Shown: one piece after another, positions 1-64,000 of the stretch
How positions within the stretch are numbered: position 1 is the first letter of the stretch
Layout: each line of letters begins with the position of its first letter
Origin: Fibrobacterota bacterium
GTDB taxonomy: Bacteria > Fibrobacterota > Fibrobacteria > UBA11236
NCBI GenBank assembly: GCA_028287465.1
Contig: JAQBPO010000089.1
Span: 1 to 64,000, forward strand
Direction: 5' to 3'
Length of the DNA: 64,000 nucleotides
The notes under the pieces: model-generated
Told to the model about the DNA's origin: nothing
Databases searched by the model: none
Seen by the model: the letters and a program-made list of their open reading frames with translations, nothing else
Position numbers and translations under genes: made by a program

Positions 1-115
1 TAAGGCCGCAGGCTCCTGCGGTAAGGCCGCAGGCTCCTGCGGTAAGGCCGCAGGCTCCTGCGGTAAGGCCGCAGGCTCCTGCGGTAAGGCCGCAGGCTCC
101 TGCGGTAAGGCCGCC
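1..115. repeat. 21-bp palindromic tandem repeat array, truncated by window edge
   Basis: Five perfect 21-bp copies fill positions 1-105, and a sixth begins at 106 but diverges after about 10 bases. Each copy is a TAAGG linker followed by the perfect inverted repeat CCGCAGG-CT-CCTGCGG, so RNA from either strand could form a row of identical hairpins. The array starts at base 1, so its full size is unknown. There are no unique spacers, so it is not CRISPR. Each copy carries an in-frame TAA, so it is unlikely to encode protein repeats in that frame. Confidence 0.9.
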
Positions 116-269
116 GGATTCGGGCTATCGGTGGAATGGCCCGCCCCGGTGCCGGAAACCGGCGTCACGGGCGCGCCTGCATGGACGTGCCCTGGCCTTT
201 AGACAAGGAACCCGGGGAAAAGTTCCCGCGGGGGGCGCGGGGAGGGAAAATGGGCGCTGGCCCGGGAAT
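116..269. other. Non-coding stretch after the repeat array
   Basis: GC-rich sequence between the repeat array and the 3' end of the first gene. I see no convincing gene, RNA or terminator with a T-run here. Confidence 0.5.
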
Positions 270-977
270 TCACTGGGGATCCCCTGCCTTGGCCCAATAG
301 AAGCGGATCACGCCCTGGGCCAGGTTCTGTAGCTGTTTGGGGTCCGAACCCACGGCCTTGGCGGCGGAATGCAGGGAATTGGTCTCCAGGTCCAGCTTGA
401 AGAAGCGGGATTTGTCGATGCGGCCGGAGCCGGCCCCGAGCAAGGTCTGCGAGAGATCCCAGCGTTCGGTGGCAAGGTTGGCTGTGCTGTCGAACAAAGC
501 CGCCACGGCCTTGAGGTCTGCCTGGGTGGGCCGGCGGAAGGGTTGGCCCAGCTTCCCAAGGGAGTCGATTTGCGCCTGGGTGGGTATCCCGCCGGTTACG
601 GTCACCTTTCCGCCCCGCAATTCGGCGACGCCCACCCAGTTGCTGGCCTCGGCCATGGCGGAATCCTCCGCGATGAACACGGAGACCCAATCGCTCTTGG
701 GAAAGGAGCGGTGCAGGGCCTTGAGGGCGCCATAGCCCGTGGGCGATACCTGTTCGGGCTTGATGCCGTAAGGCGTGATGGCGACCGCGAGAACCGGCCG
801 GCCGCCCTGGCCGTCCTCCTTGACCGAGATCTGGGTGTGCTCCACGTAGCCCTGCAGCTTTTCGGAGGGGAAGAGATCCTGCCCTTGGACGCCCTTGCGT
901 TCAGGGGATCGGATGATGCCCAGGATGACGCCGCCGACGGCGGCCAGACATGCGAGGATGATGATTTTCTTGTCCAA
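270..977 (-). CDS. Hypothetical membrane-anchored protein
   Basis: About 235 residues. A hydrophobic N-terminal segment (IIILACLAAVGGVILGII) right after MDKK acts as a signal anchor or uncleaved signal peptide, and the rest is soluble and probably faces the periplasm. I chose the TTG at 977 because GGAGG (987-983) lies five bases upstream; the alternative TTG at 989 would overlap that Shine-Dalgarno. I do not recognise the family. The C-terminal half has a Ser/Leu-rich helix-like stretch and no obvious catalytic motif. It lies about 100 bp downstream of coaE on the same strand, so it may be the last gene of the ABC-polA-coaE run. Function unknown. Confidence 0.65.
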   Translation of the reverse strand: MDKKIIILACLAAVGGVILGIIRSPERKGVQGQDLFPSEKLQGYVEHTQISVKEDGQGGRPVLAVAITPYGIKPEQVSPTGYGALKALHRSFPKSDWVSVFIAEDSAMAEASNWVGVAELRGGKVTVTGGIPTQAQIDSLGKLGQPFRRPTQADLKAVAALFDSTANLATERWDLSQTLLGAGSGRIDKSRFFKLDLETNSLHSAAKAVGSDPKQLQNLAQGVIRFYWAKAGDPQ

Positions 978-1080
978 GCGGGCCTCCAAGTGATTTCTGA
1001 AACGGTGCCTTCCCGGATCGGGATCGGCCCGGGATAAAGGTAGTAACCGGCCGCCGGCCGCCCGTGCCAGAGCTGTCCGC

Positions 1081-1710
1081 TCAGGTCTCCCGGGGGGATT
1101 CGCCCGCGTCGTCGCGAGCGATCAGCTCGTCCCAAAGCGCATCCACCTGTTCGGCGAGGTATTCCTTGGTGGTCTCGTTCTTGATCACGAAATCCGCATG
1201 CTGGAGCTTGGATTCCTCAGGAACCTGGCTTTCGATGCGGCGCATGGCCTCATCCTGGGTGAGGCCGCTCCGTTCCATGAGCCTCACCAGGCGGACGGGA
1301 ACCGCGGCCGAAACGAAAACCAGGTAATCCACCTCCTTGGCGAACCCAAGCTCCACGATCAGGGCCGCGTCCAGGACCAGGCGGTTCATCACCCGCTGGG
1401 AGGAGCGGATGCGTTCCCGGATGGCGTTGATGAGGGCCGGGTGCACGAGCCGGTTGAGGGCCGCCATGGCGTCCGGCCGGCCGAAAACCAGGCTGCCGAG
1501 CTTCTTGCGGTCGAGCATGCCGTTGGACCAGACCACGTCCTGGCCGAATTCGGCGCCTATCTGCTGCACCAGGGCCCGATCGTAACCGTAGAGTTCATGG
1601 GCGACGGCGTCCGCATCCACCAGGGCGCAACCCTTTTGCTGGAGCAGGCGGGCGGTTTCGGATTTGCCGCTGGCGATATTGCCGGTGACCCCGAGGATCA
1701 AACGGGCCAT
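1081..1710 (-). CDS. coaE: Dephospho-CoA kinase
   Basis: Catalyses the last step of coenzyme A synthesis, ATP-dependent phosphorylation of the 3'-hydroxyl of dephospho-CoA, in the cytoplasm. The 209-residue product starts MARLILGVTGNIASGKS, with the P-loop GNIASGKS at residues 9-16. It also carries the family motif LVDADAVAHEL (about 30-40) and the lid/CoA-binding region with LVLDAALIVELGF. Length fits the family (about 200). The ATG at 1710 is preferred over a GTG at 1734, which would add eight residues ahead of the usual start. It follows polA by about 216 bp on the same strand. Confidence 0.95.
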   Translation of the reverse strand: MARLILGVTGNIASGKSETARLLQQKGCALVDADAVAHELYGYDRALVQQIGAEFGQDVVWSNGMLDRKKLGSLVFGRPDAMAALNRLVHPALINAIRERIRSSQRVMNRLVLDAALIVELGFAKEVDYLVFVSAAVPVRLVRLMERSGLTQDEAMRRIESQVPEESKLQHADFVIKNETTKEYLAEQVDALWDELIARDDAGESPRET

Positions 1711-1926
1711 GGGGACACCCCGCACTGGACGCACTGTAAGATTAGGACCGGAAAATTCGGCATGCTGGACTCCCGAAACCTGGATGAGCGGCCCGGGGCA
1801 CCGGGTGAAGGGGTACCTGGGGACTGCTAGAAATTTAACAAGGAAAAGGGCGACCGCCCGGGCTATCGGGCGTTAGTTGGGATGGCCGGCCCATGCCCGC
1901 GGGCTTCCCGGGCCGGAGGACGGCGT

Positions 1927-4815
<2,889 letters not shown>

Positions 4816-4920
4816 GCGTGTTCCGTGGGAGACGTGTGTCGATGCGGGGCCGGGCGGAGGGCCTGCGCCCCAGGGCGAAAGCGTCCGGCGGGGAGACCGT
4901 GGCCTCCCGGCCGGGCGGGT

Positions 4921-5964
4921 TCAGATCGCGAGCTTGGAGGTGATGGGATCCTTGGAGTCGTCGGATTTTTCCGCATCCGGACCGGCCTTGGGCTCGGCGG
5001 CATCCAGCACATCCGTCTTGCCTGATACGTCCCCTTTTGCGGTCACCTTCCCGTTCGCCCCGTTCGCCCCGTTCGCCTGGTTCGGGATGGCGCGCAAGCT
5101 CTGGGTGGCTTCCAGGTTCAAGGCCACGGCTTCCCGGATGCGGTCCACGGCCTGGTCCAGGGTCAAGGGCAATTTGGTCGAGGCCAGCACGCCTTCGGCC
5201 TGGAGGCGCATGAACAGCTTGGGGATGGCCGGCAAGGTGACGGTGGCGAGCTTCAGGATATCCTCGTTGGAAAGGACCTTCTGGGGCTCGTCGAGCATCA
5301 ATACGCGCCCCTCGCCGAGCACGGCGATCCGGTCGGTCAGGTCCAGGATGTCCTCCAGGCGGTGGGAGGACACGATGATGCAAAGTCCGCGGTTCTTCAA
5401 TTCCTTCAGGGTGGCGATGGTATCCTTCACGCCCACCTGATCCAGGTCGGACAGAGGTTCATCCAGCAACAGGATGGACGGGTCGGCGATCAGGGCCATG
5501 GCCAGGGCGATGCGGCGGCGTTCGCCGGTGGACATTTCGTCCAGGTACCATTCCTTGGCCTGCTTCATGCGGACGAGCTTCAGCACGAAGTCGACCTTCT
5601 CGCGGATGACGCGGCCTTCATAGCCCATCAAGCGGCAGGCGCGGGCCAGTTCGTCCTCGACGGTGGGGCCCACCAGCTGGCTTTCGGGATTCTGCTCGAC
5701 AAGATTCACGAACTCGTTCAGGCGTTTGTTGGAGAATTCCTCGATGGCGCGGCCGTTGTATTGGATGGTGCCGTCGGTCTTGTCCATGTAACCGGCCAGG
5801 ATTTTCATCAAGGTGGTCTTGCCGGCGCCATTAGCGCCGACCAGGCCCACGATTTCCCCCTGGAGGAGGTCCATGGAGATTTTGTCCAGGGCATTATTGC
5901 CGGCAGGGTAGTTGAAAACGACGTTTTCGAGAACGGCAACTTTCTTCATTTCGCTCATATCCAT
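4921..5964 (-). CDS. ABC transporter ATPase, ECF/CbiO-like, with C-terminal extension
   Basis: 347 residues. The nucleotide-binding domain (about 8-230) has Walker A GANGAGKTT, the Q-loop region VEQNPESQLVGPTVEDELA, signature STGERRR, Walker B ILLLDEP and the switch histidine in VSSHRLED. The Q-loop/VEDEL pattern is typical of energy-coupling-factor (CbiO/EcfA) ATPases that drive metal or vitamin uptake. About 110 residues follow the core, including a low-complexity NGANGANG segment. No membrane partner is next to it, so the substrate is unknown. Starts at 5964 or 5958 both fit the AGGGG upstream. A TATATT -10-like box lies at 6047-6042. Confidence 0.85.
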   Translation of the reverse strand: MDMSEMKKVAVLENVVFNYPAGNNALDKISMDLLQGEIVGLVGANGAGKTTLMKILAGYMDKTDGTIQYNGRAIEEFSNKRLNEFVNLVEQNPESQLVGPTVEDELARACRLMGYEGRVIREKVDFVLKLVRMKQAKEWYLDEMSTGERRRIALAMALIADPSILLLDEPLSDLDQVGVKDTIATLKELKNRGLCIIVSSHRLEDILDLTDRIAVLGEGRVLMLDEPQKVLSNEDILKLATVTLPAIPKLFMRLQAEGVLASTKLPLTLDQAVDRIREAVALNLEATQSLRAIPNQANGANGANGKVTAKGDVSGKTDVLDAAEPKAGPDAEKSDDSKDPITSKLAI

Positions 5965-6041
5965 TCACCCCTACAGTGTTAGAGCCCCGCCAACCCCCGT
6001 GTTTCGCCTTGCCACGGTCGGGACCCTATCGAAAATTAGGA

Positions 6042-6047
6042 AATATA
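6042..6047 (-). promoter_or_regulatory. Candidate -10 box for the ABC ATPase gene
   Basis: TATATT on the minus strand inside the only AT-rich patch (about 6030-6058) of the divergent gap between the ABC ATPase and trpF. No clear -35 is visible. The same patch could serve trpF on the plus strand. Confidence 0.35.
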
Positions 6048-6113
6048 TCTCTATTTTGCTCGCACGCCCCGGCCTCTGGGGGCGCAATCGGCCAAGAAGG
6101 CGGGAACTTCCAT

Positions 6114-6830
6114 ATGAGCGCGGTCCATCCGGTTTCAAAACCCTGCCAGGTAAAGGTTTGCGGCATCCGCGATCCCGCCGACTCCGCCACCCTTGATGCC
6201 ATGGGCGTGGAATGGATGGGATACAATTTCCATCCCGGCAGCGTCCGGCACGTCTCTCCCGCGGACGCCGCGCCCATGATCGGCGCCCTGAACCTGGCGA
6301 ACCCGGTTGGGGTTTTTGTGGACGCGGCTATTGAGTTTGTGATCAAGGTCGCGGCTTCAACTGGAATCAGGTACATCCAATTGCACGGCGACGAGGACTG
6401 GGAATACGTGATGCGCATGCCTCTGCCCGTCATCAAAGCCATTCCCCATACGCGCCTGGCCGACCTGGGCGGTTTGCGCCCGGGTCTGGAGATCGCTTCG
6501 AAGCTGCCCAAGGGGTCCCATCCCCTGGCATACTTCCTGGTGGATACCCAGGCCGGAGGCGCGGGAGGCTTCGGGGGCAGCGGAAAGGCGTTCGATTGGG
6601 ATCTGCTCAAGCGCCATCCCCTGCCCCTGCCGTTTTTCCTTGCGGGCGGGCTGGGGCCGCACAATCTATCGCAGGCCCTGGCCGCCTGTTCCCCCTTCGC
6701 CGTGGATCTGAACAGCAAGGTCGAGACGGGGCCGGGAAAGAAGGATCCGGAGAAGGTGAAAGCCTGCCTGGAATTGGTCGCCGCCGCGGGAAGGTCCGCC
6801 ATGGGCGGTTCCGCCGCGGGCGGTGTTTAG
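6114..6830 (+). CDS. trpF: Phosphoribosylanthranilate isomerase
   Basis: Catalyses the Amadori rearrangement of N-(5-phosphoribosyl)anthranilate in tryptophan synthesis. The 238-residue TIM barrel shows VKVCGIRDP at the start (catalytic Cys), IQLHGDED, the phosphate-binding GGSGKAFDW with catalytic Asp, LAGGLGPHNL, and VDLNSKVETGPGKKD near the end. The ATG at 6114 puts the KVCGI strand at the usual position; AAGAAGG lies about 13 bases upstream. No other trp gene is in the window, so it is a stand-alone trpF. It converges with the next gene and overlaps it by four bases. Confidence 0.95.
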   Translation: MSAVHPVSKPCQVKVCGIRDPADSATLDAMGVEWMGYNFHPGSVRHVSPADAAPMIGALNLANPVGVFVDAAIEFVIKVAASTGIRYIQLHGDEDWEYVMRMPLPVIKAIPHTRLADLGGLRPGLEIASKLPKGSHPLAYFLVDTQAGGAGGFGGSGKAFDWDLLKRHPLPLPFFLAGGLGPHNLSQALAACSPFAVDLNSKVETGPGKKDPEKVKACLELVAAAGRSAMGGSAAGGV

Positions 6831-7264
6831 CGCGGAAGCGCCTCGTCCACGACCTTGATGGTGAAGACCAGGGAGGTATCCGGGGTCTTCACGCGCACCT
6901 CCCGATTGCCCACGCTCTCCCCTGCGGCAAGGGAATCCTTCGCGAGCGGAGCCACCCTGAAATGCAGGGAGAGCACCCGGCCTCCGTTGTTCAAGTCGCC
7001 TTTTTCCATCGTGACGCTCGGGGGTATCGTAACGGTTACGCTGTCGAGCCTGCGGCCGTACAGGAAGAACTGCCGCTTCTCGTTGAGGACCGTCGCCTCG
7101 GGGATCAGGCGCCATTCGGCCTGGACCCTGGCGGCCGGATCTTCCCTGGTCCCGGAGCAGGAGGCCAATTGGGACGTCAACAAGGCCGTCGACAGAAAAG
7201 CGCCCGCGACCAGGCGGAAGGAGGGGGTCGGTACGGCGGCACGGTCCGGGAATGGCTTCATCAT
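6827..7264 (-). CDS. Small hypothetical lipoprotein
   Basis: 145 residues starting MMKPFP. A signal peptide ends in the lipobox-like LASC at about residues 31-34, so the mature protein is probably a lipid-anchored envelope protein of about 110 residues. The body is predicted mostly beta (YGRRLDSVTVTIPPSV, REVRVKTPDTSLVFTIKVV), like an Ig-like or IPT-like sandwich domain, but I cannot assign a family. It lies 58 bp downstream of lutC on the same strand, so it could be a fourth cistron of that operon. Its 3' end overlaps trpF by four bases, tail to tail. Confidence 0.65.
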   Translation of the reverse strand: MMKPFPDRAAVPTPSFRLVAGAFLSTALLTSQLASCSGTREDPAARVQAEWRLIPEATVLNEKRQFFLYGRRLDSVTVTIPPSVTMEKGDLNNGGRVLSLHFRVAPLAKDSLAAGESVGNREVRVKTPDTSLVFTIKVVDEALPR

Positions 7265-7322
7265 GTCTATTGATCGCATACCGGGACCCGCGGCGTCAAG
7301 CGGGCAAGGGCGGGAAAACGGG

Positions 7323-7970
7323 TCAGGGACCTAGGATGGCGATGACCCGGCCGGGCCCATGCACGCCCAGGGTCAGGGACAATTCGATGTCGGCGGTGCG
7401 GCTGGGCCCGGTGATGAAAACGACATAAGGCAGCGGAACGTTCCCGCGGTCCGCCGTTTCCCGGGTCTTCCGGAAATATTCCCCCATGCCCAGCAGGATA
7501 TCGGAAGCGCGGATGAGCACGACGTGGGTGATGGGCATGAGCGAAGCCGCCCTGGGCCGGCCGGGTCCGGAAGTCACGGCCAGGGTCCCGGTCTCGGCGA
7601 TGGCGTTCTCGCAGCCGGTGAGCCCGATTTCAGCCTGGCCCTGCTCGTCCCTGGAATCGCTGCCGAATACGGTTTTCGCGCCCGTGAGGCAATCCCCCGC
7701 GCCGTAGGGCAGGTGGTCCGGATCCCAGCTGAGGACGGACTTGCCGTCGATAAGGCCGGATAGGCGTCGGCGGACATCGGCTTCGGAAGCCTCCACGAAC
7801 GCTTCCACTCCCAGCAGGGCGAACTCCTCCAACAGGCGGAACCGGAGCGCGCCGGGATCCAGGGCGGGATAGGCCAGGCGCGCGGGCAGGCCCGACTTGG
7901 CTTCGGGGATGTAGGCGCGGATCTGGGCCTGGCGCACTTTGGACAGGATGGCGAGACGGGCGTCAGACAT
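7323..7970 (-). CDS. lutC: Lactate utilization protein C (LUD domain)
   Basis: 215-residue LUD-domain protein, subunit of the LutABC (YkgEFG/LldEFG) L-lactate oxidation complex, which converts L-lactate to pyruvate in the cytoplasm. Family features are the GLTGCENAIAETGTLAVTSGPGRPR segment (about 130-155; given here only as the family core), the ITHVVLI strand, and the C-terminal GPSRTADIEL with the HGPGRV motif. It overlaps the lutB stop by eight bases, indicating translational coupling. Gene order A-B-C matches other bacteria. Length is typical (about 200-240). Confidence 0.93.
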   Translation of the reverse strand: MSDARLAILSKVRQAQIRAYIPEAKSGLPARLAYPALDPGALRFRLLEEFALLGVEAFVEASEADVRRRLSGLIDGKSVLSWDPDHLPYGAGDCLTGAKTVFGSDSRDEQGQAEIGLTGCENAIAETGTLAVTSGPGRPRAASLMPITHVVLIRASDILLGMGEYFRKTRETADRGNVPLPYVVFITGPSRTADIELSLTLGVHGPGRVIAILGP

Positions 7971-9354
7971 GGCGATCCCGGAACATCCGTTGGAAGGATT
8001 TTGGGGCGGGCGCCTTCATGTCCCGCGAGCGGGTCCAGCCGCCGGCCAGTCCGGGAAGCTTCTTGATCCAGCCGTCCGGCGCCATCAGGCGCGCGGCGAT
8101 GCCTCCCAGGCGCGCGGCGGTCCGATAGAGCCAGGGCCGGGACGCGATCATGCCGAAACCCCACAGGCCGGCTCGCAGGGTCCAGGGGACGTCCGCCTCC
8201 TCGACCGCGTGCTTACGGAGCTCCAGCAGCATGCGCGGGATGTCCAGGCGCACCGGGCAGACGTCGCGGCAGGCGCCGCACAGGGAGCTCGCGTCCGGCA
8301 AGGACTTCCAGCCCTTGATGCCCCGTATCCCCGGCGTTACGATCGCGCCGACCGGGCCGGGGTAGGTGTCGCCGTAGGCGTGGCCGCCGATGTTCTTGTA
8401 GACCGGGCAGGCGTTGAGGCAAGCGCCGCACCGGATGCATCCCAGGATCTCGGCGATGGGCCCGCCCAGGATCCGGCTGCGGCCGTTGTCGAGCAGGATC
8501 ACGTGCATCTCTTCGCACCCGTCGGTTTCGCCTTCGCGGCGGGGTCCGGGGACGATGGAAGTGTAGGTGGTTATCTTCTGGCCCGTGGCCGAGCGGCCCA
8601 GGATCTTGATCATCAGATCCAAATCGTCCAGGTTCGGCACCAGCTTCTCGATGCCCATCAGCACAACGTGCACGCGGGGCAGGGTTGTGACCAGGCGCGC
8701 GTTCCCTTCGTTGCTGACCAGCACGACGGCTCCGGAATCGATCACGCCGAAATTCGCGCCGGTGATCCCGATGTCCGCCGACAGGAAAGCCTCGCGCAGC
8801 TTGGCGCGCGCGATCTTGGCCAGCTTCTCCGGATCCGAGGTGTAAGGCACATGGATCTTGCGGTGCATCACCTCGCCGATGCTTTCCTTGGTCATGTGGA
8901 TGATGGGCAGGATTATATGCGAGGGGGTGGTCCCCGCCAACTGCACGATGTATTCGCCGAGATCGGTTTCCAGAACCTCCAATCCTGCCTCGAGCAGGTC
9001 ATGGTTCAGGTGCGTCTCTTCCGTCGCCATGGACTTGGACTTGACGGCGCGCTTGCAGTCCCGCGCCTTGGCGATCTCCACCACGATCCGGTTGGCCGCC
9101 TTGCCGTCCTCGGCCCAATGGACCTGGACGCCGTTGTTGATCAGGTTCTTCTCGAAGGTTTCCAGGTTGCCCGCCAGATCGGTCAGCAGGCCCATCTTGG
9201 CGCGGCGCGCCATGTCCCGGATCATGTCCGAATCCTCCAGGGAATCCAGGGAGGCGGATCGACGGGAGGCGAGCCTATCGGTGGCGCGGCCCAAGGCGCC
9301 TTTCAATTCTTCGTCCTGCAGGGCGGTTTCGACGCGGTCGAGGAAGCGGCTCAT
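7963..9354 (-). CDS. lutB: Lactate utilization iron-sulfur protein B
   Basis: 463 residues. An N-terminal LUD domain (about 50-290; SADIGITGANFGVIDSG, VVLMGIEKLVP) is followed by a ferredoxin-type region with two cysteine motifs, CIRCGACLNACPVYK (about 312-326) and CGACRDVCPVRLDIP (about 363-377), each able to bind a 4Fe-4S cluster. This is the YkgF/LldF layout. It transfers electrons during L-lactate oxidation to pyruvate. It overlaps lutA by four bases (ATGA) and lutC by eight, so the three are one translationally coupled operon. Length and motif order are normal. Confidence 0.95.
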   Translation of the reverse strand: MSRFLDRVETALQDEELKGALGRATDRLASRRSASLDSLEDSDMIRDMARRAKMGLLTDLAGNLETFEKNLINNGVQVHWAEDGKAANRIVVEIAKARDCKRAVKSKSMATEETHLNHDLLEAGLEVLETDLGEYIVQLAGTTPSHIILPIIHMTKESIGEVMHRKIHVPYTSDPEKLAKIARAKLREAFLSADIGITGANFGVIDSGAVVLVSNEGNARLVTTLPRVHVVLMGIEKLVPNLDDLDLMIKILGRSATGQKITTYTSIVPGPRREGETDGCEEMHVILLDNGRSRILGGPIAEILGCIRCGACLNACPVYKNIGGHAYGDTYPGPVGAIVTPGIRGIKGWKSLPDASSLCGACRDVCPVRLDIPRMLLELRKHAVEEADVPWTLRAGLWGFGMIASRPWLYRTAARLGGIAARLMAPDGWIKKLPGLAGGWTRSRDMKAPAPKSFQRMFRDRHV

Positions 9355-10121
9355 TTAAACCCCGCCTCGAGAACCTGCGAGATATGCTTCACCTCGAGCT
9401 TGGATCCCTTCCGCCGCAACCCGCCCTGCATGTGCATCAGGCACCCCATGTCGCAGCTCACCACGGTGGAGGCGCCCGAGGCTTCCAGGTTGCGCAGTTT
9501 GTTTTCCAGCATGGCCCCGGAGATGGCCGCGTTCTTGACGGAGAACATGCCGCCGAAACCGCAGCATTCCTCCTGGTCCTTCACGTCCGCGCATTCCAGT
9601 CCCTGCACGCCGGCGAGGAGGGCGCGGGGCTGGGTTTTGGCGCCCAGGCCGCGCAGCAGGTGGCAGGAAGGGTGGTAGGCCGCCTTCATGGCATTCGATC
9701 CCAGGCGCGCGCCCAGGTCGGTTATCCCCAGGACGTCCACCAGGAAGACGGAGAATTCATAACAGCGATGGGAGACGGCCCGGGCCTTGGCGAGGTAGGC
9801 AGGTTCGCCGCCCTGGCCCCGGCTGTCCCCGTGGAACAGCATTTCATATTGATGGGTGATCATGTCGCCGCAGGAACCGGAGGGCACCACGATGGGGCCT
9901 TCGGTGGCGGAAAGCAGATCCAGGGTATGGCGCGCGACCTTGCGGGCATCCGCGTGGAAGCCGGCGTTGAATGCCGGTTGGCCGCAACAGGTCTGGGAGG
10001 CCGGGACCCGGACCTCGATGCCCAGGCGCTCGAGGATATTGACGACGGACATCCCCACCTCGGGGTAGACCTCGTTGATGATGCAGGTGTGGAACAACTG
10101 GACCGTTTTCGGATGCGTCAT
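9351..10121 (-). CDS. lutA: Lactate utilization (Fe-S)-binding protein A
   Basis: About 256 residues with two CCG-type cysteine-rich domains: CCGQPAFNAG (about 45) and ECCGFGGMFSVKN (about 185), plus SCGDM and CDMGC. This is the LutA/YkgE/LldE subunit, related to GlcF and heterodisulfide-reductase B-type cysteine-rich domains. Two ATGs are possible; GAAGGA abuts the one at 10130 with no spacer but lies nine bases from the one at 10121, so I prefer 10121 (MTHPKTVQLF). First gene of the lut operon. Three inverted repeats lie upstream at 10211-10275. Confidence 0.93.
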   Translation of the reverse strand: MTHPKTVQLFHTCIINEVYPEVGMSVVNILERLGIEVRVPASQTCCGQPAFNAGFHADARKVARHTLDLLSATEGPIVVPSGSCGDMITHQYEMLFHGDSRGQGGEPAYLAKARAVSHRCYEFSVFLVDVLGITDLGARLGSNAMKAAYHPSCHLLRGLGAKTQPRALLAGVQGLECADVKDQEECCGFGGMFSVKNAAISGAMLENKLRNLEASGASTVVSCDMGCLMHMQGGLRRKGSKLEVKHISQVLEAGFK

Positions 10122-10210
10122 GACCGTCATTCCTTCGCGCCTATGTGCCGTCGTCCGCCGGCGGAGCCGCCGTCGCGCGGCCCTTCAACCGTATTCGTCC
10201 TCAAGGGATG

Positions 10211-10275
10211 TTGGAAAAATATCCAAACCCCGGCCGGGCCGTTCCGAAATTCGGAACAGGATTATTGACTTCAAT
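10211..10275. promoter_or_regulatory. Cluster of three inverted repeats upstream of lutABC
   Basis: Within 65 bp lie TTGGA-N6-TCCAA (10211-10226), the perfect 17-mer GTTCCGAA-A-TTCGGAAC (10241-10257), and ATTGA-CT-TCAAT (10264-10275). The region is the AT-richest part of the gap between the upstream GntR-type regulator and lutA. The 17-mer has the size and symmetry of a dimeric repressor site. Which protein binds is unknown; the adjacent tandem-GntR regulator is the obvious candidate. Confidence 0.5.
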
Positions 10276-10346
10276 GCCTTCTGTATTTTTGGCCTTTTTC
10301 AGGCTCGCGGAGACCGCCGGAAAGATGGGTCGGGGCGGGCTGGCCC

Positions 10347-11975
10347 CTAGGATCGGGCCTGGCCGCTGGAACCGCGCTCGATGAGCAGCCCCTCGCATTC
10401 GACGGCGTTCCCCTCATGGGCCTGGGACCGCTGCCGGGGGCTGAGGACGTGGGTCAGGACCTTCCGGGCGATTTCCGAGAAGGTGAAGCTGTAGCTCGAG
10501 AGATCGTTGTCCGTGGCCGCCTTGCTGTCGTCGAAACCGAGCACGGACATGTCCCTGGGTATGCGCACGCCCTTCTTGACGAGGTGATCGCGGGCCAGAA
10601 GGGCCATGCGATCGTTGGCTCCCAGGCAGGCCGTAAGCCCCGGCTCCTGGAGGGCCGCCGTCAGGATGGGTTCGACCCGGGCGGCCATCTTCAGCTGATG
10701 GATGTAATTCCATACCGAACCCGTCATCTGCTCCTGGGCGTAGGAGGCATAGTATCCCAGGCCGGCTTCGGTGGAGGCGGAAAGGAAGCGGTCGGCCTGT
10801 TTGCGGAACTCCTCCAGGTCTTCCGGGCCGGGCAGGGCATGGAACCGATCGTCCACTTCTTCGATGACGAACTTGCGCACGCCTTCCCCGAACCCCGCCC
10901 CCTGGAAGGATTGCAGGAGGCCGCGGAAGCGGTATTGCGACCAGAGTTCCTTATGGCAGTAGGAGAGGAAGGCGACTTTGCGGTGCCCGAGCTTGAGCAG
11001 GTATTGCCCGACCTGGCGCCCGGCCAGCAGGCCGGCCACCGTGAAGATGCGGAACGCCCAGCCGGCCAGTTCCGCCTGATGGTGCAGGGCGTTCGTGATT
11101 CCCATGTCCCAGGTGGTATCGACCACGGCCACGGGGCGATCCAGGGCGCCCGGTTTGGACTCCGGCCGCTGGACCTCCCGCAGGGTCTGCAGGGCCTGGT
11201 CCAGCTTGCGCTCGGGCAGCATGGAGGTCCAGAGGATGTAACCCAGTACGGAGTGCTTCTCCTGCAGGGCGATCAATTGGTTGCCGAAGACGGCCTTGCG
11301 GCGCTCCGGATCGAAGGGGATGACCACCACGTTGATCAGGCTCTTCCCGCCTTCGCGGCGGAGGGTGGAGAGGAATTCCGTGACGGGATAGCCGCCGCAG
11401 ATGATCTTGGAGGCCGCCTCGGGCGCGCTGATGAACACCAGGGTCCCATGGGCGCGGCGGAGATGGGGCACCAGGTAGGTCTTCTTGTGGGGTACGGCCA
11501 CGCCTTCCCCCGCGATGGCCTCCATGGCCTTGCGCAGGGTCTTGTAGGAGACAGCATAAGCCTTTTGCAGGTCCCGCAAGGAGGGCATCGCCTCTCCAGG
11601 CACGTAGATCCCGTTGAAGATGTCCTTCTCGATCTGGATTTTGAGGCGTTGCCAGCGCTGGGATTCGCCCGGCCCTGAGCTGTGGTATCCGTTCCTGCCC
11701 TCAGCGGGAGGCTGGCCCAGGTAAGCGCCGCGGTTCTTGACGATGCTGACCAGGTTCTCCGCCTTCAGGACTCCCAGGGCCGAGCACATGGCGGCCGCGG
11801 AAACCTGGGCCTGGCGCGCCAATACGCGGATGGGAGGCAGCCGGTCGCCTTGCGACCAGGAACCCGCCTTTATCTCACCCCGGACATGGGTCAGGGATTT
11901 TTGCACGGCCGGATGGATTCGCTGCAAAGAATGCTCCCCACGCCCGGGAATCACGGAAATACCCGGGCCGTTCAA
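10347..11975 (-). CDS. Transcription regulator with two GntR winged-helix domains and a LacI-type sensor
   Basis: 542 residues from a TTG at 11975. Two GntR-like winged helices lie in tandem. The first (about 20-92) has the pattern GDRLPPIRVLARQAQVS and LKAENLV, and the second (about 105-170) has PGEAMPSLRDLQKAYAVS, TLRKAM and EGVAVP. A periplasmic-binding-protein-like effector domain (about 175-520) follows, ending with the LacI/GalR-style SVLGFDDSKAATDNDLSS. Such sensors usually bind sugars. It lies between rhaB and lutA on the same strand, so it may control the lut genes, the rha genes or both. The start is uncertain: no ATG lies in frame, AGAG precedes the TTG by about five bases, and a GTG at 11954 is an alternative. 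Confidence 0.8.
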   Translation of the reverse strand: MNGPGISVIPGRGEHSLQRIHPAVQKSLTHVRGEIKAGSWSQGDRLPPIRVLARQAQVSAAAMCSALGVLKAENLVSIVKNRGAYLGQPPAEGRNGYHSSGPGESQRWQRLKIQIEKDIFNGIYVPGEAMPSLRDLQKAYAVSYKTLRKAMEAIAGEGVAVPHKKTYLVPHLRRAHGTLVFISAPEAASKIICGGYPVTEFLSTLRREGGKSLINVVVIPFDPERRKAVFGNQLIALQEKHSVLGYILWTSMLPERKLDQALQTLREVQRPESKPGALDRPVAVVDTTWDMGITNALHHQAELAGWAFRIFTVAGLLAGRQVGQYLLKLGHRKVAFLSYCHKELWSQYRFRGLLQSFQGAGFGEGVRKFVIEEVDDRFHALPGPEDLEEFRKQADRFLSASTEAGLGYYASYAQEQMTGSVWNYIHQLKMAARVEPILTAALQEPGLTACLGANDRMALLARDHLVKKGVRIPRDMSVLGFDDSKAATDNDLSSYSFTFSEIARKVLTHVLSPRQRSQAHEGNAVECEGLLIERGSSGQARS

Positions 11976-12262
11976 GTGACTCTAGCATAGTAAATCGCGA
12001 AGGACCATCCCGCCGGGCATGCCCGCGAGAATCCGTTTCCCTGCGGTAATCGGATCCCGCCTGGTCTTTGGATCGGTTCTTCCTCCGGCGCATCCGTTCC
12101 CCGTCCGTTACCGGTCCGGGTCGCTCCCACGCGCCTCAAGCTGCTCCCCCCGGTCCCGCAACATCCGGAAGCGGGGGCCCGCAGTCTCTTCCATCCTTTT
12201 ATTCCATCCAATACGCCGCCGCCGCGTTGCTCAAGCGCGCCGATCGGTTTCCCACCTGCCCG
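11976..12262. other. Intergenic region between rhaB and the GntR-type regulator
   Basis: 287 bp, GC-rich. It should hold the promoter of the regulator gene (minus strand) and the end of the rhaB transcript, but I see no T-tailed hairpin and no convincing -35/-10 pair. Short open frames here lack ribosome binding sites and recognisable products. Confidence 0.4.
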
Positions 12263-13729
12263 CTAGGCGGTCTTCAAGGCCTCGAACCGCTTGGCGGCCC
12301 CATGCCATGCCCCCGCATCCCTCGGCGCGAAAGCCTCGATGGGGAAGGACCGGCGCACCACGGAACGGATGTCCCCGGTTTCCTGTCCCAGGGTCTTGGC
12401 CTGGATCAGCAGGTTCCCGATGGCCGTGGCTTCCACGGGACCGGCCTGGACCGGCAATTGCACCGCGTCCGCCGTGAACTGGTTCAGGAGACGGTTACGG
12501 CTGCCGCCGCCGACGATGTGCAGGGTCTTGAACTTCCGGCCTGTGGCCGCGGCGCATTCCCCCAGGGTCTTGGCGTAGAGGAGGGCCAGGCTCTCCAGCA
12601 CGCAGCGGATCATGCTGCCGGGATCGGTGGGGATGGGCTGGCCGGTCTCGCGGCAGAAGTCCACGATCTTCCCGGGCATCCTGCCCGGCTTGCCGAAACG
12701 GGGATCCTCCGGGTCGATGAGGCTGCGCAGGGGTTCCGCGGCCTCGGCCATGGCTGTCAGGTCCTGGTAATCGTATTCATTGCCCAACTCGGACCAGGCG
12801 CGCTTGCATTCCTGAACGATCCAAAGGCCGACGATATTCTTGCGGAACATCGTCGTGCCCGCGTATCCGGCCTCGTTCGTGAAATTGTATTTGCGGCTGA
12901 GGGCGTCGATGATGGGCGCGCCCAGTTCGGCGCCCAGCAGGGACCAGGTCCCGGAACTGAGGAAGGCCCAATCCTGGCCTTGCCCGGGAACCGCGGCCAC
13001 GGCGGCGGCGGTATCGTGGGAACAGGTGGCGATCACCTGGACGCCCTTGAGATTGGTTTCCAGGGCGACCTCGTTCTGCAAGGGGCCCAGGCGCGTTCCC
13101 GACGCGACCAGGGCGGGAAAGAGCTTCTTCGGCAGGCCGAGGCTCGCGATGAGGCCCCAGGCCCAATCCTTTTTGACGGGATTGAACAACTGGGAGGTGC
13201 TGGCCAGGGACGCTTCCCCGTTGGGCGCCCCCGACAGCAGATAATTGAAATAATCCCCGATGTTGAGGAAGCGATCGGCCCACTCCAGCACTTCCGGGCG
13301 TTGCTGCGCGTCCATGAAAAGCTGGTAGAGGGTATTGATCTGCATGAACTGGATGCCGGTCTCGGCGAAGATCCGGTCCGCGGGAACCTTCGCGAACGCC
13401 TTCTCCATCGCCCCGTCCGTGCGGGAATCGCGGTAGTGGTAGGCATTGGTCACCATGGACTCCTTTTCCTTGAACAGGACATAGTCCACGCCCCAGGCGT
13501 CCGTGCTGATGCCGCTGATGGGCGCCCCGCGGGAGGCGGCCTTGCGCAGGCCCTCCTTCGCTTCCGAGAACAGGTTGAGGAGATCCCAGCGCAAGGTCCC
13601 CTGGATGGTGACGGGGACGTTGGCGAACCGGTGGATCTCTTCGACCGTCAGCTTGCCCTGATCCAGGGATCCGAGCATGACCCGGCCGCTTTCCGCGCCC
13701 AGATCGATGGCCAGATAATGCTTTTCCAT
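12263..13729 (-). CDS. rhaB: Rhamnulokinase
   Basis: FGGY-family kinase, 488 residues, that phosphorylates L-rhamnulose to L-rhamnulose 1-phosphate. The N-terminal ATPase-fold half begins YLAIDLGAESGRVMLG and contains GISTDAWGVDYVLF and the substrate-region DSRTDGAM. The C-terminal half has the phosphate-binding SSGTWSLLGAE and the adenosine-region HIVGGGSRN. These match RhaB rather than xylulo- or glycerol kinases. Start ATG at 13729 has AGAGGA about four bases upstream. It follows rhaDE by 43 bp, so the two are cotranscribed. No L-rhamnose isomerase or transporter is visible in the window. Confidence 0.95.
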   Translation of the reverse strand: MEKHYLAIDLGAESGRVMLGSLDQGKLTVEEIHRFANVPVTIQGTLRWDLLNLFSEAKEGLRKAASRGAPISGISTDAWGVDYVLFKEKESMVTNAYHYRDSRTDGAMEKAFAKVPADRIFAETGIQFMQINTLYQLFMDAQQRPEVLEWADRFLNIGDYFNYLLSGAPNGEASLASTSQLFNPVKKDWAWGLIASLGLPKKLFPALVASGTRLGPLQNEVALETNLKGVQVIATCSHDTAAAVAAVPGQGQDWAFLSSGTWSLLGAELGAPIIDALSRKYNFTNEAGYAGTTMFRKNIVGLWIVQECKRAWSELGNEYDYQDLTAMAEAAEPLRSLIDPEDPRFGKPGRMPGKIVDFCRETGQPIPTDPGSMIRCVLESLALLYAKTLGECAAATGRKFKTLHIVGGGSRNRLLNQFTADAVQLPVQAGPVEATAIGNLLIQAKTLGQETGDIRSVVRRSFPIEAFAPRDAGAWHGAAKRFEALKTA

Positions 13730-13772
13730 GGTCCTCTTTTCCCTTACCTTGTTCTGGGGCCTTCGAACCGCT

Positions 13773-15872
13773 TCAGCGCGGGAAGGACTGGATGTTCCCG
13801 GCGTCCACGTTCAGGATATTGCCCGTGGATTTGAACGATGCGTCGCTGGCGAAGAAGAAGACGGCCTCGGCGATGTCCTCCGGGAAGACGTTGCGCTTGA
13901 GCAGGCTGCGCTGGCGGTAGTGTTCCTCCAGCTGGTCGTCGTTGATCTTGTTGGAGACCGCGCGCTCCTTGCGCCAATCGCCCTGCCAGATCTTGGATCC
14001 GCGGAGCACCGCGTCCGGGTTCACCACGTTGACGCGGATGCCCTTGGGAGCGCCTTCGAGCGCCAGGCAGCGGGCCAGGTGGATCTCCGCGGCCTTGGCG
14101 GTGCAATAGGCGGCGGCTCCCGGGGAGGCGGCCAGCCCGTTCTTGCTGGAGATGAAGATCATGGACGCGTCCAGCCCCTGCGCCAGGAGAACCTTGTAGC
14201 CTTCCCGCGATACCAGGAAATAACCCGTGGCCAGGATGCTGATGTTCTTGTTCCAGAGGTCCAGGCTGGTATCCTCATAGGCGGCGGCGGATGCGATGCC
14301 CGCATTGTTGACCAGGATGTCCAGGCCGCCGAATTCACGGGCGCAGACCTTGAGGGAGTCGATTACCGAAGCCTCGTCCGTCACGTTGCAGACGGCGATG
14401 CGCACGGCGTCCTTGCCGTACCTCGCCTTCAATTCGTCTTCGGTCTCCTTGAGGCGGCCCGCGTCGATGTCCGTGAGGCAGACCACCGCGCCTTCGTCCA
14501 GCAAGCGGATGGCCGTGGCCTTGCCGATGCCGCCCGCCCCGCCGGTGATGAGGGCGATGCGGGACGCCAGCGCCTTGGGCTTGGGCATGCGGCGGAGCTT
14601 GGCCTCTTCCAGGGCCCAGTACTCGATGTCGAAGGCTTCCTGCTCGGGCAGGCCCACGTATTGATCGATGGTGGACGCGCCGCGGATGACATTGATGGCG
14701 TTGACGTAGAACTCGCCCGCGATGCGGGCCGTGGCCTTGTCGCCCGCGAAGGAGAACATCCCCACGCCCGGGACCAGGATGATGACCGGATAGGGATCGC
14801 GCATGGCCGGGGAATCCGGGCGCTTGCAACGGCCGTAATAGGCCGCGTACTCGTTGCGGTACCCTTCCAGGAGCCCGTCCAGGCCGGCGAGGATGCCTTC
14901 GATCCCGTCCTTGGCCGGATCGATCTCGACGAACAGGGGGAAGATCTTGGTGCGCAGGAAATGGTCCGGGCAGGACGTGCCCATGGCCGCGAGCTCCCTG
15001 GCCTGGCGGGAGCATACGAAATCCAGCACCTCGGCAGAGTCGTTGAAATGGCCGACCTTGCGGTTCTCCTTGCTGAGCTTGCCGCGCAGGGCGGGCATCA
15101 GGCGGGTCGCGAATTCGTCGCGCGCGTCCTTGGCCAGCGCCGCCGTCTTCGGCCCGCCGAAGGCCGAGCCCTTGTCCAGGCCGTCGATATGGTCCTGCGC
15201 CTTCTGGATCACCCGCAGGGTATTCTGGTAGCACTCCTTCGAGGTCTTGCCCCAGGTGAAGAAGCCGTGCCCGCCGAGCATGATTCCCTTCAGGTGGGGC
15301 TTGGCCTTGCACATGGCCTCCAGCTTGAGCCCCAGGTCGTAGCCGGGACGCTGCCAGGGTATCCAGCCGAGTTCGCCCTCGAAGATCTTCTGGGTGATGG
15401 CTTCGCCGTTCCTGGACGCGGCGATGGCGATGACGGAATCCGGATGCACGTGATCGACGTGCTTGAAGGGGATATAGGCGTGCAACGGCGTATCGATGCT
15501 GGCCGCGCGGGCGTTCAGGTTGAAGGTGCAATGGGGCAGGTAGCCCACCATCTCGTCCTCGTTGCCAAGGCCGCGGTACAGGCCCTTGAGCGCTTGCAGC
15601 TTTTCCAGGTAGAGGGTGGAGAAACCGTCCAGCTTCATGCTGCCGATATCCCCGCCGGAACCCTTGACCCACAGGACCTCGACGTCCTTGCCGGTCAGGG
15701 GATCCTTCATGGCGACCTTGGCGGACGTGTTGCCGCCCCCGTAATTGGTGACGCGCAGATCGGAGCCGAGCAGGTTCGATCGGTAGAGGAGCAATTGTTC
15801 TTCGGAAAGGCCGAGGCAGGCTTGCTCGTCCCACTTGTCGGGGATGAGGGTGGTCTTGACGGGGGGCATCAT
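13773..15872 (-). CDS. Bifunctional rhamnulose-1-phosphate aldolase / lactaldehyde dehydrogenase (RhaEW type)
   Basis: 699 residues. The N-terminal class II aldolase/adducin-type domain (about 20-400) carries zinc-ligand motifs HVDHVHPD and LGGHGFFTWG. It cleaves rhamnulose 1-phosphate to DHAP and L-lactaldehyde. The C-terminal short-chain dehydrogenase domain (about 430-699) has the nucleotide motif TGGAGGIGKA, NNAG, and YCTAK with the catalytic Tyr and Lys. In characterised homologues (RhaEW/YuxG) this half acts on lactaldehyde, giving L-lactate. A strong Shine-Dalgarno (AAGGAGAG) precedes the start. A candidate operator lies at 15925-15945. The lactate product links this gene to lutABC about 4-5 kb downstream. 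Confidence 0.93.
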   Translation of the reverse strand: MMPPVKTTLIPDKWDEQACLGLSEEQLLLYRSNLLGSDLRVTNYGGGNTSAKVAMKDPLTGKDVEVLWVKGSGGDIGSMKLDGFSTLYLEKLQALKGLYRGLGNEDEMVGYLPHCTFNLNARAASIDTPLHAYIPFKHVDHVHPDSVIAIAASRNGEAITQKIFEGELGWIPWQRPGYDLGLKLEAMCKAKPHLKGIMLGGHGFFTWGKTSKECYQNTLRVIQKAQDHIDGLDKGSAFGGPKTAALAKDARDEFATRLMPALRGKLSKENRKVGHFNDSAEVLDFVCSRQARELAAMGTSCPDHFLRTKIFPLFVEIDPAKDGIEGILAGLDGLLEGYRNEYAAYYGRCKRPDSPAMRDPYPVIILVPGVGMFSFAGDKATARIAGEFYVNAINVIRGASTIDQYVGLPEQEAFDIEYWALEEAKLRRMPKPKALASRIALITGGAGGIGKATAIRLLDEGAVVCLTDIDAGRLKETEDELKARYGKDAVRIAVCNVTDEASVIDSLKVCAREFGGLDILVNNAGIASAAAYEDTSLDLWNKNISILATGYFLVSREGYKVLLAQGLDASMIFISSKNGLAASPGAAAYCTAKAAEIHLARCLALEGAPKGIRVNVVNPDAVLRGSKIWQGDWRKERAVSNKINDDQLEEHYRQRSLLKRNVFPEDIAEAVFFFASDASFKSTGNILNVDAGNIQSFPR

Positions 15873-15924
15873 ATCTCTCCTTAGGCCGGCAATAGGGATT
15901 GGGTCGGCCGTTCCCTAAGGTAAT

Positions 15925-15945
15925 ATGTTTTCAAAGTGAAAGTAT
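15925..15945. promoter_or_regulatory. Candidate DeoR-regulator operator upstream of rhaDE
   Basis: A 21-bp site centred on TTTCA-N3-TGAAA, 53 bp upstream of the rhaDE start in an AT-rich stretch. Its reverse complement matches the site at 16774-16794, upstream of the deoR-type gene, at 18 of 21 positions. Confidence 0.7.
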
Positions 15946-15980
15946 TCCGTTTTTTATATTTTTAATATGCAAAATGGGGA

Positions 15981-16760
15981 TTACTGGGCCAATTGGAGCT
16001 TTACCCCCTGGGAGCGTAGGGATTCTTTGATTTCCCGGGAAATCTGACCCTCCGTGATGATGGTGTCGATTTTAGCCAGGGGCCAGAAGTAGGACACGGA
16101 TACCTTGTTCCACTTGGTGGAATCGGCCAGGGCCACGACCTTGCGGCTGATGGACGCCAAAGCCTTCTTGATTTCCGTTTCCGACTGGTTGACCTCGCCC
16201 AGGCCCCGCGTGGCATGCACGCTATGCACCCCCATCAGGCAGAGTTCGACTTCCAGCCTGGACAGGAACGCCACCGCTTCCGGGCCCACGATGGAGGCGG
16301 ACTCGTGGCGCAGGGTGCCGCCTGGCATGAGCACGTTGACGCCCTGGGCGTCCACCAGCTGGGTGGCCACCGCCAGGCTGTTGGTGACCACGGTAAGGCC
16401 CTTGCGGTTGCCCAGCTCCCGCGCGACCGCCAGGGACGTGGTGCTGGCGTCCAGGGCCACCACCATTCCGTCCTGGATCAGGGAAGCGGCCATGCGACCG
16501 ATGGCCTGCTTCTCCTCGACCTGGTTGCGCAAGCGGACGTCCATGGGCATCTCTGGCGCGTCCTTTTCCCGGGGCGCCACCGCGCCCCCGTAGGTCCGGA
16601 TGAGCTTGTTCTGCTGGGTGAGGGCTTCCAGGTCCGCCCGGATGGTGGCCCCGGTGACCCGCAATTGCTTGCTGAGCTCCATCACCGATACGCGCCGGCG
16701 GGACGACAACAGGCCGAGGATCTTCTCACGGCGCTCGTCTCTGAATTTGATGGTCCGCAT
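15981..16760 (-). CDS. DeoR-family transcription regulator, probably of the rha genes
   Basis: 259 residues. The N-terminal helix-turn-helix (about 5-60) reads RREKILGLLSSRRRVSVMELSKQL with the recognition stretch RVTGATIRADLEAL. The DeoR sensor domain (about 75-255) has the sugar-phosphate-binding GMVVALDASTTSLAVAREL and the TNSLAVA motif. DeoR-type regulators are usually relieved by a phosphorylated sugar intermediate. Start ATG 16760 (MRTIKFRDERR) has AGGAG five bases upstream; a longer frame to 16874 would add an untypical tail. It is directly upstream of rhaDE, and both genes carry the same palindrome, which suggests autoregulation plus control of rhaDE-rhaB. Confidence 0.92.
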   Translation of the reverse strand: MRTIKFRDERREKILGLLSSRRRVSVMELSKQLRVTGATIRADLEALTQQNKLIRTYGGAVAPREKDAPEMPMDVRLRNQVEEKQAIGRMAASLIQDGMVVALDASTTSLAVARELGNRKGLTVVTNSLAVATQLVDAQGVNVLMPGGTLRHESASIVGPEAVAFLSRLEVELCLMGVHSVHATRGLGEVNQSETEIKKALASISRKVVALADSTKWNKVSVSYFWPLAKIDTIITEGQISREIKESLRSQGVKLQLAQ

Positions 16761-16773
16761 CGGGCTCCTGGAT

Positions 16774-16794
16774 ATACTTTCAGGTTGAAAATAT
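16774..16794. promoter_or_regulatory. Candidate autoregulatory operator upstream of the deoR-type gene
   Basis: Same TTTCA-N3-TGAAA core as at 15925-15945, 13 bp upstream of the deoR-type start codon, flanked by AT-rich arms (ATAC...ATAT). The two sites agree at 18 of 21 bases in opposite orientation. It overlaps the likely -10/+1 region, as expected for a repressor site. Confidence 0.7.
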
Positions 16795-16946
16795 AATCTA
16801 GCGAAATCCCGTGATTCGCGGGGGTGGTCCCCGGGTTTATTTTCGACTTCGCCCAATGGCGCCGCAATCGCCATCGCCAGGCCCTATCCCGGGAGGCATC
16901 GAATGGTTATTTTCCCAAAAAGCCCTAAACCGGCAAAGGGGGGGCG

Positions 16947-17909
16947 ATGGATTTCGGCAAACTAAAGGATGTACGGGACATAGACTTCACCTTGCCTCCG
17001 GACGATCCGGCCACGGCCTCCGTGCTCGCCAAGGCGTCGGCCGCCTCACCGGCCACGCAAGCCGGGACCTCGGCGACGGACCGTACCGGATTCAATCCGC
17101 TCCGCGTCCACATAGGCTGTCCCGTCTGGCAGGACGAGGATCTGGCCCGGAAACTATGCCCCAAGGGCACCGCCAAGGCCAGGCGCCTGGCCTGCTACTC
17201 CCGTCAATTCAACGCCCTGGAGCTTAACTCCACCGGTTACGGCCTGGACCAGGGCCGCATCCGCCATTGGGCCGGGGAAACGCCGCCGGGATTCCGCTTT
17301 TGCCCCAAGGTCCCGCGGGACGTAACCCATGTTCCGAATCTGGACGGGGTCTGGGATCTCTATGACTCCCATTGCGAGGCCGCGGAAGCGTTCGGCTCCC
17401 GCCTCGGCTTCTTCCTCATGCAATTCCCCGAGGCCTTCGGGCCGTCCCGGTTCGCGGAACTGGAGCGCTTCCTCCAAGCCAAGGCTTCCAGGCTGCCCTT
17501 GGCCGTGGAAGTGCGGCATCCGGCCTGGTTCCTGAATGAAAAGTGGAAACACCGCCTTTTCGATCTGATGGAAGCCCATGGAGTCGCCTCGGTCCTCACG
17601 GACACGGCCGGACATCGCGAAGTACTGCACCAAAGGCTCACTACCCGGTCCGCCTTCATCCGTTTCAACGGGGTGGCGGTGGGAGCGGGGGATTTCCGGC
17701 GCCTGGACGAATGGGCCGCGCGCATCAGGAGCTGGATGGATCAGGGGCTGGACGACCTCTACCTGTTCGCGCACCTCGATCCCGTCGGTGATTCCGCGGA
17801 ACTGGCGGCGCATTTCATCAGGAGCCTGAAGGCAGCCACGGGGCTGGACCTGGCGGAGCCGCGCATCCGGAACGAGGCGGAGGACGAAGAGCCGAGCCTG
17901 GCGCTTTGA
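16947..17909 (+). CDS. DUF72 (YecE-like) protein
   Basis: 320 residues with the DUF72 TIM-barrel-like domain at about 50-300. Visible family motifs are VHIGCPVW, FNALELNSTGYG, FRFCPKVPRDVTH, FFLMQFPEAFGP, LAVEVRHPAW, FIRFNG and LYLFAHLDPVGDSAELAAHF. An extra Ala/Thr-rich N-terminal 45 residues precede the core. The biochemical role of DUF72 is not established. The ATG at 16947 follows AGGGGGGG. It is transcribed divergently from the deoR-type gene, so the 186-bp gap holds both promoters. Confidence 0.9.
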   Translation: MDFGKLKDVRDIDFTLPPDDPATASVLAKASAASPATQAGTSATDRTGFNPLRVHIGCPVWQDEDLARKLCPKGTAKARRLACYSRQFNALELNSTGYGLDQGRIRHWAGETPPGFRFCPKVPRDVTHVPNLDGVWDLYDSHCEAAEAFGSRLGFFLMQFPEAFGPSRFAELERFLQAKASRLPLAVEVRHPAWFLNEKWKHRLFDLMEAHGVASVLTDTAGHREVLHQRLTTRSAFIRFNGVAVGAGDFRRLDEWAARIRSWMDQGLDDLYLFAHLDPVGDSAELAAHFIRSLKAATGLDLAEPRIRNEAEDEEPSLAL

Positions 17910-17949
17910 TCCGATCCGCTTTTTGCGGAATCGGAAAGGACCAATGGCT

Positions 17950-19215
17950 TCAGCGCGGGAACAGGTCCGCGCAGGGCGCGCGCCTGCCGCCCCAATCCCC
18001 GAAACGGTCGTCCATGGTGAAATCCCCCTGGGCCGAGCGCCGGTAGACCGCGCCGGACTCGAGGGAATCCCCCGCCGCGGTCAGCCTGGCCTTGTAATGG
18101 GCGCGGGGGATAGCGTCCTCGGGGTCGTCCGCCATGCCCGCCGGGAAATCCCCGTAGAGGTAGACCGGGGAGGTGGTGACCGGGGCCGGTCCGTTGGTGA
18201 TGAGCATTTCCGGGTACCCGTCCCACCGGATATAGCCCCAGGCCGCGTTTTCGGTCTTCGCGAGGAACAGGGCGCCGCTCCCGCCCTTGCCGTTCCCGAG
18301 GGTCTGGTCCACCTTCCAGCAGGAGACCACGGTATCGCTCGCGTTACCCAGGCTGTCCGGGTGCGCCGCCGTATCGCAATCCGCGCGTTCGCCGATCATC
18401 TTCTCCACCACGCCCATGGGCGTGCCCATCAGCTTCATCTCGAAATGCCTGAGGGCCGGCAATACATTGCCCCGGAATCTGCGGGGTCCGTGCGCGCCCG
18501 TCGTGTTTATGAGCAGATAAGGGTATTCCAGCGCGCCGGAAACGGAGTCGCGGGTCCCGTCCGACCATAGCAGGCTTCCGCCCAGGTTCTTGCCCGTCTG
18601 CCAAACGCGCAGGCGGCCCTGGGCCCCGCGGAATCCGACTTTCCAGCATCCGCCGAATCCGCTATCCCGCTTTGGAGGAGCGATGACGGTAACCGGCGGG
18701 ACGCGTTTCCCGCACGCCGAATCCGGCGGCAGGCCTTCCACGATCACGCAAACCTTGGCCGACCCGGTATCCGCCGCCTTGCGCAAGAGCAGGAGGACTT
18801 CGGCCGTCGCCCCCGCGCGGATGGAAACGGTGTCAGCGCCCTCATGGGTGAGGGTGGAATCCCCGCGCGCGGCGTCGAGCCACAGGAGGCGGGCCGAGAA
18901 AACCCGTTCCGCGCCCGCGGGAATGCCGGGCATCAGCACGGGTTGGAGGTCCCGGGCATGGAGGATCCAGGCATCCCGGATCGGGGCCATTCCGGGGCCG
19001 GAAATGGCGAGTTGCAACAGGAAATCCCCGCCTGAGGAGTCCGCGGCGGTATCGGGACGGAAGGCCTTGGATACGGAGGGAAGGTGGATGAGGGCGCGGC
19101 CTGTTCCATCCGGCGGCTCCTTATCCTCGGAGCCCGAGGGCTTTTCCAGGGGATCGCAGGCGAAGAGGCCGAGGCAGGCGAGCAGGGAGAGTATCGGGTG
19201 CGTTACCTTGGGCAT
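17950..19215 (-). CDS. Hypothetical lipoprotein, paralogue of the gene at 19420-20649
   Basis: 421 residues. The signal peptide MPKVTHPILSLLACLGLFAC ends in a lipobox (LFAC), so it is probably an envelope lipoprotein. Several pieces match the neighbouring lipoprotein: an ALIHLPSVS-like opening, GPGMAPI, IPAGAERVFSARLLWLD, THEGADTVSI, LLLRK, CVIVEGLPPDS, then two copies of a CW/CF module (GGCWKVGF and SCWKVDQTLGNGKGGSG... GYIRWDGYPEM). Start chosen from AGGAGG six bases upstream of 19215. I do not recognise a named family; the module looks like a beta-rich domain. The tandem paralogue arrangement points to local duplication followed by strong divergence. Confidence 0.75.
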   Translation of the reverse strand: MPKVTHPILSLLACLGLFACDPLEKPSGSEDKEPPDGTGRALIHLPSVSKAFRPDTAADSSGGDFLLQLAISGPGMAPIRDAWILHARDLQPVLMPGIPAGAERVFSARLLWLDAARGDSTLTHEGADTVSIRAGATAEVLLLLRKAADTGSAKVCVIVEGLPPDSACGKRVPPVTVIAPPKRDSGFGGCWKVGFRGAQGRLRVWQTGKNLGGSLLWSDGTRDSVSGALEYPYLLINTTGAHGPRRFRGNVLPALRHFEMKLMGTPMGVVEKMIGERADCDTAAHPDSLGNASDTVVSCWKVDQTLGNGKGGSGALFLAKTENAAWGYIRWDGYPEMLITNGPAPVTTSPVYLYGDFPAGMADDPEDAIPRAHYKARLTAAGDSLESGAVYRRSAQGDFTMDDRFGDWGGRRAPCADLFPR

Positions 19216-19333
19216 GGAGGTCCTCCTGGCCTGGTCATGCGGTCCCGGATGGGCCGCGGTTCCAGAACCCATTCATTGCTTGGTCCGGCTGAAATCTAAC
19301 CCGCGGGGCCGAGCCCCAACTCTCCGGGAACGC

Positions 19334-19364
19334 GGAAAGCGCTCTCATCGCGAGAGCGCTTTCC
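19334..19364. terminator. Perfect 13-bp hairpin between the paralogous lipoprotein genes
   Basis: Arms GGAAAGCGCTCTC (19334-19346) and GAGAGCGCTTTCC (19352-19364) pair perfectly around a 5-nt loop. There is no T-run on either side, so this may be a processing or stability element, or a weak terminator, for the upstream lipoprotein mRNA. Confidence 0.55.
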
Positions 19365-19419
19365 CATCCGGCCGGATGCGGGTATCCGGCCCGATATCGG
19401 AATGGACGGGCCAACGGGA

Positions 19420-20649
19420 TTAAGGGATGCTGTCCTTGACGGTGCAGGCGTTACGGGCGCCTTTCCAACCGCCAACCTGCTTCCAACCCGGCTGGAACAA
19501 CTGGTACAGGCTTCCGGAGAAGTCCTTCGCGGCCGTCAAGGTGGCCCGATAGGAAACCGTATCCGGGGAACCGCTCCCGATCAGTCCCTTGGGCGCCACG
19601 CCGAACAGGCTGAGGTAGGACAGGTCGGTGATCGAACCTCGGCCCGTGGTATCGTTGTAGACGTACATGGCCGGGAACCCCTGCCACCGGAAGGAACCCC
19701 ATACCTTCAGGCCCCGTTGGGCCAGGATGAGCCGGCCGCTGGCGATCTTGCCGTTGGTGATGGACTGCGATACGTTGAAACAGGCGGTGAGCGGGGTATC
19801 GATGGGGGGGACGACTATGGTATCGCAGGCCGCGCGGGTGCCGAGCAAGGATCCGGAGATATGGCGCAAGTCGCTGATGAAGTACCCGTTGAGGTTCCCC
19901 ATGGCGGAGTCCAGGCCGCCCTTCAAGGTGAAGCCGCCGCCCGGGTTGCCGATGATGGCGGTGCCGTCGAAGCGGACATACCCGAACGAGGAGTCCCGCG
20001 CCCCGGAATTCCAGGTGATGTAGGCGAGCAGGGTGGTGTCCCATTGAACGATGCGGAGCTTGGCCTTGAAGACGGTGTCGATGGCGGGCTTGGTCCCCGG
20101 TTTGGTGATGGAGACGTTCCAGCATCCGGCGAACTTGGCGGGGATGGGGATCGGGGGTTTGATGCAGGTGGTATCGGAGGGCCAGCCTTCCACTTCCACG
20201 CAGACATGGGCGGAACCGCCGCCTTTCTTGCGCAGGAGCAGACGCACTTCCGCGACGCTGTCCCGATCGATGTAGACGCTGTCCCAACCTTCATGGGTAA
20301 CGGCGGAGTCGTACCGGGCGCTGTCGATTTTCATCAGCCGCCCATGGAAGGAACGCACGTAGCCGGCCGGGATTCCGGTCACGTAGACCGATTCGGGTTG
20401 TCCCGCGGACAGGGTCCAGGATTGCTCGATCGGCGCCATGCCTTCCCCGGAAACCGTAAGCAGGAAACGCGCATGGGCGCCCGCGGCGGATTTGGCCAGG
20501 TAGTCGGCCGGAAGGGAGGGCAGGGCGAAACGGGCGGTGCCGGTTCCTTCCGCGCCCTTTCCGGGCGCGGCTATCTTGTCGTCCTGGTTGCAGGCGAACA
20601 GGCCGAAGGCGGCAATGGCGAATCCAAGGGATCGGATGGATGATTTCAT
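19420..20649 (-). CDS. Hypothetical lipoprotein, paralogue of the gene at 17950-19215
   Basis: 409 residues beginning MKSSIRSLGFAIAAFGLFAC, a signal peptide with lipobox LFAC. Body motifs shared with the neighbour: FALPSLPADY, GEGMAPI, IPAGYVRSFHGRLMKID, THEGWDSVYI, LLLRK, CVEVEGWPSDTTC, FAGCWNVSI, and TACFNVSQSITNGKIASG...WGSFRWQGFPAM. The duplicated CW/CF module with FRWQGFP/IRWDGYP suggests two related beta domains per protein. Start 20649 has GAGGAGA about ten bases upstream. Unknown function; likely outer-membrane or periplasmic, lineage-specific. Confidence 0.75.
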   Translation of the reverse strand: MKSSIRSLGFAIAAFGLFACNQDDKIAAPGKGAEGTGTARFALPSLPADYLAKSAAGAHARFLLTVSGEGMAPIEQSWTLSAGQPESVYVTGIPAGYVRSFHGRLMKIDSARYDSAVTHEGWDSVYIDRDSVAEVRLLLRKKGGGSAHVCVEVEGWPSDTTCIKPPIPIPAKFAGCWNVSITKPGTKPAIDTVFKAKLRIVQWDTTLLAYITWNSGARDSSFGYVRFDGTAIIGNPGGGFTLKGGLDSAMGNLNGYFISDLRHISGSLLGTRAACDTIVVPPIDTPLTACFNVSQSITNGKIASGRLILAQRGLKVWGSFRWQGFPAMYVYNDTTGRGSITDLSYLSLFGVAPKGLIGSGSPDTVSYRATLTAAKDFSGSLYQLFQPGWKQVGGWKGARNACTVKDSIP

Positions 20650-20874
20650 GTCGTTGTTTTCTCCTCGTGACTTTCGACGCGCGTCCCCGTCGATTTGTAC
20701 CGGCGGGTTTTCCCGCGTCGAATGCAAATTCCGCGCCAGGACGGACCGGTCCCGATTCGCGGATTATTTCGCAAGGTCTCCGGGGGATACCCCTGACGAG
20801 AGGGTCAGCCCTTTACGGAGTTGATCGATTACTGACCGGAGGCGTAGGGTTGGGGAATCGGAAAGGGACGACGG

Positions 20875-21678
20875 TCAGTCTTTTCGAAAGACGAATGACT
20901 GGCCGTTCTCGAGGAAGGTCCAGACCTTGTGGCTGACCATGATGGGTATCGCCGATTCGAGAGGCGCGCGGCAGTCGGATTCGGGCGTAGGCTGCAGGGT
21001 CGCCGGATCCGTGTATTCGCAATGGGTTTTAATCGTCCGGAATTCCCCCGAGACGATGCTCCAGGCCTCCTCTTCCCTGGATAGGGTGGCGAAATCATGG
21101 GGGCTCGGTTGGCCGGTGGCCATCCTTTGGGAAAGCAGCAGGGTATGCCCGGCGTCGATTTGCATGGTCACGCGGACCTCGGCGGGAGGATTGGAAGAGG
21201 GGATGGGGACCACGGTCCTCCAGATGCCCACCAAGGTCGAATCGACCTGAGGGGATGTTCTTTGGACAAGTTCGAATCCGATGGGGAAGCGCTGCAGGCT
21301 GTCGCCCGCCTCGGCACGGATGACGAAGGTGTAATGTCCGGGTTCCGCCGTGGGAAGAGTGCCTATCCGGACCTCGCCGTCCGCAGCCAGGTCCCACTTT
21401 TTCCTGCCGGGTTGGAGCGGCTTGGAAAGGATTCCGATGGATGCGTCCTCTTTCGAAATCGAGTACGCCAGGGACGTCAGATCGGCGGTGGCTTCGACCA
21501 TCCCGGCGACGGCGTAGGTTCCGCCCGCCTCCAGGGTATCCGCCCCTAGAGTGAGTCCGGTCAGCTTGAGAACGGGGGCATGGGCTTGCGGGTCCGGGCC
21601 GATGCGCTCGACCATGCACCCGCCCAGGAAGCAGAGGACCAAGATCGTGGCAAGGCAGAAAAGGACCAGGTTTCGCAA
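20875..21678 (-). CDS. Hypothetical lipoprotein
   Basis: 267 residues from a TTG at 21678, with GGAG five bases upstream. The signal peptide ends with lipobox FLGGC (about residue 21). The mature protein appears beta-rich, with an N-terminal Ig-like stretch (LKLTGLTLGADTLEAGGTYAVAGMVEA) and a C-terminal part resembling a small lipocalin-like or META-like domain (LVGIWRTVVPIPSS ... VWTFLENGQSFVFRKD). The W-R-T-V start and WTFLENG end are suggestive only. It lies upstream of the two paralogous lipoproteins on the same strand, separated by about 225 bp. Function unknown. Confidence 0.7.
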   Translation of the reverse strand: MRNLVLFCLATILVLCFLGGCMVERIGPDPQAHAPVLKLTGLTLGADTLEAGGTYAVAGMVEATADLTSLAYSISKEDASIGILSKPLQPGRKKWDLAADGEVRIGTLPTAEPGHYTFVIRAEAGDSLQRFPIGFELVQRTSPQVDSTLVGIWRTVVPIPSSNPPAEVRVTMQIDAGHTLLLSQRMATGQPSPHDFATLSREEEAWSIVSGEFRTIKTHCEYTDPATLQPTPESDCRAPLESAIPIMVSHKVWTFLENGQSFVFRKD

Positions 21679-21767
21679 GGTACTCCGGGGCTACCGAAGA
21701 TGATAGCGTTACGGTCCCGCCTTGTCAATCCGGCGGCATGGCCTTGGGTCCGCCCGGAATCCCGGGC

Positions 21768-21804
21768 AAAAAAAAACGGGGAGGCCGCTGCAGCAGCGCT
21801 CCCC
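21768..21804 (-). terminator. Rho-independent terminator of the sugar operon
   Basis: On the minus strand GGGGAG (21804-21799) pairs with CTCCCC (21783-21778). The inner GCTGC/GCAGC arms extend the stem. Nine T residues follow (21776-21768). It lies about 80 bp after the Gfo/Idh/MocA stop and closes the 27006-21885 operon. Confidence 0.9.
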
Positions 21805-21840
21805 ACCGCGAAGCCGAGCTCGGTGGATACCCGGGCATCG

Positions 21841-21881
21841 CGGTTAAGAAACCGTTCGCGGTTAAGAAACCGTTCGCGGTT
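21841..21881. repeat. Two 18-bp tandem copies of a small stem-loop plus a partial copy
   Basis: CGGTTAAGAAACCGTTCG occurs at 21841-21858 and again at 21859-21876, followed by a partial CGGTT. Each copy contains CGGTT-N4-AACCG, a 5-bp stem. It sits between the Gfo/Idh/MocA stop codon (21885) and the terminator, in the 3' untranslated region of the operon. Confidence 0.75.
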
Positions 21882-21884
21882 GGA

Positions 21885-23027
<1,143 letters not shown>

Positions 23028-23081
23028 GCCGTGATTCCTCGTTTCTCGGACGCGCCGCCTCCGGCGCGGGTCCGGGCTATT

Positions 23082-24116
23082 TCAGTTCCAGCCGTGCTTT
23101 TCCCGGACCGCGTTCATGGCGCCCAGGATCTTGTTCCAGGTTTCCTGCTGCTCCATCACCGCGTTCGGGAACATGCAGCCGTCCCAGCACATATGCTTGA
23201 TGTCGATATGCCGCTTGTTGTTGTCCCGCAGCCAGAAGCCGGCATGGTAGGGGATGTCCAGCTTGCCGTTCTTGTCGTCCACGGGGCAATGGCGCCCGGT
23301 CTTGTCATGGGAACCGGAGCCGAAGGCGGTCGCGTCGTTCTGGGCGACGTGGAAGTCCTTGACCCACGGCCGCAGCTTGTCCGTAAGGGCCTTATAGCCC
23401 TTGTCGAACGCGTCCTTCTCCCAGTTGAATCCCTTGGGCACCAAGGCGTCTTCCTCGGCATTGTAACCCAGCATGAAGAGCAAGGTATGCGCCATGTCCG
23501 CTTGGATGCCGACGGTCTTGGGATTGTCGACGCCGTGCAGGATCTCCAGGAGGGGTTTCCAGCCGTGCATGCCGCCCCAGCAGATCTCGCCTTCGATGGC
23601 CAGCTGTTCGCCATAGCCCTCTGCGATCTTCGCGGCCTCCTTGATGGTCGCGATGTTCCGCTTCTGGTTTTCAACCGGGTCCTTGGCGAAGTTGGCGGGG
23701 CTGTTCGCCGTGTCGATGCGGATGACGCCGTATTTGCGGATGCCGATGTCCTTGAGCTTCTTGCCGAGGGCGCAGGACTTCTTGAGCACGTTCAGGTAGT
23801 TCTTCCGGTCCTCTTCGGTCCCGAATGCGCCGCCCCCGCCCCAGATGGGCGCGACCAGGGATCCGATGACCAGGTTCTTGGCCGCGACCTTGTCCGCCAG
23901 CGCCTTCAAATCGTCGTCGGTCGAATCCAGATCCGTATGGGGGAGGGACAGGAACAGATCGATGCCGTCGAACTTGACGCCGTCCACCGAGGCATTGGCC
24001 GTCAACTCCAGCATCCGGTCCTGGGAAATGACCGGATCGGCCCCCGGCTCTTTACCGCCCTTGCCGACCAGCCCTGGCCATGCCGCGTTATGTAATTTCG
24101 GGTATGCATTCGCCAT
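23082..24116 (-). CDS. Sugar phosphate isomerase/epimerase (TIM barrel)
   Basis: 344 residues of the xylose-isomerase-like TIM-barrel (AP endonuclease 2 type) superfamily. Putative metal and substrate ligands are seen in LAIEGEICWGG (Glu), IQADMAHTL (Asp/His), VKDFHVAQND (His) and LDIPYHAGFW. The N-terminal strand is DGVKFDGIDLFLSLPHTD. Such enzymes isomerise or epimerise sugars, keto sugars or inosose derivatives; the exact substrate cannot be read from sequence. GGAG sits eight bases upstream of the ATG. The gene lies 54 bp upstream of the Gfo/Idh/MocA gene, so the pair is probably cotranscribed and acts on the same substrate. Confidence 0.9.
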   Translation of the reverse strand: MANAYPKLHNAAWPGLVGKGGKEPGADPVISQDRMLELTANASVDGVKFDGIDLFLSLPHTDLDSTDDDLKALADKVAAKNLVIGSLVAPIWGGGGAFGTEEDRKNYLNVLKKSCALGKKLKDIGIRKYGVIRIDTANSPANFAKDPVENQKRNIATIKEAAKIAEGYGEQLAIEGEICWGGMHGWKPLLEILHGVDNPKTVGIQADMAHTLLFMLGYNAEEDALVPKGFNWEKDAFDKGYKALTDKLRPWVKDFHVAQNDATAFGSGSHDKTGRHCPVDDKNGKLDIPYHAGFWLRDNNKRHIDIKHMCWDGCMFPNAVMEQQETWNKILGAMNAVREKHGWN

Positions 24117-24221
24117 GATGGACTCCGCTCTGTTTCATGAGTAAGGATGATTTCAGTACCCAAGGGCCGGAGCATCGCCCGCGCCGGCCCTCCCGGATCT
24201 TTTCCGGATGTTCTCCCGCCC

Positions 24222-25505
24222 TTATCGGCGGATATTCTTGAACGCGCCGGTCTCCGGGGCGTTGGGGGCCGAATCCGGCCCGAAATAACGCAGGGTCACC
24301 AAGGGTTCGCTGCCCGTGTTCTCGAAGGTCACGCCGCGGGTGGCCGCCTCATGGGAGACGAAAACCTCGTCCTCGGTCATGGCGCCGTAGCGGATCATGT
24401 TGGGCGATTGCAGCTTATGCTTGCCGATCAGGCCCAGGCCCTGCACGGTGATGAGGCCGTAGGCCCCGCCGTCCTTGATGGTGCACTTGGCGCCCGGCTC
24501 CAGGGTCAGCTCCTTGGCGGTGAACAGATCCCGATCGCCCTTCCTGACGCCGGTATTGGGAGCGCCGAAGCGGCCGTATACGACCCAGCGGTCCTGGTAG
24601 CCTTCGGTCCAGGTCTCGCCGTCGTTGATGGGCTCCAGGTAATGGTGATCGCGGAAGTTCGGATCCACGTTGGCTTCCCAGTCCAGCTGGTCCACCAGGT
24701 AATCCAGATCCTGCTTGAACTTCTCCGGGGTGTTCTGGACGAACAGATCCCATTCCACGCGGCGGCCTTCCACCTGGCTCTGGTACATGGCGAACACATC
24801 GCTGCCCCACTGGGGTTCATAGGTCAGCAGGGATCCGGGGGCGTGGAGCACGCAGGCGGGCACGTGCCAGCCGGTGCCGGGATTGAGGCGGTAGGCCTTG
24901 GACAGATCCAGGATGCCGTTGTCGCCCCTGTTCCAGTTCTCCAGGCAGCGGCGCAGGTCGGCCTTGGTCACGCCGGGCTCGAGGCCGAAATAGGTGTGGG
25001 GGAAGTTGTTGCCGATGGCGTTCAGCTGGGGCGGGAAGTAGTAGCATTCGGGTTTCCCCTCCTGCCCGATGAGGGCCGCCTGGTCCTCGTTATGGTGCAT
25101 ATGGTGCGGGATGGGGCCCATATTGTCGAAGAACTTGGAGTAGACGGGCCAGCGCTTGTACTTGTCCCACATCTTCTGGCCGATGAGCCGGGGGCCTTCG
25201 GCCATCACGGCCTCGAGCAGGGTGAAGCGCTCCCCGTTGCTGACCACGTAGCTCAGGCCTTCGTCGTTCGCGCGGTTGTCGTTGCCGGCTTCGGTCGTGG
25301 AGGAGAACCAACGTTCGTCGATGCCGCCGCGATGGGCGCCAAGGGCGTAGTAGTCGTCCGGATGGAGCTTGAGGCGCTTGCCCGGCATCAGGAAGGAACG
25401 GGGGACCCAGCACGGGGCCAGGCGCAAGATGCCCTCCCCCGCTTCGATCGCCGCCTTGATGTTCGGCTTCTTCGCCGTTTTCGGAACCGCAACTGCCTCA
25501 GTCAT
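24222..25505 (-). CDS. Class I phosphomannose-isomerase-like cupin protein
   Basis: 427 residues. The central part resembles class I mannose-6-phosphate isomerases: the metal-site candidate PHHMHHNEDQ (about 137-146), PECYYFPPQLNAIGNN, YFGLEPGVTKADLRRCLE, and GTGWHVPACVLHAPGSLLTYEPQWGSDVF (only the GTGWHVPA core is diagnostic). The C-terminal barrel has EPGAKCTIKDGGAYGLITVQG. I infer a sugar or sugar-phosphate isomerase role; a plain cupin of other function is possible. It is the second gene of the operon. The 187-bp gap upstream may hold an internal promoter. Confidence 0.75.
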   Translation of the reverse strand: MTEAVAVPKTAKKPNIKAAIEAGEGILRLAPCWVPRSFLMPGKRLKLHPDDYYALGAHRGGIDERWFSSTTEAGNDNRANDEGLSYVVSNGERFTLLEAVMAEGPRLIGQKMWDKYKRWPVYSKFFDNMGPIPHHMHHNEDQAALIGQEGKPECYYFPPQLNAIGNNFPHTYFGLEPGVTKADLRRCLENWNRGDNGILDLSKAYRLNPGTGWHVPACVLHAPGSLLTYEPQWGSDVFAMYQSQVEGRRVEWDLFVQNTPEKFKQDLDYLVDQLDWEANVDPNFRDHHYLEPINDGETWTEGYQDRWVVYGRFGAPNTGVRKGDRDLFTAKELTLEPGAKCTIKDGGAYGLITVQGLGLIGKHKLQSPNMIRYGAMTEDEVFVSHEAATRGVTFENTGSEPLVTLRYFGPDSAPNAPETGAFKNIRR

Positions 25506-25692
25506 TCCCTGCTCCCCTCGATTCGGACCGTATCCTGATTCCCATCCCGGAATCCTTCGGGCGGTGTCTAAAATTACCTTGTCCGCGTATTTGCCGGACC
25601 CGGATTCAAACCTAAGTCGTTGACTTGGTTTCCGAACGTGATTCCATCATTTCCGGCCCCTACCGGGCCCAGTTTCCGTTGACCCGGCGATG

Positions 25693-27006
25693 TCAACCAT
25701 GCAAAAAGCCCCAATCGACGGGCGCCCTGGCGATCCTCCCATTCGAGCCCGTTATCGTGATATGCGTACCGCTTACGTCTTTTTCGATCCGCTCAACGCG
25801 TCCGAAGCCCGGCGCCACGGGATGGACGAGATGGATGCTGCGGATCGATTTCGGCTCCTTGGCCTTGAAGGCGAGGGTGGTGGGCACGCCTACCTCCTTG
25901 AGCAGGTTCTTGCGGGATGCCTCGAGCCCGTCCGAGAAATGCCCGCAGACCTCCTCGAGCGCCAGGCGCCGCAGGTGCCGGCCGTTCCAGGGAGCGCCAT
26001 GGCGGCCCCCGTTGGAGATCCAGAACAGGGTGCTGGGCAAGGTGCGCGGATCCTTAAGGGAGATCCATATGTACCCGTCCAGGGTGGCCGCGCTCCAGGC
26101 GAAGTCCCCGGGCTTGCTGGCCACCATCACCAGATCCTCGAAGCCTTGCCGCGCGGGATATTCCTGGAGCGATGTGTAGCCGCCGTTCGCCAAAGGCACC
26201 TTGGCCAGGCTCGAGAAACGCCCTCCCGTCTTCAGGGCCCCGTATTCGCGCGCGACCGGATCGGAAAAGGCATCGGGCTTCACGCTCCCGTAATGGAAGG
26301 GGCTGGTATTGACATGGTAGGGCCCGCCCTTTTCCGGGAAGCGCAGGATGGCATGATGGCCGAAGTTGTAGCGACCCTGCAGGCCTTCGATGCGATGCTC
26401 CTGGTACACCGCGCGCTGGCCTTCCTTGATGCTCAGGGTCTTGCGGACCCGGCATTCCGGGGCCTTCACCTTCATCTCCAGGGAAAGGCGGCCCGTACCG
26501 CTCTCGATCAGATCCCATATTCCGTTCGCGGTTTCCCCGTGCACGTCCTTGACGCCCTTGCTGCTTCCGAAGGGAAGGCAGAAATAATCCCCGCGCAGCA
26601 CGCGCAGGATGGGAGGCAATTCTTCGCCCAGCTCCTGGGGTTGCCATGGGGCCATGGCATAAGGCTGAACCCAACGCTTGCCCAGGCGGAACCGCACGGG
26701 CCCCATATGGCCGGCGCGGCGCGTGAGGAAGAGCTCCACGTCCTTATTGCCGAGGGCGAAGGAGGGTTCCCCATGGACCACGGGCAGGGGTTCGCCGTCG
26801 AGGGGAACCTTGGTTCCGCTCGCAGGGGAATCGGCCTGGCCGGAAGGGGCGGGATGGGAGGTTTCCCCTCCCGGTTTGACCGGGGTACGCAGGGTTTGCA
26901 AGGCCTGGAAAAGCATCATAGATCTTGGATAGTAGGCAAAATCCCCAAGAGCGAGGATCCATCGCCATTCCGTATTTGTTGACTTTAAGGCCATGGCCGT
27001 TTCCAT
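25693..27006 (-). CDS. Aldose-1-epimerase-like (galactose mutarotase fold) protein
   Basis: 437 residues. The conserved region (about 90-430) shows mutarotase-fold features: NFGHHAILRFPEKGGPYHVN, TSPFHYGSVKPDAF, SLAKVPLANGGYTSLQEYPA, GFEDLVMVA, FWISNGGRHGAPWNGRH and LALEEVCGHFSDG. The His and Glu residues resemble the general acid/base positions of aldose 1-epimerases. The first 80 residues are low in conservation signals. Start ATG 27006 has AAGGGGGG upstream; the internal ATG pair at 26919/26916 lacks one. Likely converts or binds the sugar handled by the downstream genes. First gene of the operon, divergent from the MORN lipoprotein. Confidence 0.7.
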   Translation of the reverse strand: METAMALKSTNTEWRWILALGDFAYYPRSMMLFQALQTLRTPVKPGGETSHPAPSGQADSPASGTKVPLDGEPLPVVHGEPSFALGNKDVELFLTRRAGHMGPVRFRLGKRWVQPYAMAPWQPQELGEELPPILRVLRGDYFCLPFGSSKGVKDVHGETANGIWDLIESGTGRLSLEMKVKAPECRVRKTLSIKEGQRAVYQEHRIEGLQGRYNFGHHAILRFPEKGGPYHVNTSPFHYGSVKPDAFSDPVAREYGALKTGGRFSSLAKVPLANGGYTSLQEYPARQGFEDLVMVASKPGDFAWSAATLDGYIWISLKDPRTLPSTLFWISNGGRHGAPWNGRHLRRLALEEVCGHFSDGLEASRKNLLKEVGVPTTLAFKAKEPKSIRSIHLVHPVAPGFGRVERIEKDVSGTHITITGSNGRIARAPVDWGFLHG

Positions 27007-27193
27007 GATTCTGGCCCCCCTTCCCCACTCATGCGCGGTCCCATCTTGCCAAGCTAGCCCGGACGGGGCAATCGCGCTTGCGTGACGGGATGCCGCGACC
27101 CAGGTTCCGTTTACCCCCGGGAAACCGTGGTCGACGCTTCGGCCCTTCCCGGCCCCCTCCGCGCGGATTCAATTACCGTCCTGGATCGGCCCT

Positions 27194-27245
27194 GGCCAGG
27201 ATCCTGGCCGCTGCCCAAGGCCGCTGAAAAAAGGCATATTATACT
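27194..27245 (+). promoter_or_regulatory. Palindrome and -10 box upstream of the MORN lipoprotein
   Basis: The perfect 16-mer palindrome GGCCAGGATCCTGGCC lies at 27194-27209. An AT-rich patch contains TATTAT (27237-27242) overlapping TATACT (27240-27245). The start codon is at 27254, so initiation at the usual distance would give an almost leaderless mRNA. No Shine-Dalgarno is visible before this ATG. Confidence 0.45.
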
Positions 27246-27253
27246 CCACTCCC

Positions 27254-28591
27254 ATGAATACCAATACACCGAGAACAGCCCGCTTCCGCCTGTCGTGGAC
27301 GGCATCCTTGGCCGCCCTCTCCCTCCTTCTGGGCGGATGCGGAGCCAAAAGGGTGACCGAGGCCTACCCGAACGGCAAGCCCAAGGTCATCCGTACCTAC
27401 AACCCCATGAGCCTGGTGACCCCGGAGAACCTGCGGCGCCAACAGACCTTCTACTTCAATGGCAACAAGGAATCGGAGGGCTTGTACCGCGATGGCCTGC
27501 TCCATGGCCGCTATGAGTCGTTCTGGTCCAATGGGCAAAGGAAATCCCTGGGCTCCTACAAGAAAGGAAAGAAGGACGGCGACTGGGAGTTCTACTACAA
27601 CCAGTTCACGGTTTCCTCCAAGGGCAGGTATAAGGACGATCAAAAGGACGGCCCCTGGAACGCGTTCTGGGAGAACGGCAATCTCAAGTCCCAGGGAACC
27701 TTCGCGGCGGGCAAGGAGACCGGGACCTGGAAGGAATGGACCGCCAAGGGCGAGCCCTCGATCGAGAATTCGTGTTTCGAGTCCAATCCGGAGGGACGCT
27801 ACCTCTCCTTCCATGCGAACAATACCGCAAAGGAAGACTACCAATGCCGCAATGGAGTGCCCTCCGGATCCTACCGGAAAAAGGATCCGGACGGGACCGT
27901 GATCGAGCAGGGAAGGTTCGACTCCAAGGGCCGCAAGGACTCGACATGGGAAACCTTCCACGCCAACGGCAAACCCGCTTCCATCAAGCGGTTTCTCGGC
28001 GGCGTCGAGAACGACAGCTCCTATGCATGGGATGAGGCGGGCCGGCTTGCCGAACGCGCGCATTTCGACTCCGGCAGCGGGGAGCGCCTTGCCTATGACA
28101 GCCTGGGGCACCTCATCGAGCGGCGGCGGTTCGTCAAGGGCCAGCCTGACGGGGAGTCTTGGATGTATTACCCGAACGGCACGAAAAAGTCGCTCGTGAC
28201 CTACGAGAACGGTAAGCCCGTGAACATGCGCAAGTGGCATCCGAACGGGAAGCCCATGGCCGAAGGCGTCTTCGCGGGCGGCCATCGCACCGGGGAATGG
28301 AAGGACTGGTGGCCGAACGGGGTCCTGAAGGAGATTTCCCATTTCCAGGAGGGGGCCCTGCACGGGGAACGGCTTTTCTACGACGAGAAGGGAAAGCTGA
28401 TGCGGACCGCGCGGTATGAGCATGGCTATCCCGCGGACGCCCGGATCCCGAAGGGTCTGGCGAGTCCGGGATCACTGAAGCGCAAGGCCCCAAAGGATTC
28501 CGGAGCCGCGGATACCGGCGCGGCTGAAGGGGCTTCCGGGCCGGATACCGCGAAGTCGGCGCCCGGAAAAGAAGCGAAGGCGGCGCCTTGA
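27254..28591 (+). CDS. MORN-repeat (YwqK-like) lipoprotein
   Basis: 445 residues. The signal peptide ends in lipobox LLLGGC (about residue 31). The body is a string of about 12-15 MORN_2-type units with the pattern Y-x-NG-x-x-x-x-x-G-x-Y-x-x-G-x-x-x-G-x-W. Examples are YPNGKPKVIRTY, FYFNGNKESEGLY, FWSNGQRKSLGSYKKGKKDG, FWENGNLKSQGTF, FHANGKPASIKRF, YYPNGTKKSLVTY, WHPNGKPMAEGVF and WWPNGVLKEISHF. The Ala/Gly/Lys-rich tail is probably disordered. Such proteins are common in FCB-group envelopes; function is unclear. It overlaps the next gene by four bases. Confidence 0.88.
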   Translation: MNTNTPRTARFRLSWTASLAALSLLLGGCGAKRVTEAYPNGKPKVIRTYNPMSLVTPENLRRQQTFYFNGNKESEGLYRDGLLHGRYESFWSNGQRKSLGSYKKGKKDGDWEFYYNQFTVSSKGRYKDDQKDGPWNAFWENGNLKSQGTFAAGKETGTWKEWTAKGEPSIENSCFESNPEGRYLSFHANNTAKEDYQCRNGVPSGSYRKKDPDGTVIEQGRFDSKGRKDSTWETFHANGKPASIKRFLGGVENDSSYAWDEAGRLAERAHFDSGSGERLAYDSLGHLIERRRFVKGQPDGESWMYYPNGTKKSLVTYENGKPVNMRKWHPNGKPMAEGVFAGGHRTGEWKDWWPNGVLKEISHFQEGALHGERLFYDEKGKLMRTARYEHGYPADARIPKGLASPGSLKRKAPKDSGAADTGAAEGASGPDTAKSAPGKEAKAAP

Positions 28592-29103
28592 AGGCATCCC
28601 TCCGTATCCTGGGTGTTACCCTGGTGGCGGGGTTGGCGATAGGGGCGGCGCTGATCGTGACCGCCTGTTCTGGTGCGGGCAAATCGGGGAAGAGCGCTTC
28701 ACCCGGTGACAACGGGGGTTCGGCGGCCGCGGCCGGTGCCGCAGGGTCGTCCTGGAAGCGGACCGACGCCAAGGTGCGCATCCGCCTGCATAATCTCGAT
28801 TCACTTTCCTTGAAGGGCCTCTTCATCCGGTTCCCCGCGGACTCGGCGCGGTTCCCGGTACTGGCCGGGAGGAGCTACACCGACTACATAGCGGTGGACA
28901 GCGCGTATCGTTATGCCTATATCCATGCGGTCGCCGGGGACGGCAGGGCGTGGATATGCCAACCGACGGATTTCGTGGGCGAGAGCCCGCTGGTTCCGGG
29001 AAGGTATACCTTCGAATTGTCCCGGGCGCGGCTTTTGGATTCAACGGGAAAGGCGCCGGGATTCCTGCGCCTGGAACTGCTGCAGGATAAAGAGCACCCT
29101 TAG
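28588..29103 (+). CDS. Small hypothetical lipoprotein overlapping tRNA-Arg
   Basis: 171 residues from a TTG that overlaps the preceding stop (TTGA), with GAAGG about ten bases upstream, so translation is probably coupled. Signal peptide with lipobox VTAC (about residue 27), a Gly/Ser/Ala-rich linker, then about 110 residues that look beta-rich (AKVRIRLHNLDSLSLKGLFIRF, GRSYTDYIAVDSAYRYAYIHAV, GRYTFELSRARLLDS). Not assigned to a family. Its last ten bases, including the TAG stop, lie inside the tRNA-Arg acceptor arm and the two bases after it, so the mRNA end and the tRNA 5' end are shared. Confidence 0.7.
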   Translation: MKASLRILGVTLVAGLAIGAALIVTACSGAGKSGKSASPGDNGGSAAAAGAAGSSWKRTDAKVRIRLHNLDSLSLKGLFIRFPADSARFPVLAGRSYTDYIAVDSAYRYAYIHAVAGDGRAWICQPTDFVGESPLVPGRYTFELSRARLLDSTGKAPGFLRLELLQDKEHP

Positions 29104-29170
29104 CTCAACTGGATAGAGTACTGGCCTTCGAAGCCAAGGGTTGGGGGTTCGAGTCCCTCAGGGTGCACCA
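29094..29170 (+). tRNA. tRNA-Arg (anticodon TCG)
   Basis: 77 nt including encoded CCA. The acceptor stem GCACCCT/AGGGTGC pairs over seven bases, the D arm is GCTC...GAGT, the anticodon loop CTTCGAA places TCG at 29128-29130, and the T arm is GGGGG-TTCGAGT-CCCTC with the GTTCGA core. One oddity is a C-A mismatch at the top of the anticodon stem (29121/29137). The 5' end overlaps the preceding coding sequence by ten bases. Confidence 0.95.
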
Positions 29171-29333
29171 AATTCCATCGTGATGCTTCGAAGCCGGCGT
29201 CGGTCCGCGTTGAATCCGCCCGTCCATGGGTGCGGGGCCAGGAACGACCCGCGCAAACCGGTAGCCGCCCGCTCACGGAATCGGTCCATGGCTTATCTTA
29301 GCGGGACAAGGGTGGGGAGAAATTGGGCCGTTG

Positions 29334-30818
29334 ATGCGTACTTCCTTATGGAGCCGGGCCGCCGGCATCGCCTCGTCCTTCATGGGATTGTCCCTGCTCG
29401 CAGCCATTCCCGCGGGAGCGCAGTTCCGGATGTGCCCCGAATCCCCCCAGGCCGGGGATTTCACGGTGGATGTCCTGGCGAACCGGGCGGATGACCTGCT
29501 CGACGAACCCATGCACCTCGACTTCGACAAGACCGCTCCCGGGGGTCCGGACGTCTATTTCATAGAGCGCGCGGGAAAGGTGAGGCGCATCCGGACCGCG
29601 ACCCATCGGGTCGAGACCCTGGGCTCCGTGAATACCAGGGCCACTTCCGAAATCGGATTGTTGGGCATCGCCCTCGATCCGGAATTCGCGTCCAACCGGC
29701 GTCTCTTCCTTTATTATTCCTCGCCCGCGGATTCCAACTTCATGCGCCTCTCGCGCTTCACCCTCGCGGGCGATTCCCTGGATCCGAAATCGGAAAAGGT
29801 GCTGCTGCGCGTTCCGTATCCGGGGGAGTGGTACACCGGCGGCCCTTTGCTTTTCGCCCCCGACGGCAACCTCTTCGTGGCGATCGGCTATGGAATGGGT
29901 GTCGGCGCGGCCGCGGGCGGCAAGGTTTCCGCCGATACCCGGGACCTGCGCGGCAAGATCCTCCGCATCCGCCCCACCGAAGCGGGCGGCTATTCCATCC
30001 CTGCGGGCAACCTGTTCCCGGAGGACCGATACCCTTCCGGACCGGGCGCCCGCACCCGGCCGGAAATATATGCCATGGGGGTCAAGAACCCCTTCTCCCT
30101 GGGTTACGATCCCCGTACCTCACGGGTTGCCTGGGCCGACATGGGTCCCGACGGCACCATTTACAAACCCGATGAGCAGAATCTGGCGTCGGCCCCGGGC
30201 AACTTCGGCTATCCCTATTTCCTCGGAGAGAACAAACCGTTGGAGGCGGGACTGGGACAGGATCCGGCCCATCCCAAAGCCGATTGGGCGGGCAACGCCG
30301 GCCTGGCTGAATTGCCTTCCGCGCAACCCGCCTCATTGGCTTTGGCGCAGAACGCGCCCATAACCGGTTCCATATTCAGGGTCTCGGCGCTCTCCCCCGG
30401 CCAATCCTCCCTGCCCACGGGCTACGATGGGCTCTGGTTCACGACCGATTTCAACACCGGTCGAATCGACACCCTATCCCTGACGACCGAGGGGAAGGTA
30501 AAGGGTTCCGGGACCTTCCTTTCGAATTACAAGCTGGATGGACCGACCGATCTGCGCATCGGCCCCGAAGGCGCTTTGTACGTGGTGGCCTATGCGGGCT
30601 GGTTCGCTTCCACGGCCAAGACCGCCATCGTGCGCGTAAGGCTCAAGGACCCGTGCGTCGGAACGACCGCGGTGGCCGCGCCCCGGCCCCGTGCCCTCCC
30701 TAAGGGCCTGCGCGTGCGCATGTCGGCGGCAGGGCTGTTGGCGGCTCCCGGCGTGGAAGATGCCCGGATGCGTGACGTAACTGGCAAGGTACGGGACGGC
30801 TACCGGGAAGTACGGTAA
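29334..30818 (+). CDS. Secreted glucose/sorbosone-dehydrogenase-like protein (PQQ type)
   Basis: 494 residues. Signal peptide (LWSRAAGIASSFMGLSLLAAIPAGAQ) followed by a six-bladed propeller domain (about 45-440) of the soluble glucose dehydrogenase (GSDH) family: LLGIALDPEFASNRRLFLYYSSP, LLFAPDGNLFVAIGYG, LRGKILRIRPTEAGGYSIPAGN, PEIYAMGVKNPFSLGYDP, and GLWFTTDFNTGRIDTLSL. Homologues oxidise aldoses with PQQ, but many secreted members are uncharacterised. The C-terminal 50 residues are a variable tail, possibly a degraded sorting domain. ATG 29334 is preceded by GGGGAGA about 14 bases upstream and an in-frame TTG at 29331. Confidence 0.88.
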   Translation: MRTSLWSRAAGIASSFMGLSLLAAIPAGAQFRMCPESPQAGDFTVDVLANRADDLLDEPMHLDFDKTAPGGPDVYFIERAGKVRRIRTATHRVETLGSVNTRATSEIGLLGIALDPEFASNRRLFLYYSSPADSNFMRLSRFTLAGDSLDPKSEKVLLRVPYPGEWYTGGPLLFAPDGNLFVAIGYGMGVGAAAGGKVSADTRDLRGKILRIRPTEAGGYSIPAGNLFPEDRYPSGPGARTRPEIYAMGVKNPFSLGYDPRTSRVAWADMGPDGTIYKPDEQNLASAPGNFGYPYFLGENKPLEAGLGQDPAHPKADWAGNAGLAELPSAQPASLALAQNAPITGSIFRVSALSPGQSSLPTGYDGLWFTTDFNTGRIDTLSLTTEGKVKGSGTFLSNYKLDGPTDLRIGPEGALYVVAYAGWFASTAKTAIVRVRLKDPCVGTTAVAAPRPRALPKGLRVRMSAAGLLAAPGVEDARMRDVTGKVRDGYREVR

Positions 30819-30835
30819 GGATCCGGAGGATCGCA

Positions 30836-30881
30836 GAAGGCTCTCGGCAGGGATTCCCCTCGGATTCCCGCGAGAGCCTTC
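30836..30881. terminator. Bidirectional hairpin between convergent genes
   Basis: GAAGGCTCTCG (30836-30846) pairs with CGAGAGCCTTC (30871-30881), an 11-bp stem around a 24-nt loop, placed between the stop codons of the converging genes at 30818 and 30900. No T-run, so termination is inferred from position and stem strength. Confidence 0.6.
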
Positions 30882-30899
30882 GACGATGTTTCGACGCCT

Positions 30900-31697
30900 T
30901 CAGCGATAGAAGCGTTCCGCCTGGCTTTGGCGCAATGAGCCCGCGACGGGTTTCCGGCCGGCGGCGTCCACCGGCGTCTTTCCCGGGCGTGCATCCCGGC
31001 CCAGGCCGGCCGCGCCAGGCGCGACCCTACTCCCCGCCTTGATCCCCGAGCTCCCCGCCTTTTCCAGATCGATGTACTCGATATTGTATCCGCTCTTCAC
31101 GATCTGCATGCGCAATACCTGCACGCCCGCCTTGAGGTTGATGGTGCCTGCGTCCTTGGCGTAGAACCAATAGTGGTAGCACTCCACCGGGCAGCTCCCG
31201 GTGAAAGGCAGGACCAGGGTGCCGGAGGAAACCGAATCGGTCCCTTGCAGGGCATCCACCTTGAAGGAGGTGCCGGTCATGGCCGTGCCGACCATGGCAT
31301 GGATGGAATAGGCGCCGGCCTCTTTCACGTTCACCGTCATCTTGAGCCACTCGTTGTTTTCCAGCCAGCCCCAATAGATGTCGCCCGGTACGATTTTGAC
31401 CGTGCTCCCGGGCACGTTGGGATCGCCCGCATGCACGGCATCCAGATCCACTCCGGAATTGCGCGCGGTATAGGAACCGATATGCGGCCCGGTATCGAAC
31501 CAGGTGATGCCGGACGCGCCCTCATCGTATTTTTCGGGCTGGATCCGGCCGGGGATGACTTGGATGGAATCGTGCCAGGGCTTGCCGGCATAGCCGGCAG
31601 GGACCTGACCTTGCGACGGGGATGCGGCGAAGGCCAAGGCGCCCAGACCGATGCCGAAGGTAGCGTGCCGGATTCTGCTGAGAGGCGAAATTGCCAT
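30900..31697 (-). CDS. Secreted CBM6-family carbohydrate-binding protein
   Basis: 265 residues: a signal peptide ending near SPSQG, then a single CBM6-like beta-sandwich (about 45-215). Motifs are IPGRIQPEKYDEGASGITWFDT, NSGVDLDAV, WGWLENNEWLKMTVNVKEAGAYSIHAMVG, and LKAGVQVLRMQIVKSGYNIEYIDLEK, matching the usual CBM6 order. No catalytic domain is attached, so it probably binds polysaccharide at the cell surface. The final 25 residues (DAAGRKPVAGSLRQSQ then AERFYR) resemble the D-x-x-GR-x-V end of short secretion C-termini seen in this phylum. AGGA precedes the start. Confidence 0.85.
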   Translation of the reverse strand: MAISPLSRIRHATFGIGLGALAFAASPSQGQVPAGYAGKPWHDSIQVIPGRIQPEKYDEGASGITWFDTGPHIGSYTARNSGVDLDAVHAGDPNVPGSTVKIVPGDIYWGWLENNEWLKMTVNVKEAGAYSIHAMVGTAMTGTSFKVDALQGTDSVSSGTLVLPFTGSCPVECYHYWFYAKDAGTINLKAGVQVLRMQIVKSGYNIEYIDLEKAGSSGIKAGSRVAPGAAGLGRDARPGKTPVDAAGRKPVAGSLRQSQAERFYR

Positions 31698-31831
31698 GTT
31701 CCTATCCTATCCTGGTTGACCCACTCGGCGGGAGCGTACCCCCGGGATTGCCATAATAATCGATACCCGGTCCGCGCCGGAGAGCATCTCGCTCTTTCAT
31801 TATCCTACCTGGATTGCCCCTATCGCCAGGA

Positions 31832-33397
31832 CTACGGCCGCACGATTTTCCGGGTGAAGCGGCCCTGTCCCGTACTGACGGTCAGGACATAGACGCCGGG
31901 TTTCCGGATGCCGGCAAAGGCGTACCGGGCCGGTCCCGAACCGATACGCAAATCCGCCAACCGCCCCGCCACGTCCAGCACCTTCACCACATGGGCCCCG
32001 GGCAGCCTGAAGACGATGCCGTCATCCGTCACCTCGGTTCCCATCAAGGCCTCCTCCCTGGGATGCAAAGCGCTAGGGCCGTCCTTGGGCAGGCAGGGCC
32101 CGGTGTATTCGATCTTCATGATGCCGGTCTCCTTGGTCGTGCTTCGCGAGCCTGCGTAGTTGACGATATAGAAGGCGCCGTCCGGGCCGGCCTGGAAGTC
32201 GAGGGGGCGGTTGAGCAGGATGTTCTTGAGGATCCGCTCCTTCTTGAGGATTTTCTCCCCCTTATCGTCCAGGGTGATGGCGTCGAAATAGCCTCCGCCG
32301 AAATCGGTCACGAACCAGACGCCGTTGAAATGGGGCGGGAACTTCACCTTGGAGTCCAGGGCGGGATCGTAATAGTAGACCGGACCGGTCATGGCGATGG
32401 CGCGGTTATAGGGATTGAGGGCCGGGATGGCCGCGGGAAGGTCCTTGAGCGAAGTATCGCCGGCGGCGGGATTGATCGGCTTGTCGAAGGTGCCTCCGCC
32501 GGCCTTGATCTGGGTATTGGCCCCGGCGAAGTACGGATAGCCGAAATTCCCAGTCCGCGTCGTGTAGTTATGCTCTTCCGTGACTCCGCCCATGTCCGGA
32601 CCCACGTCCCCCCAGGTTACGGCCTTGCGGACGGGATCCAAGGTGAGGGTATAGGGATTGCGCGTGCCCATCACGTAGATTTCCGGCTTGGTCCTGGCGG
32701 TGCCTGTGGGGAACAGGTTCCCTATCGGGATATCGTAGGTCTGGCCCGGGCCCGCGGCCGGGGCTGGAGCCCCGTCGGGCAAGGGCTTGGGCTTGATGCG
32801 CAGGATCTTACCGCGCAGATCGAAGGTATTGGCCGAAGGCCATTCCAGGGCGTTGTCCGCCGTGTTCAGGTAGAGGTTCCCCTCCGCGTCGAACTGCATG
32901 CCTGCGCCGGTGTGGACGGTGCCCCGCTTGCTGGGAACGATCAGGATGACCTTTTCCGTGGCCGAGTCCATGACGTTCCCCTTGACCGTATACCGCACGA
33001 TACGCCAATCGTTCTTCGCGGTGGTATACAGGTACATCCACCGGTTGCTCTTGAATGCCGGATCCAGGGCGATGCTTAGGAGACCGTCGCTTACGGTATT
33101 GGGCGGGTTCAGCCGTCCCAGATCGACGACCTTTTTCGTGGAGGCCTCGTATTTCCGCACCAGGCCGAAACGCTGGACGAAGTAAACGTCCACGTTACCC
33201 TGGGCGTCCATGTCGAAGGCCATCTTGAGCGGCTCCTCCGTGGCGGGGTCCGTGGCGTTGGTGAACAGCATGGTCGACCTGAATTCCTTATCCGTAACGT
33301 CGGCGCAGCCGGGATAGCTGAAGGCGGCCCGGACTGGCCCGGCTCCGCAGGCCGCGAGGAAGAGGATAGCGAGCGTGACGGCTTTGGCATGTTTCAT
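31832..33397 (-). CDS. Secreted sugar-dehydrogenase-like propeller with type-IX-like C-terminal domain
   Basis: 521 residues. Signal peptide MKHAKAVTLAILFLAACGAG... then a GSDH/sorbosone-dehydrogenase propeller (about 35-440): DVYFVQRFGLVRKYE, GLLSIALDPAFKSNRWMYLYTT, MQFDAEGNLYLNTADN, LRGKILRIKPKPLPDG, PEIYVMGTRNPYTLTLDP, GVWFVTDFGGGYFDAI. The last about 75 residues end in VVKVLDVAGRLADLRIG and GVYVLTVSTGQGRFTRKIVRP, the pattern of type IX (Por) C-terminal sorting domains. The start at 33397 is supported by AGGAAG seven bases upstream; earlier ATGs overlap that site. Confidence 0.88.
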   Translation of the reverse strand: MKHAKAVTLAILFLAACGAGPVRAAFSYPGCADVTDKEFRSTMLFTNATDPATEEPLKMAFDMDAQGNVDVYFVQRFGLVRKYEASTKKVVDLGRLNPPNTVSDGLLSIALDPAFKSNRWMYLYTTAKNDWRIVRYTVKGNVMDSATEKVILIVPSKRGTVHTGAGMQFDAEGNLYLNTADNALEWPSANTFDLRGKILRIKPKPLPDGAPAPAAGPGQTYDIPIGNLFPTGTARTKPEIYVMGTRNPYTLTLDPVRKAVTWGDVGPDMGGVTEEHNYTTRTGNFGYPYFAGANTQIKAGGGTFDKPINPAAGDTSLKDLPAAIPALNPYNRAIAMTGPVYYYDPALDSKVKFPPHFNGVWFVTDFGGGYFDAITLDDKGEKILKKERILKNILLNRPLDFQAGPDGAFYIVNYAGSRSTTKETGIMKIEYTGPCLPKDGPSALHPREEALMGTEVTDDGIVFRLPGAHVVKVLDVAGRLADLRIGSGPARYAFAGIRKPGVYVLTVSTGQGRFTRKIVRP

Positions 33398-33693
33398 GGC
33401 ATTCTTCCTCATTTCGCGATTCCCCATCGCCTCACGTCCGCGCCTGCCGGCGTTTCCCTTATAAAAAGGCCGCTACGCCCGTTACGCGGTGATTTAATCG
33501 GTCCGGCCGGGGCCGCTTCCGCCCCGGACCCGCGGAAACGGACCGCAGAAGTCGGCATTCCGGTCCTGGGGTCATCTTGACCGCCTCCATGGGGGCTTGC
33601 GCCATGGCCGAAGCGGGCTCGGCGCATTATCCTTTCACCAGCGGCGGTTCCGCCAAAGCCTAAAACGGACTCGGAATCTTGGGGGAGATGAAG
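33398..33693. other. Divergent promoter region between two sugar-dehydrogenase-like genes
   Basis: 296 bp without a supported gene. A TATAAG-type -10 candidate for the leftward gene lies in the TTTTTATAAGG patch (minus strand, about 33456-33472). A second AT-rich patch near 33493-33500 could serve the rightward gene. Confidence 0.4.
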
Positions 33694-35022
33694 ATGCGTT
33701 CGAAAACCAGCGTGGCCATGGTCGCGCTCATGATTGGATCCGGATCCGTCCGGGCCGCGACCTTCACGGATGCGAAATTCTCGGAACAGGCCATCGCCAC
33801 CAACCTGGGCCCCACCGCTATGGAAATCGCGCCGGACGGCCGCATCTTCGTCTGCTCCAAGAACGGCGTACTGAATGTGATCAAGGGCGGGCAGCTGCTG
33901 CCCAAACCCTTCCTCAAGCTCACCGTTCCCACCGTGAGCGAACAGGGCCTGCTTGGGATCGCCCTCCATCCGAAGTTCGCCGACTCCCCTTACGTCTACG
34001 TCTATTACACCGTCGCGAACCCGAACCATAACCGGGTGAGCCGGTTCCGGGCCCGCGGCGATACGGCCGACGGCGAGGAGCAGCCCATCTTCGACATGGA
34101 CGATGTCACGGCCGCCAACCACATGTCAGGCGCCATCCACTTCGGCAACGATGGCATGCTGTATATCGCCTCCGGCAACAGCGCCTCTTCCGCCAACAGC
34201 CAGAACATCGCCACCACCCTCGGGAAAATCCTCAGGATCAAGCCGGACGGAGGCATCCCCGCGGACAATCCGTTCTACGCGAAGACCGCCGGCAACGCAC
34301 GCGCCATCTGGACCACGGGCATGCGCAATACCTTCACCTTCGCCGTGGACCGGCTCACCGGCCGGATGTTCGGATGCGAGGTGGGCGATGGATCGGAAGA
34401 GGTGAACGAACTCCTGGGCGGATCGAATTACGGATACGGGACGCAGGAAGGGTACAACCCACCCCGCGATCCGGCCGCGCTCATCGGGACCTTCCGGCCC
34501 GCCATCTATTCCTATAACGGAGGTTGCATCATCGCGGCGGCCTTCTATCCCCCATCCGGATCCCGGAACTTCCCCGAAGCCTTCCACCGCAAATTCTTTT
34601 TCGCCGACCATAATGCGGGCTGGATCAAGGTGCTGGACATCGACAATCCCAGGAACGTCGCCGACTTCGCGGCCGGCGCCTCCAATCCCGTGGACATCAA
34701 GTTCGCCTCGGACGGGTCCATGTATTACCTGAGCCGGGGCCGCCAAGGCGGCAGCCTCATGCGGGTCCTATACGCTTCCCCCAATTCCCTGGCCTCTCCC
34801 GGGGCCCGCATCCGCGGCGCGGGCGAATGGACCCTGGTGGCGATCGCCGATGGCCGGTTTCCCGGGAAGGCGGGGGTCTCCCCTGCGGAAATCCGCGGCC
34901 TGGACGGGCGCGGCCATGCGCTATCACTCCCGGGTCCCGGAGCCCTGGGGCTGCGTTCGGAAGATCCCAGGCCCATCACCAATGCCGCAAACAACGGCTT
35001 ATTCTGGATCCGGTACCGCTGA
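33694..35022 (+). CDS. Secreted sugar-dehydrogenase-like (PQQ-type) propeller protein
   Basis: 442 residues. The signal peptide MRSKTSVAMVALMIGSGSVRA precedes a GSDH-like propeller (about 25-360): MEIAPDGRIFVCSKNGVLNVIKGG, QGLLGIALHPKFADSPYVYVYYT, AIHFGNDGMLYIASGNS, LGKILRIKPDGGIPADNPF, ARAIWTTGMRNTFTFAVD, FADHNAGWIKVLD. A short C-terminal region ends in FWIRYR after EIRGLDGRGHAL, a weak match to the sorting-type tails of its neighbours. The start at 33694 has GGGGGAG six bases upstream; two earlier in-frame starts overlap or precede that site. Divergent from the paralogue at 31832-33397. Confidence 0.88.
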   Translation: MRSKTSVAMVALMIGSGSVRAATFTDAKFSEQAIATNLGPTAMEIAPDGRIFVCSKNGVLNVIKGGQLLPKPFLKLTVPTVSEQGLLGIALHPKFADSPYVYVYYTVANPNHNRVSRFRARGDTADGEEQPIFDMDDVTAANHMSGAIHFGNDGMLYIASGNSASSANSQNIATTLGKILRIKPDGGIPADNPFYAKTAGNARAIWTTGMRNTFTFAVDRLTGRMFGCEVGDGSEEVNELLGGSNYGYGTQEGYNPPRDPAALIGTFRPAIYSYNGGCIIAAAFYPPSGSRNFPEAFHRKFFFADHNAGWIKVLDIDNPRNVADFAAGASNPVDIKFASDGSMYYLSRGRQGGSLMRVLYASPNSLASPGARIRGAGEWTLVAIADGRFPGKAGVSPAEIRGLDGRGHALSLPGPGALGLRSEDPRPITNAANNGLFWIRYR

Positions 35023-35146
35023 ACCGGCCCCCGTAATCCCCTCCGGATACGCACGGATTATACGCCGGGATACCCCGTAGCACGGGCTTCCGGGTCCGGT
35101 TTTTGGTATATCTTATCCTGCGCTTCCAACAATTCGAGAGGGACTC

Positions 35147-35680
35147 ATGGACGCCACCGTGCCCGAAATCCAAAGATATCCCATCGGCCGCTATGCCCGT
35201 CCGGACGGGTTCAAGCCCGCCTCCGTAGGCCTCGCCATCACATCCATCGAAAGCCTTCCGCGCAAGCTGCTCTCCAACGTGTCCAGCCTTCCCCGCGCCG
35301 ATTGGGAACGCCAATACCGTACCGGGTCGTGGACGGTGCGCCAGGTGACCAATCATATCGTGGACGCGAACGTGAACAATTACACGCGCTTCAAATTCGC
35401 CCTAACCGAGGAGAACCCGGTCATCAAGCCGTATCTCGAGGACCAATGGTCGGAACTTCCGGATGCGCGGAACGGGGAGATGGCCCCGACCCTGGAGCTC
35501 CTGAACGCCATCCACCACAAATGGGCGCAGACCTTGCGGAGCATGGGCGAGGCGGAATTCCAACGCGGCTTCTTCCATCCCAAGCTGGATCGCATCGTGC
35601 CGTTGTGGGAAGCCGTCGGCATGTATGCCTGGCATGGCGAGCATCACCTGGCGCAGATCCGCATCGCCCTCGGCCGTTGA
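35147..35680 (+). CDS. DinB/YfiT-like metal-dependent transferase
   Basis: 177 residues of the DinB_2/YfiT four-helix-bundle family. The predicted metal triad is visible: VTNHIVDANVNN (His, about residue 67) and YAWHGEHHLAQI (two His, about 162-166). The N-terminus RYPIGRYARPDGF and ETLP-like IESLPRKLLSNVSSL match YfiT/BstA proteins, which include bacillithiol-type thiol transferases; the thiol used here is unknown. GAGAGGG lies five bases before the ATG. The 124-bp gap upstream contains a TATATCTTAT patch as a possible promoter. Confidence 0.88.
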   Translation: MDATVPEIQRYPIGRYARPDGFKPASVGLAITSIESLPRKLLSNVSSLPRADWERQYRTGSWTVRQVTNHIVDANVNNYTRFKFALTEENPVIKPYLEDQWSELPDARNGEMAPTLELLNAIHHKWAQTLRSMGEAEFQRGFFHPKLDRIVPLWEAVGMYAWHGEHHLAQIRIALGR

Positions 35681-35692
35681 TCCGGACACGGC

Positions 35693-36412
35693 TCAGGCCG
35701 TAACGGGCGCGGCCCAGGCCGCCTTGAAACGCGCCGCCTCCTTGTCGGCCAGGCGCGTCGGCTCGGGAAGCCGGTACCCTCCCGCGCAGGCCCGCACGAG
35801 CTCAAGTGCCGTCTCCAGATCCGCCCGGTGGCCCACGCTGACGTAGATCGGCTTGACCCCGTCCTTGGTGCGCAGCACCTCGCCTATCCTCTCCACGCTT
35901 CCGCCGCTCCCGGCCGTCAGCGGTTCGCTGCTTCCGGCCGCCGGTCCCGGTTCCCTATGGCTCCCGAACAGGCGGCTCTTCCCCACCCCGATGGAGGGTA
36001 TGTCCAAGGTTACCCCCATCTGGACGGCGATGCCGCAGCGGCGGGGATGGGCCTTACCCATCCCGTCGAACAACACGGCCTCGACCGGAGAGCGGATCTC
36101 CCGGAAGGCGGCGAGCAAGGCGGGGCCCTCGCGGAAACCCAGGTAACCGGGGATGTACGGGAGTTCCGCCCTGGCGGCGCCATGCGCGATTTCGATCACC
36201 CGGCGCGTTTCGCGATCCCAAACGACCACGGCGGCCAGGACCCATTCCTTGTCCGGGGAAAGCGCCGAGTCCGCCCCGGCGACAAGCCGCGGCAAGGGGC
36301 GCAGGGGTTTCTCCACGGCGAGCGCTGCCAGCTCGCGCTGGCGTTCGCGCCATGACTCCATCAGGGGCGCCCAAGCGGGATCGACGATGGGACGCGGCGC
36401 GGGCATGGCCAT
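35693..36412 (-). CDS. nfi: Endonuclease V
   Basis: 239 residues. Cleaves DNA near deaminated bases, chiefly hypoxanthine, starting excision repair. Family motifs and catalytic residues are present: VAGADSAL (first Asp), PYIPGYLGFREGPALL (Glu in FRE), VLFDGMGKAHPRRCGIAVQMG (second Asp plus wedge region), DIPSIGVGKSRLFG, YVSVGHRADL (His) and the tail LPEPTRLADKEA. An extra loop rich in Gly, Ser and Pro (GSHREPGPAAGSSEP) sits in the middle. It ends 12 bp from the convergent YfiT-like gene. GGAGGGG is about 13 bases upstream, wider than usual. Confidence 0.93.
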   Translation of the reverse strand: MAMPAPRPIVDPAWAPLMESWRERQRELAALAVEKPLRPLPRLVAGADSALSPDKEWVLAAVVVWDRETRRVIEIAHGAARAELPYIPGYLGFREGPALLAAFREIRSPVEAVLFDGMGKAHPRRCGIAVQMGVTLDIPSIGVGKSRLFGSHREPGPAAGSSEPLTAGSGGSVERIGEVLRTKDGVKPIYVSVGHRADLETALELVRACAGGYRLPEPTRLADKEAARFKAAWAAPVTA

Positions 36413-36521
36413 AAACTAACGATCGCGCCCCTCCGGCGGAAGGGAAAACGCGGGTCGCATGGGTATTTCGGAGGTTACGCGCGGGGAATCGGGAAGTCTC
36501 GGACGGGAAGGGAAGGGAGGT

Positions 36522-36674
36522 TCACACCCCGTTATGCCCGTCCTCGGGCTCGGCTTCCTTCTCGTTGAACACCTTCAGGACGATACGGCCGACGGCGACG
36601 ATGGCGCCGATCAGGGTGATGATTCCGAGGATCTTGACGACCCGGGATCCTTTGCGGGAAGCGGACTGAGACAT
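36522..36674 (-). CDS. 50-residue single-pass membrane protein
   Basis: A short frame starting MSQSASRKGSRVVKILG, with a basic N-terminus, one hydrophobic segment (ILGIITLIGAIVAVGRIVL, about 15-33) and an acidic tail (EKEAEPEDGHNGV). AAGGAAGG lies about eight bases before the ATG, good support for such a short gene. Topology by the positive-inside rule is N-in. It begins 94 bp downstream of the DivIVA-domain gene on the same strand and could be cotranscribed. I do not know a named family. Confidence 0.6.
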   Translation of the reverse strand: MSQSASRKGSRVVKILGIITLIGAIVAVGRIVLKVFNEKEAEPEDGHNGV

Positions 36675-36768
36675 GAAAACGACCTTCCTTGAGCCTTCGG
36701 CGATTGATCTTGGTTTTCACCAAAGATACCAATTGCCGGAGGAAACCGGCAAAGGCCGGCCCGAGGGC

Positions 36769-37311
36769 TCAGCCCTTGCGGGCCCAGCGGGTCGCGCCGG
36801 GATCCGACTGGGGCGCCTTCTGGGGGGCGGGAACATCCGCGGGACGGGGGGGCATCTCCTTCTCTTCGGACTCCATCATGGCTTCCAGGATCTGCGCCTG
36901 GCTGCGCAGCAGGTTACGGAACCGGGCGAAGAACTGCATCTTCAGGTTTTCGAGGACGTGGATCTCGGCCCGCAGCTCGGCCACGTGCTCCCGGGAGCCC
37001 ATCAGTTCATCGGTCGCTTTATGGCGGGCGTCCGTAATGATGGCCTCCGCCTCTTGTTGGGCCACCTTCCGCTTCTCTTCCAGGGTGTTCTGGATGGTGA
37101 TTACGGCATCCTGGAGGGTCTTCTCGATTAGGCGGTAGTGGTTGAGGCGCTCCTCGGCGATTTTCAGGCGCTCGGAAAGCTGGATATTCTGCCGAGTGAG
37201 CTCTTCGAAATCCTTGGCGATGGTCTCGAGAAGGGCGCGCACTTCATCCGGGTCGAACCCCTTGAACCGGGTCCCGAATTCGTGCTTTTTGATGTCCAAG
37301 GGTGTAATCAT
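36769..37311 (-). CDS. DivIVA-domain protein
   Basis: 180 residues. The N-terminal lipid-binding motif ITPLDIKKHEFGTRFKGFDPDEVRALLETIA is the DivIVA signature (only the first part, TPLDI...F.GFD, is diagnostic). A long coiled coil (about 35-150; LTRQNIQLSERLKIAEERL, QQEAEAIITDARHKATDELM) and a Pro-rich tail follow. In other bacteria such proteins sense membrane curvature and recruit division or cell-wall proteins; the role here is unknown. A compact promoter is visible: TATACT at 37337-37332 and GGGGAG six bases from the start, leaving a leader of about 14 nt. Confidence 0.9.
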   Translation of the reverse strand: MITPLDIKKHEFGTRFKGFDPDEVRALLETIAKDFEELTRQNIQLSERLKIAEERLNHYRLIEKTLQDAVITIQNTLEEKRKVAQQEAEAIITDARHKATDELMGSREHVAELRAEIHVLENLKMQFFARFRNLLRSQAQILEAMMESEEKEMPPRPADVPAPQKAPQSDPGATRWARKG

Positions 37312-37331
37312 GGTGGCTCCCCAATCCCGAT

Positions 37332-37337
37332 AGTATA
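37332..37337 (-). promoter_or_regulatory. Candidate -10 box of the DivIVA gene
   Basis: TATACT on the minus strand inside a short AT-rich patch, about 20 bases before the start codon. No good -35 match. Confidence 0.45.
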
Positions 37338-37669
37338 CCCCTTTAATTTAGTCACTTCTTTTGGCGGGTGCGGGAGGGGGGCTCCGGCCTTATGGAGGCG
37401 CGGATATGGGTGGATGGGCTCCGGTTGGCTCGCCCTGCGGGGTCCACGGAACCGCCAGCGACGAGGGGGTCAGGTCGGTGTCGGCCAAGCCGTCGTTTGC
37501 GGGCTGCGAATCCGCGAAACCGGAAGAAGCCGGCAGGGTCGTACCGGACTCATCAGGGTCAGGGCAGTCCAATGCCCGCTAGATCAAGGGGTACGCTTTT
37601 CGTTTATTCAATAGAAGGGGCCATGGCGGCCCTTTTTCAACCGCGCAACCGCGCTCAGGGAGGTTTGCC
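37338..37669. other. Intergenic region with a T-tailed leader hairpin
   Basis: About 330 bp between the divergent DivIVA and flavin-oxidoreductase-fold genes. Overlapping short frames here have no ribosome binding site or recognisable product. At 37615-37637 (plus strand) AAGGGGCC pairs with GGCCCTTTT around loop ATGGC, followed by a five-T run. This looks like an intrinsic terminator or attenuator 33 bp before the downstream start codon. A TATTCA/TTTATT patch just upstream (about 37602-37612) could be a -10. Confidence 0.45.
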
Positions 37670-38203
37670 ATGGATAACCGGGACGACAAGGCCGAACAGT
37701 GGAAAGAATTGCTGGAAAAGATCCGCGATATCAAATTCGCCATGCTGACCACGGAGAACGAAGGCGGGTTCCTCCATTCCCGGCCCATGGCTACCTTGGA
37801 GGCATCGGAATCGGGGGCCTTCTGGTTTTTCACGGGGAAGTCCTCCCTGAAGGTCCGGGAAATCGATCATGACGGGCGCGTGAACCTCTCCTATATCTCG
37901 GGGGACAGGGACACCTACGTTTCGGTAGCGGGAGAGGCCCGGGTGGTCCAGGATGCCGCGAAGGCGAAGGCCCTTTGGAACCCGTTCATGAAAGCCTGGT
38001 TCCCCCAGGGCCTGGACGATCCCGATCTGATCCTGCTGCGCGTGGACGTGGATGAAGCGGAGTATTGGGACGTAACCTCGAAGAAGATGACGACCCTGAT
38101 CCGGTTCGCCAAGAACCTGGTCGGCGCCGGAGATCGGGAGGAACCTCCCGGACACGGGAAAATCCGGCCGGATGGGGACTTCGAAATCGATTCGCGTCGC
38201 TAG
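37670..38203 (+). CDS. Pyridoxamine 5'-phosphate oxidase-fold (general stress protein 26-like) protein
   Basis: 177 residues with a split-barrel flavin-binding fold: FAMLTTENEGGFLHSRPMATLE, SGAFWFFTGKSSLKVREIDHDG, VNLSYISGDRDTYVSVAGEARVV, and VDVDEAEYWDVTSKKMTTLI. This is the pattern of the general stress protein 26 / PPOX-like subgroup, proposed to bind FMN or F420 and reduce small molecules, rather than of PdxH itself. AGGGAGG is seven bases upstream. Its mRNA leader may contain the hairpin at 37615-37637. It converges with yggS with a 12-bp gap. Confidence 0.88.
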   Translation: MDNRDDKAEQWKELLEKIRDIKFAMLTTENEGGFLHSRPMATLEASESGAFWFFTGKSSLKVREIDHDGRVNLSYISGDRDTYVSVAGEARVVQDAAKAKALWNPFMKAWFPQGLDDPDLILLRVDVDEAEYWDVTSKKMTTLIRFAKNLVGAGDREEPPGHGKIRPDGDFEIDSRR

Positions 38204-38215
38204 GGAGGCGCTCCC

Positions 38216-39013
38216 CTAACCGGGGCCGGGACCGGGGCCAGGGGTTTCCCGGCCGGGAATTTCCCGGGCGCCGAACAGTCCGGTTCCGACCCGGATGAAA
38301 TGCGCGCCCTCCTCGATGGCGACCTCGAAGTCCCCGGTCATGCCCATGGAAAGCCAGGCCATGTCCTTCAGGGGGCCGGCCGCGCCACGCCCGCCCAGGG
38401 ATGCCTTCTCCCGTATCGATCCGAGCATGGCGGCCAACTCCCTGAAACAGCGGCGGGCCTCTTCGGGGCCGGCCGGTCCGCCCGCAGGCGTCTCCAGGGG
38501 CCCCATGGTCATGAGACCCACCAGGCGCACATTGGGCAGGGGCGGAAGCTCCGCGAGGACGCCGGGCAGGGCTTCGGGCTCGAAGCCGCCCTTGGCGGGC
38601 TCCCGCGAGGTATTCACCTGGAGGAACACGTCCCGGCGCACGGACAGCTCTCCGGCGATGCGATCCACGGCCTCAAGGAGCTCCAGGGAATCGACGGAAT
38701 GGAAGGCGGTGGCCAAGGGCAGGACCTTGCGGATCTTGTTCTTCTGCATCCTGCCGATGAAATGGAGCTCCGGGGACGGGGAATCCTGCGGGTTACCCCG
38801 GGGCGGCGGCAGGGGGAACTTCTCGAGGGCCTCCTGCACGCGGTTCTCGCCGAAGATGCGGGCCCCCAGGGACGTCGCCTCGATCAGGCGTTCGCGCGGA
38901 TGGTTCTTGCTGACCCAGATCAGCCGGACATCGTCCCGATCGCGGCCGGCGCGGACGCAGGCTTCGCGGATCCTGCGCTCCACGTCCTCGTGATTTTCCC
39001 TCAGGTTTCCCAT
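38216..39013 (-). CDS. yggS: YggS/PLPBP-family pyridoxal-phosphate homeostasis protein
   Basis: 265 residues. A fold type III (alanine-racemase N-terminal-like) PLP-binding barrel with the Schiff-base lysine in LIWVSKNHPRERL, GENRVQEALEKF, LHFIGRMQKNKIRKVL, LQVNTSREPAKGGF, GLMTMGPLETP, LSMGMTGDFEVAIEEGAHFIRVGTGLFG. Family members buffer free PLP and affect amino-acid homeostasis, without known catalysis. The region has several Gly/Pro-rich inserts relative to short homologues. It starts 26 bp after lon, so it is likely the last cistron of that block; no strong Shine-Dalgarno is seen. Confidence 0.93.
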   Translation of the reverse strand: MGNLRENHEDVERRIREACVRAGRDRDDVRLIWVSKNHPRERLIEATSLGARIFGENRVQEALEKFPLPPPRGNPQDSPSPELHFIGRMQKNKIRKVLPLATAFHSVDSLELLEAVDRIAGELSVRRDVFLQVNTSREPAKGGFEPEALPGVLAELPPLPNVRLVGLMTMGPLETPAGGPAGPEEARRCFRELAAMLGSIREKASLGGRGAAGPLKDMAWLSMGMTGDFEVAIEEGAHFIRVGTGLFGAREIPGRETPGPGPGPG

Positions 39014-39039
39014 GCTCAGGTAGCGCGGCCGTTACGGCA

Positions 39040-41742
39040 TCAGCGGGATTTGCCGGGTTTACCGGGTTTACGGAGAGCCGGGGGCTTGGAAGGCGAAGGC
39101 TTCCTGGCTTTGGAAAACGCCGCGGTCACGGGGGACGGGCCCGGCTTCCGGGAGGCCGAGGCCGGTTCCTTGGGAGCGGGTTCCGCTCCCAGCCCTGCGG
39201 CGGGCCGCGCGGTGGGCTTGAACAAGGCCGCGAGGACATCGTCGATATGATCCATCCGCACGATCTTCAGGCCCTTCTTGGCTTCCGGGGGCAGTTCGCG
39301 GACTTCCGGGGCGTTTTCCTCCGGCACGATCACCTGGGTTACGCCTGCCTGCAGCGCCGCGAGGCTTTTCTCGGGGAGGCCGCCGATCCCGTGGATCTTG
39401 CCGACCAGGGAAACCTCGCCGGTGAAGGCGATCTTGGGATCGACCTTCTGCCTGGTCATGGCCGATACCAGCGCCAGGGTCATGGCGATTCCGGCGGAGG
39501 GGCCGTCCTTGGGGATGGAGCCTTCGGGCACGTGCAAGTGGATGTCCGTCTTATGGAAGACCTCGGGATCGACGCCATAGCGCCGGGCGCGCTCGCGCAC
39601 GAGGGTCAGGGCGATCTGGGCCGATTCCTTCATGACCTCGCCCAGGTGGCCGGTCAGATGGAGCCGCCCTTTGCCCGAGAGCAGGGTGCACTCCACGCGC
39701 AGGATCTCGCCTCCCACCGGGGTCCAGGCCAGGCCCGTCACCATGCCGGGGCTGGTGGACTCGGGAACCATGCGCTCCTGGCGGATGGGCACGCCCAGGT
39801 AGTCGATGAGGGTGTCGCGGGTGATGGGTTCGGGCCCATTCGCCCCGGCCGTCTTCACCTTGGCCGCCAAGGCGTTCCTGCCCGCGGCCTTGCCGTTGAT
39901 GGTCTTGCCCGCCTTCCCCTTGCCCGCTTCCTTGAGGCTCGCCTTGCGATCCTGCAGGTCCACCACCTGTCTCGCGCGCTTGCGGGCGATCTTGGCGATC
40001 TGCCTCGCGAGCTGGCGCACGCCCGCCTCGCGGGTGTACCGGCGGATCAGGGTCGAGAGCACGGGATCGGGCAGATCGAATTGGCCGTTCACGAGGCCGG
40101 AGGTGGCCTTGATCTTTGGGACGAGGTAGCCCTTGGCGATCTCGAGCTTTTCGGAATCGAAATAGCCCGAGATGCGGATCACCTCAAGGCGATCGTGCAA
40201 CGGGGCCGGTATCTGCTCCTCCACGTTCGCCGTGGTCACGAAGAAGACCTGGGAGAGATCGATTCCGATCTCCATGAAATGATCGATGAACTCGGCGTTC
40301 TGTTCCGGATCCAGGACCTCGAGCAGGGCCGAAGCGGGGTCGCCGCGGAAATCGCTCCCCATCTTGTCGATCTCGTCCAACAGGATGACCGGATTCATGG
40401 ACTGGGATTTCTTGAGCGCCTGCACGATGCGGCCGGGCATGGAGCCGATATAGGTGCGGCGATGCCCGCGTATCTCGGCCTCATCGCGCACCCCTCCCAG
40501 GGAGATGCGTACGAACTCGCGTCCCAGGGCCGCCGCGATCGACTTGCCCAGGGAGGTCTTGCCTACTCCGGGAGGCCCCACCAGGCACAGGATGGGCGTG
40601 GAGTGGTGCTTGGAGAGCTTGTAGACGGCGACGTGCTCGAGGATGCGCTCCTTCACGTTCTTGAGCCCGAAATGATCCTTGTCCAGCTGCTTCTTCACGT
40701 TGGCGAGATCGAGGTTGTCCTTGTTGTACTTGTTCCAGGGAAGGCCCAGGAACCAGTCCACGTAGGTGCGCACCACGGAGTATTCCGGCGAGGACGGGTT
40801 CAGGTACTCGAGGCGCTTGAGCTCCGCCATCACCCGGACATTCACCTTTTCCGGCATGCCCTTGGCCTTGATGGAATCCTCGAGCTGCTTGATCTCGTGA
40901 TTGAGGGGAGGCGAGAAGGATCCCAGTTCGAACTGGATCTTGCGAAGCTGCTCCGTGAGGAAATATTCCCGCTGGCTCTGGGCGATGCCGGCGCGTACTT
41001 CATGCTCCAGGCGGCGGCCCATCATGGTGGTGTCCACCTCGTTGCGCAGGAACTCCTGGATCATGTCCAGCTTGGACTCCAGGGTCTCCTCTTCCACCAG
41101 CAACTGCTTGAGTTCGACCGGGATCTTCAGATGGCTGGCCATCCCGTAGACCTTTTCCTCGGGGCTGGAAAGGCCGTCGATGAGATCGGCCACGCCGCGC
41201 GGGAGATCCGGATTCTGCGAAAGGTATTCGGCGAACATGACGCGCGTGGACTCGATGCGGCGGCGCGCGGTCTCTTCCTTGAGCGGCGCGGCGGCCATGG
41301 GCTCGCAATGGGCCATGATCAGGGACGGCAGGTTATCCCATTTGGAGACCTTGGCCACTCCAAGGGATTCCACCAGGATCTTGGAAAGGTTGTTCGGCAG
41401 GGAAAGGGAGGACGCGATGCGGCCGACCACGCCGATGATCTTCAGGGTTTCCGGGGCGACGTCGTCCTCGGAGGCGGTCTTCTGGAGGGCGAAGAGGGCG
41501 AGCTGCGAGGGGCTCTCCATGGCCCGCATCATGGCCGAAAGGGACTGGGGGCGGCCGAGCAGGATTGGAGTGACGGTTCCCGGGAACAGGATGATGTCGC
41601 GCAAGGGGATCACGGGGAGCCCTTCGGCCAGCAGATGGGCCCATTCCTCCGCGGTGGCGGCCTTGGCTTTTTCTGCGGCTTCAGCGAGAGCGGCGGCGGA
41701 TTCCACCGGCGCGGGCTGATCTTTGATGGGGGCTTTGGCCAA
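39040..41742 (-). CDS. lon: Lon ATP-dependent protease with basic insert and tail
   Basis: 900 residues from a TTG at 41742 (LAKAPIKDQ), with AGGAG about eight bases upstream; no ATG exists ahead of the conserved LPVIPLRDIILFPG. The substrate domain covers about 30-320, the AAA+ module about 330-600 (Walker A GPPGVGKTSLG, Walker B VILLDEIDK), and the protease domain about 680-850 with catalytic Ser in KDGPSAGIAMTLA and Lys in GGLPEKSLAAL. Two unusual parts are a Lys/Ala/Gly-rich insert of about 45 residues between AAA+ and protease domains, and a 60-residue Pro/Lys/Ser-rich C-terminal tail. It degrades damaged and regulatory proteins. It follows clpX by 116 bp. Confidence 0.95.
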   Translation of the reverse strand: MAKAPIKDQPAPVESAAALAEAAEKAKAATAEEWAHLLAEGLPVIPLRDIILFPGTVTPILLGRPQSLSAMMRAMESPSQLALFALQKTASEDDVAPETLKIIGVVGRIASSLSLPNNLSKILVESLGVAKVSKWDNLPSLIMAHCEPMAAAPLKEETARRRIESTRVMFAEYLSQNPDLPRGVADLIDGLSSPEEKVYGMASHLKIPVELKQLLVEEETLESKLDMIQEFLRNEVDTTMMGRRLEHEVRAGIAQSQREYFLTEQLRKIQFELGSFSPPLNHEIKQLEDSIKAKGMPEKVNVRVMAELKRLEYLNPSSPEYSVVRTYVDWFLGLPWNKYNKDNLDLANVKKQLDKDHFGLKNVKERILEHVAVYKLSKHHSTPILCLVGPPGVGKTSLGKSIAAALGREFVRISLGGVRDEAEIRGHRRTYIGSMPGRIVQALKKSQSMNPVILLDEIDKMGSDFRGDPASALLEVLDPEQNAEFIDHFMEIGIDLSQVFFVTTANVEEQIPAPLHDRLEVIRISGYFDSEKLEIAKGYLVPKIKATSGLVNGQFDLPDPVLSTLIRRYTREAGVRQLARQIAKIARKRARQVVDLQDRKASLKEAGKGKAGKTINGKAAGRNALAAKVKTAGANGPEPITRDTLIDYLGVPIRQERMVPESTSPGMVTGLAWTPVGGEILRVECTLLSGKGRLHLTGHLGEVMKESAQIALTLVRERARRYGVDPEVFHKTDIHLHVPEGSIPKDGPSAGIAMTLALVSAMTRQKVDPKIAFTGEVSLVGKIHGIGGLPEKSLAALQAGVTQVIVPEENAPEVRELPPEAKKGLKIVRMDHIDDVLAALFKPTARPAAGLGAEPAPKEPASASRKPGPSPVTAAFSKARKPSPSKPPALRKPGKPGKSR

Positions 41743-41858
41743 GCAAGGTCTCCTGGGACTGGGGAAACCTAAATCAAGCAAAATTCCCGCTGGGGGGGAA
41801 GTGGTATCGGGTAAAGAGGGGAAATTCCCCTGGAAGCCGGCTAGGCCAACGGCCCGCC

Positions 41859-43115
<1,257 letters not shown>

Positions 43116-43119
43116 AAGC

Positions 43120-43722
43120 TTATGCCGCCGCTTTCTTCTTCCGGTTGCCGGGGTTGAAGATTTCATCAACGATGCCGTAGGCCAAGGCCTCCTGGGCGTT
43201 CATGTACATGTCGCGCTCAGTGTCCTTCTGGATCTGCTCCATGGTCTTGCCGGTGGCCTCCGCGAGGATGCCCAACAGCTCCTTCTTGGTCTTGATGATT
43301 TCCTTGGCGTGGATCTGGATGTCCGAGGACTGTCCCGTGGCGCCGCCGCTGGGCTGGTGCAACATGACCTTGCCATGGGGCAGGATATAGCGCTTGCCCT
43401 TGGTGCCCGCGGCCAGGAGCAGGGCCCCCATGCTCATGCAGGAACCGATGCAGATGGTCTGCACGTCGGGCTTCACGAACTTGATCACGTCGTAGATGGC
43501 GAGGCCGGAGGTGACTATGCCGCCCGGGCTGTTGATATAGAGGATGATGTCCTTGTCCGGATCCTCGTATTCCAGGAACAGCATCTGCGCGATGATGGCA
43601 TTGGCCACCTGATCGTTGATCTCATAGCCGATGAAGATGATGCGATCCTTCAGAAGCCGGGAATAGATGTCGTAGACCCGCTCGGAGCGACCAGTTGTTT
43701 CGATGACGGTAGGTATGTACAT
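43120..43722 (-). CDS. clpP: ATP-dependent Clp protease proteolytic subunit ClpP
   Basis: 200 residues starting [30 protein letters not shown]... (only the first part is shown). The catalytic triad is visible: Ser in [10 protein letters not shown] (about 99), His in MLHQPSGG (about 124), Asp in [14 protein letters not shown] (about 173). The oligomer-interface motif [16 protein letters not shown] is also present. Start 43722 gives the usual 195-205 residue size; longer starts add an atypical leader. A TATATT -10 candidate lies at 43766-43761, about 38 bp upstream. First of the clpP-clpX pair, after tig. Confidence 0.96.
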
Positions 43723-43760
43723 GCGACCTATGCTCCCTGGGGGAAAATTGAGTTTATGGT

Positions 43761-43766
43761 AATATA
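43761..43766 (-). promoter_or_regulatory. Candidate -10 box of clpP
   Basis: TATATT on the minus strand in the 166-bp tig-clpP gap, within the patch GTATATTACC. It suggests clpPX can be transcribed separately from tig. No clear -35. Confidence 0.4.
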
Positions 43767-43888
43767 CATATCTCCATTTTACCCGTTGCACAAGAAAGAA
43801 GCCAGCCCTTTGTAAGCGCGCTCCAAGGTTTCCCTTGAGTAACTCCGCTCACGCCGGGCCCGTGATCTCCTGACCTGCGCGCTTGAAA

Positions 43889-45127
43889 TCAAACGTCCCG
43901 TTTGAACCCGATGACGAAATCGAGCGTCTTTTCCGACTTCAGCTCTTCGCGGATATCGATGATCTTTCCGCTTTTCCGCAAGGACGCCTTGAGGGTCTCG
44001 AAATCGGTGCCGTATTGCTCGGCCATCTCCTTGAGGCGCGCGTCGACCTCTTCCGAGGTGGGCTTGATCTTCTCTTTCTTGGCGATCTCCTCGAGCAACC
44101 GGTAGCGGCGGATGTTGAAAACCGCCTCCTGTTCCAGGTCCGAATGATCGTGGCCGTGATCGTCATGCTCATGCACGTGGCCCTGCTGTTCGAGCTTATA
44201 GCGCACGTAATTCTGGATGCGGGCCTTGGGGATTTCGAAGGAATTGGTTTCCATGAGGCGGCGCATGGCCTCCTCATAGGCTTCTTCCTTGGCCTTGGTC
44301 AGGGACTGCTTGGCCAAGTCCTCGCGGATGCGGGCGCGGAAGATGTCCATGGTATCGAAGCTGAACTTCTTGGCCAATTCATCGTCCAGGGCCGGGAGCT
44401 TGAGCTCATGGACTTCCAGGATCTTGAGCTGGTATTCCGAGTCCTTGCCGGCGAAATCGGCCTGGCTGTAGTCGGCCGGGAAGGTGAAGGAAGCGGTGCG
44501 CTCATCGCCGACCTTGGCGCCGATGAGGGCGCGGTCCATGGCGGGTACGCTGCTGGTGCCGAGCTCCATGCGGAATTCCGGGCGCGGGGGGAGGGGCTTG
44601 GCCTCGCCGCCGATGTTGATGGAAAGGTACTGGGCCACGACCACGTCGCCGAGGGCGGCGGGGCGTTCCACCGGCGTCTCTTCGGCCTGGCGCTTGCGAA
44701 GGGCCTCCACCTGGGCATTGACCTCCTCATCGGAGATGTCCGCGCCATGGACGGGGATGTCCAGCTTGTAGTCCTTGACATCGATGGGGGCGTCCACTTC
44801 CAGGATGGCCTTGACCATGATGGGCTTGCCGGCTTCATTCTCGAGCTTGTCGATGCGGCCGGGGGCGATGGGCTCGATATTGTGTTCCTTGCAGGCCTCT
44901 TTCAGGACCTCTTCGATCAAGGCTTCCATGGACTCCGCGTTGATGGGGTCCTTGAAGCGCTTGGCGATCACTTCCTTGGGCACGTTGCCGGGCCGGAATC
45001 CGTTGATGCGGACTTCCTTGCTGTATTTCTTGACCTTCTGGTCGAAAATCTTGTCGAGGCGCTCGCGCTCCACTTCGATTTCGAGTACGCGCTCGGTGGT
45101 GGTCGGTTCGCTGAGGGTCGCTTTCAC
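43889..45127 (-). CDS. tig: Trigger factor
   Basis: 412 residues from a GTG at 45127 (VKATLSEPTTTERVLEIEV), with AGGAAG six bases upstream. The longer open frame would run through the tRNA-Leu gene and is rejected. The N-terminal ribosome-binding domain carries the signature GFRPGNVPKEVI (about 38-49; standard G-F-R-x-G-x-x-P). The FKBP-like PPIase domain lies at about 150-230 and the helical chaperone arms at about 240-400. A His/Asp-rich stretch (HVHEHDDHGHDHSD) interrupts the C-terminal domain and might bind metal. It assists folding of nascent chains at the ribosome exit. It lies ahead of clpPX and lon, a widely conserved order. Confidence 0.95.
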   Translation of the reverse strand: MKATLSEPTTTERVLEIEVERERLDKIFDQKVKKYSKEVRINGFRPGNVPKEVIAKRFKDPINAESMEALIEEVLKEACKEHNIEPIAPGRIDKLENEAGKPIMVKAILEVDAPIDVKDYKLDIPVHGADISDEEVNAQVEALRKRQAEETPVERPAALGDVVVAQYLSINIGGEAKPLPPRPEFRMELGTSSVPAMDRALIGAKVGDERTASFTFPADYSQADFAGKDSEYQLKILEVHELKLPALDDELAKKFSFDTMDIFRARIREDLAKQSLTKAKEEAYEEAMRRLMETNSFEIPKARIQNYVRYKLEQQGHVHEHDDHGHDHSDLEQEAVFNIRRYRLLEEIAKKEKIKPTSEEVDARLKEMAEQYGTDFETLKASLRKSGKIIDIREELKSEKTLDFVIGFKRDV

Positions 45128-45268
45128 GGTATCTTCCTTTCCAAAGTCGTCTCCGCCCTGGTTCTTTTTCGCGGGCGGCGTTGCGTTGATGTCCGTCCCA
45201 GAGGGGACGGGTTTGCCCGTTTTTGAAGCGGGCGTTGGTTGTTCTTGCCGGTCGCCAGGGCGGCGGAG

Positions 45269-45351
45269 TGGTGCGAAAGGGGGGAGTCGAACCCCCACAC
45301 CGAAGTGCCAGATCCTAAGTCTGGTGCGTCTGCCAATTCCGCCACTTTCGC
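45269..45351 (-). tRNA. tRNA-Leu (anticodon TAG)
   Basis: 83 nt including encoded CCA (45271-45269). The acceptor GCGAAAG/CTTTCGC pairs over seven bases, anticodon stem CCAGA/TCTGG encloses loop CTTAGGA with TAG (plus-strand 45317-45315), a short extra arm CAC-TTCG-GTG marks a class II tRNA, and the T arm is GGGGG-TTCGACT-CCCCC. It lies about 140 bp upstream of tig on the same strand and is probably the first gene of that block. Confidence 0.97.
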
Positions 45352-45522
45352 GTCGTTCCGGCGATCTGGCCGGATCAGGGCCCGCTCGCGGCATTGTCCT
45401 CGTCAACGCGCACCAGCGCGTTTCCTCGAACTGCTTTGCGATCGGACCCTGCTCCAGCCACCTCGCTCGAAACGACCTCCTCGCTTTTCAACTGGATACG
45501 GTCGTCTGTCGCCCCTGCCTCA

Positions 45523-45550
45523 AAATCCGCGGGCCAAGAAGCGCCCGCGG
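45523..45550 (-). terminator. Probable terminator of the RNase E/G gene
   Basis: CCGCGGGC (45527-45534) pairs perfectly with GCCCGCGG (45543-45550) around an 8-nt loop. Read on the minus strand the stem is followed by ATTTTG. It lies about 46 bp after the stop codon. The rest of 45352-45595 shows no other feature. Confidence 0.6.
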
Positions 45551-45595
45551 GTCCTGCTCCCGCTCCCGGGAGGCATAAGGAGCCTTTCGATTAAC

Positions 45596-47188
45596 TTATC
45601 GGGCCTCGGTGGCTTGGGTGATTTCGTCGCCGCTGCCGGTGGAGAAGATGCGGAATTCCGAGAAGTTGGAATTTTCGTCTTCGACCAGTTGGATGCGGAT
45701 ATTGTGGGAGCGCTCCCAGTACTTCACGATGACGCCGCGGTTCTCGACGACATGGGTGATCATCTCCGGATGGAGGGCCATGGTGATGTCCTTTTCGCCG
45801 CGCTTGGCGCGGAAGCGCCGGAGCCAGCGGTCCACGGAACCGACGACGGTCTCCTTGGACGGGATGTAGCCGTCGCCCTTGCAGGTGGGGCAGACATTGC
45901 TCTGCTCCTTGACCACGTTGGGACGGACGCGCTTACGCGTGATTTCCATGAGGCCGAATTGGGACAGGTTGGAGAAGGAGACCGGGCTCTTGTCGATGCG
46001 GATGGCCTTCTTGAACTCGCGGACGACGTTTTCCTTGTCCTCTTCCGAGTCCATGTCGATGAAGTCGACCACGATGAGGCCGCCGAGATCGCGGAGGCGC
46101 ATCTGCTTGGCCACTTCCCAGGCGGCGTCGATGTTGGTCTCGACGATGTTCTTGCCCTGATCGCGGCCGCGGACCTTGCCGCCGGTGTTGACGTCGATGG
46201 AAACGAGGGCTTCCGTCTGGTCGATGATGAGGTAGCCGCCGCGCTTGAGCTGGACGCGCCGGGCGAAGGTCTTTTCCAGCTCTTCTTCGATGCCGAAATG
46301 GTCGAACAGGGAAAGGTCACCTTCGTACAGCTTGACCTTGTCCACCATGTTGGCGGAAAGGACCTTGAGGAAGCTGACCACGGTCTTGTGTTCGGACTTG
46401 TCGTCGATCCAGACGGCGTCGACGTCTTCGGAGAAGTAGTCGCGCAAGGTGGTTTCGCTGGAATCCGACTCCTGGTGCACCAGGGACGGGGCCTGGACCA
46501 GTTCGGACTGGGCCTTGCAGGCTTCCCACTTGGATTCGAGCTGCTTCATCTGGATGGCGAATTCGTTCTCGGTCTCGTTAAGGCCGATGGTGCGCACGAT
46601 ATAGCCGCATTCCGGGGACTTGAGATCGCGGATGAGCTTCTTGAGGGTACGGCGCTGCTGGGGATCGCGGCTCTTCTTGCTGACGCCGATGAAATCGGTG
46701 CCGGGCATGCAGACCAGGAAGCGGCCGGCGAAGGAAAGATGGGCGGTAAGGCGCGGGCCCTTGGTGCTGATGGGCTCCTTGGTCACCTGGACCAGGATTT
46801 CCTGGCCGGTCTTGAGCAATTGGTCGATGGTCTTGCCTTCGTCCTGGCGCGGAGCGGGCTTGTCCCCGTCGTCGTCATCGTAGTCTTCCAGGTTGGGGCG
46901 GCCCGCCACGTCCTCTACATGGAGGAAGCCGGCTTTTTCCAGGCCGATGTCGACGAAGGCTGCCTGCAGGCCGGGAAGGACGGCGTTCACCACGCCTTTA
47001 TATATATTGCCGACGAGACGGTTGCTTTCGGGCCTCTCGTAAACGATTTCCGCCAGGCGGCCGTCTTCGAGAATGGCGATGCGCTTCTCATAGGGACGGA
47101 CGTTGATCAGGATCTCGCGCTTGGATTTCAGGGGCCGGTTGAGCTGGTTGGAAGTAACCCGGCCGCCCCTTTTGATGGCTTTCTCCAT
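45596..47188 (-). CDS. rng: Ribonuclease E/G family protein
   Basis: 530 residues. An S1 RNA-binding domain comes first (about 40-135; IYKGVVNAVLPGLQAAFVDIGLEKAGFLHVED), with an acidic loop (LEDYDDDDGD) inserted in it. The RNase H-like/DNase I-like catalytic core follows, with metal ligands in SIDVNTGG and VVDFIDM. The zinc-link CPTCKGDGYI (about 440) joins dimers, and a small domain ends the protein. It lacks the long disordered tail of RNase E and so is closer to RNase G. Role: 5'-end-dependent cleavage of mRNA and rRNA precursors. Start ATG 47188 has GGAG six bases upstream. The mRNA leader appears long. Confidence 0.93.
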   Translation of the reverse strand: MEKAIKRGGRVTSNQLNRPLKSKREILINVRPYEKRIAILEDGRLAEIVYERPESNRLVGNIYKGVVNAVLPGLQAAFVDIGLEKAGFLHVEDVAGRPNLEDYDDDDGDKPAPRQDEGKTIDQLLKTGQEILVQVTKEPISTKGPRLTAHLSFAGRFLVCMPGTDFIGVSKKSRDPQQRRTLKKLIRDLKSPECGYIVRTIGLNETENEFAIQMKQLESKWEACKAQSELVQAPSLVHQESDSSETTLRDYFSEDVDAVWIDDKSEHKTVVSFLKVLSANMVDKVKLYEGDLSLFDHFGIEEELEKTFARRVQLKRGGYLIIDQTEALVSIDVNTGGKVRGRDQGKNIVETNIDAAWEVAKQMRLRDLGGLIVVDFIDMDSEEDKENVVREFKKAIRIDKSPVSFSNLSQFGLMEITRKRVRPNVVKEQSNVCPTCKGDGYIPSKETVVGSVDRWLRRFRAKRGEKDITMALHPEMITHVVENRGVIVKYWERSHNIRIQLVEDENSNFSEFRIFSTGSGDEITQATEAR

Positions 47189-47614
47189 TGTCTCCACTGG
47201 TAGTTCAGGTGTGTTTTGGATGGGATTTTTCTTTCGGAAAAAGAAGAAACCAGGCGGAGCAGTATTCGGAGCACTTTTCGGAGCACTCCTCCGGCCCGGC
47301 CCGGTTGAAACTTGGCATGTACGCTTGTAAAGATAAATATACTAGGGCCTTACCAGCGGGACCCCCTCTTAAAAAGCCCGAAAACGGCGGTATCCGCGAA
47401 AAATCGGAAAGAGTGGGGCCGAGGCAAAGTCAGTGGGAGTTGACTCAGGTCTGAGCGGACCTTACCCTGGGAAGGGTTCGCCGGCCCCACCCGGGACCCG
47501 ATCGGAAAAGGCGGAGTGGCCCCGAAAAGGGCATGGACTTGCGTCTCATACCCCACCCCCACGGTTTCGGGGACACCCCCTCGGCAAGCCCGCCTTTTTT
47601 ACCCGCTATGTCGA
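47189..47614. other. RNase E/G gene leader and promoter region
   Basis: 426 bp with no supported gene. A TATATT -10 candidate lies at 47341-47336 (minus strand), giving a leader of about 140 nt. Within the leader TTTTTC (47226-47231) pairs with GAAAAA (47237-47242) around TTTCG, a possible small hairpin. Overlapping short frames on both strands lack ribosome binding sites. Confidence 0.45.
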
Positions 47615-48457
47615 TTAATCGCCATGCTCGGGATGGGAGACTTGGATAGCGTCCGGAAAGAAGGGGCTCTTTGCGGTGGGAATCCGGGCACCCTTGACCG
47701 AGTAAGCGGTCTCGCCGGCATCTCCCCGGGAATACAAAACTGAATAAACGGAACTTTCGGAAGTCCGCCTGCGAAAGGCCGATTCGGGCTGCTTCCCAAG
47801 GGCCGTGGTCGCCGGCGCCTCGCTCATTTCCACTTCCTTGATCAGCAAGGTCATCACGATGCCCTGGTGGACCTGGAAGGCCAGATGCCCGGTCGTTCCC
47901 AGCTTGGCGCTGGTCACGTCCACGGTCGGCATGCCGTTCATGGTGATATAGGCCCGGGAACCCTTCATGACCAGGACCGCCTCGTTCCAATCATTGGGGC
48001 GGTACCATTTCTTGGCGTCCTCGGCCTTGGGCTGGGCGATCCATCCCCAAGGTTGGGTGGCGGTGGAGTAGATCCCGCCGGAAAAGCTTTCGTCCATTTC
48101 CAATTGGGCCCCGGCCATGCCGCCTTCGCCGCCCTCCTGGGCGTGGAAGTACAGGCCGCTGTTCCCGCCGGAGGTGAGCTTCCATTTGTACCGGAGCCGG
48201 AAGTCGCCGAAGGACGAGTCGCTCACCAGGTGCCCGAAATCCCCTTCCAGGGTATGGGTGCCCTCGATGACCCCGTCGACCACGCGCCAGGATCCGCCTC
48301 CCTGGAAATGCCAGCCTTTGAAGGTCTTGCCGTCGAAGATGGGATGATAGGCCTGGGCCCGGGCCTGCCCCGGAAGGCAGAAAAGCGCCAGGGCGAGGGC
48401 CGCCGAAGCCAGGGAGGAGTTCGATGTGGGGATGGACCCCGGGTTATGGCGGCGCAT
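47615..48457 (-). CDS. Secreted DUF1080 (3-keto-disaccharide hydrolase family) protein
   Basis: 280 residues. The signal peptide ends near CLPGQARA, then a DUF1080 concanavalin-like domain (about 38-210): HPIFDGKTFKGWHFQGGGSW, VVDGVIEGTHTLEGD, FGDFRLRYKWKLTSGGNSGLYFHAQ, QLEMDESFSGGIY, WNEAVLVMKGSRAYITMNG, GHLAFQVHQG. The family includes hydrolases acting on 3-keto glucosides, though many members only bind glycans. The last about 55 residues lie outside the domain and show no sorting motif. It starts four bases after the outer-membrane protein's stop, so the two are coupled. Last gene of the operon. Confidence 0.88.
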   Translation of the reverse strand: MRRHNPGSIPTSNSSLASAALALALFCLPGQARAQAYHPIFDGKTFKGWHFQGGGSWRVVDGVIEGTHTLEGDFGHLVSDSSFGDFRLRYKWKLTSGGNSGLYFHAQEGGEGGMAGAQLEMDESFSGGIYSTATQPWGWIAQPKAEDAKKWYRPNDWNEAVLVMKGSRAYITMNGMPTVDVTSAKLGTTGHLAFQVHQGIVMTLLIKEVEMSEAPATTALGKQPESAFRRRTSESSVYSVLYSRGDAGETAYSVKGARIPTAKSPFFPDAIQVSHPEHGD

Positions 48458-48461
48458 GGGG

Positions 48462-49964
48462 CTACATGTTCACTTGCAGGCGGAGGATGTAATACCAGGA
48501 GTTCTTGTCCAGCATGGTATCGTACTTATAAGGCGAGAAGTCGAACCGGATGGGACGGGTATGGTCGTTCGCGATCTGGGCGTCGATGGAGAAATACTTT
48601 CCGACGGACTTCTTGGAGGAGACGGACCATTTGAGATCATCGCTGGTATAGGGCTTGGTGATGTCGATGGACTTGGAAGGGCTGTTCATGGCGTCGAAAT
48701 TCACGATGGGCAGGCCGTTCTGCAAGGTCTTGTAGTTGATGATGGGATACCGGTTCTTCCAATACTCCACCTCGATGGCCAGGTTGTCCAATAGGCCGAA
48801 GGTGGGGATGGTCATGCCCGCCATCATCGGCATGCGCTCGTTGCGGTTTTCGTAGAAGATGGGATAGTTGGCCCAGCCCAGGACGTCGACTTCGCCGTAC
48901 AATTTGAGATCGACCTTGTCGCTGATGAGGGAGCCCAGGTTCAAGGAGGCGCGGCCCATCAGGAGGGTCCCCTTGAAGGTGTAATAATCGCGCTTGAGGC
49001 GGCTGGGGGCGCCGGCGGTGTCGGCGCGGTTGAGGCTGTCGACGAGGTTGCCCTGGCGGATATAGGACGTATCGATCTGGTCCAATTGGTTGGCGCGGGC
49101 GGAATCGGCGGCGGTGGCGGATTTGGAATCCCGCAGGGACTTGGCCTCGCCCGCGAAAAACTTCCCGGCCTGCTTGTAATACAGGTCATCGCCGAAATAG
49201 GTGACGCCGTTATAGGTGAAATAGGAATTGAAATTCCGCTCCGGCGTCGAAAGCGCCGGGCTGTTGGGCAGGATATTGTTGAGGTTGATTCCCGCGCCCA
49301 GTTCCAGGAATCCCAGACGGACGCTGGTGACGTAGGCCAGGTTCACGTCATTGAGCGGGAAGACCTCGTCGCTCAGGGACACGATCAAATCGTTCTTCCA
49401 CTTGCCTCCGAAGAGATCCTTTTCGACCAGGACGCCCTTGGTGCTGGAGTAGGAGGAGTTGATCAGGTCCCAGCTGCCGTTGATGGTCGTATTGGGATAC
49501 GGCGTCGACCGGAACAGGTATTCGCCCAGGTTCCTGGAATCGGGATTGTACTTGTAGGGCATCAATCCGACGGAGACCGCCAGGGAAGGATCGCTCACCT
49601 CGCCGAATTTGTAGGTGGCGGACGCCTGTCCGATGGAGACGGCGGAATTCCGGACCTTGGAATAGTCGAACCCTTTGTTGAAAGGGAAGAACTGGAAGAA
49701 GAGGCCTCCCAAGGCCAGGTTGACGTCCATGCGATCCTCGATGGTCGCCGACTGGGAAATCCACCCGATGGTGCGGTTGATGGTGAAATTCTCGGCGTTG
49801 CCGCCGGGCTCGAAGAAGGTCAGGCCCTTCATCTGCCCGTATTCCACGGCCAGGCCGGCGTGCAAGGGCTTCAGGGCGACGTCCGCGGAAGCCAGGGAAA
49901 AGCACAATGCGGCCCCCAGCAGGATTTTAGGCATGGAGATCGAATGGGGCGAATGGGGGCGCAT
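48462..49964 (-). CDS. Outer-membrane beta-barrel protein
   Basis: 500 residues. Signal peptide (MPKILLGAALCFSLASA after a short basic start) and then alternating aromatic/polar strands typical of a barrel: YGQMKGLTFFEP, GLFFQFFPFNKGFDYS, SVGLMPYKYNPDSRNLGEYLF, VRLGFLELGAGINL, YYTFKGTLLMGRASLNLGSL, LKLYGEVDVLGWANYP, ending WYYILRLQVNM. A Ser/Ala/Asp-rich coiled region sits at about 245-300. GAGGA precedes the ATG at 49964 at good spacing, and a later ATG at 49934 lacks one. Possibly a porin or transporter for the products of the flanking secreted enzymes. Family not recognised beyond fold. Confidence 0.78.
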   Translation of the reverse strand: MRPHSPHSISMPKILLGAALCFSLASADVALKPLHAGLAVEYGQMKGLTFFEPGGNAENFTINRTIGWISQSATIEDRMDVNLALGGLFFQFFPFNKGFDYSKVRNSAVSIGQASATYKFGEVSDPSLAVSVGLMPYKYNPDSRNLGEYLFRSTPYPNTTINGSWDLINSSYSSTKGVLVEKDLFGGKWKNDLIVSLSDEVFPLNDVNLAYVTSVRLGFLELGAGINLNNILPNSPALSTPERNFNSYFTYNGVTYFGDDLYYKQAGKFFAGEAKSLRDSKSATAADSARANQLDQIDTSYIRQGNLVDSLNRADTAGAPSRLKRDYYTFKGTLLMGRASLNLGSLISDKVDLKLYGEVDVLGWANYPIFYENRNERMPMMAGMTIPTFGLLDNLAIEVEYWKNRYPIINYKTLQNGLPIVNFDAMNSPSKSIDITKPYTSDDLKWSVSSKKSVGKYFSIDAQIANDHTRPIRFDFSPYKYDTMLDKNSWYYILRLQVNM

Positions 49965-50029
49965 GGTTCCTCGTTGTGCTGGGTGGATGGGCGGACCCGC
50001 CCGGCGTCGGCCGGGGCGTCGGCCATGAT

Positions 50030-51010
50030 TCAAAAACTATAGACCTTGGTCCTGGAAAGGGCCCCGTGGGAGTCCACGTCCAGGAAATAGATGCCTTTTC
50101 CCGGCAGGTCCATCCGGCCATCCGTAACGGGGCCGATACCCCGGATCTCCTTGGCCACGACTCCGTAGGCGTCGACCAGGCGGACCAGGTACCTTCCGGC
50201 GTCCGGGAGGCGGTACTGGACCGCCAGGCCGGAAACGGTCACCGAAGGAGCCATGTTCGAAGCGATGCGGTTGAGGCCGGTCGGCAGCTTGCAGCTGCCG
50301 TCGTCATTGGTCGCTTCCGCATTGTAATTGGTGGCCTTGGGATTGGTGCAGCCCGCCACATTCAGCTTCCGGAGCTTGATGCTGTTGTATTCGATCATGT
50401 CGAAAGGGGGATGGCTCTGCAAGGCGAAAATGGTGCCTTCCAGGTTCTCGGCCTTGGTCAGTACGTAATCGAGGCAATGGGCCCCGTTCAGCCAGACGGA
50501 AACATTGGCCCCGTTGACGCGGGCCGTCGCCGTCGTCCACTCCCCCACCTTCAGGGTACGGCGGCAATTGTCGATATCCTGCCCGTCGAACTGCAGGAAG
50601 GCGGCGCATTCCTCGAACAGGCGTCCGCTATAGGCCTGGGCCACGTCCAGCTGCACGCCGCATATCTGGTAGCTATCGCCGCAGGTCGGGCCGGTCTTGG
50701 TCCGGTCCGCGCATTGCGAACGAATCTGGATGCCGCCGTTCGCGTTCACGGAGGACAACTTGTAGACGACCTCGATTTCCGCGTCCTTGATGGGCTCTTT
50801 CCAGACCAGGAAGGTCTTCTGGGATCCGCCTTTGGAGGAGAGGATCCCGTTCGTGATGGACCAGGGCGGATTGCCCTGGGAGGCCCAACCGTTGTTCAGG
50901 TCCTTCCCGTTGAAGAGTTCCTTCCAGGGACCGGACGGCTTCGTGACCTGGGACAGCGCCAAGGAGGCGGATGCCAGGATGAATAATGCGGTCGAGATGG
51001 ATTTGTTCAT
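50030..51010 (-). CDS. Secreted DUF1080 protein with Cys-motif linker and type-IX-like C-terminal domain
   Basis: 326 residues. Signal peptide MNKSISTALFILASASLALS. A DUF1080 domain covers about 28-215: WKELFNGKDLNNGWASQGNPP, GSQKTFLVWKEPIKDAEIEV, NANGGIQIRSQC, YQICGVQLDVAQAYSGRLFEE. A short GCTNPKATNYNAEA...DDGSC element (about 222-242), common in secreted FCB-group proteins, links to a C-terminal domain of about 75 residues (YRLPDAGRYLVRLVDAYG, GKGIYFLDVD, ending TKVYSF) that resembles type IX sorting domains. AAGGA lies four bases before the ATG. It sits between the sugar-dehydrogenase-like gene and the barrel gene. Confidence 0.87.
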   Translation of the reverse strand: MNKSISTALFILASASLALSQVTKPSGPWKELFNGKDLNNGWASQGNPPWSITNGILSSKGGSQKTFLVWKEPIKDAEIEVVYKLSSVNANGGIQIRSQCADRTKTGPTCGDSYQICGVQLDVAQAYSGRLFEECAAFLQFDGQDIDNCRRTLKVGEWTTATARVNGANVSVWLNGAHCLDYVLTKAENLEGTIFALQSHPPFDMIEYNSIKLRKLNVAGCTNPKATNYNAEATNDDGSCKLPTGLNRIASNMAPSVTVSGLAVQYRLPDAGRYLVRLVDAYGVVAKEIRGIGPVTDGRMDLPGKGIYFLDVDSHGALSRTKVYSF

Positions 51011-51060
51011 GGTGTCCTTGCCTTTCGATGCAGTGGCGCCGTGGTTGTTTCGGAAATCGT

Positions 51061-52809
51061 TCACGGGAGGAACCGGGTGCCGAGGGCGCCCTTCTCCAAT
51101 CCCGCGGGAAGCCGAACCGCCGAACCTTCGAGGGTAGCGGCGGAGCCGGTCTTGCCGGAGGTCGCGGTCCACAGGAGCTTGCCGCCCAGGCTGTAGACTT
51201 CCACCCCGGAATAGCCCTGAGGGATCCGGACCAGGGTCCCGCCCGCCTGGTTGGCGTTGACGATCAGGCCGTTGAAAAGGGCCGGGCGGGCCGCCCCGTT
51301 CCGGGCGATCGGGATCCGGGTGGGAAAGACCGACTCCCGTGCGGCGGGGAGGGGCTTCATCTGGGGATGCGACATGCGGTAGATGTCGTGCCAGGCGAAG
51401 GCGCCGTTGGAGCTAGAGGAAAGCATGGTGATGTACATGTTGCCGAAGGCGTCCTCGGAGAAGGAGGTGATGCCGTTATGCTGCTTGTCGCCGTCGAAGA
51501 CCAGGCTGTTGGGGACCCCTCCCACCTTCACGGGGAGGGCCACGCCCTCCTTGACGGCAATGAAATAGTTGCTCGCCACGTCGGTCACGAAATGGTACCC
51601 GTAGAAAGGCGAGGCCGGGTCCCCGCGGAAGGCCTGGCTCAGGATGATGCAGCTGATCCCCACCCCGGGAAGGGCGGTCTTGCTGCCATGCGTATCCGCG
51701 CCGGAATGGTTGAAATTCCAGGTGCCGTTTGTGAAATCGGAGCAGGTGTAGGTGCGGCCCTTATAGGTGCGGGAATACGGGTTCATCAAGGTCGCGCCGC
51801 TCATGTTGGCCGTATCCGTTCCGATGCCGGTATAGCCGCCGCCGGTGGGATTGCACGGGCCTTCGATGCCGATGCTGTTGCTGCCGACCGCCGCGCCGTC
51901 GCCGCCGTTGCCCCAGCCGTAGTTCTTGCCGGCCTTGATGATGTTGACCTCTTCCCAGGTTCCCTGCCCCACTTCCGCGCCCCAGATGCTCCCGGTGAGG
52001 TAATCGGCGGTGATGGAGTAGGTATTGCGGAAACCGAAGGCGAAGATTTCCTTTTTCACGGCGGGATTGGCCGCGTTGTAGAAGGGGTTGGTGTCCGGGA
52101 TGGTGTACATCCGGCCCCCTTGGGGCTTGGACACGTCGATGCGGAGCACCTTGCGCATGAAAATGGTGCTGTCCCAGCTGTTCTGGCTGTACGCATCGGC
52201 GGTGATGTACAGGAGCTTGTCCTTGCCGAACACCATGTTGCTCGATCCGTAGCCGGTGGAATGGTTGGCCGCGAAAATGGTCGTATCCCGGGTCAGGGCC
52301 TTATAGTCGGCGGATACCTTCCACCGCTCCACCACCACCAGGCCCTCGGCGCCGGGCCCGTCCGCGGAGGTGGGCTTGATGCCCCCGTGGTAGGAGGAGA
52401 CGTTGGCGTACTTGTTGTAGATGATGTAGAAGTAGCGGTTGAAGGCGAAGTCCGGATCGAAGGCGCCGCCCAGGGCCCCTTGCTCCCATCCCTTCATCAC
52501 CACGTTGTTGAAATCGGCGACCTGTTTCTTGGTGTAATCCTTGATGGCGCCGGCCGCGTACGCCTTGGTGGTGTCCGGATAGAGCGACCAGATGTATCCC
52601 CAATATCCCAGCACCAGGAAATGCTCGGGCTTGCCCGGGATTTCCCACATGCCGACCACGGACTGCCTGTCCTTGGCGAAGCTGAGACCCGCCTTGCTCG
52701 TATCGTAGAAAGGCACGACGGTCATGCCGGTGGGAAGCTGGGCCCGCGCGGCAACGGTGAGGCCGAGCATCGCGGCGAGGAAGAGCGGGATTCGGAGCGT
52801 CTTTTTCAT
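51061..52809 (-). CDS. Secreted quinoprotein sugar-dehydrogenase-like protein
   Basis: 582 residues. The signal peptide MKKTLRIPLFLAAMLGLTVA ends near ARA. The GSDH-like propeller (about 25-480) includes HFLVLGYWGYIWSLYPD, GALGGAFDPDFAFNRYFYIIYN, NMVFGKDKLLYITADAYS, MRKVLRIDVSKPQGG, IFAFGFRNTYSITADYLTGS, GYHFVTDVASNYFIAV. It is longer than the other propellers here, with inserts around the Asn/Gly-rich middle (NYGWGNGGDGAAVGSN). The last about 70 residues (GYSGVEVYSLGGKLLWTA ... GALGTRFLP) look like a degenerate type IX sorting domain. AAGGGGA lies nine bases upstream. First gene of the operon; a TATATT box is at 52873-52868. Confidence 0.87.
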   Translation of the reverse strand: MKKTLRIPLFLAAMLGLTVAARAQLPTGMTVVPFYDTSKAGLSFAKDRQSVVGMWEIPGKPEHFLVLGYWGYIWSLYPDTTKAYAAGAIKDYTKKQVADFNNVVMKGWEQGALGGAFDPDFAFNRYFYIIYNKYANVSSYHGGIKPTSADGPGAEGLVVVERWKVSADYKALTRDTTIFAANHSTGYGSSNMVFGKDKLLYITADAYSQNSWDSTIFMRKVLRIDVSKPQGGRMYTIPDTNPFYNAANPAVKKEIFAFGFRNTYSITADYLTGSIWGAEVGQGTWEEVNIIKAGKNYGWGNGGDGAAVGSNSIGIEGPCNPTGGGYTGIGTDTANMSGATLMNPYSRTYKGRTYTCSDFTNGTWNFNHSGADTHGSKTALPGVGISCIILSQAFRGDPASPFYGYHFVTDVASNYFIAVKEGVALPVKVGGVPNSLVFDGDKQHNGITSFSEDAFGNMYITMLSSSSNGAFAWHDIYRMSHPQMKPLPAARESVFPTRIPIARNGAARPALFNGLIVNANQAGGTLVRIPQGYSGVEVYSLGGKLLWTATSGKTGSAATLEGSAVRLPAGLEKGALGTRFLP

Positions 52810-52867
52810 GTCGTGTGGTCCCCTTGGAGAATGCGTCCGGACCGTTGTCCGTCTTTCGGCTGCGTCT

Positions 52868-52942
52868 AATATAGGCCTGCGTCCAAAGGGCGGTTGGCGG
52901 CCCGGGAAATTTCCGTTGAGGATATCCTATCAACGAATGGAA
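52868..52942 (-). promoter_or_regulatory. Candidate promoter and palindrome of the sugar-dehydrogenase/DUF1080 operon
   Basis: TATATT (minus strand, 52873-52868) lies about 58 bp before the start codon. Upstream, CGTTGA and TCAACG (52914-52935) flank the inner palindrome GGATATCC, a possible operator near the -60 region. Confidence 0.4.
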
Positions 52943-52990
52943 ATGGATCGCGATGAAGCGGGCAGCGCCCCGGAGCCCCCGGAGCGCAGC

Positions 52991-53072
52991 ATGGGCCGGG
53001 GCCCATGGGTATCATGTAAGGTACGTTAGGGCGCGGATCCCCCGCCGGAGCGGCCGCGCGGGGTCGGGGGAT
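52991..53072. terminator. Two hairpins downstream of the DUF2341/LamG gene
   Basis: ATCCCCCG (53037-53044) pairs with CGGGGGAT (53065-53072) three bases after the stop codon. ATGGGCC-GG-GGCCCAT (52991-53006) forms a second tight stem. Neither is followed by a T-run. Confidence 0.45.
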
Positions 53073-53074
53073 GG

Positions 53075-54739
53075 CTAGGGCTTCTGGGTCTCGTAATCGA
53101 GCTTGATGCGATCCGGGGAGAGGGCCCGGTTGCAGAAACGGATTTCGTCCAAGGCCCCGTTGAAGGGGGAGTCGAGCGGATGCGTCGCCAGGGCCTTGCC
53201 GATGCGCAAAGCGCCGCCGTCCAATTTGAGCGCCTGGGTGGGAACGATGTCCGCGGGCGTCCCGTTGACGTAGGTGGTGATGATGCTTTGGGCCGCGTTG
53301 TAGACCGTCGCGATATGGGTCCACTTCCCCGCCCGCCCGGATAGCTTGAACACGTTCTGCCAGGTGGCCGGATCGAATCCCGTGGATCTATCCGCATCGT
53401 ACGCGCCGAATTGGGTCAGCGTATCCGGGCGGATCAGGAAGTGCACGTCCTTCAGGGTGGCGAATTCCCCGAAATCGAGGATGGTCTGGCGCGTGGCCGT
53501 CGTGTCGTATTTGATCCAGAAGGATACCGTGTAGCTGGTATTCCCCGTGAACCCCTTGGGCATGGCGGCGGTCAAAGTGCCCACGGTGGACAATGGCCCG
53601 CCCGCGAAAGCCTTGGCCCCGGCCACGATACCGGGCACCAGGGCGCCGGGATTGATCGAGGCGGCGGTGGCGTGGTTGGCGTTGGGCGTCGCGTCGTGGT
53701 ATCCGCCCGCGTCGTCATTCGCGGCTTCGTCCAGATGGTAGACGGTCGCGAAGCCGGCTTCCGGACCGAAGACGCGGAGACCGGAGGGATCCTCCTCGCC
53801 CGGCGCGGTCAGGCCCCGGCCCCAATGCATGGTGATGTATTGCTTCGAATCGGACCCGGCCACGGTGTCCAGGCGCGTCCAGATTTCCGCTCTTTTGGCG
53901 GACGCGTCCCAACGTTCGATCTGGTAAGGGATGGGCGACCCGTCCGGCTTGGAAAACCGGACGTCCTGGCCATTCGGCCGGGCCTGGCTGAAGTCGAAGT
54001 TGGCGGCGTTGAGCCGCACCAGGAACGGGAAATCCGTCACCGCGCCGGTAACGCCCATGGCTTCCGTGTTCACGGGGATATTGCGCGAGGACGCCCAGGT
54101 CTGGAAAGGAGAGGTGGCCAAGGTGGTTTCCGCATCCACCTCGAAGTCGCGCGCCAAGGTGATGATTTTCCGGTCCGCTTCCGCATCGACCACGAGCAGC
54201 AGGCGCGGGAACCTCCCCACGGGCACGTTCGCGATGCGCACGGAACCGTCCGCGCGCGCGGTCGAATCCACGCGCAGAAGCGCGTTGGTCCCCGGGATAT
54301 AGACGTATCCCGCTTCCCCTTCGCCCAGGAAATCCACGATGCGGACCCTTATCGCGCCCGGCATGCCCAAAGTCCCGTCCAAGGTCGCCAGGCCGCCTCC
54401 GGTCCGGACCGCCACGTCCTGCGCCAGGGAAAGGGTCCCGTGCGAGCTGTCCGAGAACTCCAGATTGTAACGTCCCGGGGCCACGTCGGCGAGCTTATAG
54501 GTGCCCTTGGAATCCGTCCTCGTCTCCAAGGGGAATCCGCCGGTATCGTCCGCGGCGGGATTGAAATCCTCGGGCAGGAGGAGCACGCGGGCGCCCGCGA
54601 TCGGCCGGCCTTCCACGTCCTTCACCACGCCCGTAAGGCCGTTCGTGGTTTCCGAACCCGAATTGCCCCCGCCTTCGCACCCGTGGAAGGGGAGCGACAA
54701 GGCCAGGATGGCGGAAAGGAAAAGGATCCGGCGCATCAT
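53075..54739 (-). CDS. Lipoprotein with carboxypeptidase-like, DUF2341 and LamG domains
   Basis: 554 residues starting MMRRILFLSAILALSLPFHGC, a signal peptide ending at a likely lipidated Cys. A carboxypeptidase-regulatory-like beta domain (about 35-110; GLTGVVKDVEGRPIAGARVLLLPED) is followed by a second beta domain, DUF2341 (about 215-310; FPFLVRLNAANFDFSQA, DVRFSKPDGSPIPYQIE, KQYITMHWG), and a LamG/concanavalin domain (about 375-550; YTVSFWIKYDT, WTHIATVYN, NGALDEIRFCNRALS). Likely a surface glycan-binding or adhesion protein. GGAAGG precedes the start, which overlaps the upstream stop (ATGA), so it is coupled to the TIGR02147 gene. The longer open frame extending to 55444 is read-through and rejected. 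Confidence 0.88.
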   Translation of the reverse strand: MMRRILFLSAILALSLPFHGCEGGGNSGSETTNGLTGVVKDVEGRPIAGARVLLLPEDFNPAADDTGGFPLETRTDSKGTYKLADVAPGRYNLEFSDSSHGTLSLAQDVAVRTGGGLATLDGTLGMPGAIRVRIVDFLGEGEAGYVYIPGTNALLRVDSTARADGSVRIANVPVGRFPRLLLVVDAEADRKIITLARDFEVDAETTLATSPFQTWASSRNIPVNTEAMGVTGAVTDFPFLVRLNAANFDFSQARPNGQDVRFSKPDGSPIPYQIERWDASAKRAEIWTRLDTVAGSDSKQYITMHWGRGLTAPGEEDPSGLRVFGPEAGFATVYHLDEAANDDAGGYHDATPNANHATAASINPGALVPGIVAGAKAFAGGPLSTVGTLTAAMPKGFTGNTSYTVSFWIKYDTTATRQTILDFGEFATLKDVHFLIRPDTLTQFGAYDADRSTGFDPATWQNVFKLSGRAGKWTHIATVYNAAQSIITTYVNGTPADIVPTQALKLDGGALRIGKALATHPLDSPFNGALDEIRFCNRALSPDRIKLDYETQKP

Positions 54740-55638
54740 GCCTTCCCATCCGCGGCCGGGCCGTCCACGGGTTCGGCCGGCGCCGGAGCGAGGCGCGCCG
54801 GTTCCGGAAGGGAGCCGCCGTTCTCGTCGACGGCGGTCATGGGGAAGACCTGGAAATTGAGCTGGTACACGCAATCGGGTTCGCCGCTGTCCGTCATCAT
54901 GTGCATGATGGACTGCCGCAGCTCCTTGATGCGCGCCTTGATCTCCTCCAGGTCGGAAAACTTCATCGCCACCGTGACCGTGGAGATATCGCGGATGCCC
55001 TTGGGATCCTTGACGAGCGATTGCAGGGCCAGCTCGATGCTTTCCTGCTGGTAGTTCCGGATGGCGGTGGATTGCCACTTCTCGCCCGTGGTGATGGGCG
55101 GTCCGAGCACTTCGTACTTGCCGTCGGAATTGCGGCTGATGATCCCGGTCTTCTCCAAGAGGCCCACGGATTCCCGCGCCTCCTCGACGCTGATGGCGGG
55201 GTGCACGCGCGCGGCAAGGGCCTTGTAGTCGTCCTGGAAATCCCAGAAGGTCAAGAGGGCGCGGATGGCCCCATGGTACCACTTCTTGTAGTAATCGTAC
55301 TGGTTGGGCTCCAGCGGCCGCGACTCCATGCCGCGCAAGGCGATGAGCTTGTCGAAACGTATTTTGATGTCGTCCGGGGTCTTGGCCCGCCCGTAATGGA
55401 CCAGGGCCTCGAAGTATTCCGCCTCCTTCTCGGCCAGCTTGCACAGCTTGGCGACGGGAGCGATGGCGCGTTCGGGAAGCAGGATCTTGCCTTGCATGAC
55501 CTTGACCAGGAAGCCCGGGTCCATGCCCAGGACCTTGCCCATGAAGCGGTAGGAGAAAAAGGAGTTCTGCTTTTTCCGCGCTTCGTAATAGTCCTTCATG
55601 AAGGACTGGTAATTCAGGTAGTCGAAGATATTCAGCAT
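54736..55638 (-). CDS. TIGR02147-family protein
   Basis: 300 residues of the family named from Fibrobacter (TIGR02147/DUF4423). The N-terminal 90 residues (YLNYQSFMKDYYEARKKQ, FSYRFMGKVLGMDPGFLVKVMQGK) look like a helix-turn-helix-type DNA-binding fold, followed by AEYFEALVHYGRAKT and ARESVGLLEKTGIISRNSDGKYEVLG, a winged-helix-like segment. The C-terminal region has STVTVAMKFSDLEEIKARIKELR. A regulatory role is inferred, not established. The family is strongly expanded in Fibrobacter relatives and is commonly next to surface-protein genes. Here it overlaps a DUF2341/LamG lipoprotein by four bases. An acidic Pro/Ala-rich tail ends it. Confidence 0.9.
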   Translation of the reverse strand: MLNIFDYLNYQSFMKDYYEARKKQNSFFSYRFMGKVLGMDPGFLVKVMQGKILLPERAIAPVAKLCKLAEKEAEYFEALVHYGRAKTPDDIKIRFDKLIALRGMESRPLEPNQYDYYKKWYHGAIRALLTFWDFQDDYKALAARVHPAISVEEARESVGLLEKTGIISRNSDGKYEVLGPPITTGEKWQSTAIRNYQQESIELALQSLVKDPKGIRDISTVTVAMKFSDLEEIKARIKELRQSIMHMMTDSGEPDCVYQLNFQVFPMTAVDENGGSLPEPARLAPAPAEPVDGPAADGKA

Positions 55639-56031
55639 TTGGCCTTCACCCGACGACCGGTTCCGCCCATGCGAGGCATCCCCATCCGAACCACTCCCAC
55701 GGTTCGGCTCGTCTTCATCGAAACCCGGCTCCCCTTGGATCCATGTCCGCGACGCTGGACTAATATATAGGTCGGCCCCCTTGGACCGGCTGGCGCCTTG
55801 GGCAAAATCCGTTGTTTATGACCTGTCAACGCGTTGATTTTAAGCCCTGGCCGGCCATTTTACCGTGAATTTGCGGTTTTTGGGCTCCTATTTGTCAACA
55901 CTCCTCATGGAAAAGCCCGGATTGCACCATCGGCCTCAGGTCCAGCCCTGACGAGGGAATCGGGCCCGGCGTTGGAATGGGAGAAGGAGGGGAGGCCAGG
56001 GGTCCGGCCGGAGGAAGGAAATCGGGCTGGA
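55639..56031. other. Intergenic region upstream of the TIGR02147 gene, downstream of sprA
   Basis: 393 bp without a supported gene. It contains a TATATATTAG -10-like patch on the minus strand (55770-55761), about 120 bp before the TIGR02147 start, and two consensus TTGACA boxes on the minus strand (55829-55824 and 55898-55893) without well-spaced -10 partners. No T-tailed terminator for sprA is visible. Confidence 0.45.
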
Positions 56032-59000
56032 CTAGAAACGCATGGTGAACTCGCCATGGACGGCCAACTCATGGGTCGACTCCTCCTTCGGCGTATGCCA
56101 TAGCTTGTCGTACTTGTACTGGGTATAGAACATCGCATCCACGTTGTTGGTGAAGTTGTAGGATACCTCCGGCCGCGTCGTCAGGGTGAGGATGTTCTGA
56201 TCCTTCCTCGGATCCCCCCCAGGCAAGGTCCGCTCCGAGAACATGTAATTGGCGCTTCCCGTGACCTTAAGGCGAAGGTTGTTCTCCAGCTTCACGTAAT
56301 AACGCCAGAACTGAAGGCCTTTCTGGGTCTCCACATCGTAGGAGATGGTGGCGTCTCCGCCCAGATTGAAGGCGTCGCGCTTGGTCTTCTTGTCCCCGGT
56401 GCGGAGGTAGGGGATCAGGCTCGTGTCCCGGTAGAAACGGTAAGGCAGCTTTTCCAGGCCCGGGGTCTTTTCGAAGTCCACGGCCTTTTCCAGGCCCGTC
56501 TTGAAACTGAGTTCCCCGCGTACGTCCTTGTTGGTGGTCGCGGCCAGGCGGACGAGGGGATCGAACCGGTAGGAAATCTTGTCCGTTTCCGGCGCCGAAG
56601 AGAAGAGGGCATGCTTATCCTCCTTGCGCAGGTTGAAGGTCGTCGTCGAGGTCATCGATCGGAACGTCTTGCGCAGGAAGGGGATCTTGTTGGCGAAATC
56701 GTTGAAGGTCCCCGTCAGGGTCACGTCCGGCCACACCACGGAGGTGTCGCTCGGAGTGAGGGCGCGGAACAGGGTGTATTCCTTCGTGTATTTGACGTTC
56801 AAGGACATGCCAAGATCGAGCCAGGGGACGGTCATGCCCGTTCCCGCGTCCCAGCTGCGGCTCACCCCGTGGCTGAAGCGGGAATTGGTATTGAGGTTCG
56901 GATCGGGGGCCATCAGGTAATCCATCCAATATGGATTGGGTTCCCCATCGACCAGGGTCCTGAGGAATTGCCCCAGGTCATCATAGACCCAGCCCAGCTG
57001 GTAGGCATAATAGGTGGCCCAATCGTTTTGCCGGTCCAGGTAGTCGTAGGTGAATTCCTCATTGTTGTATTTGTGGCCGACCGAGTAGCTGACGTCGATG
57101 TTCCGCAGGCGCCAATCCTCCATGCGCTTCCGGAAGCTCCCCAGCAGGCCCTTGCCGTCCCCGGTCGGGCCGATGAGAGCCGGCAGGCTCAACGAGCCGT
57201 TGAGCTTGATGTCGTGGTCGGCGTTCGCCTCGAAATGCTCAGGGCTGGTATTGCCGGTGCTATAGCGATCGCGCACCGAATCGGCCCGGTTCTGGTGGAA
57301 GCCCGAATTGAAGTTCGCGCCCATGGTGAGCCAGGAGAAGATGTTCGGGTTCACGTCGGTATGGAAGCTCTGGGTCCGGTTACGCTCCCGGTTCAGGATG
57401 GTGAACTCCTCCCCATGGTGGCCCGGGTACCTGTCGCTGCCGTCCCAATCGAATACGATCGCATTCGCGAACAACCCGTTGTCGATCGCGTCGTCCTCCT
57501 GCCCGAAAAAGGACTTGTCGAAGCTTCCGTGCTCATTGTCGAAGTCCCGGTCCACGGCGAGTCGGTAGCCGAAATTGAAAAATGTCAGCAGGCGCCATTC
57601 CATGTCCACGCCATGCGTCAACTCCACCGCGTAGGTGGGAGCGATCGCCAGGGGCCTATCGAGCTCGTTGCGCGGCTTGTTGACGGTCTCGGTGCGGACG
57701 AAGGAAAGATCCGCCACGGTGAGGTTGAGCTTGTCGGGATACGGGGTCAAGTCCACGCCGGAAAGGAAGGCGGGCATGAACTTCCATTTGTCCGAGAAGC
57801 CCAGGGGCTTGTAGGATTTGTTCTCGAAGGGCGAAAGGCTGTAATGGAGCCTGGTATTGTAGGTGCGGGAACGGTTGGCGGCGTAGAACTCCTCTTTCTT
57901 GGACGACGCGTAGAAATATTCCAGATCGGGCCGCTCGAACACGATCTGGTTCATGCGGTTGGAGGATCGGTGCTCCTTCTTGTAGGAGGTGGAGAATTTC
58001 TCCTCGAACACCGTCGTCTGGTACACGCGGGAATACTGCCGGTCCACGTCGGCAAGGCTGTCGTCCCGGCCCTGGACGGTGAGGTGATCGTCGGCGATGT
58101 CCCGCACGATGTCCATGAAATCGGTGCCGCCCAGGGTCAGATCCGAGGACGGCTTGGTGAACGGCCGCGAAATGGCGCCGTGGTACTGCATGGAGAGGGG
58201 AAGGCTCACGCCCCATTGATCCGGGAAAAGCTTGTTCGCGTAAAGGCTCAGGGTGGTGTTGTAATCCACGGTCGACTGGGAATTGGCCGGCGTGGTCTTG
58301 GTCTCGCTCATGGTGGTGAAGCCGCCGTTGCGGTAGGTCAGGTTCCCGGACACGCCGATGAAATCGGAAAAGTCCAATTGCAGCTGGGTGCGCATGCTGC
58401 TGCCCAGGGAATGATCCACCCCTTCCAGGCGCAAGTCGTTGACCCAGATTTCTCCGGACTGGGAGGCCCCTGCCCCGGAATCGACGTAGATGACCAGGCG
58501 CATCCAATCCACGCGGGACAGGGATGGATTGCCCACCACCGAAAGGGTCAGGGAGGAATCCTTGCGGCCGGAATGCCAGGCTTGCCTGGAAACGGGACGC
58601 CCATTGAAGGCCCGGTACGCGGCGTCGTTCTTCAGGCTGGTCAGATCCGACATGCGGATATCGAATGAGTTCCTCTCCCAGAGCGCGAGGTGCTTGGGAT
58701 CGTAGGAGCCCGCGGTATCCATGTGGATGCGGATCTCGTAATAATCCTTGGAGTCGCGATTGCCTTGATCCTTGCCCAGGCGCAACCCTAGGCTGACACG
58801 ATTGGAATTCATGAATTTGCCATCCTGGCCGAAGATCACGGACTCGGAATCCGGGTGGATCTCCATGCGGATCCTGTCGTACAAGGTCAGATCCTTCGGG
58901 TCGCTGCCGAGCAGACGCGTCGCGCCCGCCACCTCGCCGCGATGCAGGTTCGCGTAACGCAGCACAAGGGACCGCTCGGGAAGGGGTTCGTCGGTCCGGG

Positions 59001-62000
59001 TATCCCTTTCGATCTTGGTATTCGAGGAGGGAAGGTAGCGGCGCTCCTCCTGCTTGTTGATCACCGTAACCTTGAGGCGATTGCTGTCGGGGGTGGCCGG
59101 CGGAACCCTTATGGCCGAACTGTCGCTCAAATCCCCGGTGGCGAAACGATCCGCGTCGGTTTCGAAATCCCGGTTGCGATCGCTCTCCTCCCAGGTGTTC
59201 CCCACGATATTGAGGCGCGCCAGCAAGGTCTGGCTGCGCGTCACCCGGGAAGGCAGGCGGCCCATCCAGGCGCGTACGATCTTCACGTTGGAAAGGATCT
59301 GGGCTTCGCTCTCGCCGCCGTTGCCGCCGATGCGGCTGCCGGTCCCGTACAGGGGGATCTGGTATTTTCGCCACCCGCTCTTGAGCTCTTCGCAATGGAA
59401 GCGGGCTGTGCAGGCGCTGTCCAGGGGCATCACGTAGCGGATGTAGCTGTTCTTCACGTCCAGCACCCCGGAACGATCGAGATCCTCCGTATCATAGGAG
59501 TAACCCCCGGTCCCCTTGTTGTTCCCTTCCGTCCCGTTGACGCGGTAATTCTCCTCCGTGGCCCCTACCGGCTGCTGGTAATCGTCCGCGCCCCGGTCCA
59601 GGTTGCCCACGCCCAGGGGGATGGCGTAGCACGAGGGCTTGCACTCCCATTGCACGCCGGACTCCAGGACGCCCTTCTTGCCGTCGAGCCCCGCGTCCTC
59701 CTTGTTGAAGATGTCCCGCCCCACCTCGATTTCCGATTCCAGCTTCCCATCGGGCCGGCCGCTGTTGACGCCGGTGATGCTGACGTCCTCGGAGACCTGG
59801 CCCATATCGACCGCCAGGGTGCCTTCGCGGCCGTACACGACCACTTCCAGGGTGCGCTTCTTGCTCTGGTTGAACAGGCCCGGGCTGAGCGCCCGCATCA
59901 CGCCGCCCCAGGATCGGCCTTCCAGGTTGTCGTTGGGCTGGAGGGACATCTGCAGCAAGGTCTGCTCGCGGCTGTCGGTATAGCTGTTGCCCGTCGGACC
60001 GTAGATGCGCGAATAAGGCTCCTTCCGGCTGGAGTGCCAGATGAAGGTGCCCTGGTGGCGGAAGTCCAGGGTCTCGTCCGGCTTGCCGTTATCGTCGTAG
60101 GCCGGGGGCGACGCCTTGAACCAGCTGTAGATGGTCATGGGCATGGACAGGATGTTCTCGCTCCCCTCGAAATTGTCGAGGTAGGCGCTTTCCTTGGTAT
60201 TGGGGTTATACCGGCTCTGGGCCACTTCGAATTCGAAATTGGCCTTTGATGGCGCCTCCGTCTGCACGAAGGGGAAGATGTTGGCCGCGCTCGTCATCCA
60301 TTTGGGAGCCCCGGCCAGGCGCGCATTGAATCCCCACAGGAACTGGTTGAAGGGTTCGCGGCCCAGTTCGGGCCGTTCCGAAGTGGTGCTCTGGCTCTTA
60401 TAGAGCAGGGTGGCGCCCAGCAGGCTCTCGTCCGAGATTCCATCCAGCTTGTATTCCAGGCGCGTGCCCAACAGGATCTTGTCCTGGATCTGGAAGGGCG
60501 GGTTGCACTCGTAGCTGATGTCGATCTTGGCGTTGGGATCCTTGGCGCGCGGCGAGAGCAGGGTGATTTGCCCGGTCTCGTAAAGCACCTCGTAGTCGAC
60601 ATTGCGGACGAGCACTTCCGACCCATTGCGAACCAGCTTTTCCGTATCCTTCTCGATGTCGACGCAGGAGTTTCCGCTCACGGAATGGGACGTCTCGCGC
60701 ACGTCGAAGGTGGATTTCCTCTGCTTGCCGGAGATGACGAACTTGTGGACCGTGGAGGCGTTCTGGATCTCGTCCACCGGGTCCTGGTAGATGTGGGTTT
60801 CCGGATTGACGCGCTTCATGGGAGTGAGGCAATTGGCGGAATCGTCGGCGCGGCTGATTCCGCCCAGGCAGGGCAGGACGAAGTAGCCCTGCTCGAGATT
60901 GAAGAGGGTCTGGTCGTCGATGTTCACCTGGCCCGGCTTGTCGGGTTTTTCCAGGCCCAGCTTGCGGATATAGGTTACGGTATCGTTCTGGTCCCGTTCC
61001 AGGCTGTCCGAGTTCTTGACCATTTTGACCCGGAAGCTTTCCTTGTCCTCCTTGGAGATGCGGCTGATGCCGTAGACGTTCCGCCACATGAGATCGTCGA
61101 GCTCGGGGACGCCCACGGCGGAACGGGAGTGGATGAGGACCAGCTTCCGGAGGTCGGTGGCGCTATTGGTGAAGTCCCCCTGCCAACGCACGGCGATGGA
61201 CATGTTGCGGTTGCCGCTCGGCACGGTCAGCATGCGCATGCGCTCGTCGTAGAAGAACTCCGTGCCTTCCTTCATGGGCCGCCAGAATCCCGTTTCGCAG
61301 CGCTCGGGGATGATTCCGCCGTCGAGGTTGTACGGGCAGGCGATGGAGGTATCCTTGACCGTGGTCTCCGTCGTGCCCTGTTGCAGCTCGAAGACCTGGA
61401 CGGGACGCCGGCCCGTCCCTCCGTTGAGGTACCGCTGCGAATTCGCGTCCCAGTTCCGGGCGTCGCCGTATTCCGCGCGGTCCTGGAGCTTGAGCCAGAA
61501 GTGCCGGTGCAAATCGATGTCCCGGTCCTCGCGCACGGCATCCGACAGGACCGAACCCACTCCCAGGGTCTGCCGTTCCTGGGAACCGCCCTCCTGGGAC
61601 GCGATGGTGGTGACCTCGAGGCCGCCGAAGCGCATGCGCATCTTGAGGCCGAAAAGGCCTTTGTGGCTTTCGGTATAGCCCGTAAGGCTCGTCCCGGTCA
61701 GGGCCAGGGAGGTGTTTCCCGCCTCGATTTCCTGGATGATGTCGTCTTCGAGCTCGTCCCCTTCGCCCTTGTAGGTGATCTTCAGCTGTTCCTTGAGGTT
61801 GGTGCCGAAGCCCTCTTCGCTGTTGATCTCGATATTGATGAGCCGGCCGATGGATCCCTTGACGGAGAAGGCGGGCTGCTGATCCATGTGCAGGGTCGGG
61901 AACCAGGTATCTCCGCCGTTGGGCGCCCCGTTGCCGGAAAGGCGCGTGCCTTCCACCACCAGTTTATAGGAACCGTTGATGCGCAGGCGGGGCTTGTCCA

Positions 62001-62532
62001 CGCCGATCCGCTTCATCCAATCCGGCACGTTCACGGGCAGGACGATGTCGAGCATCCCCGGCCCGCCCGCCTGGGAAGCCTCTTCCTTGCCGATGAACTG
62101 ATTGAGCCACAAGCGCCGCAGGGCGAGGTCGCTCATGTCCATGGAGTACGAATTCAACTCGCGATAATAGGACTGCCACATGGGCGTGGTGTCCTGGGAG
62201 CCCGGCTGCGCGTCCGGAGGCGGCAGTCCCACGTACCGGATGATCTCCACCTCGCGGGTTTCGAAATTGACGTTATGGCGCCGTTTGAGGTACACGCTGT
62301 TGACCTGGAGCATGCCGTGGCCGCCCGTGCTCTCCACGCCCTTTTGCGGCAGCAGTTCATCGAGCGGTTTCGCCGCATCCGGCACGGCCAGGTAGGATTG
62401 CTGTTCGATGTAGATGGCGTCGCCGGGAACCGCGCCCAAGGCGAGTAGGAAGCAGGTGGAGAAAATTCGCCTTAGGGACCGGGACTCCGCGCGATACGCG
62501 CGCGTGTCCGGAAGGGCTGGGTTTTCAGGCAC
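56032..62532 (-). CDS. sprA: SprA-like outer-membrane protein (type IX secretion translocon family)
   Basis: About 2,166 residues. SprA is the giant outer-membrane barrel through which type IX cargo passes in Bacteroidota. Evidence: the size; the family signature ESAYLDNFEGSENILSMPM with MTIYSWFKASPPAYDDNG; SPGLFNQSKKRTLEVVVYGREG; repeated beta-strand-rich stretches with EIWVNDLRLEGVD; and a C-terminal F (HGEFTMRF) as in barrel proteins inserted by the Bam machinery. A signal peptide (RSLRRIFSTCFLLALGAVPGDA) precedes IYIEQQSYL. The GTG at 62532 is the only canonical start between the TATAAT box (62691-62686) and this signal peptide. The N-terminal residues before the signal stretch are unusually long, so the exact start is uncertain. 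Other type IX genes (sprT, gldKLMN, porV) are not in the window. Confidence 0.85.
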   Translation of the reverse strand: MPENPALPDTRAYRAESRSLRRIFSTCFLLALGAVPGDAIYIEQQSYLAVPDAAKPLDELLPQKGVESTGGHGMLQVNSVYLKRRHNVNFETREVEIIRYVGLPPPDAQPGSQDTTPMWQSYYRELNSYSMDMSDLALRRLWLNQFIGKEEASQAGGPGMLDIVLPVNVPDWMKRIGVDKPRLRINGSYKLVVEGTRLSGNGAPNGGDTWFPTLHMDQQPAFSVKGSIGRLINIEINSEEGFGTNLKEQLKITYKGEGDELEDDIIQEIEAGNTSLALTGTSLTGYTESHKGLFGLKMRMRFGGLEVTTIASQEGGSQERQTLGVGSVLSDAVREDRDIDLHRHFWLKLQDRAEYGDARNWDANSQRYLNGGTGRRPVQVFELQQGTTETTVKDTSIACPYNLDGGIIPERCETGFWRPMKEGTEFFYDERMRMLTVPSGNRNMSIAVRWQGDFTNSATDLRKLVLIHSRSAVGVPELDDLMWRNVYGISRISKEDKESFRVKMVKNSDSLERDQNDTVTYIRKLGLEKPDKPGQVNIDDQTLFNLEQGYFVLPCLGGISRADDSANCLTPMKRVNPETHIYQDPVDEIQNASTVHKFVISGKQRKSTFDVRETSHSVSGNSCVDIEKDTEKLVRNGSEVLVRNVDYEVLYETGQITLLSPRAKDPNAKIDISYECNPPFQIQDKILLGTRLEYKLDGISDESLLGATLLYKSQSTTSERPELGREPFNQFLWGFNARLAGAPKWMTSAANIFPFVQTEAPSKANFEFEVAQSRYNPNTKESAYLDNFEGSENILSMPMTIYSWFKASPPAYDDNGKPDETLDFRHQGTFIWHSSRKEPYSRIYGPTGNSYTDSREQTLLQMSLQPNDNLEGRSWGGVMRALSPGLFNQSKKRTLEVVVYGREGTLAVDMGQVSEDVSITGVNSGRPDGKLESEIEVGRDIFNKEDAGLDGKKGVLESGVQWECKPSCYAIPLGVGNLDRGADDYQQPVGATEENYRVNGTEGNNKGTGGYSYDTEDLDRSGVLDVKNSYIRYVMPLDSACTARFHCEELKSGWRKYQIPLYGTGSRIGGNGGESEAQILSNVKIVRAWMGRLPSRVTRSQTLLARLNIVGNTWEESDRNRDFETDADRFATGDLSDSSAIRVPPATPDSNRLKVTVINKQEERRYLPSSNTKIERDTRTDEPLPERSLVLRYANLHRGEVAGATRLLGSDPKDLTLYDRIRMEIHPDSESVIFGQDGKFMNSNRVSLGLRLGKDQGNRDSKDYYEIRIHMDTAGSYDPKHLALWERNSFDIRMSDLTSLKNDAAYRAFNGRPVSRQAWHSGRKDSSLTLSVVGNPSLSRVDWMRLVIYVDSGAGASQSGEIWVNDLRLEGVDHSLGSSMRTQLQLDFSDFIGVSGNLTYRNGGFTTMSETKTTPANSQSTVDYNTTLSLYANKLFPDQWGVSLPLSMQYHGAISRPFTKPSSDLTLGGTDFMDIVRDIADDHLTVQGRDDSLADVDRQYSRVYQTTVFEEKFSTSYKKEHRSSNRMNQIVFERPDLEYFYASSKKEEFYAANRSRTYNTRLHYSLSPFENKSYKPLGFSDKWKFMPAFLSGVDLTPYPDKLNLTVADLSFVRTETVNKPRNELDRPLAIAPTYAVELTHGVDMEWRLLTFFNFGYRLAVDRDFDNEHGSFDKSFFGQEDDAIDNGLFANAIVFDWDGSDRYPGHHGEEFTILNRERNRTQSFHTDVNPNIFSWLTMGANFNSGFHQNRADSVRDRYSTGNTSPEHFEANADHDIKLNGSLSLPALIGPTGDGKGLLGSFRKRMEDWRLRNIDVSYSVGHKYNNEEFTYDYLDRQNDWATYYAYQLGWVYDDLGQFLRTLVDGEPNPYWMDYLMAPDPNLNTNSRFSHGVSRSWDAGTGMTVPWLDLGMSLNVKYTKEYTLFRALTPSDTSVVWPDVTLTGTFNDFANKIPFLRKTFRSMTSTTTFNLRKEDKHALFSSAPETDKISYRFDPLVRLAATTNKDVRGELSFKTGLEKAVDFEKTPGLEKLPYRFYRDTSLIPYLRTGDKKTKRDAFNLGGDATISYDVETQKGLQFWRYYVKLENNLRLKVTGSANYMFSERTLPGGDPRKDQNILTLTTRPEVSYNFTNNVDAMFYTQYKYDKLWHTPKEESTHELAVHGEFTMRF

Positions 62533-62858
62533 GGAAATGCGCGCTGCCCTCCGATACGGGACACGAAAGGAATGATGCCTGGGCGGCGGGCGCCCGGCCT
62601 GGAAATCGATCCATGCAAATTCCTCGCGAACCTCACCGTAACGCCGGACGGGTTCAACCCCTGCCGATTCGGCACAGGTCGGATTATTATACGAAAAAGG
62701 CCAATTCAAACCTGTCCCGGCCTGAAATATTTTTTCCACAAGCGGTTGATATTACTGGGAGTACGGCCTCCTTTTACTACCTTGATGCCCCCCGGCAACC
62801 AGGGGCCCAGCCGGCCTGTTTGCATTGGCTCCACCCCGCGGCAAAACTCCATAATCGA
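62533..62858. other. Divergent promoter region sprA / rsmA
   Basis: 326 bp between the divergent starts of sprA and rsmA. A consensus TATAAT lies on the minus strand at 62691-62686, so the sprA leader would be about 147 nt. AT-rich sequence at 62725-62780 (TTGATATTACTGG on the plus strand) may serve rsmA. No RNA gene or repeat is evident. Confidence 0.5.
62686..62691 (-). promoter_or_regulatory. Consensus -10 box upstream of sprA
   Basis: TATAAT read on the minus strand, the best -10 match in the window. The -35 region is not a clear TTGACA. It supports a start for sprA downstream of about 62680. Confidence 0.5.
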
Positions 62859-63812
62859 ATGCGAAGACCCGAACCCGAAAACGACGACCGGAAAAAACGC
62901 TGGAAATTCGGTCAGAATTTCCTCATCGACGAGACCGTCGTGCGCCAAATCGCCGAGGACGTAGGTCCCCGAAAAAACGATTGGGTGATCGAGATCGGCC
63001 CCGGAGCCGGTGCCATCACCAGGCGCCTGGCCGCCGAATGCGCCAAGCTGACCGCCATCGAGATCGATCCGAAATGGATCGAGCATCTCCGCAAGCACCC
63101 GCAATGGGGCAATTTGGACATCGTCCAGGCCGATGCCACCCGCGTGGACGTGGAGGAGCTTCTCCAACGCGAACCGGGGAAGAAACCCCTCGTGGTCGGT
63201 AATCTGCCGTACAATCGGGCCGCGCCCATCCTGTTCCGGTTCCTGCCCTTCATCCATCGCTTCCAGTCCATGAACATCATGGTCCAGTACGAGGTGGGCA
63301 AGCGCATCTGCGCCAAGCCGCATACCCGCAACTTCGGGTTCCTCAGCGTATTCATCCAGAACCATGCCACGGCGGAGCTGCTCCAGAAGATCGGGCAGGA
63401 CGCGTTCCGCCCCCGTCCGAAGGTCATGTCCGCCACCGTGCGGCTCACCCCGCTGGCGGCGCCCAAGATTTCGGATCCCATGTTCCTGCGTTTCGTGGAA
63501 ATCGCCTTTTCCCAGAAGCGGAAGAAGCTGTCGAACTCCTTGATGCCCTTCTACCGCAAAGAGAAGGTGGAGGAGGTCCTGCACGCCCTGAACGATGCCG
63601 CCAAGGACATGGGCGACGGGGAGGAGACCATCGTGATCGGCGAGAACTCCCGCGCCGAGGACCTATCCGTGGATCAGTTCGTGGAGGCGTTCAAACTGCT
63701 GGGACCCCCGCCGGGCGTGCTCCCCAGGGCGATCGCGCCGAGCATGGGACTGGATGACACGATCGGTGACGGAGACGGGTCGGAAGAAGCGGAAGAAGCG
63801 GAAGAAGAATAG
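62859..63812 (+). CDS. rsmA: 16S rRNA dimethyladenosine transferase
   Basis: 317 residues. Dimethylates two adjacent adenosines in the 3' terminal hairpin of 16S rRNA (KsgA). Motifs: GQNFLIDETVVRQI (N-terminal family signature), SAM-binding VIEIGPGAGAITRRL, LTAIEIDPKWIEHL, DIVQADATRVD, the catalytic VVGNLPYNRAAPILF (NLPY), and the C-terminal LRFVEIAFSQKRKKLSNSL. Start ATG 62859 (MRRPEPENDDRKKRWKFGQNF) gives the usual distance to FGQNF; no good Shine-Dalgarno is visible, and the longer frame is rejected. The tail is an acidic repeat (EEAEEAEEE), encoded by tandem gaagaagcg units. A strong terminator follows. Confidence 0.95.
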   Translation: MRRPEPENDDRKKRWKFGQNFLIDETVVRQIAEDVGPRKNDWVIEIGPGAGAITRRLAAECAKLTAIEIDPKWIEHLRKHPQWGNLDIVQADATRVDVEELLQREPGKKPLVVGNLPYNRAAPILFRFLPFIHRFQSMNIMVQYEVGKRICAKPHTRNFGFLSVFIQNHATAELLQKIGQDAFRPRPKVMSATVRLTPLAAPKISDPMFLRFVEIAFSQKRKKLSNSLMPFYRKEKVEEVLHALNDAAKDMGDGEETIVIGENSRAEDLSVDQFVEAFKLLGPPPGVLPRAIAPSMGLDDTIGDGDGSEEAEEAEEE

Positions 63813-63870
63813 GCGATCCTCTCTGCGCTGCCGGGGACCGGGAGCTTGGGGCAGGAAAAGGGGGAAATGC

Positions 63871-63904
63871 AAAACCAGGAGCGCGCTCCTGGTTTTTTCT
63901 TTTT
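63871..63904 (+). terminator. Rho-independent terminator of rsmA
   Basis: A perfect 22-nt palindrome (63873-63894; arms AACCAGGAGC and GCTCCTGGTT around GC) followed by TTTTCTTTT. It lies about 60 bp after the rsmA stop. A-residues on the left side mean it could also work leftward, weakly. Confidence 0.92.
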
Positions 63905-64000
63905 CCCGCCCCCGGCACAATCGCCTCTGGGACCGGACCCGGCGCGGCGGGCGCATCTTACCGCCGTTTGGGAGGTGCCGGGGCCGGCCGCAGGAGCGGT
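63905..64000. other. Sequence after the terminator to the window end
   Basis: 96 bp of GC-rich sequence; nothing recognisable. Confidence 0.4.

Follow-up and report, generated by a model that had tools for sequence, protein, structure and literature searches.

Four adjacent genes on the minus strand of the window (the whole 64,000-nucleotide stretch of DNA that was analysed, from an uncultured, environmental lineage of Fibrobacterota) constitute a genuine conserved module, probably for the processing of carbohydrates at the cell surface and their uptake. By sequence analysis and structure prediction, the genes (47615-52809) carry export signals and encode a barrel with a porin fold, two DUF1080 proteins and a divergent propeller of the GSDH type, in an arrangement that is conserved in relatives. 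The reading that we favour, and hold to be somewhat probable, is that of an operon in which the porin is matched to a surface DUF1080 protein (DUF1080-A) and imports the sugars that the latter releases. Considering that porins of this family are paired with DUF1080 or ThuA genes throughout the genome, the operon is one example of a larger system, and this pairing is the new part with respect to an earlier sequence-only reading of the same DNA. The complete route of oxidation, cleavage and uptake proposed in that reading is unproven; a 3-keto glycoside as the substrate and the GSDH-type propeller as the oxidant are only weakly inferred.

All four open reading frames were found on the minus strand. 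They encode a GSDH-family six-bladed β-propeller protein of 582 aa (51061-52809), DUF1080-A of 326 aa (50030-51010), an outer-membrane porin-like barrel of 500 aa (48462-49964) and DUF1080-B of 280 aa (47615-48457). The close spacing that had been described for them was confirmed: successive genes are 50, 65 and 4 bp apart, and DUF1080-B starts 4 bp past the stop codon of the barrel gene. Signal peptides were recognized by eye on the four products, plausible ribosome-binding sites were present at least for the GSDH and barrel genes, and the GC3 of the operon genes (0.80-0.87) was coding-like. A promoter and terminator scan of the locus gave nothing above chance and speaks neither for nor against a single transcript. 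Upstream of the operon there are an unrelated LamG/DUF2341 protein and a TIGR02147 regulator-like protein, and downstream an RNase G/E-like gene (by eye). A protein of the TIGR02147 paralogue family (DUF4423) is encoded at 54736-55638, and a similar gene adjoins the syntenic operon of the relative L084 (3957-4967, minus strand).

The identity of the two DUF1080 proteins, already proposed from the sequence, held in the search with PF06439 (3-keto-disaccharide hydrolase, formerly DUF1080): DUF1080-B scored 110 bits and DUF1080-A 91 bits, against a cut-off of 26.8. Conservation was judged over 34 paralogues, eight relatives and PDB 4jqt. The positions conserved in the family, namely, an Asn-Ser-Gly motif, an Arg, a Trp, an Asn-Gly and a Gln, are largely kept in both proteins, the exceptions being the replacement of Ser by Gly in the motif of DUF1080-A and of Arg by His in DUF1080-B. 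PMC9007349 describes DUF1080 members that act on 3-keto glycosides: BT2157 hydrolyses 3-ketotrehalose, and CCNA_01705, encoded beside a lactose 3-dehydrogenase, is needed for lactose use. The family by itself does not imply 3-keto chemistry, because members with plain endoglucanase or xanthanase activity exist, such as the endo-xanthanase/lichenase of Thermogutta (PMC10881899), and the DUF1080 domain overlaps CBM66 (PMC5673643). These last two observations favour an alternative without any oxidation, which we regard as quite possible although behind the favoured reading. In this alternative the propeller would be an HHIP-like binder and DUF1080-A a GH16-like endoglucanase or a lectin domain, both of them surface proteins that bind or hydrolyse glycans and deliver oligosaccharides to the porin.

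The C-terminal region of DUF1080-A resembles the type A sorting domain of the type IX secretion system (TIGR04183), with 13.0 bits for the protein of the window against a cut-off of 23, a shortfall that counts against the favoured reading. Its orthologues in L078 (26.7 bits) and L095 (27.3 bits) exceeded this cut-off, and, because orthologues carry the type IX signal, DUF1080-A is probably displayed on the surface by this system. Searches for the sorting domain (TIGR04183/PF18962) gave no match in DUF1080-B or in the propeller, and DUF1080-B had no NCBIfam match. Since no sorting domain was detected in it, DUF1080-B may be periplasmic rather than extracellular. Of the extracellular action attributed to both DUF1080 proteins, the location is supported for DUF1080-A by its probable export and is doubtful for DUF1080-B. 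A plausible export route for the operon products is encoded in the window itself, outside the operon: an SprA (Sov-type) translocon of the type IX system, 2235 aa long (56032-62739, minus strand; PF14349 SprA_N, 85 bits). The type IX surface enzymes of Fibrobacter succinogenes, of the same phylum, share the proposed C-terminal export signal (TIGR04183), but they are cellulases, which have been proposed to be exported by this route, and other CAZymes (PMC6851124).

The propeller matched PF07995 (GSDH) with 93 bits against a cut-off of 25. Its model was of medium confidence (pLDDT 67), and Foldseek (E 3.6e-16 to 5min) placed it nearest to the soluble glucose and aldose sugar dehydrogenases and to HHIP. 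A profile of the propellers of the operon clade fitted HHIP (E 7e-11) and 2ism (E 4.5e-11) equally well. Like the soluble PQQ glucose dehydrogenase (1cru) and the aldose sugar dehydrogenases (2g8s, 3das), it is a six-bladed propeller that keeps the equivalents of Arg228-Asn229 of soluble glucose dehydrogenase, here Arg261-Asn262. The His that would be catalytic, His183, is 4 residues off the aligned position of His144 and is followed in the operon clade by an altered loop; unlike in those enzymes, the PQQ-binding residues Lys377, Arg406 and Arg408 are aligned to Ala, Gly and Thr, in a region where the alignment is weak. With the same weak alignment, these three residues were also lost in the orthologues and in nearly all the paralogues examined in the genome. 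His183 and Arg261-Asn262 are invariant among the propellers of the operon clade. Three more genes of GSDH-family propellers, near one another, are found in the window (29331-30818, plus strand; 31832-33427, minus strand; 33679-35022, plus strand).

With several of its PQQ-ligating positions changed, this protein is not established as a quinoprotein; if it is an enzyme, its cofactor site would differ from that of the known PQQ enzymes. Those characterized in the GSDH family and fold closest to it oxidise C1. With these residues lost and the His shifted, the proposal of a quinoprotein-like dehydrogenase that makes 3-keto glycosides was not sustained, and the oxidation step is the weakest link of the route. 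In the genome, pqqC gave no match, a search in which no control genome matched either, and the homologues of pqqE were all far below the cut-off, which no control exceeded. The lost PQQ site, the PQQ synthesis genes that were not detected under these weak controls and the closeness of HHIP, equal to that of the dehydrogenases, are also points against the favoured reading. GMC oxidoreductases (PF05199), the family to which we take the flavoprotein LacA to belong, were absent from the genome in a search whose control was positive in 5 genomes, and a LacA-type dehydrogenase was accordingly rejected as the true oxidant. The genome encodes twelve Gfo/Idh/MocA proteins. Given the absence of GMC-type 3-dehydrogenases, the likely makers of 3-keto sugars, if any, are the propeller family or one of these twelve.

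The same data bear on two alternatives. A scheme without oxidation gains from the missing PQQ ligands, from the fit of the propeller profile to HHIP and from the binding of HHIP to heparin (PDB titles 7pgm and 7pgn); against it, the invariant charged and His residues of the operon clade suggest a conserved site and not a bare scaffold, and the genome also pairs porins with ThuA. The complete earlier route, in which the GSDH protein would be a PQQ dehydrogenase producing extracellular 3-keto glycosides, the DUF1080 proteins would cleave them and the barrel would import the products, is in our judgement unlikely. In its favour are the known activity of DUF1080 members on such glycosides, the invariance of His183 and Arg261-Asn262, the lack of a GMC-type enzyme, which leaves the oxidation otherwise without a known enzyme, the adjacency of GSDH and DUF1080 genes above random expectation (5 places in the genome versus 0.9 expected) and the multihaem cytochromes, possible electron acceptors, located beside barrel-DUF1080 pairs at other loci. 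It is opposed by the altered PQQ and His positions, the failure to find pqqC or a pqqE above the cut-off (the controls failing likewise), the C1 specificity of the PQQ enzymes of the same fold and the alternative way to 3-keto sugars offered by the Gfo/Idh/MocA proteins. What remains of it is the porin-like pore, the conserved neighbourhood and the probable export of DUF1080-A, the PQQ oxidation being unsupported by the sequence.

The barrel had no match to Pfam or NCBIfam in profile searches. An AlphaFold2 model of 504 aa, built from an alignment of 88 sequences, had a pLDDT of 92.2 and a pTM of 0.89; it comprises about 16 strands and, at roughly residues 264-320, a helical insertion. Foldseek against the PDB retrieved OmpM1, Omp-Pst1, OmpK35, OmpF and OmpC (E 7e-14 to 7e-8), the target-normalised TM being about 0.55-0.68 for OmpM1, OmpF and OmpC. 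No FadL/PorV or MtrB structure was among the best 50 matches listed. The outer-membrane barrel recognized from the sequence is thus corroborated by its predicted fold, and, on the basis of this fold and of the porin matches, it is best read as a pore of the general-porin type, and not as a TonB receptor, a FadL/PorV protein or an MtrB conduit. It is quite unlikely that the barrel is instead a partner in secretion or electron transfer (a PorV/SprF-like type IX anchor or an MtrB-like conduit) rather than a nutrient pore. Barrels of the family are often beside genes of type IX cargo, and multihaem or dihaem cytochromes accompany them at some loci, but the Foldseek comparison favours general porins and most barrel clusters have no adjacent cytochrome. 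In the favoured reading, the type IX system would export DUF1080-A, and possibly the propeller too, and DUF1080-A, retained at the surface of the cell, would attack a glycoside or glycan there; the adjoining porin would admit the small sugars or keto-sugars released to the periplasm, where DUF1080-B might complete their cleavage.

The barrel family appears to be restricted to Fibrobacterota. When 84,980 species were scanned with one conserved barrel motif, 68 loci emerged, all of them consistent with this phylum, although a single motif could miss distant relatives. The relatives with names were MAGs of Fibrobacteria, Fibrobacteres, Fibrobacter sp., Chitinispirillaceae and Chitinivibrionales, and the others were contigs of the isolate AM_1606, which match G025, a genome of the same family as that of the window. 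The genome from which the window comes holds about 30 barrels in 17 clusters, together with 34 DUF1080, about 48 GSDH and 23 ThuA proteins. Nine of the 17 clusters have a DUF1080 gene within 1 kb and 4 more have a ThuA gene at this distance. This makes 13 of 17, and 4000 random placements averaged 0.83 and reached 5 at most. ThuA is a family linked to 3-keto disaccharide metabolism. Taking into account that DUF1080 or ThuA adjoins the porin at so many places, the pairing suggests a fit between every porin and the product of the protein encoded beside it, in analogy with SusCD units. The direct adjacency of GSDH and barrel genes was not enriched in the genome (0 of 17 clusters within 1 kb, by domain coordinates). 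The high copy numbers of the GSDH, DUF1080 and barrel families could by themselves suggest a chance adjacency, but this is very improbable and largely refuted by the random-placement test and by the persistence of the arrangement in four other genomes.

The usual layout is one DUF1080 gene followed by 1-3 barrels (at C4, C73, C74 twice, C84 and C90), and a GH20 gene adjoins another barrel cluster. At C10:3177-7140, and in the relatives L080 and L092, a pentahaem cytochrome (C10:5884-7140 in the genome) accompanies the barrel-DUF1080 pair, and the locus of L080 also has an MFS nucleoside-type symporter. The C10 locus (L058, 3177-9302) comprises co-directional genes for a barrel, a DUF1080 protein, the pentahaem MtrC-like cytochrome and an AraC regulator, with a divergent Gfo/Idh/MocA oxidoreductase, and it is a candidate for a full 3-keto glycoside locus that also includes an electron-transfer protein. 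Elsewhere in the genome, four ThuA genes and one DUF1080 gene are grouped in about 7 kb (C95:37466-44574), and three Gfo/Idh/MocA genes and one ThuA gene follow one another and resemble a thuAB-type cluster for 3-keto disaccharides (C44:47661-53037).

GSDH, barrel and DUF1080 genes are found together, with rearrangements, in four relatives of two genera (L084, L095, L079 and L078), whose GSDH proteins are 71, 46, 46 and 43% identical, respectively, to that of the window. L079 has a head-to-tail run of five genes (GSDH, GSDH, barrel, barrel, DUF1080), and L077 has only the barrel and DUF1080-A (67 and 58% identical) without an adjacent GSDH gene. No orthologue of DUF1080-B was found at the syntenic loci of the relatives. 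The neighbourhood is thus conserved in these relatives for its three other components, but DUF1080-B is not a conserved part of the operon, which also weighs against the favoured reading.

A strong expansion of DUF1080 (at least 8 copies) was seen only in the order of the genome studied, which has the 34 copies mentioned. In the large family f3 of the same class, presumably Fibrobacteraceae, there are 0-1 weak DUF1080 matches per genome, and the barrel matches are weak at most. In the deeper lineages of Fibrobacterota, DUF1080 is rare and the neighbours of barrels include YncE-type/MauG dihaem propellers, as well as a protein that has an HZS-alpha-like domain. Because barrels also occur in lineages where strong DUF1080 matches are few or lacking, DUF1080 is not their sole partner, a further point against the favoured reading. 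In L096, L129, L131, L146 and L163 the barrel adjoins a dihaem protein of 624-633 aa, which is a YncE-like propeller at L096 and, via L088, at the L146 locus; MauG-like and HZS-alpha-like domains are present at L096. This neighbourhood is a conserved redox cluster. The neighbours of 573-649 aa of the distant barrels had been suspected of being GMC dehydrogenases, and were identified instead as YncE/MauG propellers, TPR proteins and DUF7133-like proteins.

By comparison with known systems, the pairing is like the SusCD loci of Bacteroidota, where surface glycan proteins are encoded with their own outer-membrane channel and in many versions per genome. It is unlike them in that the channel is predicted to have a 16-strand porin fold and not that of a TonB-dependent receptor; a SusCD system proper was discarded, as a profile search that matched its Bacteroides positive control found no SusD in the genome. 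The oxidoreductases of the B. thetaiotaomicron cluster BT2156-BT2160 are presumably Gfo/Idh/MocA proteins, and we take this cluster to have neither GSDH nor a porin of the barrel's family. The resemblance to it lies in a DUF1080 hydrolase for 3-keto disaccharides, the 3-ketotrehalose hydrolase BT2157 (PMC9007349, PMC11501099). The Caulobacter system of LacABC and CCNA_01705 likewise has an exported DUF1080 protein with an exported dehydrogenase as gene neighbour, but it is periplasmic, whereas the one proposed here is at the surface, and the available part of PMC9007349 mentions no dedicated porin for LacABC.

The recurring pairing gives a likely role to a porin family that had no annotation. 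DUF1080 has been linked to an oxidative pathway that replaces the classical hydrolysis of glycosides. The pairing bears on the use of glycosides at the surface in phyla without SusCD, and it defines specific genes, and a phylum, for testing the extracellular use of 3-keto glycosides. We advance only tentatively the broader proposal that environmental Fibrobacteria have evolved their own counterpart of SusCD, in which phylum-specific porins, about 30 copies per genome, would each be paired with a surface DUF1080 or ThuA protein, sometimes together with a GSDH propeller and multihaem cytochromes, for the extracellular cleavage of 3-keto glycosides and the import of the products. Free-living Fibrobacteria have hardly been cultured, and the operon is a lead to their diet.
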